Under the pieces are notes generated by a model, which had not been told where the DNA came from, did not search any database, and was given only the letters and a program-made list of their open reading frames with translations. Below, piece after piece: positions 1 through 35,471 of a stretch of 35,471 nt of DNA. This DNA comes from Rhodospirillaceae bacterium (GTDB taxonomy: Bacteria; Pseudomonadota; Alphaproteobacteria; Bin65): NCBI GenBank assembly GCA_011523655.1, contig WTGH01000032.1:1-35471 (forward strand), written 5' to 3'. How positions within the stretch are numbered: the stretch's first letter is position 1; the number at the start of each line of letters is the position of its first letter. A program made the translations under genes and the position numbers.

Positions 1-145
1 CCTCTGAGGAGGAGGACGAATCAATGAACCCGTGCCGCCGGGGAATTTTCCCCGCCCGCGCCGGCAGTCCTAATCTTTTGCCCCCTTGCGCGCTGCGCGG
101 CAGATTGCAGAGTGTCGGCAGTCCCGTTGGCTAACGTGCAGTGCC
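1..145. other. Left-edge non-coding stretch upstream of ccmA
   Basis: One plus-strand frame closes with TGA at 25-27 and could be the end of a gene lying to the left, but only eight codons are visible. A Shine-Dalgarno-like purine run (GGAGGAGG, about 8-15) precedes an ATG at 24 that opens a 36-codon frame ending before ccmA; its residues resemble nothing I recognise. A short dyad (GGGGAA/TTCCCC around TT, 40-53) is too small to call a terminator. No confident gene or promoter is seen here. Confidence 0.4.
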
Positions 146-799
146 ATGAATGCTCCGGAAAACGGTTCCGGCGCCTATCCCGCCATCTCGCTGAGCGTCG
201 AGGGCCTCGCCTGCATGCGCGGCGGCCGGGCCGTGTTCGGCGGGCTCGGTTTCGCGGCCGCGGGCGGCGACACCATCGAATTGCGCGGGCCGAACGGCGC
301 CGGCAAATCCTCGCTGCTGCGCCTGCTGGCCGGATTGCTGCCTCCGGCGGCGGGCGCGATCGTCTGGACCGGCGCCGACGGCGCCGCGCGCCCGCCGCTG
401 ACCTATTGCGGCCACCGCGACCCGGTCAAGCCGTGGCTGACGGTGCGCGAGCAGCTTGCCTGGTGGCGCGACCTGGAGGGCAACGGCAGCGTCGAAGCGG
501 CCGCCGGAGCCATGGGCATCGGCCCGCTGCTGGAGGTCGCCGGCGGGCTGCTCTCGGCCGGGCAGCGCCGCCGGCTGGCGCTGGCCCGGCTGGCGCTCGC
601 CGAAACGCAGGTCTGGCTGCTCGACGAGCCGGCGGTTTCGCTCGACGAAGACGGCGTCGCGTTGCTCATGGCCATGATCGGCCGGCACCGGGCGCGCGGC
701 GGCCTGGTCGTCGTGGCGACCCATCAGCCGTCCGGCCTGCCCCATGCCCGGACGGTGAATCTGGGCCGCGATGCGCCCGACGGGGCGGACGGCCCCTGA
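146..799 (+). CDS. ccmA: Heme exporter ATP-binding protein CcmA
   Basis: ABC ATPase of the CcmABC(D) complex of the system I cytochrome c maturation pathway; it powers release of heme-loaded CcmE at the inner membrane. The 217-aa product has Walker A GPNGAGKSS (about residues 48-56). The Q-loop region TYCGHRDPVKPWLTVREQL is typical of CcmA. The signature is LLSAGQRRRLALARL, followed by Walker B VWLLDEP and an H-loop ATHQ. ATG 146 is chosen because it gives the usual CcmA length; an upstream extension to 86 adds unconserved residues. The stop overlaps the ccmB start (ATGA at 799), so the two genes are translationally coupled. The ribosome site before ATG 146 is weak. Confidence 0.9.
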   Translation: MNAPENGSGAYPAISLSVEGLACMRGGRAVFGGLGFAAAGGDTIELRGPNGAGKSSLLRLLAGLLPPAAGAIVWTGADGAARPPLTYCGHRDPVKPWLTVREQLAWWRDLEGNGSVEAAAGAMGIGPLLEVAGGLLSAGQRRRLALARLALAETQVWLLDEPAVSLDEDGVALLMAMIGRHRARGGLVVVATHQPSGLPHARTVNLGRDAPDGADGP

Positions 800-1464
800 T
801 GCGCCCCTATCTCGCGACCTTCCGGCGGGACCTCCGATTCGCGGTGCGCCACGGCGCCGACACCGCGGTCGTCCTGGCGTTTTTTGTCGTCGCCGTGGTC
901 CTGTTCCCGCTCGGCGTCGGCCCGGCCGCCGGAACGCTCGCCATCATCGCGCCCGGCGTGGTCTGGGTCGCCGCCCTGCTGGCGACGCTCCTGTCCCTCG
1001 ACAGGTTGTTCGCCGCCGATTTCGAGGACGGCACGATCGACCTGTTGCTGACCGGCCGCACCAGCCTGCTGCTGGTCGTGCTGGCCAAATGCGCCGCCCA
1101 CTGGCTGACGACCGGCCTGCCGCTGATCGTTTTGTCGCCTGTCCTCGCGGCGATGCTGCACCTGCCCGCTGCCGGCTATCTCATGCTCGCCCTCGGCCTG
1201 CTGCTCGGCACGCCGGTGCTGACGCTGCTCGGCGCCGTCGGGGCGGCCCTGGTGCTCGGCGCACGGCGCGGCGGCGTGCTGATCGCGATCCTGGTGCTGC
1301 CGCTCTACATCCCCGTGCTGATCTTCGGCGTGCTGAGCGTCGACGCCGTCATCCATGCCACGGACCCGTGGCCGCATATCCTGTTGCTCGCCGCCGCCCT
1401 GCTCGCCGGCCTCGCGATCGCGCTTCCCGCCGCCGCCCTCGCCCTGCGCAGCGCCGCGGAGTGA
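799..1464 (+). CDS. ccmB: Heme exporter membrane protein CcmB
   Basis: Integral membrane partner of CcmA. The 221-aa product is close to the family length and has about six hydrophobic segments. It starts MRPYLATFRRDLRFAVRHG and contains the family-like stretches FAADFEDGTIDLLL (loop after TM2) and PLYIPVLIFG near the C-terminal half. It begins inside the ccmA stop codon, so co-translation is expected. In most proteobacteria ccmC and ccmD follow directly. Here a gene on the opposite strand ends only 37 bases downstream, so the rest of the ccm operon is not in this position. Confidence 0.9.
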   Translation: MRPYLATFRRDLRFAVRHGADTAVVLAFFVVAVVLFPLGVGPAAGTLAIIAPGVVWVAALLATLLSLDRLFAADFEDGTIDLLLTGRTSLLLVVLAKCAAHWLTTGLPLIVLSPVLAAMLHLPAAGYLMLALGLLLGTPVLTLLGAVGAALVLGARRGGVLIAILVLPLYIPVLIFGVLSVDAVIHATDPWPHILLLAAALLAGLAIALPAAALALRSAAE

Positions 1465-1501
1465 AGGGGAGCGAGGCGACGTTCAGAAGAATGTGCACGG
1501 T

Positions 1502-3835
1502 TCATTGTTCTTTTGCCGCCTGCAACGCCTGCCAGACGGCGTTGGGCGTCGCGGGCATCGGCAGGGCGGTGACGCCGGCCGGCCGCACCGCATCGAGCAG
1601 GGCGATCATCGTGCAGGCCATGCCGCCGACGCAGCCGGCCTCGCCCGCGCCCTTGATGCCGAGCGGGTTGGTCTTGGTCAGCGTCGGGCTGGATTCGACC
1701 GCGATGAAGGGCATGTCGTCGGCCCGCGGCATGGCATAGTCCATGAACGAGCCGGTGACGAGCTGGCCGGCCTCGTCCCAAGCGATGCCCTCAAGCAAGA
1801 TATGGCCGGCGCCCTGCACGATGCCGCCCTGGATCTGGCCCTTGAGGAGCAGCGGGTTCATCACCGTGCCGGCGTCGTTGACGGCGGTCCAGGCCAGCAG
1901 TTCCGCGGCGCCGGTTTCGGGATCGATCTCGACTTCGCAGCAATGGGTGGCGTTGGGGAAGGTCGGCCCCGGATGGCGGAAATTGGCGGCCGCGCCGAGC
2001 CCGGATTCGAGGCCGCCCGGTACGCCGAAGAAATGGTGCGCCATCGCCGCGACCTCGGAAATGCGGATCGACCGGTCGGTGCCGGCGACCGAGAACACGC
2101 CGTCGTCGAACGCGATATCGTCCTCGGCGGTCTCGAAATGGTGCGCGGCGATCGCCTTGCCTTTCTCGATCACCCGCTCGCTCGCCAGCCGGATCGCGCC
2201 GCCGCCCAGGCCGGAGGAGCGCGACCCGAAGGTGCCGTGGCCGTGGCGCACGATATCGGTATCGCCCTGGACGAAGCGCACCTGCTCGAACTCCACGCCC
2301 AGCGTGTCGCACAGCAGTTGCCGGAATACCGTCTCGTGCCCCTGGCCGTGGGAGAATGTACCGACCGTGAGCGTGACGCCGCCGTCGGCGTCGAAGCGGA
2401 TTTCCGCGCCCTCGTCGCCCAGGCCGGCCGACTGCTCGATGGCGTTGGTGATGCCGAAGCCGCGCAGCCTGCCGCGCGCCGCGGCCTCCGCCCGGCGCGC
2501 CTCGAAGCCGGCATAGTCGGCGGCGGCGAGCGCCTCGTCCATGTTGGCTTCGAACCGGCCGCATTCGTAGGTATATTGCAGGCCGGTCTTGTAGGGCATG
2601 GCGCTTTCGGGGATCAGGTTGCGCCGCCTGAGCGCGACCCGGTCGAAGCCCAGTTCCGCCGCCGCCTTCTCGACCAGCATCTCGCAGATATAGATGGATT
2701 CCGGCCGGCCGGCGCCGCGATAGGGACCGATCGGGCAGGTGTTGGTGAACACGGCGGTGACGTCGACCGAGGCCGCGCCCGTCCGGTACATGCCGACGAT
2801 GGCGCCCATGTTGCCGAAGGTCGGCAGCGGGCCGAAGAAGCTGCAATAGGCGCCCAGCGCGGCGACGGATTTCACCCGCACCGCGAGGAAATCGCCGTCC
2901 TCGTTCAACGCCAGTTCGGCGACCGGCCGGCTGTCGCGACCGTGGTCGTCGACCAGGAAATGCTCGCTGCGGTCGCCGTTCCATTTGACCGGCCGTCCGA
3001 CCCGCTTCGCCGCCCAGACGACCAGCGCCATCTCCGGGAACAGGCCGCCGCGCAGGCCGAAGCCGCCGCCCATGTCGGGGCTGACCAGACGCAGCCCGGA
3101 GATCGGCACCCTGAGCGCGTCGCGCGCCAGCAGGTTGCGGTTGTCGTGCGGCCCCTGGGTCCCGGTCCACAGGGTGTAGCGATCGGCGACCGGGTCGTAG
3201 TCCCCGATCGCGGCGCGCGGCTCCATCGGGTTCTGGGCGAGCCGGCCGATCGGCAATTCGGCTGTGACGACGTGGGGCGCCGACTTGAAGATGGCGTCGA
3301 CCGCTTCCAGGTCGCCCATGGTCTGGCGGAAGCTGATATTGTCGCCCAGGTCCGGCCAGACCAGCGGCGCGCCGGGTTCGAGCGCGTCCGGCGTGTCGAT
3401 GACCGCCGGCAGTTCCTCGTAGTCGACCTCGATCAGCTCCGCCGCATCGCGTGCCTGCGCCGCGGTCCCGGCGACGACGAAGGCGACCGGATCGCCGACA
3501 AATTTCACCGAGCCGGCGGCAAGGGGCGGACGGTAGGGCTCATGGATCGGCGCGCCGTCCGGCCGCTTGAGCGGCAGCAGCTGCGGCGCCAGCGAGGCGA
3601 TGACACCGAGGCCGTCGGCCTGCCAGTCGTCATGGGTCAGGACGGCGAGCACGCCCGGCGCCGCGCGCGCCGCGGCGCAGTCGATGCCGGCGATGCGGGC
3701 ATGGGCGTGGGGCGAACGCAGGACGTGGCCGCGCACCTGGCCGGGGCGGTTCAGATCGTCGGTATATTGCCCGTTGCCGCGCAGCAGGCGCGGATCCTCG
3801 TAGCGCGGCACGCTCTGCCCCAGGCCGAATTTCAT
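1502..3835 (-). CDS. Xanthine dehydrogenase-family molybdopterin-binding large subunit (CoxL-like, form II)
   Basis: Large catalytic subunit of a molybdenum hydroxylase (aldehyde oxidase/xanthine dehydrogenase superfamily). Such enzymes use water to hydroxylate N-heterocycles, aldehydes or related carbons. The 777-aa product has the a/b-hammerhead domain near the N-terminus (QSVPRYEDPRLLRGNGQYTDD). It then has two Mo-cofactor domains, with QNPMEPRAA (201-209), DMGGGFGLRGG (254-264), the active-site loop PYRGAGRPE (371-379) and the catalytic glutamate E732 in GIKGAGEAG. The loop is GAGR and not the CSFR of true CO dehydrogenase, so CO oxidation is unlikely. The FAD and [2Fe-2S] subunits expected in this family are not adjacent. 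AAGGGGAGAACAGC provides a good ribosome site before ATG 3835. It lies downstream of the amidohydrolase on the same strand, with a 155-bp gap. Confidence 0.88.
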   Translation of the reverse strand: MKFGLGQSVPRYEDPRLLRGNGQYTDDLNRPGQVRGHVLRSPHAHARIAGIDCAAARAAPGVLAVLTHDDWQADGLGVIASLAPQLLPLKRPDGAPIHEPYRPPLAAGSVKFVGDPVAFVVAGTAAQARDAAELIEVDYEELPAVIDTPDALEPGAPLVWPDLGDNISFRQTMGDLEAVDAIFKSAPHVVTAELPIGRLAQNPMEPRAAIGDYDPVADRYTLWTGTQGPHDNRNLLARDALRVPISGLRLVSPDMGGGFGLRGGLFPEMALVVWAAKRVGRPVKWNGDRSEHFLVDDHGRDSRPVAELALNEDGDFLAVRVKSVAALGAYCSFFGPLPTFGNMGAIVGMYRTGAASVDVTAVFTNTCPIGPYRGAGRPESIYICEMLVEKAAAELGFDRVALRRRNLIPESAMPYKTGLQYTYECGRFEANMDEALAAADYAGFEARRAEAAARGRLRGFGITNAIEQSAGLGDEGAEIRFDADGGVTLTVGTFSHGQGHETVFRQLLCDTLGVEFEQVRFVQGDTDIVRHGHGTFGSRSSGLGGGAIRLASERVIEKGKAIAAHHFETAEDDIAFDDGVFSVAGTDRSIRISEVAAMAHHFFGVPGGLESGLGAAANFRHPGPTFPNATHCCEVEIDPETGAAELLAWTAVNDAGTVMNPLLLKGQIQGGIVQGAGHILLEGIAWDEAGQLVTGSFMDYAMPRADDMPFIAVESSPTLTKTNPLGIKGAGEAGCVGGMACTMIALLDAVRPAGVTALPMPATPNAVWQALQAAKEQ

Positions 3836-3990
3836 GCTGTTCTCCCCTTGTCCGGATTGGGCGGTCCCAAAACGCGGCGGATGTTAGTCGCGCGCCTGCC
3901 GCCGCGAAAGACCGATGGCGCAAACCGCCTATGGGCGCCGGGTATACCGCGGCCGCGGTTTCACAGAAGGTCGGAATTCGCCTGCGCGGC

Positions 3991-5409
3991 TCAATAGTCC
4001 ATCCGGGCCCAGACGCGCTTGCTGGCCTCGTTGACCCGGCGCACGGCTTCGGGAACGTCGATGGTGAGGACTGCGCCCTGCTCGACGACAGTGTTCCCGT
4101 CGACGATCACCCGGTCGACGTCGCCGGCGGTCGCCGCCAGGACGAGGAACTTGAACGGGTCGTAGACCGGAGCGGCCCGGGGCGTATCGATGCGCACGAA
4201 CACCATGTCCGCCCGGCAGCCCGGCGCGAGGCGGCCGAGGTCGGGCCGGCCCAGCGCGTCGGCGCCGCCGACCGTCGCCATGTGGAACACGTCCTCGCAG
4301 GTGGCGGCGACGGACGATTTCTCGACGATCTTGCAGACGATGGCGGCGGTCTGCATCTCGTGGAACATGTCGAGCGGGTAGTTGTCGGTGCCCAGGCACT
4401 GTCGGATGCCGAGGTCGCCGTACTTCTGGATCGAGTTGATCACGCCGCCGCGCCGCGCCTTGACCCAGGGCAGGTGGCAGACCGCGGTCTTCGACTCGCG
4501 CAGCGCGTCGATCTCGTGCTTCGCCATGCTGCCGATATTGCCGTCGTCGGACATGAACTGGCCGTGGCCGATGATGAAGTCCGGGCCGAGCAGGCCGGTC
4601 TCCATCATGTATTCGACGCTGGTCCGGCCCTCGGTCTCGCGGACCCGGGAAAATTCGAAGGGCGACTGGCCGGCGTGGAGCTGGATCGGAATCTTCAGTT
4701 GGTCGGCGTAGCGCCGTGTGTCCTTCAGAAGCTGCGCGTCGCAGGTGTCGATCTGGCCCGGCGCCAGCATGGTGCGCAGCCGGTCGCCGTAGCGGCCGTT
4801 CCAGTCCTGGCAGAAGGCGACGCAGGCCTCGAAGCGTTCGCGCGCGCCGTTCGGATAGTCGTCGTAGAAGACGCCGCCGCTGTCGTCGGCGCCGTAATAG
4901 CGGGTGCGGTAGCGCGGGCCGGTGTAGCAGCGGATGCCCGAGGCGCCGATCATGCCGGCGATCGTCTCGGTAATCGCGATATCGCCGCCGCCGCCGATCT
5001 CATAGTCGTAGCCGAGCTCGACGATGGTCGTCGATCCGCTGAGCAGGAGTTCGGCGACCGAGCATTGCGCGCCGGCATACTGGTCTTCCGGCTCCGATGC
5101 CTTGCGGACGGCCGGCAGCATCTTGTAGAGCGCGTTGTAATTCTGGGTGTTCGACGGGCCGGACCGGCTGCCCACATCCTCCTGGTGCCCCTTGGTGAAG
5201 GGTGTGTCCGTCAGGTGGAGGTGGGAATTGACGAAGCCGGGAATGACCAGCCGCCCGGCGGCGTCGATGACCGTATCGGCCGCGCCGGCATAGTCCGTTC
5301 CGACATGGACGATCTCGTTGCCTTCGAAGACCAGGACGCCGGGCTCGAGAACATGGTGCCGGCTGCCGTCCCAGGCGATGACGGTGCCGTTTTCGATCAG
5401 CGTTCGCAT
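3991..5409 (-). CDS. Amidohydrolase-family protein (TRZ/ATZ/chlorohydrolase-like)
   Basis: A 472-aa metal-dependent hydrolase of the amidohydrolase superfamily, in the branch containing cytosine/guanine deaminases and triazine hydrolases. Visible metal and catalytic positions are H63 and H65 (NSHLHL), H245 (LHAGQ), H282 (GHGQF) and D342 (LGTDN). The C-terminal small domain ends with the usual GRLAPGCRADMVFV and a VDGNTVV strand. Substrate cannot be read from sequence; deamination or dechlorination of an imported heterocycle is typical of relatives. The gene is 100 bp downstream of the TAXI binding protein on the same strand and upstream of a molybdenum hydroxylase, suggesting uptake followed by processing. 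The start at ATG 5409 gives MRTLIENGTVIAWDG, a normal beginning for the family; the ribosome site is weak. Confidence 0.87.
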   Translation of the reverse strand: MRTLIENGTVIAWDGSRHHVLEPGVLVFEGNEIVHVGTDYAGAADTVIDAAGRLVIPGFVNSHLHLTDTPFTKGHQEDVGSRSGPSNTQNYNALYKMLPAVRKASEPEDQYAGAQCSVAELLLSGSTTIVELGYDYEIGGGGDIAITETIAGMIGASGIRCYTGPRYRTRYYGADDSGGVFYDDYPNGARERFEACVAFCQDWNGRYGDRLRTMLAPGQIDTCDAQLLKDTRRYADQLKIPIQLHAGQSPFEFSRVRETEGRTSVEYMMETGLLGPDFIIGHGQFMSDDGNIGSMAKHEIDALRESKTAVCHLPWVKARRGGVINSIQKYGDLGIRQCLGTDNYPLDMFHEMQTAAIVCKIVEKSSVAATCEDVFHMATVGGADALGRPDLGRLAPGCRADMVFVRIDTPRAAPVYDPFKFLVLAATAGDVDRVIVDGNTVVEQGAVLTIDVPEAVRRVNEASKRVWARMDY

Positions 5410-5432
5410 GCTGTCACCGTAAGCGTGGAAAG

Positions 5433-5450
5433 GGCCGGAGAGGCCCGGCC
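5433..5450 (-). terminator. Small intercistronic hairpin between TAXI binding protein and amidohydrolase genes
   Basis: Perfect six-base arms GGCCGG (5433-5438) and CCGGCC (5445-5450) around a six-base loop, in the 100-bp gap after the binding-protein stop. There is no T-run, so it is more likely a weak attenuator or an RNA 3'-end protector than a strong terminator. In such GC-rich DNA a chance dyad of this size is possible. Confidence 0.35.
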
Positions 5451-5509
5451 GCGAATGGCGCAGCCGGGCGTCTCCCCAAGGTTAGCAGTCGGGACCGGAG
5501 TCCCGGCCG

Positions 5510-6493
5510 TCAGTTCGTCAGGCCCACTTCCTTGTAGTAGCGGGCCGCGCCGGGATGCAGGGGCAGGCCCTTGTTCCCGGTCAGCGCGTCCTTGGCATTG
5601 GCCTCGCGAAGTTGCTTCATGTCCTTCTTGATGCCGTCGAGGTTGCTGTAGAACGCCTTGACGATCCGGTAGGCGGCCTCGTCCGACAGGCTCTTCTTCG
5701 CAACCAGGATAACCGCGCCGCCGATGGTGCGGAACCCGCCCTTGACGCCCTTGTAGGGATCGGCGGGCATGGTCGCCTTCACGAAGGACGGATAGGCATT
5801 GAAGATGCGCCCCAGTCCTGCGTCGCCGATCGACAGCAGGTCGATCTTCGTCGTCAGCGCCAGTTCGGCAAACTTGGGATGGCTCGGCGGGCTGCCGCCG
5901 CTGACGATGGCGTCCATGTTGCCGTCGCGCATCATCTGGGTCGATTGCGCGGTGCCGACATGGTTGATGACGCCGCCCTTGGCGCGGATCTTGTCATAGT
6001 CCATGCCGTAGACGTTCAGCATCAGTCGGAACATCAGCTCGCCGCCCCAGCCGATCTTGCCGGCCGAAATCCGCTTGTCGAACAGATCCTCGAACTTCGT
6101 GATGTTGCTCGCTTTCTTGGTGACGATCTGGAGATAGCCGGGGAACAGCACGCCCAGATAGGTCAGCTTGTCGTGCTTCTTCTTGAACGGCGCGACGGCG
6201 TTGTACGCCATCGGCGCGGCGAAGGCGAAGGTCATGCCGATATCGGCCTGGCCGGCCTGGATCTTGCGCAGGTTGGTCAGGCCGCCGCCGGTCTGGACCT
6301 GGGTGACCAGGCCGGGGTTGGCCTTCTCGACCTCGCGGATGACCCGGCTGCCGACGGCGAACCAGCTGCCGCCCTTGCCCGAGGTCGTGATCGAGAGCGT
6401 CTTGGGCATGGTGGCGCCGGCGCTGCCGGCCAGTCCGAGCGCCAGTGCAGCGGCTGCAGCGCCGGCTCCGAATACGGTCCAAATGGTTTTCAT
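5510..6493 (-). CDS. TAXI-family TRAP transporter periplasmic binding protein
   Basis: Solute receptor of a TRAP transporter of the TAXI class. The 327-aa product has a Sec signal peptide (MKTIWTVFGAGAAAAALALGLAGSAGA, probable cleavage near residue 27). The family core follows: SITTSGKGGSWFAVGSRVIREV, then VQTGGGLTNLRKIQAGQADIGM, and a C-terminal region ending in HPGAARYYKE. TAXI receptors bind organic acids such as glutamate or 2-oxoglutarate in studied cases; the ligand here is unknown. ATG 6493 is preferred over an upstream in-frame ATG at 6592 because it has AAGGAGGGAACT directly before it and begins the signal peptide. The gene follows the small membrane protein and the fused permease on the same strand. 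Confidence 0.9.
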   Translation of the reverse strand: MKTIWTVFGAGAAAAALALGLAGSAGATMPKTLSITTSGKGGSWFAVGSRVIREVEKANPGLVTQVQTGGGLTNLRKIQAGQADIGMTFAFAAPMAYNAVAPFKKKHDKLTYLGVLFPGYLQIVTKKASNITKFEDLFDKRISAGKIGWGGELMFRLMLNVYGMDYDKIRAKGGVINHVGTAQSTQMMRDGNMDAIVSGGSPPSHPKFAELALTTKIDLLSIGDAGLGRIFNAYPSFVKATMPADPYKGVKGGFRTIGGAVILVAKKSLSDEAAYRIVKAFYSNLDGIKKDMKQLREANAKDALTGNKGLPLHPGAARYYKEVGLTN

Positions 6494-6515
6494 AGTTCCC
6501 TCCTTCGGTTGAAAT

Positions 6516-6761
6516 TCAGTTTTGCCCGTCGGGCGTGCCGGTTTCTGCCGGCCTGGAAATGTCGGGCGACGGCGGCGCGTTTCCGGCGCCACGCGCCAGC
6601 CTGACGACGAAGGCGACCAGAATGGCCGAGACCGCCACCAGGATCGCCACGAACCAGTTGAAATGAAAATTCACCATGCGCAGGGCGTCGAGCGCGAAGA
6701 GTAGCGCGGTCGCCGCGGCGATGGCAGCCCATCCGGCGATATAGGCGTTGCGGCGTTTCAT
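6516..6761 (-). CDS. Small two-helix membrane protein inside a TAXI-TRAP operon
   Basis: An 81-aa hypothetical protein. It has two hydrophobic segments, about residues 8-28 (YIAGWAAIAAATALLFALDA) and 36-57 (FHFNWFVAILVAVSAILVAFVV). A polar, proline-rich tail follows. Its ATG (6761-6759) overlaps the stop of the permease gene (ATGA), and its stop lies 22 bp before the binding protein start, so it is almost certainly co-translated with the transporter. TAXI systems usually carry fused membrane subunits and need no separate small subunit, so the role is unknown. It may be an accessory membrane subunit or stabiliser. Hydrophobicity, overlap and position are seen; function is inferred only from context. 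Confidence 0.72.
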   Translation of the reverse strand: MKRRNAYIAGWAAIAAATALLFALDALRMVNFHFNWFVAILVAVSAILVAFVVRLARGAGNAPPSPDISRPAETGTPDGQN

Positions 6762-8767
6762 GGTCCGCTCTTCCCGGCCGGTCTTTCATGCTCCCGGCCT
6801 TCGCGGGCGCCCGCCGGCGCCGCGCGTCCGAGCCACTGGATTCCGGCTATGGCGGCCACAATAGCGAACCCGGCGGCATGGGACCACAGCGGCGGCATCA
6901 CGAGGAGGATCGCCCCGGCCGCCAGCGCAATGCGCTGCCAGCCCGGCGCCGGCCCGAACAGCCAGCCCTCGACCGCCGCGGCCAGGGCGACGACGCCGAC
7001 GATCGCGGTGACCGCGGCGATCAGGATCTCGTGCCACGCGCCGACCGCGACGAGGCCCGGCGAATAGACGAACATATAGGGCAGGATATAGGCCGCCAGG
7101 GCAAGCCGGGCGGCCTGGAACCCTGTCTTCATCGGGTCGCTGCCGGCGATGGCGGCGGCGGCGAAGGCGGACAGCGCAACCGGCGGCGTGATGTAGGAAT
7201 GGACGCCGAAATGGAAGGCGAAGAGATGCGCAGCCATCGGCTCGACGCCGAGCTTTGTGAGCGCCGGCACCACCAGCGCGGCGACCAGGATGTAGAGCGC
7301 CGTCACCGTGATCCCCATGCCGAGGATGATGCAGATGACCATCGCCAGCGCGAGGGCTAGGATCGTGCTGCCCTGGGACAGGTCGATGATCGAGGTCGAG
7401 AAGCGCACGGCGAGGCCGGAAAAATAGAGCGCGCCGACGATCAGGCCGGCGGCGGCGGACGGCACGGCGACGGAGACCATCATGCGCGCCGCGTCCTCCA
7501 GCGCGCCCAGGAAAGTCACCGGCGTCATGCGGGTCTCGGCGCGGAACCAGCTCAGGGCGAACACGCAGACGATGCCGAGCAGGGCGGCGAAGATCGGGCT
7601 GTAGCCGACGACCAGCGCACCGACGAGCGCGACGACCGGCAGCAGCATATGGCCGCGCTCCCGGATCGCGCCCCAGGCCGAGGGCAGGTCGGCGTCCGCC
7701 TGCGCCGCCAGCCCCATGCGGTGCGAGCGGAAATGCACCATGGCGAGCACGGCGGTGAAATAGATCAGGGCGGGGATTGCGGCGGCCTTGACGACCTCCC
7801 AGTAGGGCACGCCGAGGAATTCGGCCATGATGAAGGCGACGGCGCCCATGACCGGCGGGGTGAACACGCCGCCGGTCGAAGCGCAGGCCTCGACCGCGCC
7901 GGCAAAGGCCGGCGGGTAGCCCATGCGCTTCATCAGCGGGATGGTGAAGGTGCCGGTGGTCGCAACGTTGGAAACCGCGCTGCCGGAGATGGAGGCCATG
8001 AAGGCGCTCGACATGACCGCGGCCTTGGCCGGCCCGCCGACCTGCCGGCCCATCAGGCCGTAGGCGATGTCCTTGAACAGTTCGCCGACGCCGGTGCGCA
8101 TGATGAAGGCGCCGAAGATGATGAACAGCACGACGACGGACGCCGAAATGCTGATCGGGATCGTGTAGATGCCCTCCTCTTCCATGAACAGGTCGTTGAT
8201 GATCAGCGACCAGTCGATGGACGGCCCGTAGAAGATGCCGAAGAAATACTCGCCGTAGGCGCTTTGCAGGATGAAGAAGGCGCCGAGCAGGACCATGATC
8301 CAGCCGATCACCCGGCGCGTTGCATCCATGACCAGGAAGATCATGATCACGCCGACCGCCAGGTCGACCGGGTCGGCCAGCCCGCGCCGGTTAATGAAGG
8401 CGAAGACGTCCCAGCAGATATAGACCTGCACGGCGACGGTGAGCGCGATGCAGAGAATGTCGTAGGCCAGCCAGCGATTGACCGGCTCCTTCCACGACTT
8501 GCGCCCGGCCGGCCGCAGCAGGATGCAGATCACGATCATCAGCGTGACGTGCATCGTCCGGTGCAGGTAGCTCTGGGCCTGGCCGAAATAGGCGGCGTAG
8601 AGGTGGAAGACGGAAAAGGTAACGCCGATCACGGCGATCATTGCCGCGGCGACGGCGGCGTTGGTGACCCGGCGCTCGCCGATCAGGAAGGCGACGCAGC
8701 TTTCGTCGGCCTGCGGCGGCGCCGCGGCGCCTGCCGGCATTTCCTTTTCGGTTGCGGCTACCGCCAT
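6758..8767 (-). CDS. TAXI-type TRAP transporter fused membrane protein (DctQ-DctM fusion)
   Basis: Inner-membrane sodium-coupled permease in which the small (Q) and large (M) TRAP subunits are one 669-aa polypeptide, typical of TAXI systems. About 16-18 hydrophobic segments are visible. The M-domain hallmark is strong around residues 255-300: MSSAFMASISGSAVSNVATTG, then FTIPLMKRMGYPPAFAGAVEA and CASTGG(V)FTPPVMGA. A second internal-repeat motif is FHFGVHSYITPPVALSAFAAA. A sigma70-like promoter lies about 130 bp upstream. GGAGACATATTGA before ATG 8767 is an adequate ribosome site. It is the first gene of the minus-strand operon and is divergent from a second, unrelated TRAP operon. Confidence 0.92.
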   Translation of the reverse strand: MAVAATEKEMPAGAAAPPQADESCVAFLIGERRVTNAAVAAAMIAVIGVTFSVFHLYAAYFGQAQSYLHRTMHVTLMIVICILLRPAGRKSWKEPVNRWLAYDILCIALTVAVQVYICWDVFAFINRRGLADPVDLAVGVIMIFLVMDATRRVIGWIMVLLGAFFILQSAYGEYFFGIFYGPSIDWSLIINDLFMEEEGIYTIPISISASVVVLFIIFGAFIMRTGVGELFKDIAYGLMGRQVGGPAKAAVMSSAFMASISGSAVSNVATTGTFTIPLMKRMGYPPAFAGAVEACASTGGVFTPPVMGAVAFIMAEFLGVPYWEVVKAAAIPALIYFTAVLAMVHFRSHRMGLAAQADADLPSAWGAIRERGHMLLPVVALVGALVVGYSPIFAALLGIVCVFALSWFRAETRMTPVTFLGALEDAARMMVSVAVPSAAAGLIVGALYFSGLAVRFSTSIIDLSQGSTILALALAMVICIILGMGITVTALYILVAALVVPALTKLGVEPMAAHLFAFHFGVHSYITPPVALSAFAAAAIAGSDPMKTGFQAARLALAAYILPYMFVYSPGLVAVGAWHEILIAAVTAIVGVVALAAAVEGWLFGPAPGWQRIALAAGAILLVMPPLWSHAAGFAIVAAIAGIQWLGRAAPAGAREGREHERPAGKSGP

Positions 8768-8850
8768 TCAATATGTCTCCGGCGCACCGTCAGCCCGCCG
8801 CCGGTTCGCCGGGCAGCATGATGCGCGGTCGCACGGCCGGCGCGCCGACG

Positions 8851-8862
8851 ATTACCGGTAAT
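8851..8862. promoter_or_regulatory. Perfect 12-bp palindrome ATTACCGGTAAT (candidate operator)
   Basis: A perfect dyad in the leader of the TAXI-TRAP operon, 84 bp before its start codon and about 30-45 bp downstream of the likely transcription start. A shorter perfect palindrome with the same ACCGGT centre lies at 9031-9038 in the same divergent region. The binding protein is unknown and no regulator gene is adjacent. Confidence 0.5.
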
Positions 8863-8900
8863 TTCCTGTGTCCGCAGGACTGGGCGCTGGCGGGCCTCGA

Positions 8901-8929
8901 ATCATAGTCGCCGGCCCCGGCGAACGCAA
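8901..8929 (-). promoter_or_regulatory. Sigma70-like promoter of the TAXI-TRAP operon
   Basis: On the minus strand the -35 element TTGCGT (8929-8924) is followed by exactly 17 bases and the -10 element TATGAT (8906-8901). The expected transcription start is near 8894, giving a leader of about 127 nt. The spacer itself contains a GC dyad (CGCCGG/CCGGCG), which may affect its bending or be an additional protein site. Confidence 0.55.
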
Positions 8930-8981
8930 TCGGCGCTTCGGCCCGCCGCATCCGCCGGTTCCCTTCGTGCCGGCCCTGCCG

Positions 8982-9109
8982 TTGACATGCTGCGTGTTTT
9001 GCAGGCAATCTCTGTATCCACACGGGAATTCACCGGTGATTTGGCCCGTGTTGCGGGCTATGGAATCAGCATCTCCGGAGATCTGGTTTTGCCGACCTGC
9101 ATGCAGATC
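8982..9109 (+). promoter_or_regulatory. Control region upstream of the DctP-TRAP operon with nested dyads
   Basis: The 502-bp gap 8768-9269 holds no convincing gene. On the plus strand a consensus -35 hexamer TTGACA sits at 8982-8987, but no good -10 follows at the right distance (GCAATC at 17 bases), which suggests an activator-dependent promoter. Immediately downstream are arms CACGGG (9021-9026) and CCCGTG (9045-9050) that nest the perfect palindrome CACCGGTG (9031-9038). Further on, arms GATCTG (9080-9085) and CAGATC (9104-9109) partly overlap the palindrome CTGCATGCAG (9097-9106). These are plausible operators; none is matched to a known regulator. Confidence 0.4.
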
Positions 9110-9269
9110 GACGACGGGATGGTCCGGCCTCCCGGACAGGCATCCGGATGGTTCCGGCGGCAGGGGCGTGCTGCGAAACGGCCGAATTCAGGATGCGTTT
9201 GGCAATGGAAGTACGGTAACCGATTCCAGGCGAATTCGATCGCCACGACAGTGAAGAGGGAGAGCAGTA

Positions 9270-10328
9270 ATGAACATTCGTAAATTTAACCGATCGCTCC
9301 TCGGCGCGATGCTCGGAGCCGCCGTCTGCTTGGGTACGGTGACGGCTGCGGACGCCGCCGATCGCGTGCGCTGGAAAATGGGAAGCTTCTTTCCCAGCAA
9401 ACTGATCCAGCTCGGATCGCTCGGGAAGAGCCTCGTCGGCAAGGTCGACGGCGCGTCCGGCGGGAAGTTCAAGATCCAGTTCACGGAGCCCGGCGCGTTG
9501 ATTCCGCCCAAGGAATGTTTCGACGCCGTGAGTGCCGGTTCGGTCGACGCCTGCTGGTCGACTCCCGGATACTGGTATGGCCGCGACCCGGCGTTTGCCC
9601 TGTTCGCTGCGGTTCCGTTCGGTCCGCGCGCCGGCGAGTACATGGCCTGGTACTATTATGGCGGCGGCAAGAAGATGTTCGAGGAGCTGTACGCCCCGCA
9701 TGGCATCCATACCGTCCTGTGCGGCGTGATCGCGCCTGAAGGTTCGGGCTGGTTCCGCAAGGAAATGAAGACGCTCGAAGACCTGAAGGGTCTCAAGATG
9801 CGCTTCTTCGGCCTTGGCGCAAAAGTCATGCAGAAGATCGGCGTGTCCACGCAGCTGATCGCCGGCGCCGACATCTATCCCGCACTGGAGCGGGGCACCA
9901 TCGATGCGGCGGAATTCTCCATGCCGGCCATTGATCTGGACTGGGGATTCTATCAGGTCGCCAAACACGCCTATTTCCCCGGCTGGCATCAGCAGTCGAC
10001 CCTGTTCGACATCATGATCAACAAGAAGAAATGGGATGCGCTGTCAAAGCAGCACAAGATCATCCTCGAGATGGCCTGCGGCGACAATATGCGTGAGGGC
10101 CTTGCCGAAGGTGAGGCGATCCAGGGCAAGGCGCTGAAGGAGCTGATCAAGAAGGGCGTCAAAATCCACAAATGGTCGCCTGAAATCCTGAATGCGCTCA
10201 GAAAGGCATGGCTGGAAGTCGTCGAAGACGACAGGGCCAGGAGCGCGAACTTCAAGAAGGTCTGGAAATCCTATTCCGATTTCCGTGCCGAGTACAAAGT
10301 CTGGTCCGATCTGGGGTATCTGAAATAG
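9270..10328 (+). CDS. dctP: DctP-family TRAP transporter periplasmic binding protein
   Basis: Solute receptor of a classical three-gene TRAP transporter. The 352-aa product has a Sec signal peptide (MNIRKFNRSLLGAMLGAAVC..., cleavage near AADA at 27-30). DctP-type motifs include DLKGLKMRFFGLGAKVM with R178 at the position of the conserved carboxylate-binding arginine. A helix-rich end, AEFSMPAIDLDWGFYQVAKHAYFPGWHQ, resembles the subgroup annotated for 2-oxoacid, lactate or chloroaromatic acid uptake. A carboxylate ligand is therefore expected but its identity is not. GAGGGAGAGCAGTA gives a strong ribosome site. Codon use is visibly less GC-biased than in the minus-strand neighbours, consistent with separate ancestry of this operon. 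Confidence 0.92.
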   Translation: MNIRKFNRSLLGAMLGAAVCLGTVTAADAADRVRWKMGSFFPSKLIQLGSLGKSLVGKVDGASGGKFKIQFTEPGALIPPKECFDAVSAGSVDACWSTPGYWYGRDPAFALFAAVPFGPRAGEYMAWYYYGGGKKMFEELYAPHGIHTVLCGVIAPEGSGWFRKEMKTLEDLKGLKMRFFGLGAKVMQKIGVSTQLIAGADIYPALERGTIDAAEFSMPAIDLDWGFYQVAKHAYFPGWHQQSTLFDIMINKKKWDALSKQHKIILEMACGDNMREGLAEGEAIQGKALKELIKKGVKIHKWSPEILNALRKAWLEVVEDDRARSANFKKVWKSYSDFRAEYKVWSDLGYLK

Positions 10329-10357
10329 TCCCCAGCCGGTTTACAGCGGTAAAGTCA

Positions 10358-10392
10358 TGCTCCGTGCGCTATCGCGTATAGCGCACGGAGCA
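10358..10392 (+). terminator. 15-bp perfect intercistronic hairpin after dctP
   Basis: Arms TGCTCCGTGCGCTAT (10358-10372) and ATAGCGCACGGAGCA (10378-10392) pair perfectly around CGCGT. The hairpin lies 30 bp after the binding-protein stop and 32 bp before dctQ. Only a short T-run follows (TTTT at 10397-10400), so partial termination or blocking of 3' exonucleases is likely, which would favour binding protein over permease production. Confidence 0.75.
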
Positions 10393-10424
10393 ACCGTTTT
10401 CGCCAGGGTAAACTCCTTGAACCC

Positions 10425-10991
10425 ATGTTGATCCTGTATCGCATCAGCGATCGCCTCGGCCGTTTTGTCAGTACCGTCGGCTCGCTGGTGGCATGGCTGA
10501 GCGTGCTGCTCATTGTGGTCATCGCGTTCGACGTGGTCACACGCCGGTTTCTTGTGCTCGGCTCGACCAAGCTGCAGGAGCTCGAATGGCACCTGCATGC
10601 CGTGCTGTTCCTGTTGTGCATCGGGTGGGGGTATATGAAGGACGCCCATGTACGCATCGAAATCGTGCATGAACGGCTGCCGCGCAAGGCGCAACTGTGG
10701 ATCGAGATGCTGGGCTGTCTTTTGTTTCTCATTCCGTATTGCGTGATTGTTTTCTATCACGGCACCGACTGGTGGGAGAAATCCTGGAACCTGGGAGAAA
10801 ATTCGGATTCGGCAACAGGATTGCCGCACCGCTGGATTATCAAGGCCTTTCTGCCGGCGGGAATTGTGTTCATCTTCCTGGCGGCGGTCAGCGTATTTTT
10901 GCGCAAGTTCGTCGAGTTGTTCGGTTCGTCAGTTATTCCGGAGACGGCCAGCGATGAGCCGGCCACGAGCCCGACGAGAGAGCTGCTATGA
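10425..10991 (+). CDS. dctQ: TRAP transporter small membrane subunit DctQ
   Basis: Small integral membrane subunit linking receptor and large subunit. The 188-aa product has four hydrophobic segments: LVAWLSVLLIVVIAFDVVTRRF (about 21-42), LHAVLFLLCIGWGYM, LGCLLFLIPYCVIVFY and LPAGIVFIFLAAVSVFL. DctQ-typical features are the D-VV-RRF pattern after TM1, the QELEWHL motif and the GYMKDAHVRIEIV loop. Its stop overlaps dctM (ATGA at 10988), so the permease subunits are translationally coupled. The ribosome site before ATG 10425 is weak, which fits low production relative to the binding protein. Confidence 0.9.
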   Translation: MLILYRISDRLGRFVSTVGSLVAWLSVLLIVVIAFDVVTRRFLVLGSTKLQELEWHLHAVLFLLCIGWGYMKDAHVRIEIVHERLPRKAQLWIEMLGCLLFLIPYCVIVFYHGTDWWEKSWNLGENSDSATGLPHRWIIKAFLPAGIVFIFLAAVSVFLRKFVELFGSSVIPETASDEPATSPTRELL

Positions 10992-12358
10992 TCGATTTTT
11001 TTATCGACTATATGCCGCTCTTCATGTTTGCGGCGCTCGGCATTCTCCTGTTCACCGGTTATCCGGTCGGCGCCATTCTGGGCGGCGTCGGGCTCGGCTT
11101 CGGATTTATCGGAATTGCATTCGGCGTATTTGCCCAGATCGAATTCTTCAATATCGTCTCGCGCATCTGGGGCGGAATTGCCGACAATCAGGTTCTCATT
11201 GCCATCCCCATGTTCATTTTCATGGGGACGATGTTCGAAAAGAGCGGCGTCGCAAGAGACCTTCTGCATTGCCTGCAGGTCCTGTTGTACAGGATTCCCG
11301 GGGGCCTGGCGCTGTCGGTTACCGCGATGGGCGTCATCATGGCGGCAATGACGGGAATCATCGGTGCCTCGGTCGTCATGATGACCATCATGGCCCTGCC
11401 CGTGATGCTGGAGCGGAACTACAACACGCCCCTGGCCACCGGCACGATCGCGGCATCCGGCACGCTCGGCGTGCTGATTCCGCCGAGCATTATGCTTGTC
11501 ATCATGGGCGAACTGCTCGGCCGGTCCGTCGGCAATCTGTTCGTGGCGGCCTTCTTTCCGGGCCTGCTGCTGGCCGGCCTCTACCTGGTTTACATCACGA
11601 CGCTATGCAGCCTGCGGCCCAAGCTGGCGCCGCCTTTGCCCCGCGAGCTGGGCCCTGAAAGCTACCGGGAACTGATCCGCCTTCTCCTGCGCGGATTTCT
11701 TCCGGCGATCTTCCTGATCTTCATGGTTCTCGGTTCGATTATCCTCGGCTGGTCTACGCCGACCGAGGCCGCCGGAATGGGGGCTCTGGGAGCCATTTTG
11801 CTTGCGGCGCTGAACCGGCGGCTGACATTCAGTCTGCTGCGCGAGGTCGTTGAGCGATCGATGCTCACCAACGCCATGATATTTTTCATCTTTATCGGCG
11901 CGACCGCATTTTCATACACGTTTCGCTCTCTCGGCGGCGACGAAATCGTCGTCGGCCTGGTGGACAGCGCCGGTCTCGGATCGTGGGGAATACTCTTTAT
12001 CCTGATGGCGATCGTATTCTTTCTGGGCTTTTTCTTCGACTGGATCGAGATCACGCTGATCGTCATTCCGGTCTTTGCGCCGATCGTGGAGTTGCTCGAC
12101 TTCTCCGGCCATGTGTCCAAGCTGGACGTCGTTTACTGGTTCGCCATTCTGCTTGCGGTGAACCTGCAAACGTCGTTCCTCACGCCGCCGTTCGGATTTG
12201 CGCTGTTTTATATGAAGGGCGTGGCCCCGCCCCAGGTGAAGATCCAGCAGATTTACGTCGGCATCATTCCGTTCGTGCTCCTGCAGCTGACCGGATTGGC
12301 GCTTATCATGGCATTTCCCGAAATCGCCATGTGGCTGCCGAGACAGCTGCTCAATTGA
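10988..12358 (+). CDS. dctM: TRAP transporter large membrane subunit DctM
   Basis: Large sodium-coupled transport subunit, 456 aa with about 12-13 hydrophobic segments. DctM hallmarks are IPMFIFMGTMFEKSGVARDLL near residue 75, a first discontinuous-helix repeat around MAAMTGIIGASVVMM, and the stretch LATGTIAASGTLGVLIPPSIM (about 147-167). It also has a GWSTPTEAAGMGALGA segment and a second repeat near LQTSFLTPPFGFALFYMKG. It is the last gene of the operon. A 380-bp gap with GC-rich inverted repeats separates it from the convergent amidase. Confidence 0.93.
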   Translation: MIDFFIDYMPLFMFAALGILLFTGYPVGAILGGVGLGFGFIGIAFGVFAQIEFFNIVSRIWGGIADNQVLIAIPMFIFMGTMFEKSGVARDLLHCLQVLLYRIPGGLALSVTAMGVIMAAMTGIIGASVVMMTIMALPVMLERNYNTPLATGTIAASGTLGVLIPPSIMLVIMGELLGRSVGNLFVAAFFPGLLLAGLYLVYITTLCSLRPKLAPPLPRELGPESYRELIRLLLRGFLPAIFLIFMVLGSIILGWSTPTEAAGMGALGAILLAALNRRLTFSLLREVVERSMLTNAMIFFIFIGATAFSYTFRSLGGDEIVVGLVDSAGLGSWGILFILMAIVFFLGFFFDWIEITLIVIPVFAPIVELLDFSGHVSKLDVVYWFAILLAVNLQTSFLTPPFGFALFYMKGVAPPQVKIQQIYVGIIPFVLLQLTGLALIMAFPEIAMWLPRQLLN

Positions 12359-12473
12359 CGAATTTCGGGGACAGAACCCCCCTTCCAACTTAATTGTTCG
12401 CCGGAAGTGCCGAAGGCGGCGTCGCGCGACAAAGATCCGGCGCTCATCTGTCGATACCAATATAATAATGTTG

Positions 12474-12568
12474 CCCCGGATTTAATCTGGGGCCCAGAGT
12501 CGTTAAGTGAGGTCGTGCCGGGCGGCTCTGGTCCCCGGATTTCCGCTTCGCTCCATCCGGGGTGGCAC
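12474..12568. repeat. REP-like inverted repeats between convergent dctM and amidase genes
   Basis: The gap 12359-12738 has no supportable gene. It contains a hairpin CCCCGGAT/ATCTGGGG with a TTA loop (12474-12492, one G-T pair). A larger nested dyad follows: CCCCGGAT (12533-12540) and ATCCGGGG (12555-12562), flanked by GTGCC (from about 12515) and GGCAC (to 12568). These could serve as bidirectional terminators for the two converging transcripts or be a mobile REP element. The rest of the gap shows nothing recognisable. Confidence 0.5.
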
Positions 12569-12738
12569 TGAGGGGCGGTTAACGGCATCGGCCGTCGTAA
12601 CGGCAGTGGGCCGAAAACGCATCGTCACGAATTTGATCCACGGCATTTTTGCGCCGACCGACAGAATGCACAAAGAAGCAACGCGGCCGTGTAGGCGCCG
12701 CCTTTTCCTGTTCGCTTCTCCGGCCGTAATGTCCTCTA

Positions 12739-14142
12739 TCAGGACGCCAGATCGGGCTTCCTGCCGGCCCACGGCCTGGCGGCTTCGAACGCCGCAGCGG
12801 CGCGGAAAATGTCTTCCTCGTGCAGGATCTTCGAGACCATCTGCATGCCTACGGGCAGGCCGTCCCGCGTCCAGCCTGCCGGCACCGAGGCGGCGGGCTG
12901 GCCCGTCAGGTTGAACGGATAGGTGTAGTAGACCCACGACACGATGTTACGGTCGGGCAGTTCCGGCGGCGCGTCGCACCCCACGTCGAAAGCGGGGACG
13001 GGAAGCGTCGGCGTCAGGAGCAGATCGTAATCCTCGAAAAAGGTCCGCATCTTTTCGCGGAAGTCGTAACGCGCAAAAACCTTGGCGTAGTAATCGCCCA
13101 TCTCCTGGTCGAGCGCACCGGCCAGGACCTCGGCCACCGCCGGGTCGAGCAGTTCGGGCTTGTTGGCGAGCACGTCCTTCAGCCGGGTGCCGACGCCGGC
13201 ATAGAACTCCGCCATCCAGATCGGCAGCGGGTCTTCATCCATGACCTGTTCGACGAGATCGACCGTGCAACCCAGGTCCTCGAACGTCCGGACGGCATCT
13301 TCAACGATGGCAACGACTTCGTCGGAGGGCTGCGCGTAGCCGAGCGTCGGACTCCACGCCAGGCGCATGCCTTTGACCGGACGGTCGCAGGCGGCCAGGA
13401 AATCGGGCACGGGCTGCGCGACGCCGAAGGGGTCTCGCCGGTCGTGTCCGGCGACCGCGCCCAGCAGGAGCGCGCCGTCGCGAACGGTCCGCGTGAGCGG
13501 GCCGACATGGGCGAGCGTCGGCGTGGCGCTCGCCGGATAAACCGCGACTCGCGCGAACTGCGCCTTGATGCCGAACAGGCCGCTGAGCGAGCTCGGGATG
13601 CGCACGGACCCGCCGCCGTCGGTTCCCAGCGCAAACGGCGTGATCCCGGCCGCGACGCTGGTGGCGGCGCCGCAGCTCGATCCGCCCGGCGTCTTGGCGA
13701 GGTTCCAGGCGTTGGGCGTGACCCCGGTCAGCGGGCTGTCGCCGACCGCCTTGCAGCCGAACTCGCTGGTCGTGGATTTGCCGACGATGCAGGCGCCCTG
13801 CCGGCGCGCCCGGTCAACCGAGGGCGCGTCGACCGCCGCCACATTGTCCGCCATGGCGCGGGAGCCGAAGGTCAGCTTCAGGCCGTCCACGGCGATCAGG
13901 TCCTTGACCGAAATCGGCAGGCCGTGCAGCAGGCCGAGGTCTTCGCCCGCCATCACGGCATTCTCGGCCTTCCGTGCCGCCTCCAGCGCCAGGTCCGGCG
14001 AATTCTGGACGAAACAGTTGAGCGTGGGTTCCAGCCCTTCCATCCGCTCCAGGGACGACGCGACGAGGTCGACCGGCGAGATGTCCCGGCGTGCGATCAG
14101 ATCCTTCAACTCGATCGCCGTCATGAAAGCGAAGTCGCTCAT
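12739..14142 (-). CDS. Amidase-signature family amidase
   Basis: A 467-aa serine hydrolase of the amidase signature family, which cleaves carboxamides to acid and ammonia. The Ser-cisSer-Lys triad is visible: K80 in HGLPISVKDL, S155 in TPGGSSCGAA and nucleophile S179 in GTDGGGSVRIPSS. The spacing K80/S155/S179 matches the family closely. The usual GGSSGG has a Cys in place of the first following Gly. It could be confused with GatA, but no gatB or gatC neighbours exist, and it ends a transporter-cyclase-GTPase cluster, so a catabolic amidase is more likely. GGGAGGACAGGAACG gives a strong ribosome site before ATG 14142, only 31 bp after the GTPase stop. Confidence 0.92.
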   Translation of the reverse strand: MSDFAFMTAIELKDLIARRDISPVDLVASSLERMEGLEPTLNCFVQNSPDLALEAARKAENAVMAGEDLGLLHGLPISVKDLIAVDGLKLTFGSRAMADNVAAVDAPSVDRARRQGACIVGKSTTSEFGCKAVGDSPLTGVTPNAWNLAKTPGGSSCGAATSVAAGITPFALGTDGGGSVRIPSSLSGLFGIKAQFARVAVYPASATPTLAHVGPLTRTVRDGALLLGAVAGHDRRDPFGVAQPVPDFLAACDRPVKGMRLAWSPTLGYAQPSDEVVAIVEDAVRTFEDLGCTVDLVEQVMDEDPLPIWMAEFYAGVGTRLKDVLANKPELLDPAVAEVLAGALDQEMGDYYAKVFARYDFREKMRTFFEDYDLLLTPTLPVPAFDVGCDAPPELPDRNIVSWVYYTYPFNLTGQPAASVPAGWTRDGLPVGMQMVSKILHEEDIFRAAAAFEAARPWAGRKPDLAS

Positions 14143-14173
14143 CGTTCCTGTCCTCCCGACGCGGACCGCCTCG

Positions 14174-15304
14174 TCAGATCGCGCCCGTACCGCGTTCGAA
14201 TACCGGCGTGTCCGACGCCGAACGGCAGGCCACGAGGCGTCGTTCGATATCGTCGCCCTTCAAAGCCCGGCCGATCAGCACGAGGCGCGTCTGCGCCTTG
14301 CCGCCGGGCCACGTCTCTGCATAAGTCGGCGGGCTGAAGACCTCCTGCACACCCTGGAGAATTACCGGCCGGTCGTTGCCGACGAAACGGCACAGCCCCT
14401 TCACCCGGTACAGGTCGGCGCCATACTCCCCGGTGAGTTCGACCATCAGCTCCATGAGCCGGTGATAGTCGAGGGGATGTTCCTCCTCGATGCACACCGC
14501 GGACACATCGCCGTGGTCGTGGTGGCCGTGATCGTCGTGATGGTCGTGATGGTCGTGATGGTCGTTATGATCGTGCCCCGTGCCGTTGCCGTCCCGCGCG
14601 GCAGCGTCGACGATGCCGATCCAATCCCCGAGCGAACTTTCCCTGATCTTCGGCTCGAACAGGTCGAGATCGAGCAGCCGGTCGAGAGCGATCGCCGAGT
14701 GGGTGGTGATTTCCTTCACCGAATACGGATTGAGCCCGTTCACCGCCGAGACAGACGCGCGAAACTCCGTTTCCCCGACCAGGTCCCGCTTGTTGAGGAT
14801 CAGCTTGTCGGCGATCGCAACCTGTTTCCTGGCTTCGTCGTTGGCTTCGAGCTGGCCGCCGACATGCTTCAGATCGACCAGGGTGATAATGGCATCCAGC
14901 CGGTAGGACAGGTTGAGCTGCATGTCGGTATACAGCAGCTGGGCCAGCGGCGACGGGTCGGCGATACCCGTCGTCTCGACCAGGACCCGGTCGAACTCGA
15001 TCTGCGGTTCGAGCGCGCCGACCCGGCGCATGAACGCCGTGTACAGGGTTTCGACAAGGTCGTCCTTGCTGGCGCAGCAGATGCAGCCGTTGGTCAGCTC
15101 CAGCATGTCGTCCGAGGCGCGGGCGATCAGGTCCGAATCGATGCCGATCTCGCCGAACTCGTTGACGATGACCAGGCACTTGCCGCTGCCGGGATCGGCG
15201 AGGACGTGGTTGACCAGCGTCGTCTTGCCCGCGCCCAGGAAACCGGTCACGAAGGTGATCGGCACCCGCGGATCTTCCTCCGCTGCGGACGGGCGGACAG
15301 ACAT
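14174..15304 (-). CDS. CobW/COG0523-family GTP-binding protein (putative metallochaperone)
   Basis: A 376-aa G3E GTPase. Motifs are Walker A GFLGAGKTT (21-29), the metal-binding C74-x-C76-C77 (GCICCAS), ETTG (110-113) and NKRD (171-174). A His/Asp-rich loop spans residues 243-265 between the GTPase domain and the C-terminal CobW-C domain. Relatives insert or deliver Zn, Co, Fe or Mn to client enzymes; some activate nitrile hydratase beside amidase genes. Here it sits between a metal-dependent cyclase and an amidase, so the cyclase is the likeliest client. That client is inferred. The start at ATG 15304 has a modest AAGG ribosome site. Confidence 0.92.
   Translation of the reverse strand: MSVRPSAAEEDPRVPITFVTGFLGAGKTTLVNHVLADPGSGKCLVIVNEFGEIGIDSDLIARASDDMLELTNGCICCASKDDLVETLYTAFMRRVGALEPQIEFDRVLVETTGIADPSPLAQLLYTDMQLNLSYRLDAIITLVDLKHVGGQLEANDEARKQVAIADKLILNKRDLVGETEFRASVSAVNGLNPYSVKEITTHSAIALDRLLDLDLFEPKIRESSLGDWIGIVDAAARDGNGTGHDHNDHHDHHDHHDDHGHHDHGDVSAVCIEEEHPLDYHRLMELMVELTGEYGADLYRVKGLCRFVGNDRPVILQGVQEVFSPPTYAETWPGGKAQTRLVLIGRALKGDDIERRLVACRSASDTPVFERGTGAI
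14510..14578 (-). repeat. 9-bp tandem repeat encoding the His-rich loop of the GTPase
   Basis: Four consecutive units of GTCGTGATG (plus strand, the fourth with one change, 14534-14569), flanked by degenerate units, encode repeated Asp-His-His/His-Asp. Because the unit is a multiple of three, slipped-strand changes would lengthen or shorten the metal-binding loop without breaking the frame. Confidence 0.8.
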
Positions 15305-15332
15305 GCCGTTTCAGCCTTTCACGCCCCACCCC

Positions 15333-15354
15333 CGCGCCGGCCGAAGCCGGCGCG
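15333..15354 (-). terminator. TTCG-capped 9-bp hairpin between cyclase and GTPase genes
   Basis: Perfect arms CGCGCCGGC and GCCGGCGCG close on TTCG when read on the transcribed (minus) strand, an exceptionally stable tetraloop hairpin. It lies 33 bp after the cyclase stop. No T-run follows, so it probably stabilises the upstream message or reduces read-through rather than ending transcription. Confidence 0.65.
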
Positions 15355-15372
15355 AGGGCGGGCGCGCTCCCT

Positions 15373-15396
15373 CCCTCAATCGAGCCCTCAATCGAG
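15373..15396 (-). repeat. 12-bp tandem duplication at the cyclase stop codon
   Basis: CCCTCAATCGAG occurs twice in succession on the plus strand. On the coding strand the unit farther from 15373 carries the last cyclase codons and the TGA stop, so the end of the gene has been duplicated just downstream. It looks like a recent slippage or repair product. Confidence 0.75.
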
Positions 15397-16083
15397 CACG
15401 GCCCAGGCCCGCACCGGCGAGCCGCTGCCGTTGTTGATCTTGAGCGGCGGGCCGTAGAACATGAACTCTCCCTTGCCGACCAGCTCTTCGAGGTTGATCA
15501 GCCATTCGTAGTGGGAGATGCCCCGGTCCCGGCACACGCGATGGTTCGGGAATTCGTCCCAGGACGGCTTGTCCGTCGACGGCCCCTCGACACCGTGGAA
15601 GGTCGAGTTGCGGTCGGCCAGCCAGTGGGTCGCTTCCGCGGTCAGCCCCGGATTGCTCCAGACCACCTTGATGTCCGGATAGTGGCGGTTGTGCAGGCCC
15701 GTGTTGAGCAGGACGATGTGGCCGTCGACCTTGACGCCGCCCTTCGCCTCCGCTTCCTCCATATCCGCCACGTCGATATCGCCGAGATCGGGAATGTGGG
15801 TCATGTCCCAGCACACGGCCTTACCCATGAAGATCTCGAGCGGCATCTTGTCGACCGACGCGCCGTTCGGATTGACGTGGTAGAAGGCGTCGACGTGCGT
15901 GGCGATGTGGTCGATGGTGCCGATATAGGTCGTGGCGAATGTCAGCCGGTCGCCCGGCACGCCGAGGTTGAACGACTTGGTCTGGTCGTGCGTCAGATGC
16001 GGGACGACAACCGGCCGCTGGAACAGCTTGTGCGCCGGCATGTTGTCTTCCAGCGTCAGGGTCAGATCGACAATTTGCGACAT
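15388..16083 (-). CDS. Cyclase-family metal-dependent hydrolase (kynurenine formamidase/isatin hydrolase-like)
   Basis: A 231-aa member of the cyclase superfamily (Mn- or Zn-dependent hydrolases such as KynB and isatin hydrolase). Starting MSQIVDLTLTLEDNMP, it has the metal motif H59-x-x-x-H63-x-D65-x-x-x-H69 (IDHIATHVDAFYHV), a variant of the usual HxGTHxDxPxH. A later VLLNTG strand and the GVEGPSTD segment are family-like. Members hydrolyse formamides or open cyclic amides; the substrate here is unknown. It is not certain to be a kynurenine enzyme since no kynurenine-pathway genes are adjacent. A near-perfect AAGGAGGT ribosome site precedes ATG 16083. It follows the Liv transporter genes on the same strand. 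Confidence 0.9.
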   Translation of the reverse strand: MSQIVDLTLTLEDNMPAHKLFQRPVVVPHLTHDQTKSFNLGVPGDRLTFATTYIGTIDHIATHVDAFYHVNPNGASVDKMPLEIFMGKAVCWDMTHIPDLGDIDVADMEEAEAKGGVKVDGHIVLLNTGLHNRHYPDIKVVWSNPGLTAEATHWLADRNSTFHGVEGPSTDKPSWDEFPNHRVCRDRGISHYEWLINLEELVGKGEFMFYGPPLKINNGSGSPVRAWAVLD

Positions 16084-16098
16084 GGACTTTACCTCCTT

Positions 16099-16137
16099 GC
16101 TTTCCCGGTTAAGGGCTTTCCCGGTTAAGGGCTTTCC
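16099..16137. repeat. 16-bp tandem repeat upstream of the cyclase gene
   Basis: GCTTTCCCGGTTAAGG is repeated twice exactly with a third partial copy (16099-16114, 16115-16130, 16131-16137). It abuts the cyclase ribosome site. On the coding strand each unit contains TTAACCGG. It may be a slippage product or a duplicated protein/RNA site controlling the enzyme half of the operon. Confidence 0.75.
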
Positions 16138-16145
16138 TCGATTTA

Positions 16146-16167
16146 GCGCCGCTTACCCATGCGGCGC
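16146..16167 (-). terminator. Hairpin in the livF-cyclase gap
   Basis: Arms GCGCCGC (16146-16152) and GCGGCGC (16161-16167) around an eight-base loop in the 160-bp gap after livF. No T-run follows on the transcribed strand. It may partly insulate the enzyme genes from the transporter genes. The gap otherwise contains only GC-rich sequence and the tandem repeat. Confidence 0.4.
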
Positions 16168-16243
16168 CGGACCTGTTCGGGGCGCGGTTCCCGTCCGCCG
16201 CCGCGTTGCGGCGTGCCGGTCCGGTCCGGCCCGCGACCGCTTC

Positions 16244-16978
16244 TCAACCTGCCTTCCTCCGTCCCAGATAGGCCTCGATGACGCGCTCGTCGCTGGCCAG
16301 TTCCCGGGACGGGCCGCTGAGAAGAATTCGTGAATCCTCCATGACGTAACTTCTGTGGGCATAGCGCAGGGCGACCGTGGCCAGCTGCTCGACCAGCAGG
16401 ATCGCCAGTCCTTCCCGGTTCAGCGTTTCGATGACCGGGAACAGCGTTTCCAGAACCCGGGGGGCGAGCCCCAGGGACATCTCGTCGATCATGAGCAGGC
16501 GGGGCCGCGAGAGCAGGCCCCGCGACAGGGCCAGCATCTGCTGCTCGCCGCCCGAAAGGCTGCCGGCAAGCTGCTGGCGCCGGTCCCTCAGGATCGGGAA
16601 CAGCGCGAACATGCGCTCGAGGTCCTCGGACACCTCCTTAGACCGGCCGCCGCCGCGCCGCGCGTAGGCGCCGAGGTACAGATTGTCCTCGACGGTCTGG
16701 TCGGCGAAGATCAGGCGGCCTTCGGGGACCATCGACAGGCCCCGGCGCACGACGTCGTAGGACGCCATGCCGGCGATCGGCTTGCCGTCCAAGACGATTT
16801 CGCCGCCCGCCGGTTTGACGACGCCGGCGATGGCCTTCAGGGTCGAACTCTTTCCCGCGCCGTTGTTGCCGATGATCGAGACATATTCGCCTTCCTCGAC
16901 CAGGAGCGACACGTCGCGCACCGCCTCGACATGCCCGTAGGTCACGGACAGGTTCTTCACTTCGAGCAGGGCGGCCAC
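16244..16978 (-). CDS. livF: Branched-chain-amino-acid-type ABC transporter ATPase LivF
   Basis: ATPase subunit of a Liv/HAAT-family importer, 244 aa. It shows Walker A GNNGAGKSS (about 37-45), the LivF-typical SMVPEGRLIFADQTVEDNL (Q-loop side), signature LSGGEQQMLALSRGL, Walker B LLMIDEMSLGLAP and H-region LLVEQ. The GTG start lies 2 bp after the livMG stop; GGAGG at the end of livMG serves as its ribosome site. Many Liv systems import amides, urea, aromatic acids or heterocycles rather than amino acids, so the substrate should be judged from the downstream cyclase and amidase. Confidence 0.93.
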   Translation of the reverse strand: MAALLEVKNLSVTYGHVEAVRDVSLLVEEGEYVSIIGNNGAGKSSTLKAIAGVVKPAGGEIVLDGKPIAGMASYDVVRRGLSMVPEGRLIFADQTVEDNLYLGAYARRGGGRSKEVSEDLERMFALFPILRDRRQQLAGSLSGGEQQMLALSRGLLSRPRLLMIDEMSLGLAPRVLETLFPVIETLNREGLAILLVEQLATVALRYAHRSYVMEDSRILLSGPSRELASDERVIEAYLGRRKAG

Positions 16979-16980
16979 GG

Positions 16981-18804
16981 CTACGCCTCCCCGCCTGCGC
17001 CTTCGGGCGCCAACCCGTCGCCGAAGCTCTGGCTGCCGAAATAGGCCTCGATCACCTTGGGATCGGTCTGCACCTCCTCGGCAGTGCCGGAGGCGATCAG
17101 TTCGCCGTAGTCGAGCACAGTCACATGATCGGAAATCTCCATGATCAACTCGACATGGTGCTCGACGATCAGGATGGTTATGCCGTTCGCCGCCAGTTCG
17201 CGGACCAGTGCGATAAGCTGCTCGATCTCCGCATGGGTCAGGCCGGCCGCCGGCTCGTCCAGCAGCAGCAGCTTGGGCGAGAGCGCGAGCGCCCGGGCGA
17301 TTTCGAGCTGCCGTTGATGGCCGAACGCCAGGTTTTCGGCTTTCTCGTGGGCATAGGCGGAAAGGCCGACATAGCCGATCAGGTCCATCGCCGCCTTCTG
17401 GAAATGCCGCTCGTCCCGCCCGAAGGACGGCAGACGGCAGATCGTCGAGAAAATGTTGGACCGGTATTCCTTGTGGAAGGCGACCAGCACGTTCTCAAGC
17501 ACGGTCATGTTCGAGAACAGCTCGGTATTCTGGAACGTGCGCGCCAGCCCGAGACGGGCGAGTTGATGGCTGTTGAGCTGCGTCGTGTCCCGGCCGAGGA
17601 AGGTGATGCTGCCGGAATCGGCCCGGTAAACCCCGGAAATCGCGTTGAGGAAGGTCGATTTGCCCGCGCCGTTCGGCCCGATCAGCGCGTGGATCTTGCC
17701 CGAATCGACGGTTTCGTCGACCTTATCGACCGCGACGAGGCCGCCGAAAGCAACCGAGACCCCCCGGGCGTCGAGGCAGGCCGATCCGTCGGTCTGCTCG
17801 ACCGCGATGATATCGGCGAGGCGGGGGCGCTCCGCCTGCACGGCGTCCGGTCTCGCTTCGGCCATGCGGCCCGACAGGAAATGTTCGACCGAGCCGACGA
17901 TCCCGCGCGGCAGGACGAACATCACAGCGGCCAGCAGCAGGCCGTAGGCGAAAGCCTGCCAGGGGCCGAACGCCTGCAGATATTCCGGCAGGTAGGTCAT
18001 AATCGAGGCGCCGACCACGGGGCCGAGCGCGGTCCCCGACCCGCCGAGGATGACCATGAGCAGGAAACGGATCGAATCGGTGAAGGAGAAGATGTCCGGG
18101 CTGATATACTTGTTGAGATAGACATAGAAGACGCCGGCCGCGCCCGCCGCCATGGCCGAGACGACGAAGGCCAACGTACGGATCGCGACCACGTTGATTC
18201 CGAGAGACCGCGACGCGATTTCGCTTTGGGCGGTGGCCCGCATGGCCCGGCCGTAACGCGAGTTCATCAGGTTCAGATTGACGAGAAAGGCGATCAGCGC
18301 GCTCGCGCCGACCACGATGAAATAGGCGTTGGTGTCGAGCGGCAGGCCGAGCAATGTCGGCGCCGGCACGTTCGATATGCCGACCCAGCTCCCCGTCAGG
18401 CTGTCCCACTCGATGGCGACATTCTCGACGATGATGCCGAAGGCGATGGTGACGACGGCGAGGTAGACGCCGCGCACCCGCACCGTCGGGTAGGCGAGCA
18501 GGACGCCGAAGGCGCCGGCAAGCGCCATGCCCAGGATCAGGCCGGGCACCAGCCCGACGCCCAGCCGCGTCGCGAGGATCGCGGCGGTGTAGGCGCCGAT
18601 GGCGTAGAGCCCGGCCTGGCCCAGGGAGACCAGCCCGGTCAGGCCGACCAGCACGTTCAGGCCGAGCGCGATGATCGCGTAGATCAGCAGAAGCGTGATC
18701 AGCCGCAGTTCGTATTCGTTGGCGGCGATGTGCGGCAGCACGAGAATGAGGATCGCCGCGGCGACGACGAAGGCCGGATTGAAGTGGCGCGCGATCCGGC
18801 TCAT
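16981..18804 (-). CDS. LivM-LivG fusion: ABC importer permease plus ATPase
   Basis: A single 607-aa chain joins the LivM permease and the LivG ATPase. Residues 1-310 carry about nine hydrophobic segments with the LivM motifs GLTGLVSLGQAGLYAIGAY (54-72) and MVILGGSGTALGPVVGA (250-266). After a linker (about 311-340) the ATPase follows: Walker A GPNGAGKST (377-385), LARTFQNTELFSNMTVLENV, signature LAFGHQRQLEIARAL, Walker B LLLLDEPAAGL and IVEHH. ATG 18804 overlaps the livH stop (ATGA), which fixes the start. A longer open frame to 19593 only reads through livH out of frame. Such fusions are known in other bacteria. Confidence 0.93.
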   Translation of the reverse strand: MSRIARHFNPAFVVAAAILILVLPHIAANEYELRLITLLLIYAIIALGLNVLVGLTGLVSLGQAGLYAIGAYTAAILATRLGVGLVPGLILGMALAGAFGVLLAYPTVRVRGVYLAVVTIAFGIIVENVAIEWDSLTGSWVGISNVPAPTLLGLPLDTNAYFIVVGASALIAFLVNLNLMNSRYGRAMRATAQSEIASRSLGINVVAIRTLAFVVSAMAAGAAGVFYVYLNKYISPDIFSFTDSIRFLLMVILGGSGTALGPVVGASIMTYLPEYLQAFGPWQAFAYGLLLAAVMFVLPRGIVGSVEHFLSGRMAEARPDAVQAERPRLADIIAVEQTDGSACLDARGVSVAFGGLVAVDKVDETVDSGKIHALIGPNGAGKSTFLNAISGVYRADSGSITFLGRDTTQLNSHQLARLGLARTFQNTELFSNMTVLENVLVAFHKEYRSNIFSTICRLPSFGRDERHFQKAAMDLIGYVGLSAYAHEKAENLAFGHQRQLEIARALALSPKLLLLDEPAAGLTHAEIEQLIALVRELAANGITILIVEHHVELIMEISDHVTVLDYGELIASGTAEEVQTDPKVIEAYFGSQSFGDGLAPEGAGGEA

Positions 18805-19676
18805 ACCTTGACGAGTTCCCTGCGTCCGAACAGGCCCTGCGGGAACAGCATCAGCACGACGATGACGAGGCTGAAGCCCACGGCCTCCCGCGCCGCGGTG
18901 CTGATGTAGCCGTCGACGAATTTCTCGATGATTCCGTAAAGCAGCCCGGCGATCACGACGCCCGGTGCGCTGGTGATGCCGCCGATGATGGCGACTGCGA
19001 AGCCCTTGATGCCGAGCAGCAGGCCCATGGTCGCCGACGCTTGGATGACCGGGGCGACCAGGATGCCCGCAAGGCCGCCGAGGGCGCTGGCGAGCGCGAA
19101 GGAGAACATGGCGACGTGCAGCACGTTGATGCCGACGATGCCCGCCGCGACCCGGTTGAAGGCGACGGCCCGCATGGCGCGGCCGAGTTGCGTCCGGCGC
19201 TGGAAGATCCCGAGCAGAACGACGATCAGGACCGCGACGAACGGGATCAGCAGTTCCTGGATGAAGACGCCGGCCCCGAAGATGATGATCGGCTTGTCGA
19301 CGCCGGGCGACGGCAGCGGACGGGCGAACGCGCCGAATTCGATGGTCGCGTAGCTCTCGAGCATGATGCCGATGGCGATCGTCGTCAGCATCCAGCCGAT
19401 CGAGGCGGCGTGGTCCGCGAAGGGCCGGATGGCGACCCGTTCCAGCACGACCCCGAAGACGATGGCGACGCCGATCGACAGCAGGATCGCCAGGGGCATG
19501 GCGATTCCGTGGTCGAGAAAGACGATGGTGAGCACGGCGCCCAGCATCAGCGTGTCGCCGTGGGCGAAGTTCACGGCCTTGGCCGACGACCACATGATGT
19601 GGAAGCCGATCGCAACCAGCGCATAGATGCCGCCGATCCCGAGCCCGGCCAGAAAATACTGGAGGGCGGCGCTCAT
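18801..19676 (-). CDS. livH: Branched-chain-amino-acid-type ABC transporter permease LivH
   Basis: Permease subunit of the Liv importer, 291 aa with about eight hydrophobic segments. LivH hallmarks are GLGIGGIYALVAIGFHIMWSSA near the N-terminus, AVNFAHGDTLMLGA (34-47), RTQLGRAMRAVAFN (about 161-174) and GIKGFAVAIIGGITSAPG (about 222-239). It overlaps livMG by four bases. The ribosome site before ATG 19676 is weak; a strong hairpin lies between it and livK, so permease synthesis is probably much lower than that of the binding protein. Confidence 0.93.
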   Translation of the reverse strand: MSAALQYFLAGLGIGGIYALVAIGFHIMWSSAKAVNFAHGDTLMLGAVLTIVFLDHGIAMPLAILLSIGVAIVFGVVLERVAIRPFADHAASIGWMLTTIAIGIMLESYATIEFGAFARPLPSPGVDKPIIIFGAGVFIQELLIPFVAVLIVVLLGIFQRRTQLGRAMRAVAFNRVAAGIVGINVLHVAMFSFALASALGGLAGILVAPVIQASATMGLLLGIKGFAVAIIGGITSAPGVVIAGLLYGIIEKFVDGYISTAAREAVGFSLVIVVLMLFPQGLFGRRELVKV

Positions 19677-19728
19677 GGAATGCGGCCTGTCAAGGGCGGG
19701 AATTCAAAGGAAAATTGCAGAGGAAACC

Positions 19729-19755
19729 CCGGGGCGCGCCAGCGACGCGCCCCGG
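19729..19755 (-). terminator. 10-bp intercistronic hairpin between livK and livH
   Basis: Arms CCGGGGCGCG (19729-19738) and CGCGCCCCGG (19746-19755) pair perfectly around seven bases. It is located 12 bp after the binding-protein stop and 53 bp before livH. The sequence after it on the transcribed strand has only short T stretches, so it probably attenuates or protects rather than fully terminates. Confidence 0.7.
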
Positions 19756-19766
19756 AGGCAGTCCGT

Positions 19767-20960
19767 CTACTTGCAGGGCGTCTGCGAGAGCGGCAGCAGC
19801 TCGCCGTTATACCAGGCGGTCAGCTTGTAGGCGCTCGGCAGGATCGCATCGTGGCGTTCTTCCGTCCGCTCGAAGGCCGGGTCGTAATTCATCACCAGCC
19901 CTTTGTGCTTCACCTTGAACATGGCCTCGTAGACCTTCTGCCGGTCGTAGCTGCCGGCGATCGCGATGGCCTTGGCGATGATGTGGATGGCGTCATAGGC
20001 GTCGGCCACGCCGCTGCCCATGCGGATCTCCTTCTGGCTCTTGATGCCATAACGCTTCTGCATGATGGCGTAGAGCTTCTGGGCCCGCGGCTCCAGTTTG
20101 CCCATCCAGGAATAGGTCTGCATGATGAGCGCGCAGTTGGCCAGCTTGCCGGCCAGCTCGCCGAGGTTGCCGGCAAAGCCCCAGGCGCCGATCTTGACCG
20201 GGTCCCAGCCGATCTTCTGCAGGCTGCGCATGATCTGGTTGCCTTCGCGGTCGAGGCCCCACATCACCAGCGATTCGGCGCCCGCCTTGCGCAGGCGGAT
20301 GAGCTGCGGGGTCATGTCGGTATCGCGCCAGTTGAAGGTCTCGGCGCCGACCTCCTTGGTGCCCTGCTCGCGCAACGCGGCCTGGATGTTGGGATAGGCG
20401 CCTTTGCCCCACCCCGTATTCTCGTACATGATCCCGACCTTGTTGTTCGGCGAGCGCTTGAGCGCCTCGGCGACCAGGAACTTGGAGACCCAGCGGTCCT
20501 TGGCCGACACGCGGAACATGTAGTTGGGATTGCGGCCGTTCTCGATCACCTTGGTGTTGGCCGCGATCACGCCGACATAGACCATCTTGATCTCGTGGAT
20601 CGGATCGCGCATGGCGAGCGCCACGGTCGAATGGTAGCCGCCCAGCATCGCGACGCAGTTGTCCCGCAGGCCGATGCGCCGGACATTGTCGACACCGCGC
20701 GGCGGCGCGCCGCGATCGTCGTACTGGATGAACTTGAGCTTCTTGCCGAGGACGCCGCCGGCGGCGTTGATCTCGTCAACCGCCATCTCGGCGCCCATCC
20801 TGATGGATTTGCCGCCGAAGGCCGCCGGCCCCGTCACCGGGCCGGAATTTCCGATACAGGGGTTCGCCTCGGCAGCGTTGGCCGGGCCGGCTCCCAGAGC
20901 AATCGCGGTGGCGAAGATCGCCGCTCCGCCGATCGCGGTACGCAGTGCAAGTTTCGACAT
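19767..20960 (-). CDS. livK: Liv-type ABC transporter periplasmic binding protein
   Basis: Type I periplasmic receptor of the Liv family, 397 aa. A Sec signal peptide (MSKLALRTAIGGAAIFATAI..., cleavage near ANAA) is followed by the receptor fold: IGNSGPVTGPAAFGGKSIRMG, AEMAVDEINAAGGVLGKKLKF, YDDRGAPPRGV, and the second lobe VGIMYENTGWGKGAYPNIQ. The extended open frame to 21167 is rejected because ATG 20960 has GAGGGAGGAAGCGAT directly upstream and begins the signal peptide. Two cysteines (in NPCIGN near the mature start and TPCK at the very end) might pair. It is the first gene of the operon, divergent from a LysR regulator. Confidence 0.92.
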   Translation of the reverse strand: MSKLALRTAIGGAAIFATAIALGAGPANAAEANPCIGNSGPVTGPAAFGGKSIRMGAEMAVDEINAAGGVLGKKLKFIQYDDRGAPPRGVDNVRRIGLRDNCVAMLGGYHSTVALAMRDPIHEIKMVYVGVIAANTKVIENGRNPNYMFRVSAKDRWVSKFLVAEALKRSPNNKVGIMYENTGWGKGAYPNIQAALREQGTKEVGAETFNWRDTDMTPQLIRLRKAGAESLVMWGLDREGNQIMRSLQKIGWDPVKIGAWGFAGNLGELAGKLANCALIMQTYSWMGKLEPRAQKLYAIMQKRYGIKSQKEIRMGSGVADAYDAIHIIAKAIAIAGSYDRQKVYEAMFKVKHKGLVMNYDPAFERTEERHDAILPSAYKLTAWYNGELLPLSQTPCK

Positions 20961-21192
20961 ATCGCTTCCTCCCTCAAAATCTCCGCACCGGGCGGGACTT
21001 CCGTGCCCGGCGTTGCGGGGCGCAACACGGCAACTGCACGGGAGGCGCCGTCTATCGCCGAAGCAGATCGGGCGAACCGGCTGTTCCCGACAGGAAATCC
21101 GCATGTCCGATGCCTTGGCCGCCCCGGACCGCGCCGGACGACAAAGTGTATTCGCCGGCGACGCCATCGATCAATAATATAATGACAATATC

Positions 21193-21215
21193 TAATATCA
21201 TTTGAATTGATATTA
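21193..21215. promoter_or_regulatory. LysR-type operator 1 (ATC-N9-GAT)
   Basis: Perfect arms TAATATCA (21193-21200) and TGATATTA (21208-21215) around TTTGAAT form an ATC-N9-GAT dyad, the classical LysR recognition layout. It lies in the AT-rich part of the livK/LysR divergent gap. A second site with the same 6-bp ends is at 21263. Confidence 0.65.
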
Positions 21216-21231
21216 TTATGTTATAACATAA
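21216..21231. promoter_or_regulatory. 16-bp perfect palindrome next to operator 1
   Basis: TTATGTTATAACATAA is a perfect dyad starting one base after the first LysR-type site. It includes TATAAC/GTTATA and may overlap a -10 region on either strand or be a half-site cluster for the same or another regulator. Confidence 0.5.
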
Positions 21232-21262
21232 CACTAAAATCCAGCAGTTTTTCCAATTTCTC

Positions 21263-21281
21263 ATATCATTTCGAATGATAT
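21263..21281. promoter_or_regulatory. LysR-type operator 2 (ATC-N9-GAT)
   Basis: Arms ATATCATT and AATGATAT around TCG; it matches operator 1 in the outer ATATCA/TGATAT and in an AT-rich core. Centre-to-centre distance to operator 1 is 68 bp, about 6.5 helical turns. The rest of the gap 20961-21438 (the part next to livK, and 21300-21420) is ordinary GC-rich DNA without visible signals. Confidence 0.6.
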
Positions 21282-21438
21282 ACGATTGTATCGGTATCTA
21301 TGGTTCTTGGGTTCTTGCGACCGGCGGAGTGCGAACGGGCATAGTTCCCGTTTCCGGCTCGTTCGCAAACCGCAGGATGCGTATCCGGCGGGCGCCCCCG
21401 CGCCGCGTTTCAAATCCGCTATGGGGAGGCGAGGCGAT

Positions 21439-22362
21439 ATGGTCGATTTCAAGCAGCTGAAGTATTTCGTGCAGATCGCCGAGGCCGGCAGCCTGTCGCG
21501 CGCCGCCGAGCAGCTCAACGTCGTCCAGCCGTCGCTGAGCCAGCAACTCCGCAAACTGGAAGAGCAGCTGGGCGTGGAACTGGTGACGCGCCATTCCCGG
21601 GGCGTGACGCCCAACGAGGTCGGCCGCCTGCTCCTCGACCATGCGCGCTCGGTCCTGCTGCAGCTCCAGCGGACGGAGGAACTGGTCCAGTATCACGCCT
21701 CGAACCCGTCCGGCGAAGTCCGGCTGGGCCTGCCGACCTCGGCCGCCCGCGGCCTGACCATTCCGCTCGTCAACGCGGTCGAGGACCGCTTCCCCGGCAT
21801 CTCGCTTCACGTCGTCGAGGGCATGAGCGGGCACCTGACCGAGTGGCTCCACGTCGGCCGGCTCGATATGGCGCTGCTCTACGACGCCAAGTCCCACGAG
21901 GGGATCCACGTCCAGCCCTTCATGGCGGAAGACCTGTATCTCATTTGCCCGCCGACCCGCGAATTCCGCCGGATGAAGGCCATCCGGTTTGCCGAGGCGG
22001 CAAAGCAGCCGCTGGTGCTGCCGGCGCTGCCGCACACCATCCGGCTGGTGCTCGAGGAGACCGCGGCGCGGACCGGATACCAGCTGTCGGTCAGGATCGA
22101 TCTGGATTCCCTGCCCAGCATGATCGAGCTGGTTTTCGAGGGCTATTGCACGATCCTTCCGCAGTTCGCGGTGTCGAAGGAAGTCGCAGCCGGCCAGATG
22201 ACCGCGGTGCCGCTGATCGATCCGCAGCTCTCCTGGCAGCTATCGGTTGCGTCCGTCGTGCGTGGCGTGCAGTCGCGCGCGACCAGGGCCGTCTCCGCCC
22301 TCATGCTCGAAGTGATGGAGAGCATGGTGCGCAACGGCGAGTGGCCCGGCCGGTTGCTGTAG
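21439..22362 (+). CDS. LysR-family transcriptional regulator
   Basis: A 307-aa LysR-type regulator. The N-terminal winged helix-turn-helix (residues 3-62) contains FKQLKYFVQIAEAGSLSRAA, ...LNVVQPSLSQQLRKLEEQLG and LVTRHSRGVTPNEVG. The effector domain follows from about 90 (GEVRLGLPTSAARG). The overall pattern resembles the NAC-like branch, but that is not decisive. ATG 21439 is selected because GGGGAGGCGAGGCGAT precedes it and the protein then starts MVDFKQLKYF; a longer in-frame start at 21286 adds unconserved sequence and would run close to the operators. It is divergent from livK, so autoregulation and activation of the Liv-cyclase-amidase operon are expected. Confidence 0.92.
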   Translation: MVDFKQLKYFVQIAEAGSLSRAAEQLNVVQPSLSQQLRKLEEQLGVELVTRHSRGVTPNEVGRLLLDHARSVLLQLQRTEELVQYHASNPSGEVRLGLPTSAARGLTIPLVNAVEDRFPGISLHVVEGMSGHLTEWLHVGRLDMALLYDAKSHEGIHVQPFMAEDLYLICPPTREFRRMKAIRFAEAAKQPLVLPALPHTIRLVLEETAARTGYQLSVRIDLDSLPSMIELVFEGYCTILPQFAVSKEVAAGQMTAVPLIDPQLSWQLSVASVVRGVQSRATRAVSALMLEVMESMVRNGEWPGRLL

Positions 22363-22425
22363 GCGGCCGGCCGCCGCGGATTTTGCCGCGGCGGCGGCCC
22401 GGTCGGCGTTCGCGAACGGCCCGAT

Positions 22426-22959
22426 CTATTCGTCGATCTCGCCGGTGAAATAGTTGACGTGGGTGTCGCCCTGGTAGAAGCGGAAGAAATACTCGTCGTG
22501 GATGTCCTTGCCCTCGTAGAATTCGGCAAGCCCCCGGTTCCAGTCCGCCCCGCCGAGCACGCCGACCTTGCCGGAATCCGGATATTCGGTGATTTCCGGC
22601 ATGTGGTTGGTCGACAGGCACAGATAGACCAGGTCGCTATCGCCGGTGTTGACCAGCTTGTGGGCCAGGTGCCGGCCGACGGGCAGGGCGGCGTAGTCGC
22701 CCGCCGACACCACGACATCGTCTTCGCCGATGGAGAGCGTGCCGGTCCCTTCGAGGATAAACAGGGCCTCCTCGTTGCGAATGTGCGAGTGCCTCGGAAA
22801 GGCGTATTTTCCGGGCGCAACCCGGAAATGGCTGCAGCCCAGCTCCACGTTGCCGGCAGAACTGCCCAGCCCTCTGACGATATGGTGGAACTTGTCGGCG
22901 ACGGCGATTTCCTTCGGCTCGATATCGTTGATGTTGATCACATGCTTGTGGCGGGCCAT
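22426..22959 (-). CDS. Cupin-domain protein
   Basis: A 177-aa single-domain cupin. Motif 1 is PRHSHIRNEEALFILEGTG (HxH with a downstream Glu, about 56-74), and motif 2 is GDYAALPVGRHLAHKLVN (about 87-104) with its His. Together they form a likely metal site. Cupins of this kind bind a small ligand or act as isomerases or dioxygenases; no substrate can be assigned. The C-terminal 50 residues (KVGVLGGADWNRGLAEFYEG and DEYFFRFYQGDT) are rich in acids and aromatics and resemble cupins that bind modified sugars or acids. GGAAGGAGCATCTGCC precedes ATG 22959. The CmcJ/NvfI-like gene ends 37 bp upstream on the same strand, so the two are probably co-transcribed. Confidence 0.85.
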   Translation of the reverse strand: MARHKHVININDIEPKEIAVADKFHHIVRGLGSSAGNVELGCSHFRVAPGKYAFPRHSHIRNEEALFILEGTGTLSIGEDDVVVSAGDYAALPVGRHLAHKLVNTGDSDLVYLCLSTNHMPEITEYPDSGKVGVLGGADWNRGLAEFYEGKDIHDEYFFRFYQGDTHVNYFTGEIDE

Positions 22960-22996
22960 GGCAGATGCTCCTTCCCTTGTGTTGCAGTCCTTTCTT

Positions 22997-23881
22997 TTAC
23001 AAGCGGCCGGTTCCCGGCTCTTGTTCGTCGAAGACGAGATAGACGCGCGTTTCGATGCTCTCGCGCGGCGGCGCCTCCGGATCCTGGTCCGGCAGGGTGA
23101 ACGACCCGTGGGGCGTGAAGCGCGCCCGGCCGTCGTCCAGGCTGTCCCAGCCTTTCAGCAGCAGCGTTTCGTCCCGCGTCATGCCGGAGACCCAGCACCA
23201 GCGCTGTTCCGGCGCGTGGGCGATCATGTAGATTTCGCCGGTGCGGTCGGGAAATTTCTGCTCGGTGGCGATCAGGTCGTTCCGGGCCACGCTGCGCGCG
23301 TCCGCCACGGCCAGCGGCGAGCGCTGCACGGGCCCGGCGATCGGGCGCCAGACATTGATTTCGGCGATTCGCCCGCCGGTTCCGAGAATGCGCTCCACCG
23401 TCTCCTTGCCCAGGACGTCGGCGGCGCGCACCGGCCCCGACGCCTCGGTGTAGTCGACATGGACGATGCGCGCCGGTCCGCGCGATCCGTCCGGATTGGC
23501 GGCGCCGTCCGTCGCGTCGGAGCGGCGGGTATGGTCGAAGGCGACGGCGCGCGACGCGCCGGTCCTCTCGCATAACAGGGCCTCGACCTCGCGGCTGTAG
23601 GGGCCGGCGACCGCCTCGTCGTCGTACAGGTCGTCGACTTCGGTCCGGTGGCGGACCAACTCAAAGCCCTCGCGCTCGACCGACAGCCGGTCCGATTCGG
23701 GGCGGACATCGTGGATGGTCACCGAGCGCGGTTCCGTGCGGAAACGGTATTCCGGCGGGCCGCCGGTCAGCGCGGAACTCAGGAAATAGGGCGTGCCGTT
23801 CTGGCGCACGATAAAGGTGAGCGGCGCCTCTACGTCCCCTGCGGAGTCAGTCGTTTCCAGGCCGGGATTGGACGGTCTCAT
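22997..23881 (-). CDS. CmcJ/NvfI-family non-heme iron oxidoreductase-like protein
   Basis: A 294-aa protein that I assign to the CmcJ/NvfI (AsaB-like) family, best known from antibiotic and fungal natural-product pathways. Features are a candidate iron facial triad H141-x-D143 (RIVHVDYTEASGP) with distal H258 (FTPHGSFTLP) and a following R279 (ETRVYLVF). It also has family-like INVWRPIAGPVQRSPLAVADA, EQRWCWVSGMTRDETLLLKG and an N-terminal half containing SREVEALLCERTGA and VAFDHTRR. Reaction and substrate are unknown. ATG 23881 is preferred; a TTG at 23908 would add nine residues and neither has a strong ribosome site. It precedes the cupin gene. Confidence 0.75.
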   Translation of the reverse strand: MRPSNPGLETTDSAGDVEAPLTFIVRQNGTPYFLSSALTGGPPEYRFRTEPRSVTIHDVRPESDRLSVEREGFELVRHRTEVDDLYDDEAVAGPYSREVEALLCERTGASRAVAFDHTRRSDATDGAANPDGSRGPARIVHVDYTEASGPVRAADVLGKETVERILGTGGRIAEINVWRPIAGPVQRSPLAVADARSVARNDLIATEQKFPDRTGEIYMIAHAPEQRWCWVSGMTRDETLLLKGWDSLDDGRARFTPHGSFTLPDQDPEAPPRESIETRVYLVFDEQEPGTGRL

Positions 23882-23961
23882 GTCGCGATCTTGCCCCGAG
23901 AGTGCCAACTGGAACCGAACGAACCGATTTCAGGCTACATTAAGTTTGCGGGCCGGGACAA

Positions 23962-24000
23962 GCATTCCACCCCGGCATTCCACCCCGGCATTCCGCCCCG
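23962..24000. repeat. Three tandem 13-bp units
   Basis: GCATTCCACCCCG occurs at 23962-23974 and 23975-23987, and with one change at 23988-24000. It immediately precedes the interspersed repeat at 24015. No coding function is seen. Confidence 0.75.
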
Positions 24001-24014
24001 GCGACCACCCTCCC

Positions 24015-24145
24015 CGTCATATCGACCGAAGCGGTCCGCAGGATCGCGAAGTGGAGATATCTTTCCCGTACCGAGCAAGGACCCGAGCTCCGTAGCGAAA
24101 AGATTTCTCCGCTCAGTGCCTTGCGGCCCTTCGGTCGAAATGACG
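24015..24145. repeat. Interspersed MITE-like repeat, copy A
   Basis: A 131-bp element in the gap between the CmcJ-like and sulfatase genes. Ends are CGTCATATCGACCGA and TCGGTCGAAATGACG, inverted with one mismatch over 15 bp. Nested inside are GGAGATATCTTTCC (24053-24066) and an inverted partner AAAGATTTCTCC near 24099-24110. A second copy in the same orientation lies at 30360. No gene or transposase is encoded. The remaining gap (23882-24187) holds only tandem 13-bp units. Confidence 0.75.
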
Positions 24146-24187
24146 TGCAAGGGGATCCGGTACGGTTCCCCGAAACGCCAGGTCCGC

Positions 24188-25630
24188 CTATCCCGGCGGC
24201 GAATGGCCGAAATCGTAGCCCTGCATCGCGCGGACGACGTCGGCGCCGCCCAACTCGTCCAGCCGTGCGCGTTGGTCGGCGAAGGCCTGTGCGTTGGCCG
24301 CGGCCGGATCGACCATCCTGCGCAGGCCGGCCTGCATGGCGCCGAGAACATCGGCAGCCGCCCCGTCGGCCGCCAGGTCGCACCGTTCGTCCGGATCGCC
24401 GGAGAGATCGAACAGCTGGGGCGCGAAGCCCTCGTGATGGACCAGCTTCCAGCCGCCCCGGCGCAGCATGAAGGCGCCGGTCACCGAGCCGCCGTCGTGA
24501 TACTCCGACAGGACCGGCCGGTCCGGGTCTTCGGGCGCTGCGGCGACCTCCAGCAGCGACCGGCCGGGCCGGGGGGCGGAAGGGGCCGGGGCGCCCGTCG
24601 CGTCCAGCACGGTCGGGAAGACGTCGACCAGCGAGACCGGCGTATCGACCGTCCGGCCCGCCGCGGCCCCCGCCATGATTCCGGGCCCGGCCAGGATCAT
24701 CGGGATCCCGGCGCTGCCCTCGAACATGACCTGCTTGGTCCAGAGGCCGTAGTCGCCCAGCATCTCGCCATGGTCGGAGGTGAAGAGGATCGTCGTTTCG
24801 TCGGCGAACCCGCCCGCTTCGAGCGCGGCGAGCACCCGGCCGATCAGGTCGTCGACAAAGCTCGCCAGCCCCAGATAGCTGCGGACCGCGGCATCGCGCG
24901 ACCGGGCGTCGAAATGGCGGTCGTAGTCGAAGAAGCGCAGGGTCTCGGCGAGGGCTGGATGATCGCGCCAGTTGCCGGCATAGGGTTTCGGCATCGGCGG
25001 GTCGGCACCGGCATAGAGGTCGAACCATTCCGGCGGTGCGGCCAGCGGATAGTGCGGGCTGACGAAGGAGACGAACAGGGCCCAGGGCGGTCCGCCCGAC
25101 GCCGCGCGCGCTTCGAGCCAGCTCGTCGCTGCGTGGGCCACCGCCCGGTCGTAGGCGTGATACTCCGTCTCCATCGCGCCGACCCGGCCGGCCAGTTCCG
25201 CGGTTGCCGGATAGCTGCCCAACGGATCGCGCAACAGGCCGGGCGCCCAGCCGATGCCGTCCTTGACATGCATCGGCCGCAATTCCAGGGCGAAACCGTT
25301 GTCGTCCTCCGTCCGGCGGAAATGCAGCTTGCCGGCGGAGACGGCGTCCATGCCGTGGCGCCGCAACCGGTGCGCCCAGCTTTCGTGCCGGCCGCGATAG
25401 GGCTGGGCGCTGCTCCAGCAGCGGATGTCGTGAACGTACCGGCCCGTATGCATCGCCGCGCGGGCCGGCACACAGATCGGGCTGTTGGTGTAGGCCTGGG
25501 TGAAGCGCACGCCGCGGGCCGCCAGCCGATCAAGGTTCGGCGTCCGCACGACCGGGTGGCCGGCGCAGCCCATCGCGTGGCGGGCGAACTCGTCGGCCAT
25601 GATCAGCAGAAAGTTGCGCCCGCTCGCCAC
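24188..25630 (-). CDS. Sulfatase-family hydrolase (type I, formylglycine-dependent)
   Basis: A 480-aa alkaline-phosphatase-superfamily sulfatase similar in layout to choline sulfatases and arylsulfatases. The cysteine converted to formylglycine is C53 in C-V-P-A-R, followed by HTGRYVH. Metal ligands include acidic residues near D13 (LLIMADE) and D286-H287 (TSDHGEMLGDYGLWTK). K101 and SPHYPLAAP fit other active-site positions. No signal peptide is seen, so it is probably cytoplasmic and acts on an imported sulfate ester. The predicted start is GTG 25630 (MASGRNFLLIMADE). An activating FGE enzyme is not in the window. It is divergent from the dusA-like gene with a 120-bp gap. Confidence 0.9.
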   Translation of the reverse strand: MASGRNFLLIMADEFARHAMGCAGHPVVRTPNLDRLAARGVRFTQAYTNSPICVPARAAMHTGRYVHDIRCWSSAQPYRGRHESWAHRLRRHGMDAVSAGKLHFRRTEDDNGFALELRPMHVKDGIGWAPGLLRDPLGSYPATAELAGRVGAMETEYHAYDRAVAHAATSWLEARAASGGPPWALFVSFVSPHYPLAAPPEWFDLYAGADPPMPKPYAGNWRDHPALAETLRFFDYDRHFDARSRDAAVRSYLGLASFVDDLIGRVLAALEAGGFADETTILFTSDHGEMLGDYGLWTKQVMFEGSAGIPMILAGPGIMAGAAAGRTVDTPVSLVDVFPTVLDATGAPAPSAPRPGRSLLEVAAAPEDPDRPVLSEYHDGGSVTGAFMLRRGGWKLVHHEGFAPQLFDLSGDPDERCDLAADGAAADVLGAMQAGLRRMVDPAAANAQAFADQRARLDELGGADVVRAMQGYDFGHSPPG

Positions 25631-25750
25631 GATATCCGCCCCGGAAAACCGTTCCCGATGGCATCCGTGCTCCCGGAAGGCCGGATCGTCAAGCCGGTCC
25701 GGCGCTCCGCAGCCTTGAATCCGCCCCGTCCGGTGAGCATCTTCGGCACC

Positions 25751-26794
25751 ATGGCGGCCGGGGTTTCACAGGGGGGCGACGCGGCGCCGGCGGGCCATGG
25801 CCCCGACCGGCGGCTCTGCGTCGCGCCGATGATGGACTGCACCGACCGGTTCGACCGCTATTTCCTGCGCCGCATCACCCGCCGGGCGCTGCTCTACACC
25901 GAGATGGTGACGACCGGGGCGATCCTGCATGGCGACCGCGAGCGCCTGCTGCGCTTCGATCCGGACGAGCTCCCGGTCGCATTGCAACTCGGCGGGTCCG
26001 ATCCGGTGGCGCTCGCCGAAAGCGCGCGTATCGGCGCCGGGCGCGGTTACGACGAAATCAACCTGAATGTCGGCTGCCCGAGCGACAGGGTGCAGTCGGG
26101 CCGGTTCGGCGTCTGCCTGATGGCCGAGCCCGGCCTGGTCGCCGATTGCGTCCGGGCGATGCGGCGTGCCGTGACGGTGCCGGTGACGGTCAAGTGCCGG
26201 ATCGGCATCGACGGGCGCGACGACTACGGATTCCTGCGCGACTTCGTTGCCGCGGTCGCGGACGCCGGCTGCCGGACCGTCATCGTCCATGCCCGCACGG
26301 CGATCCTCACCGGCCTGACGCCGAAGCAGAACCGCGAGGTCCCGCCCCTGCGCTACGAGGTGGCGGCCCGCCTCAAGGGCGAATTTCCCGGTCTCGAAAT
26401 CGTGCTGAACGGCGGGATCGGCAGCCTCGACGAAGCCGAAGCGCATCTTGCGGCCTTCGACGGCGTCATGATCGGCCGCGCGGCCTATCACACCCCCTGG
26501 TCGCTCGCCGATGTCGACCGGCGGCTGTTCGGCGACGCGCCGCCCAGCCGGACCCGGCGCGAGGCCGCGCTCGCCATGCTGCCCTATATCGAGCGCGAGA
26601 CCGCCGCCGGGGTGCCGCTGCACCGCATCCTGCGCCACATGACCGGCCTGTTCCGCGGCGTGCCCGGCGGCCGGGCCTGGCGGCGCTATCTGGCGCAGAA
26701 CGCCCACAAGCCGGGCGCCGGGCCGGAAGTCCTGCGCGCGGCGCTTGCCCTGACCGGTTCGGATGCCGGTTCGGGCGTCCGGGCCGCGGCGTGA
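25751..26794 (+). CDS. dusA: tRNA-dihydrouridine synthase, DusA type
   Basis: Flavin-dependent tRNA-dihydrouridine synthase, about 347 aa. Motifs are CVAPMMDCTDRFDRYFLR (23-40), the active-site cysteine C109 in INLNVGCPSDRVQSGRFG, VTVKCRIGIDGRDDY, VHARTAILTGLTPKQNR (DusA-like) and the FMN-phosphate end VLNGGIGSLDEA ... FDGVMIGRAAYHTPW. The start is uncertain. ATG 25751 is used; GTG 25733 and ATG 25658 are in the same frame, and none has a clear ribosome site. The open frame extends much further upstream only because of GC-rich sequence. It is a housekeeping gene amid accessory enzymes and precedes the acylase by 88 bp. Confidence 0.88.
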   Translation: MAAGVSQGGDAAPAGHGPDRRLCVAPMMDCTDRFDRYFLRRITRRALLYTEMVTTGAILHGDRERLLRFDPDELPVALQLGGSDPVALAESARIGAGRGYDEINLNVGCPSDRVQSGRFGVCLMAEPGLVADCVRAMRRAVTVPVTVKCRIGIDGRDDYGFLRDFVAAVADAGCRTVIVHARTAILTGLTPKQNREVPPLRYEVAARLKGEFPGLEIVLNGGIGSLDEAEAHLAAFDGVMIGRAAYHTPWSLADVDRRLFGDAPPSRTRREAALAMLPYIERETAAGVPLHRILRHMTGLFRGVPGGRAWRRYLAQNAHKPGAGPEVLRAALALTGSDAGSGVRAAA

Positions 26795-26882
26795 CGGCGA
26801 CGCCCGCGCCCGCTTCGCCGGATCGGCCGGCATGCCGCGTTCAAGGCGTGTCCGGCAACGACGGCCGGCCTGACGGGGAGAC

Positions 26883-29204
26883 ATGACCGACGTGACCGCC
26901 GCCCATCCCGCCGCCCGGTTCGCCGCAAACCGGGCCGTTCGCTGGGCCGCCCGGGCCGGCGCATTCGCGCTGTGCACCGTGCTGCTCGGCTGTTCGGTCC
27001 TGCGACCGCTGCCGGACGAGACGACGCTGGACCAGAGGCTCGCCGCCTTTCCGACGAGCGGCCTGCCGCTCCGGGGCGAGGTCGCGATCGACTGGAACGA
27101 GAACCAGGTCCCCTTCATCACGGCTGAACACGACGACGATCTCGCCTTTACGCTTGGCCTGGTCCACGCCCATCTGCGGCTCGGCCAGATGGAGGTGCTG
27201 CGGCGCGTCGCGGCGGGCCGGATTTCGGAGATGGCCGGACCGTTCACCGTCGATATCGACCACGCTCTGCGCATCCTGAATTTCGGCCGCGGCGCCGAGC
27301 GGACGCTGGCGGAAATGCCGCCGGAAACCCGTAAATGGGTAGACCGGTTTGTCCAGGGAATAAACCACTACCAGCGCACGGCGAAGGACCTGCCGCACGA
27401 GTATCATGTATTCGGCCTGAAGCGCGAACCCTGGACGGCGCGCGACGTGCTGACAGTCGGGCGGATTGCCGGCACCGATGTGAACTGGCTGGTCTATTTT
27501 CGCCTCCTGGCGCTGCGCAACCGGAAGGACTGGCCGCAGCTCTGGCGCCGGCTGGCGACGGTCGGCGGCGATTCGGTGCTCAGTTTCGGCTCGGAGGACC
27601 GGGCCGGCCGGCTGGAGCGGCTGCTCGGCGCCGCGGCGCGCTCGGGCAGCAACTCCTGGGCCGTGGCCCCCCGGCGCAGCGCCACCGGCGGCGCCCTGAT
27701 GGCCAACGACCCCCATCTCGGCACGACCATGCCGAACCTGTGGATTCTCGCCGGCTTCAAGTCGCCCGGTTTCCACGCCGTCGGCATGATGATCCCGGGC
27801 GTGCCCTTCGTCGCGGTCGGCCGCAACGCCGATATCGCCTGGGGCGGCACCAACATGCGCGCCGCGTCGAGCGACCTCTACGACATCTCCGCCCTGCCGC
27901 CCTCGGCGATCCGCAGCCGGACCGAGGAGATCAGGGTGCGCTGGTGGTTCGACAGCACGGTGCAGATCCGGGAATCGTCCCTCGGCCCGGTGATTTCCGA
28001 TGCGCCGCCGCTGGAATGGGAAGGCGGGCCGCTCGCCCTGCGCTGGGTCGGCCACGAGCGGGGCGACGAGATCACGGCCATGGTCAAGGTGATGAAAGCG
28101 CGGAATTTCGCGGATTTCCGCCGCGCCTTCGCCAATTTCGCCGTCTCGGCCCAGAACATGATCTACGCCGACCGGCAGGGAAATATCGGCCAGGTGATGG
28201 CGACGGTCCTGCCGGTGCGCCCCAACAAGCTTCCGCCCGACTTCATCCTCGATGCGGCCGACGACACCTGGCGCTGGAAGGGATTTCTGAACGTTCTGCA
28301 ATTACCGTATATTTTTAATCCGGCGACGGGATTTGTCGCCTCGGCCAACAACAAGCCGGCCGAGGCGCCGGTGCCGGTCGGCCGTTTCTTCTCCGCCGAC
28401 GACCGGATCGTCCGGATCAAGCAGATGCTCGCCGCCAGGGCGAAGCACGCGATGGCGGACATGAACGCGATCCAGCTCGACGTCTACATGGCCTCCTCGG
28501 TCGCCGTCCGCAACGCGATCGTCCGGCGCGTCGACGAACTGGGGCTGGCGCCGCAGCTGTCGGCCGACGGCGCGAAGGTTCTGGCGCTCATGCGCGATTG
28601 GGACGGACATTACCGGGCCGAAGATCGCGGCCCCGTCGCCTTCGAGCTCGTCTACCGCCATTTCTCGCAATATCTGACGGAGCGGAAAGTCGGCGCGGAT
28701 CATGCCGAGGCCTACGGCGGCTTCTCGCGGATCAAGCGCATGCTGATTGCCGACTTCGCGGCGCTGGACGACGCGGCCGCGGCGGCGATGCTGCGCAAGG
28801 CCTTCGACGCGGCGGGCGAGTGCCTCGGCACATTTGCGACCTGGGGCGACATGCACCGGCTCAGCCTGGGGCATCCGCTCTCCTTCGTGCCGCTGATCGG
28901 CAGCCGCTACGAATTCGGCGACCATGCGGCGAGCGGCTCGTCCGACACGCTGATGAAGACCGCTCACAGCCTGAGCGACGAGCGCCACGACACGCGCTAC
29001 GGCCAGCAGGCGCGCCACCTCTCCGACCTGGCGGACATGGACGACAACCGCTTCCTGCTGCTCGGCGGGCAGGACGGCTGGCTCAACAGCTCGACCGCCC
29101 TCGACCAGGTGCCGATGTGGCGGCGCGGCGACTATATCCGCCTGCCCATGCGGGCGGAGAGCGTGAAGGCCTGGCGCACCCGGACGATGCGCCTGAAGCC
29201 CTGA
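26883..29204 (+). CDS. Penicillin acylase (Ntn-hydrolase) family protein
   Basis: A 773-aa member of the penicillin acylase/AHL acylase/cephalosporin acylase family, which cleaves amide bonds of acylated substrates. It is made as a precursor that self-cleaves before a serine. S256 in GSNSWAVAP is the expected nucleophile and first residue of the beta chain, and GALMANDPHLG follows as usual. The N-terminal part shows VPFITAEHDDDLAFTLGLVHAHLRLGQMEVLRR. The N-terminus has a hydrophobic segment ending LLGC (C37), so it may be a lipoprotein anchored in a membrane; the lipobox is imperfect. GGGGAGAC precedes ATG 26883. Candidate substrates include N-acyl homoserine lactones or acylated amines; none can be chosen from sequence. 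Confidence 0.9.
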   Translation: MTDVTAAHPAARFAANRAVRWAARAGAFALCTVLLGCSVLRPLPDETTLDQRLAAFPTSGLPLRGEVAIDWNENQVPFITAEHDDDLAFTLGLVHAHLRLGQMEVLRRVAAGRISEMAGPFTVDIDHALRILNFGRGAERTLAEMPPETRKWVDRFVQGINHYQRTAKDLPHEYHVFGLKREPWTARDVLTVGRIAGTDVNWLVYFRLLALRNRKDWPQLWRRLATVGGDSVLSFGSEDRAGRLERLLGAAARSGSNSWAVAPRRSATGGALMANDPHLGTTMPNLWILAGFKSPGFHAVGMMIPGVPFVAVGRNADIAWGGTNMRAASSDLYDISALPPSAIRSRTEEIRVRWWFDSTVQIRESSLGPVISDAPPLEWEGGPLALRWVGHERGDEITAMVKVMKARNFADFRRAFANFAVSAQNMIYADRQGNIGQVMATVLPVRPNKLPPDFILDAADDTWRWKGFLNVLQLPYIFNPATGFVASANNKPAEAPVPVGRFFSADDRIVRIKQMLAARAKHAMADMNAIQLDVYMASSVAVRNAIVRRVDELGLAPQLSADGAKVLALMRDWDGHYRAEDRGPVAFELVYRHFSQYLTERKVGADHAEAYGGFSRIKRMLIADFAALDDAAAAAMLRKAFDAAGECLGTFATWGDMHRLSLGHPLSFVPLIGSRYEFGDHAASGSSDTLMKTAHSLSDERHDTRYGQQARHLSDLADMDDNRFLLLGGQDGWLNSSTALDQVPMWRRGDYIRLPMRAESVKAWRTRTMRLKP

Positions 29205-29206
29205 CC

Positions 29207-30040
29207 TTGCGCGTCCATTACCGCGAACTGGGCGCCGGGCCGCCGCTCGTCCTGCTGCACAGCGCCGGCACGGGCGCCTCGCAATGGCGCGGCGTCGCCG
29301 ACAGGCTGGCGGGCCGGCGCCGCCTGCTCATGCCCAACCTGCGCGGCTACGGCCGCACGCCGCCGCCCGATCCCGCCGCGCCGCCGCTCGACGAAGAGAT
29401 CGCCGTGGTGCGAGAGATGGCGGCGCTGGCCGGGCGGCCGGCCCATCTGGTCGGCCATTCGCTCGGCGCGCTGGTCGCGCTGCACCATGCGTTGCGGCAT
29501 CCGGAGACGGTGGCGGGGCTCACCCTGATCGAGCCGGTGATCGTCGGCATCCTGCACGCGGATCGGGCCGGCGGGGACAAAACGGCCGGGCGCAGCCTGA
29601 ACGAGATCGGCGCCATGATCGCCGCCTTCCAGGGCGCCATCGCGGCCAGCGACACCGCCGCGGCGATGCGCGCCTTCGCCGAATACTGGGAGGGCCCCGG
29701 CGCGTGGGACGCGATCCCGGCGGCGGCCCGGCTGCCCTTCTTCGCCCGGGCGGACAAGATGGCGGCCGACGTCGACCTCGCCTGGGCCGACCGGACCGGC
29801 CGGGATGCCTTCGCCGCGCTCGCCTGCCCGGCGCAGGTGCTGAGCGCCGAGCGCACGGCGCCGGCGGCGCGCGACATGGCCCGGCGCATCGCCGATGCCA
29901 TCCCCGGCGCGGACTATGCCGTCATTCCCGGTGCCGGCCATATGGCCCCTGCCACCCACCCGGCCGCCGTCGGCGACCTGCTGCTGGAGTTCGGGGAGCG
30001 GGCGCTCGAAGGTTTCGGGCGCGCCGGCTTGTCCGGCTAG
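29207..30040 (+). CDS. Alpha/beta hydrolase
   Basis: About 277 aa with the alpha/beta-hydrolase fold. It has the oxyanion region LVLLHSAGTGASQW, nucleophile elbow GHSLGA with S85, and catalytic His H245 in GAGHMAPATHP. The usual acid position after strand 6 reads LSAERTAP, so a Glu may replace Asp. No ATG or GTG is in frame near the beginning. The likely start is TTG 29207, three bases after the acylase stop (CTG 29201 is an alternative), giving MRVHYRELGAGPP, a standard family start. The tight spacing implies translational coupling to the acylase and a shared pathway. It overlaps the convergent antitoxin gene by four bases at its end. Confidence 0.85.
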   Translation: MRVHYRELGAGPPLVLLHSAGTGASQWRGVADRLAGRRRLLMPNLRGYGRTPPPDPAAPPLDEEIAVVREMAALAGRPAHLVGHSLGALVALHHALRHPETVAGLTLIEPVIVGILHADRAGGDKTAGRSLNEIGAMIAAFQGAIAASDTAAAMRAFAEYWEGPGAWDAIPAAARLPFFARADKMAADVDLAWADRTGRDAFAALACPAQVLSAERTAPAARDMARRIADAIPGADYAVIPGAGHMAPATHPAAVGDLLLEFGERALEGFGRAGLSG

Positions 30041-30276
30041 AGAGAATCCTCGTCGCGCTCGTCCCCTACACGTTCTTCGAGGCCGGGAAAGGCGAGCAGA
30101 TGATCTACGAAGGAGCCCCGGCCGGCCTGCGCGTCGGCGAGCAGGTGACGGTATTGCGCCGCCGAGAGCACGACGACCGCCGGTTTGCCGTGTCGCGTGA
30201 CCTCCTGCGGCGTGCCGGCGAGAGCTGCGTCCACCACCGCGCTGAACCGGTTCCTGGCGTCACGGAGGCTCCACAT
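30037..30276 (-). CDS. Phd/YefM-family antitoxin, no partner toxin visible
   Basis: A 79-aa protein with the Phd/YefM pattern: MWSLRDARNRFSAVVDAALA, then GTPQEVTRHGKPAVVVLSAAQY. The C-terminal tail is acidic (ERVGDERDEDSL), typical of the toxin-wrapping region. AGGAAAAGAGCC before ATG 30276 is an acceptable ribosome site. The toxin gene would be expected just downstream (below 30037), but that space belongs to the convergent alpha/beta hydrolase, and nothing toxin-like is found upstream either. It may be a toxin-antitoxin remnant or a stand-alone repressor. Confidence 0.8.
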   Translation of the reverse strand: MWSLRDARNRFSAVVDAALAGTPQEVTRHGKPAVVVLSAAQYRHLLADAQAGRGSFVDHLLAFPGLEERVGDERDEDSL

Positions 30277-30359
30277 GGCTCTTTTCCTGCTTGTCAGTAA
30301 ATCGGATAAATTGAAAGCGTCTGCGGAGACTTCAAGACCGTTCGCGCGTAATCCTTACC

Positions 30360-30508
30360 CGTCATATCGACCGTAGCCCCGGACAAGTCCGGGGCGGAGT
30401 GGAGATATCTTTCCGCTACAGCGCTTCGGTCCCGGCGCCGCGCGGGAAAGATTTCTCCGCTCCCCTTCGACAAGCTCAGGGCAGGCTCTTCGGTCGGTCG
30501 AAATGACG
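30360..30508. repeat. Interspersed MITE-like repeat, copy B
   Basis: A 149-bp relative of copy A in the same orientation, with ends CGTCATATCGACCG and CGGTCGAAATGACG and the inner pair GGAGATATCTTTCC (30401-30414) and GGAAAGATTTCTCC (about 30445-30458). It differs by an inserted perfect hairpin CCCCGGAC/GTCCGGGG (about 30377-30394) and by a segment CCCCTTCGACAAGCTCAGGG. The rest of the gap 30277-30625 shows no gene. Confidence 0.75.
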
Positions 30509-30625
30509 ACTTGGGAGCGTCGAATACCGGCGTCGAAGGGCGCCGGCCGCCGTTGCCCGCCGGTGCCGCCGCCGCTACAACCGGCTCAGCGTCTCGAAAC
30601 AGGTCAACAGCGGAAGGACTTTCGC

Positions 30626-31657
30626 ATGAGCGGCAGCAACGCGGGCAGGCCCGTCCATCTCGTCGGCAGCGCGCCTTACGCGACCGCCGAAGAGATGTTC
30701 CGCGCGGCGGCGGCGCATCTCGGCGCGCATCTCAGGCGCCTGCCCGACGGCGAGGTCGGCGAGCGCGACAGCTGGATCAAGTGGCAGCATGCGCGCATCG
30801 GGCAGAGCCCGCAGTTCCGGCCGGTCGAGGTCGATCCGGTCTATGTCCCGGTGGCGCCCTACGCGCTGGTCGACGGGGTGGCGTCGGCCGACGACATCGA
30901 GCTGCCCGACCTCGGCTACACCGACGCGGCGATCGATTCCTTCAAGACATTCGACCGGCTGACGGCGGATGGCGCCATCGCGCCCGGCGTGCGCTTCCAG
31001 GTCGGCCTGCCGACGCCGCTCTCGGTCGCGAGCATCTATGTCGTGCCGCCGTCGCGCACCCTGTTCGAGCAGGCCTACGGCCGGGCGATGGGCAAGGAGC
31101 TGGAGCGGATCCTGGCCGTGATTCCTGCGGACAGGCTGGCGATCCAGTGGGAGGCGGCGGTCGAGTTCGCGCTGCTCGAAGGCATCATGCCGGGCCATCC
31201 GGGCGCCGATTCGGTCGACGGGATGACCGGCCGTCTCGCCGGGCTGGTCGACCTCGTGCCGGCCGGCGTCGAGTGCGGCCTCCACCTGTGCTACGGCGAT
31301 TCCGGCCACAAGCATTTCTGCGAGCCGGCGGATACCGGCCATCTGGTCGCCGTCGCCAACGGCGTTTCGGCGCGGGCGCGGCGCGCGATTGACTGGGTCC
31401 ACATGCCGGTGCCGAAGGAGCGCGACGACGACGCCTATTTCGCGCCGCTCGCCGGGCTCGCCCTGAAGCCGGGCTGCGAACTCTATCTCGGCCTGGTCCA
31501 CACGACCGGCGGCATCGAAGGCACCCGCCGCCGCATCGCCGCCGCGGAAAAGGTCGTGCCGGAGTTCGGCATCGCCACCGAATGCGGCTTCGGCCGCCGC
31601 CCGCCGGAGACGATCCCGGCGCTCATGCAGCAGCATGTGGAGGCGACGGGGGTGTAG
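30626..31657 (+). CDS. Cobalamin-independent methionine synthase (MetE)-like zinc protein
   Basis: A 343-aa stand-alone barrel protein related to the C-terminal catalytic domain of MetE and to other UroD/MetE-like proteins. Likely zinc ligands are H220 and C222 (CGLHLCYGD) and C320 (ATECGFGRRPPETIPALM), the pattern used to activate thiols in MetE. It lacks the N-terminal half of true MetE, so it is more likely a methyl-transfer or thiol-handling enzyme for another substrate. ATG 30626 is fixed by GGAAGGACTTTCGC in front; an upstream in-frame ATG at 30503 lies inside the interspersed repeat and is rejected. It converges with the OLD-like gene with only 10 bp between stops. Confidence 0.75.
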   Translation: MSGSNAGRPVHLVGSAPYATAEEMFRAAAAHLGAHLRRLPDGEVGERDSWIKWQHARIGQSPQFRPVEVDPVYVPVAPYALVDGVASADDIELPDLGYTDAAIDSFKTFDRLTADGAIAPGVRFQVGLPTPLSVASIYVVPPSRTLFEQAYGRAMGKELERILAVIPADRLAIQWEAAVEFALLEGIMPGHPGADSVDGMTGRLAGLVDLVPAGVECGLHLCYGDSGHKHFCEPADTGHLVAVANGVSARARRAIDWVHMPVPKERDDDAYFAPLAGLALKPGCELYLGLVHTTGGIEGTRRRIAAAEKVVPEFGIATECGFGRRPPETIPALMQQHVEATGV

Positions 31658-31667
31658 CCGTTACGAA

Positions 31668-33407
31668 TCAAAATTCGCCGGCGGGACTCGCACTGTCTGC
31701 AACGGTGGCGATGGCGTCGAGCTTTTCACCGATCTCGGGATCGATCTCGTCCTCCGGGACATGGTCGGCAAGTTCGTAAAAGTTCTTCTTGCCCATCAGA
31801 TTGGGAATTTCGATCTTCTCGAAATATGCCCTGAAAAGGGGCGTCAGGAACTCGTCGCTCACTTTTGCCTCGCTGCTCCACGGCGAGCCTTTGCCCAGCG
31901 TTTCCATCGCCTTGCCAACCTCGGCTATGGCTTCGCGCATTGCAGTCAAACGCCGGTCGGTTTCCGGCCCCGAAAACAGGGGCATCGGCTGCGCCGCCTC
32001 GGCGGATGCTCTTGCGTATTCTTCCAGCGTAGCCTCGGTACAGAGATAGTTTTCGATCTCGCGGCGCTTCCAGACCAGGTGTTCGAGCGCCGGATTATCT
32101 GGCGTCTCGCGGTCCAGACGGTCGAACAGAGCCACGCCCCTGAGATTCGGTAGCGCTTCCCTGAGGCCGTGAAAGTGATGCGCGGCGGCGGTCGGTCGGT
32201 TCCCGACATAGTGCACGAATGGCCGTTCCAACGCGCGGACAGCGTTATCCTTGCGCAGCCTTCTGGCGGAGGCCCGCAATATCGCCAAATCCGTCGAACC
32301 TTCGAGATAAAGCACCCAGCCAGTCTGTTCGGCCTGGTAGTACTGGTCGAACCCGATCTCGGCCAACGCCTTTCGCACCTGACTCTGTCCATCCCCGATC
32401 CGGTGTGGCCTGCCGACAAACGCAATGACCAGGTCCTTGTCGGCAGCCTCGTTCAGAAGCACTTCCGAATGGCTCGCCGCGATGATCTGAGTGCCGCTAT
32501 CCGAGGCAACCCGTGCGATAAGGTCATAAATCTGGCGCTGGCGCAGGATTTCGAGATGGGCGTCGGGTTCGTCGAGCAGGATGATCGCGCCGGGATTGGC
32601 GTACATGTAGGCGAGGATCAGAAGGGTCTGCTGCAGCCCCCGGCCGCTCGACGAGAGGTCGAGCACCGTGCCGCGCTCGCGGTATTCCATGGCGATCTCG
32701 CCACGTTCTTCGATATAGCGGGGCTTGTCGAGCTCCACCCCGAAAAGTCCGCGGATACGGTCGACCAGCGAAGCCCAGAGTTTGGGATTTTTCTCAAGGA
32801 TACGGAAACACAGGTTGCGAAGAACTTCCGACGTCCGGCCTTCGCCGACCCGCACGTTCACGGCCCCCGGATCGAGCCGGGTTTCCGTAGCAGCAAGGCC
32901 AGACATCGGCGGCAGAAATGCGATTTGCGTCGCGCCCGCTTCTTTCGGCACCGGCATTCGCGATGGCGACTTGCCGTCTTCGAGACGGAGCGGCCTGCAA
33001 TAGAACGACTCCTCGTTTGCGTAGTCGAATTCGAGACCGCATTTCCAGGCCGTGTCCCGGCCGACGCCCTCCACGATCAGATCGATCCGCACAGGGTCGG
33101 TGCGTTGGCGGTCGTCGACCTGCCTTATGTTGCGCACATGGAGACCGCGCCACAGGTGTTTGGCGCTCGGATGGGGGATGGCGAACAGGTCCCGGCGGTT
33201 GACCGTCACGCCAGGGCGTTTTTCCGGTGCGCTCTTGCCCGCGCGCTTCTCATTCCACCGCTTCACGCCGATGTCCCACAGGGCCAGGGCCTGCATGGCG
33301 GAGGTCTTGCCGGAATTGTTCGGGCCGATGAACACGACCGGGTTTCCTAACTCGACCTCGACCTCTCCGAAGCGCTTGAAATTGCGGATGATGAGTTTGG
33401 TCAGCAT
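31668..33407 (-). CDS. OLD-family ATP-dependent nuclease (ATPase plus TOPRIM)
   Basis: A 579-aa protein with an N-terminal ABC/SMC-type ATPase and a C-terminal TOPRIM domain. Walker A is GPNNSGKT (28-35), signature LSSSGRGLQQ (251-260), Walker B AIILLDEPDAHLE (274-286) and the switch His in ASHSEVLL. TOPRIM residues are E369 in YLEGSTD, D373, D429/D432 in LFDRLDRE and the conserved KRREIENYL. Class 1 OLD proteins are single-gene nucleases; some restrict phages. No helicase partner (as in Gabija) is adjacent, so a lone class 1 OLD is most likely. Codon use is less GC-rich than in neighbours, consistent with acquisition by transfer. ATG 33407 begins the normal MLTKLIIRNFKRFGEVEV. Confidence 0.88.
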   Translation of the reverse strand: MLTKLIIRNFKRFGEVEVELGNPVVFIGPNNSGKTSAMQALALWDIGVKRWNEKRAGKSAPEKRPGVTVNRRDLFAIPHPSAKHLWRGLHVRNIRQVDDRQRTDPVRIDLIVEGVGRDTAWKCGLEFDYANEESFYCRPLRLEDGKSPSRMPVPKEAGATQIAFLPPMSGLAATETRLDPGAVNVRVGEGRTSEVLRNLCFRILEKNPKLWASLVDRIRGLFGVELDKPRYIEERGEIAMEYRERGTVLDLSSSGRGLQQTLLILAYMYANPGAIILLDEPDAHLEILRQRQIYDLIARVASDSGTQIIAASHSEVLLNEAADKDLVIAFVGRPHRIGDGQSQVRKALAEIGFDQYYQAEQTGWVLYLEGSTDLAILRASARRLRKDNAVRALERPFVHYVGNRPTAAAHHFHGLREALPNLRGVALFDRLDRETPDNPALEHLVWKRREIENYLCTEATLEEYARASAEAAQPMPLFSGPETDRRLTAMREAIAEVGKAMETLGKGSPWSSEAKVSDEFLTPLFRAYFEKIEIPNLMGKKNFYELADHVPEDEIDPEIGEKLDAIATVADSASPAGEF

Positions 33408-33540
33408 TCGGCGTCTTTCTGCGGTCTGCGCAACGGGACGTTACCCGAAACGGCGCACCGGCGCATTCGCTCAATGCAGTCCGTCGAAAAACTTCAAGGT
33501 TCAAGTTTGGTCACTTGACAGCGCAATTGCTTAACCTCAA

Positions 33541-33568
33541 TTGACTAAACGAACGTTTGGTAGATAAT
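33541..33568 (+). promoter_or_regulatory. Promoter of the TetR gene
   Basis: -35 TTGACT (33541-33546), 16-bp spacer, -10 GATAAT (33563-33568); each hexamer matches consensus at five of six positions. The predicted transcription start is about 33573-33575, only a few bases before ATG 33579, so the message would be nearly leaderless. Confidence 0.6.
33544..33561. promoter_or_regulatory. TetR-type operator within the promoter spacer
   Basis: ACTAAACGAACGTTTGGT is an 18-bp dyad with arms AAACG/CGTTT around AA and one mismatched pair further out. It fills the space between the -35 and -10 elements, the classic arrangement for autorepression by a TetR dimer. Confidence 0.65.
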
Positions 33569-33578
33569 GTCCACACCC

Positions 33579-34226
33579 ATGCCCCAACGAAAAACCGACC
33601 GCGATGCCGTGATCGATGCGGCGCTGGAGCTGTTTCGCACCCGGGGCTATCACCACACCTCGGTGGCCGAGATCGCGGCGGCGTGCGGGCTGCTCAAGGG
33701 CAGCGTCTATCACTATTTCGCCGGCAAGCAGGAGATCGCGGCGGCGGCGCTCGACCGGGTGATCGCCGATTCGCGCCAGAAGATCTTCCGCCTGGCGGGC
33801 GATCCGGCCGTGCCGCCGCCGCAGCGGCTGCGCAACCTCGCCGACGCGGTCGAGCGCTATTTCGCCGGGCGCGAGGGCGGCTGCCTGATGGGCTCGCTGG
33901 CGCTCGAAATCGGCGACGCGATCCCCGAATTCCGCGACCGGGTGCAGCGCTATTTCGACGACTGGAAGGCGGCGCTCACCGCCGTGCTCGAAGACCGCTA
34001 CGGCGCCGCCCGCGCCGGCGAGCTGGCCGAGGACGCCATTGCCCGCGCCCAGGGCGCCATCCTGCTCATGGAAGTCACCAAGGATCCGGCGGTGCTGCAG
34101 CGCGCCTGCCGGGATACTGTCGCTCTGCTCGAAGGGGGCGCCCGGCCCGAAAGGGATCATTCACCGGCCGCCGGATCGACCGGCGCCGCAAGGGAACGGC
34201 TGGAGCCATGGAAAGAAGCATCGTAA
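33579..34226 (+). CDS. TetR-family transcriptional regulator
   Basis: A 215-aa TetR/AcrR regulator. The N-terminal HTH spans about residues 5-52 (DRDAVIDAALELFRTRGYHHTSVAEIAAACGLLKGSVYHYF in short pieces: AALELFRTRGYHHTS, then AAACGLLKGSVYHYFAGKQE). The C-terminal ligand domain contains GGCLMGSLALEIGD. An in-frame ATG at 33567 is usually the longest call, but it overlaps the -10 element of the predicted promoter, so ATG 33579 (MPQRKTDRDAV) is preferred. The gene's end overlaps the thiolase start by 19 bp, indicating co-transcription. The regulator likely responds to an acyl-CoA or related compound and controls itself and the thiolase. Confidence 0.88.
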   Translation: MPQRKTDRDAVIDAALELFRTRGYHHTSVAEIAAACGLLKGSVYHYFAGKQEIAAAALDRVIADSRQKIFRLAGDPAVPPPQRLRNLADAVERYFAGREGGCLMGSLALEIGDAIPEFRDRVQRYFDDWKAALTAVLEDRYGAARAGELAEDAIARAQGAILLMEVTKDPAVLQRACRDTVALLEGGARPERDHSPAAGSTGAARERLEPWKEAS

Positions 34227-35353
34227 TCGCGGGCTACAAGCGCTCGCCCTTCCATTTCGCCACCAAGGGCGCGCTCGCCAAAGTCCGGCCCGACGAACTT
34301 GCCGCCACGGTGATCCGGGCGCTGGTCGAGGAGAGCGGCGTCGATCCGGCCGACATCGAGGACGTCATCCTCGGCAACGCGATGCCGGAGGGCGAGCAGG
34401 GCATGAACATGGGCCGCTACGCCGTGTTCCTCGCCGGCCTGCCGGTCACGACCGCGGGCACCACGGTCAACAAATGGTGCGGCTCCTCCATGCAGGCGAT
34501 CCACAACGCCGCCGGGATGCTGAGCGCCGGCGCCGGCGAGGCCTATGTCGCCGCCGGGGTCGAGAGCATGACAAGGGTGCCGATGGGCGGCTTCAACCCG
34601 GCGCCCAACCCCGGCCTGCTGGCGCGCTGGCCGGAGACCTACCATTCCATGGGCCAGACCGCCGAGACCGTGGCCGAGCGCTACCAGGTGACCCGCGCGC
34701 GGCAGCAGGAGTTCGCCGTCGCCTCGCACCGCAAGGCGGCGCAGGCGCGGGCCGACGGCCGCTTCGCCGACGAGATCGTGCCGGTCGAGACGCCGGACGG
34801 CGGCGCGGTGGGCGAGGACGGCGGAATCCGGCCGGACACCTCGGTCGAGGCGCTGGACGGGCTCAAGCCGGCCTTCCTGAAGGACGGCACGGTGACGGCC
34901 GGCACCTCCTCGCCGCTCACCGACGGCGCCGCGGCGACGCTGATCTGCACCGGGGACTACGCCGACCGGAACGGCCTGTCCAAACTGGCGCGCATCCGGG
35001 CGATCGCCACCACCGGCCTGGAGCCGGAGGTCATGGGCATGGGCCCGGTCGAGGCGACGCGCAAGGCGCTGGACCGGGCGGGACTCGATGCTGCCGATAT
35101 CGACGTGTTCGAACTGAATGAAGCGTTCGCGTCCCAGGCGCTGGCCTGCATCCACGAGCTCGGCCTGGACCCGGACAGGGTGAACAGGGACGGCGGCGCC
35201 ATCGCGATCGGCCATCCGCTGGGCGCGTCCGGCGCGCGGATAACGGGCAAGGCCGCTTCGGTCCTGAAACGCGAGGGCGGCCGGTACGCCGTCGCCGCCA
35301 TGTGCATCGGCGGCGGCCAGGGCATCGCCACGGTGCTGGAAGCGGCCGGGTGA
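34208..35353 (+). CDS. Thiolase (acetyl-CoA acyltransferase family)
   Basis: A 381-aa thiolase that condenses or cleaves acyl-CoA thioesters; roles include fatty-acid beta-oxidation or acetoacetyl-CoA formation. The catalytic set is complete: C91 in TVNKWCGSSMQA, the ELNEAFASQ motif, H336 in IAIGHPLGASGARI and C366 in AMCIGGGQG. It is slightly shorter than the common 390-aa thiolases. ATG 34208, preceded by GGAG, lies inside the end of the TetR gene, so translation is coupled. Longer upstream open frame is antisense-like GC-rich read-through in another frame of tetR. Further fatty-acid genes may follow beyond the window. Confidence 0.92.
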   Translation: MERSIVIAGYKRSPFHFATKGALAKVRPDELAATVIRALVEESGVDPADIEDVILGNAMPEGEQGMNMGRYAVFLAGLPVTTAGTTVNKWCGSSMQAIHNAAGMLSAGAGEAYVAAGVESMTRVPMGGFNPAPNPGLLARWPETYHSMGQTAETVAERYQVTRARQQEFAVASHRKAAQARADGRFADEIVPVETPDGGAVGEDGGIRPDTSVEALDGLKPAFLKDGTVTAGTSSPLTDGAAATLICTGDYADRNGLSKLARIRAIATTGLEPEVMGMGPVEATRKALDRAGLDAADIDVFELNEAFASQALACIHELGLDPDRVNRDGGAIAIGHPLGASGARITGKAASVLKREGGRYAVAAMCIGGGQGIATVLEAAG

Positions 35354-35356
35354 GAC

Positions 35357-35434
35357 GGCCCCTCGATACGGCGCTGACGCGCCTGCTCGGGATGAGGCCC
35401 CTCGATACGGCGCTGACGCGCCTACTCGGGATGA
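35357..35434. repeat. 39-bp tandem repeat downstream of the thiolase gene
   Basis: Two adjacent 39-bp units (35357-35395 and 35396-35434) starting GGCCCCTCGATACGGCGCTG differ at one base. Each unit contains an imperfect dyad (CCTCGATACGGCGC ... GCGCCT.CTCGGGATGA), the appearance of a REP-type palindrome. It begins four bases after the thiolase stop and may help end or stabilise that transcript. Confidence 0.75.
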
Positions 35435-35471
35435 GGGTGTGTAGTGAATTCGCTCCCCTTCACCCTCACCC

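Follow-up and report, generated by a model that had tools for sequence, protein, structure and literature searches.

The question raised by this locus is which compound is taken up and hydrolyzed by an operon that joins a complete Liv importer to a cyclase, a COG0523 GTPase, and an amidase, and what the GTPase contributes to it. The window, that is, the whole 35,471-nucleotide stretch of DNA analyzed here, carries seven genes on the minus strand (a total which counts the livMG fusion once), with a LysR gene (21439..22362, plus strand; PF00126 and PF03466) divergent from them. The LivK-type substrate-binding protein (19767..20960; PF13458, Peripla_BP_6, 167.7 bits) is followed by a LivH-type permease (18801..19676; PF02653, 122.5 bits), a fused LivM permease-LivG ATPase (16981..18804; 607 aa from the ATG at 18804), in which PF02653 and PF00005 share a single open frame, and a LivF-type ABC ATPase (16244..16978; PF00005, ABC_tran, 98.4 bits). 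These are succeeded by the PF04199 "cyclase" metallohydrolase, the predicted ring opener (15388..16083; 231 aa, 105.3 bits in Pfam), the GTPase, which is thus internal to the operon (14174..15304; 376 aa, PF02492, cobW, 158.6 bits, and PF07683, CobW_C, 74.0 bits), and an amidase of the amidase-signature family, the predicted enzyme of the second step (12739..14142; 467 aa, PF01425, 315.8 bits). The starts of livK and of the LysR gene, read by eye, are probably at 20960 and 21439. The spacing (livK-livH 90 nt, a 4 nt overlap of livH and livMG, livMG-livF 2 nt, livF-cyclase 160 nt, cyclase-GTPase 83 nt, and GTPase-amidase 31 nt) fits a single transcript of the seven genes. The gene content, order, strands, and divergent regulator described in an earlier note on this DNA were all recovered by the Pfam and NCBIfam scans.

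The operon is no local oddity, given that the pairing of its cyclase and amidase recurs in three phyla. A cyclase followed by an amidase was found at 73 of 80 loci, in the Pseudomonadota, Actinomycetota, and Bacillota, while the transporter and regulator differ among loci, with a Liv importer at 38/80 and a TRAP importer in its place at 6/80. In four of the seven loci that lack the amidase, the contig ends too early; it was not found at L056, L087, and L108, despite ample sequence. The survey of the class outside the genus covered eight genomes, of which three loci (L052, L056, and L060) were already in the set and five were new (L159 and L160-L163), the amidase being absent from two of the latter, L160 and L163. 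Within the genus, the cyclase is present at at least 97% in five of the six other genomes sampled. A survey of the Burkholderiaceae, the family of the Cupriavidus genome, was positive in one of 299 genomes, the centre of the survey itself, and added no new loci. The earlier note had allowed that the neighborhood might be confined to close relatives, which is not the case, and the import-and-hydrolysis cassette that it proposed, in which an amidase follows a metal-dependent hydrolase that opens a ring or removes a formyl group, is supported. The cassette represents a widespread and apparently uncharacterized nitrogen-scavenging unit of methylotrophs and of bacteria associated with soil, plants, sponges, or the sea. 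No described pathway with this gene set was found in the titles and abstract openings of the open-licence literature, a result which does not imply its absence elsewhere. A paper on a metformin methylotroph (PMC9699525) was set aside as a lead, given that the cyclase named in the available part of its text is a diguanylate cyclase.

The importer proteins fall short of the cut-offs that NCBIfam sets for its Liv and urea equivalogs (LivF, for example, reaches 214 bits on NF008626, with a cut-off of 441), and the closest solved chains to LivK are homologs of the Leu/Ile/Val-binding protein, all weak matches of at most 91.5 bits. The LivM-LivG fusion is likewise annotated on a Bradyrhizobium plasmid. 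The nearest NCBIfam model to the LysR protein is NAC (NF008410; 195.9 bits, under the cut-off of 309). A pattern search recovered two TATCA-N7-TGATA palindromes (21196..21212 and 21264..21280), candidate LysR operators through which, as a pair, the regulator would control the operon. Both matches are exact, and 100 shuffles of the whole window gave none, although this control is lenient, the gap that holds the palindromes being AT-rich. This form is present at all five loci of the genus and at none of the 30 other loci with Liv and LysR genes.

The cyclase passes the Pfam gathering cut-off for PF04199 (105.3 vs. 23.1 bits), and its residues H59, H63, D65, H69, H181, and E193 are invariant in all 81 aligned rows. 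These correspond to a KynB-type set, with H59, H63, D65, H181, and E193 as the ligands of two metals and H69 as the catalytic His; the KynB equivalents, according to the accessible part of the published account (PMC4243253), are His50, His54, Asp56, His60, His161, and Glu173. The predicted fold agrees with a metal site of this type. An identity as isatin hydrolase is ruled out by the motif GLQC or GLAS, which marks the mononuclear Mn site type and is missing from the window cyclase, where the aligned stretch reads HYEW.

In the amidase, K80, S155, and S179, which are presumably the Ser-cisSer-Lys triad of amidase-signature enzymes, are among the positions that vary in at most one of the 73 aligned rows. 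The protein scores under the curated NCBIfam cut-offs for AtzE, GatA, allophanate hydrolase, and indoleacetamide hydrolase, and among solved proteins it matches GatA best (204 bits), then aryl acylamidase (200 bits), with biuret hydrolase behind, at 118 bits. As amidase-signature enzymes use no metal, the cyclase is the only metallohydrolase of the core.

The window GTPase combines the cobW G domain, the GCxCC motif (as GCICC), and the CobW_C domain, by which COG0523 proteins are recognized, with a His/Asp-rich stretch, which in the window copy includes 12 His. The GCxCC motif is present in all 25 aligned cassette GTPases. Among the 77 loci where the sequence continues for 1,000 nt or more downstream of the cyclase, the GTPase is present in 24 and missing from 53, and this division follows the cyclase phylogeny, the GTPase gene coming right after that of the cyclase in 24/24 loci of one cyclase clade and 0/53 of the others. 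The clade covers the alpha-, beta-, and gammaproteobacteria, and its importers are Liv, MFS, and TRAP at four loci each, and unrecognized by the search panel at the other 12. The link between GTPase and hydrolase advanced in the earlier note is thereby borne out in one respect, that of a constant companion of a single cyclase clade while the importers and regulators around it change. As a general rule, by which the cyclase would need the GTPase, it fails, and an obligate partnership is ruled out both by the 53 loci and by a search of 14 genomes with a GTPase-less cassette, in which no full-length homolog of more than 40% identity was found elsewhere at E <= 1e-40. In the out-of-sample check of the five new class loci, no GTPase was found in L160-L163, and in L159, GTPase fragments in two frames adjoin a cyclase placed outside the clade by a quick tree. 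In some Rubrobacteria, a distinct second COG0523 lineage occurs near the cassette, its gene immediately preceding that of the cyclase in L061 and in L164, a near-copy of that locus.

This distribution suggests that the GTPase would, in one lineage, supply metal, presumably zinc, to the cyclase rather than to the amidase. The GTPase may instead be a general zinc-homeostasis protein, or serve some other client, and have been carried along by linkage, which is rather unlikely, though of appreciable probability, and which, being a matter of the GTPase alone, is compatible with any of the alternatives for the substrate. This linkage is favored by the many cyclase loci that lack the gene, and by the commonness of COG0523 genes, with nine PF02492 matches in the window genome, and is opposed by the position of the GTPase, which immediately follows the cyclase in all clade members whose sequence extends that far, with three importer types among them, by the second lineage near the Rubrobacteria cassette, and by the status of the cyclase as the sole metallohydrolase beside a metal-free amidase. 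Most COG0523 GTPases have no known client, and the GTPase-bearing clade, together with its close sister enzymes that lack the gene, represents a matched pair, with and without, for the testing of COG0523 function.

The substrate is approached through the satellite genes. Cyclic-ureide or creatinine-type hydrolases are neighbors at 23 of the 80 loci, and 57 have none of the satellites looked for; the kinds, which differ by lineage, are creatininase, dihydropyrimidinase with carbamoylase, HyuAB, and relatives of N-carbamoylsarcosine amidohydrolase. Creatininase, COG0402, and a Pot-type importer lie 3' of the amidase in 7/80 loci, and the creatininase is over its curated cut-off of 235 bits in seven of the eight genomes of the creatininase-linked group (370.8 bits in L085). 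On the Bradyrhizobium plasmid, the Pot-COG0402 set is on the opposite side of the cassette, and the COG0402 match is in two pieces, without annotation. Relatives of this COG0402 gene in Sinorhizobium and Ensifer adjoin a nucleoside hydrolase, which suggests a nucleobase-type deaminase. In the Rubrobacteria, the amidase is followed on its 3' side by a dihydropyrimidinase (618.7 bits, cut-off 393.25) and a member of the M20 hydantoinase/carbamoylase family (315.6 bits, cut-off 204), whose top solved match is N-carbamoyl-L-amino acid hydrolase; homologs of both occur in the Pseudonocardia locus L099. N-carbamoylsarcosine amidohydrolase is itself the top solved match of neighbors in three lineages (212, 245, and 214 bits), and a gene of this type adjoins the cyclase of L087, which begins 10 nt after a HyuA-HyuB-type pair. 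The Methylobacterium loci have no satellite except for a weak M20 match (31%) in L103. A true creatininase, which only 11 of 385 genomes of the class possess, is encoded on another contig of the window genome, next to Pot-type genes and a creatinase-family gene. An FmdA-type gene is also found near this creatininase, away from the cassette. The co-occurrence tests are inflated by shared ancestry, the creatininase link having p = 0.03 when counted by genus, and one used a 200-bit threshold chosen after the scores were known, while the dihydropyrimidinase, M20, and HyuAB linkages are raw observations, uncorrected for background.

Given that the satellites are ureide- and creatinine-type hydrolases, the core pair is read as the ring opening of a cyclic ureide followed by carbamoyl hydrolysis. 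The Liv importer would bring in a small ring compound containing nitrogen, likely a cyclic ureide of the hydantoin or N-methylhydantoin type, the cyclase would open its ring to an N-carbamoyl compound, and the amidase would split this into an amino acid, CO2, and ammonia, with both the substrate and the order of the two steps inferred. This assignment for the LysR-Liv-PF04199-COG0523-amidase operon is tentative, with a probability somewhat under an even chance. The "amide, imide or formamide" of the earlier note may be narrowed towards the cyclic ureides on the basis of a minority of loci. Confidence is reduced by the HyuAB-type genes, the top models of which are caprolactamases, with scores below the cut-off, and which could speak for a lactam. 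In addition, the dihydropyrimidinase and carbamoylase of the Rubrobacteria would already perform both proposed steps, an acid would be a more fitting substrate for the TRAP-linked copies than an uncharged ureide, and the GatA and aryl acylamidase matches of the amidase outscore that of biuret hydrolase.

The main rival substrate is a cyclic imide of the succinimide, maleimide, or glutarimide type, which the cyclase would open to a half-amide, to be split by the amidase into ammonia and a dicarboxylate. Here the two-gene core suffices alone, simple amides are substrates of amidase-signature enzymes, TRAP importers, which are frequent for carboxylates, replace Liv at the six loci, and the neighbors of the cassette in the Rubrobacteria and L099 include an asparaginase homolog. 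The recurring satellites are of the ureide and creatinine types, however, and the open-licence literature listing held no gene-level match for an imidase/half-amidase, which is weak evidence, and the imide is considered unlikely. Less probable still is a deformylation, in which the cyclase, as a KynB-like formamidase, would deformylate an N-formyl substrate and leave the product to the amidase. The KynB-like metal site, in which Glu193 takes the place of Gln219 of isatin hydrolase A, the Gln of GLQC, is in keeping with it, as is TIGR03035 arylformamidase, the only NCBIfam match of the cyclase at E <= 0.001, but this score is 49.5 bits, against a cut-off of 223.05, no formamide-pathway gene was found among the classified neighbors (a subset of all neighbors), and the FmdA-type gene of the window genome is apart from the cassette. 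A nitrile-hydratase-like system that has lost its hydratase, suggested by the amidase adjoining a COG0523 gene, is highly improbable, and this comparison from the earlier note was dropped, given that no nitrile hydratase subunit, the clustering partner that defines Nha3, was found in the Pfam scan of the operon proteins (as the note had itself reported), the PDB sequence matches of the GTPase are YjiA entries only, the conserved partner elsewhere is a PF04199 cyclase, mostly without this GTPase, and the activator clusters exclusively with Fe-type nitrile hydratase genes, according to the available text of Haas et al. 2009 (PMC2770081).

Within the preferred ureide reading, a bolder and rather improbable version would convert N-methylhydantoin or a sister ureide to an amino acid independently of ATP, through a zinc-dependent PF04199 opener and an amidase-signature N-carbamoyl amidohydrolase, with a dedicated COG0523 metal insertase in one lineage, and the recruitment of another in the Rubrobacteria. 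If the ureide reading itself is right, the cassette would place another ring-opening chemistry for small nitrogen rings beside those of creatininase, dihydropyrimidinase/hydantoinase, and the ATP-dependent HyuAB.

Several parts of the operon have counterparts in known systems. The full K-H-MG-F set is shared with the Liv/HAAT importers of urea, amides, and branched-chain amino acids, and the G domain, GCxCC motif, CobW_C domain, and His-rich stretch of the GTPase with the COG0523 G3E GTPases (YjiA, YciC, CobW, and Nha3), from which it differs in its PF04199 neighbor; the terms "cyclase" and "branched-chain" are absent from the main text of the survey of these proteins (PMC2770081). The cyclase is 18-29% identical to KynB and isatin hydrolase over structure alignments, and is distinguished from them by having an amidase as its operon partner. 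The cyanuric acid pathway of AtzD and AtzE likewise couples a ring opener to an amidase-signature hydrolase, but the ring opener here is PF04199 rather than AtzD, and the AtzE model gives the window amidase 207 bits, short of the curated cut-off. At a separate locus (L217), an AtzD-type enzyme adjoins an amidase 32% identical to that of the window. The catabolism of creatinine and N-methylhydantoin, for which the accessible text of PMC8864220 lists creatininase, a HyuAB-type hydantoinase, and N-carbamoylsarcosine amidohydrolase, has its gene families as neighbors of the cassette in several lineages, and the proposed products would be identical, but the cyclase and amidase come from other Pfam families than the genes described there, and the proposed ring opening, unlike the HyuAB-type route, would need no ATP.

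The operon proposed in the earlier note is present in the window, where gene content and domain matches recover both the set of genes and their order. The minus strand is transcribed in the sequence livK, livH, a fused livM-livG, livF, a PF04199 cyclase, a COG0523 GTPase and an amidase, with a divergent LysR regulator. The intergenic spacing is tight except between livF and the cyclase (160 nt), livK and livH (90 nt), and the cyclase and the GTPase (83 nt). A terminator-like hairpin of 14 pairs (window 19727-19757, minus strand) sits between livK and livH, and LivK could thus exceed the remaining products in abundance, in a region where terminator-like matches barely exceed the shuffle mean (7 versus 5.8). 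The gap between livK and the LysR gene contains two TATCA-N7-TGATA palindromes, which were found in none of 100 shuffles of the whole window (66.5% GC), a lenient control because this gap is AT-rich. Palindromes of this form are present in 5/5 loci of the genus versus 0/30 of the other loci with Liv and LysR genes, a distribution that points to a candidate operator at the genus level.

On the opposite side of the operon, TRAP transporter permease genes (window 10425-12358, plus strand) are convergent with the amidase; they also adjoin the amidase, at 89-97% identity, in loci L039 and L041, and a second Liv set (36-44%) takes their place in L042. A Cupin_2 protein (window 22426-22959, minus strand) adjoins the LysR gene, with no NCBIfam match and no homolog found in the 80 cyclase loci by the tblastn panel.

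In a sample of 61 genomes from the genus, family and class, the cyclase is at least 97% identical in five of the six genomes of the same genus, the window's own excluded, and the next best match is 41% identical. A scan of species genomes returned 122 cyclase matches, and the best 80 loci, which were kept (64-98% identical), come from alpha-, beta- and gammaproteobacteria, Actinomycetota and Bacillota. Among these best 80 of the 122, an amidase lies downstream of the cyclase in 73, whether or not a GTPase intervenes; the seven without it include four contig ends (L040, L063, L112 and L113), and three loci (L056, L087 and L108) in which no amidase was found downstream of the cyclase although the contig continues. 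Liv genes are located upstream of the cyclase in 38 of the same 80 loci, and a divergent LysR gene in 44, while other loci have a TRAP importer, an MFS carrier together with SDR and IclR genes, or a Pot-type ABC importer. The core of the cassette is therefore the cyclase and the amidase, with import and control being exchangeable.

Some individual loci depart from the usual layout. In Indioceanicola profundi (L122, 75-14483), a TRAP-cyclase-amidase cassette and methylamine dehydrogenase (mau) genes are only a few kb apart, separated by a transposase. Locus L160 (approximately 3700-7800) contains two unlike cyclases, 42% and 67% identical to that of the window, accompanied in one run by homologs of the amidase (distant, 29%) and of dihydropyrimidinase (43%), the latter downstream of the cyclase. 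In Peribacillus cavernae (L066, approximately 10760-12150), the amidase matches are split over two successive open frames adjoining a Liv set, and a further cyclase lies 2.3 kb upstream.

The strongest point of the analysis is the pairing of the GTPase with the cyclase, alongside natural sister enzymes with and without it. The GCxCC motif is present in all 25 of the cassette GTPases aligned, and those of the window genus also carry extended His/Asp runs, with 12 His in the window's own copy; these runs are shorter or absent in the others. The importers at the 24 GTPase loci are Liv (4), MFS (4), TRAP (4) or none recognised by the panel (12). On the cyclase tree, the GTPase label requires two changes, one of them at L040, where the contig stops 83 nt past the cyclase, and the support for the GTPase clade is modest (83/82); a quick tree of 90 rows requires one change, with a support of 84. 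In the genomes of 14 loci lacking this GTPase, no full-length homolog at E <= 1e-40 exceeds 40% identity, and six of these genomes, one of them 0.9 Mb in size, have no match at this threshold, while the same search recovered the cassette copy at 51-90% identity in four genomes with the GTPase. Locus L159 counts against a clean rule for the clade. Its cyclase, 71% identical to that of the window, forms a long branch outside the clade in the quick tree, and its cassette GTPase (8221-9277, minus strand) is found in two frames, with pieces 69% and 43% identical, which reflect either gene decay or misassembly.

A different COG0523 gene is found near the cassette in the Rubrobacteria. In L061 and its near-copy L164 it immediately precedes the cyclase; in L067, L166, L167 and L168 it lies on the opposite strand, 3.8-4.6 kb upstream, and Pseudonocardia (L099) has a relative (42%) 6.9 kb downstream. 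The Rubrobacteria gene groups separately from the cassette GTPases, together with two window-genome paralogs, in a quick tree with long branches and a support of only 68 for the cassette group. The tie between GTPase and cyclase put forward in the earlier note stands, then, as that of a companion of one lineage, and fails as a requirement of the cyclase, given that the gene is carried by 24 of the 77 loci (from the best 80 of 122) whose sequence extends at least 1,000 nt past the cyclase. As enzymes of the amidase-signature family do not use a metal, the cyclase is the most likely client of the GTPase.

Hydrolases of the cyclic-ureide or creatinine type, referred to here as satellites, accompany a minority of the cassettes: at least one is present in 23 of the best 80 of the 122 loci (24 when a 31% M20 match in L103 is counted), and none of those in the panel was seen in the remaining 57 (or 56). 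Downstream of the amidase, L073, L078, L079, L085, L088, L090 and L092 have a Pot-type importer, a COG0402 amidohydrolase and a creatininase, and L098 has the first two without the creatininase, which scores above its curated cut-off in seven of the eight genomes; four of the eight loci showed no Liv set. On a Bradyrhizobium plasmid, a Pot-COG0402 set lies upstream of the Liv genes instead of after the amidase, and the COG0402 match is in two pieces with no annotated gene. A second true creatininase is found next to SDR genes in two of the genomes, G062 (cassette L078, second copy in L134) and G061 (cassette L073, second copy in L136), and L134 also has an agmatinase-like ureohydrolase.

In the seven Rubrobacteria loci (L061, L067, L068, L164, L166, L167 and L168), an M20 enzyme invariably follows the amidase, and a dihydropyrimidinase is present in six, L068 ending before this point; Pseudonocardia L099 has homologs of both. 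The L061 dihydropyrimidinase exceeds its curated cut-off, and the L061 M20 enzyme that of the hydantoinase/carbamoylase family. N-carbamoylsarcosine amidohydrolase is the best solved match of cassette-side genes in L043, L044, L047, L048, L051 and L052, a single lineage represented in this comparison by L043, and also of the Rubrobacteria genes by the cassette (L061 tested) and of a gene beside the L087 cyclase, with a homolog in L099. In another genome, a HyuA-HyuB-type run is headed by a relative (77%) of the L043 gene, and in L087, which has no amidase, a HyuA-HyuB-type pair is followed 10 nt on by the cyclase, with the N-carbamoylsarcosine-amidohydrolase-like gene adjacent. Homologs of HyuA/HyuB lie at most 10 kb from the cyclase in five of the best 80 of the 122 loci, with distant ones (26-33%) in L040, L042, L077 and L087.

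Across 385 genomes of the class, relatives of the L043 gene with at least 200 bits, a threshold chosen after the scores were known, occur in 7/12 cassette genomes versus 14/373 others, and a true creatininase in 4/12 versus 7/373, both counts being inflated by shared ancestry (4/12 are one genus and 3/7 one other family), and one match, in genome G304, being the cassette neighbour itself. When counted by genus, the creatininase is found in 2/9 versus 7/267 (p = 0.03). The N-carbamoylsarcosine-amidohydrolase relative is carried by 21 genomes, 14 of them without the cassette, and none of six neighbourhoods of such relatives (two from cassette genomes) adjoins the cyclase. In the window genome, a creatininase on contig C25 adjoins Pot-type genes and a creatinase/M24 gene, and contig C37 has an N-carbamoylsarcosine-amidohydrolase relative approximately 5 kb from HyuAB homologs. 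In the alphaproteobacterium G212, where the cassette is located elsewhere, a run in L217 (3859-16990, plus strand) consists of a Pot importer, COG0402, creatininase, a second COG0402, two cytosine-deaminase-like genes, an AtzD/TrzD-type ring-opening amidohydrolase above its cut-off, and an amidase.

On the favoured reading, the importer would take up a cyclic ureide or a precursor of one, and the cyclase, by analogy with kynurenine formamidase (KynB) and isatin hydrolase, would hydrolyse the ring amide through a metal-bound hydroxide. The amidase would then split the N-carbamoyl group left by ring opening, with ammonia as the probable gain to the cell, and in one clade the GTPase would keep the cyclase metalated. 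Carbamoyl chemistry lies within the range of the amidase-signature family, since the solved relatives of the amidase include biuret hydrolase and allophanate hydrolase, but similarity gives no sign of it, and GatA and aryl acylamidase score higher. The predicted substrate is the weakest point of the analysis, and the ureide the weakest link of the reading, because most loci have no ureide satellite, and a dihydropyrimidinase and carbamoylase, in the loci that have them, would duplicate both steps. A cyclic imide would fit the core equally well, and is opposed only by the neighbouring genes. These neighbours could, in the case of the HyuA/HyuB type, also signal a lactam, because the NCBIfam models that they match best, with scores under the cut-off, are those of caprolactamase subunits. 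On the criteria tested, the cyclase is neither an isatin hydrolase nor a KynB, and a nitrile hydratase operon was likewise rejected.

Searches of an open-licence library found no description of this gene set in the titles and abstract openings listed. The cassette is real and widespread, and appears to be an undescribed variant of a system of known type. It resembles AtzD/AtzE in the association of a ring opener with an amidase-signature enzyme, and the hydantoinase and carbamoylase in its two-step scheme, but differs from both in that the ring opener is a PF04199 enzyme.
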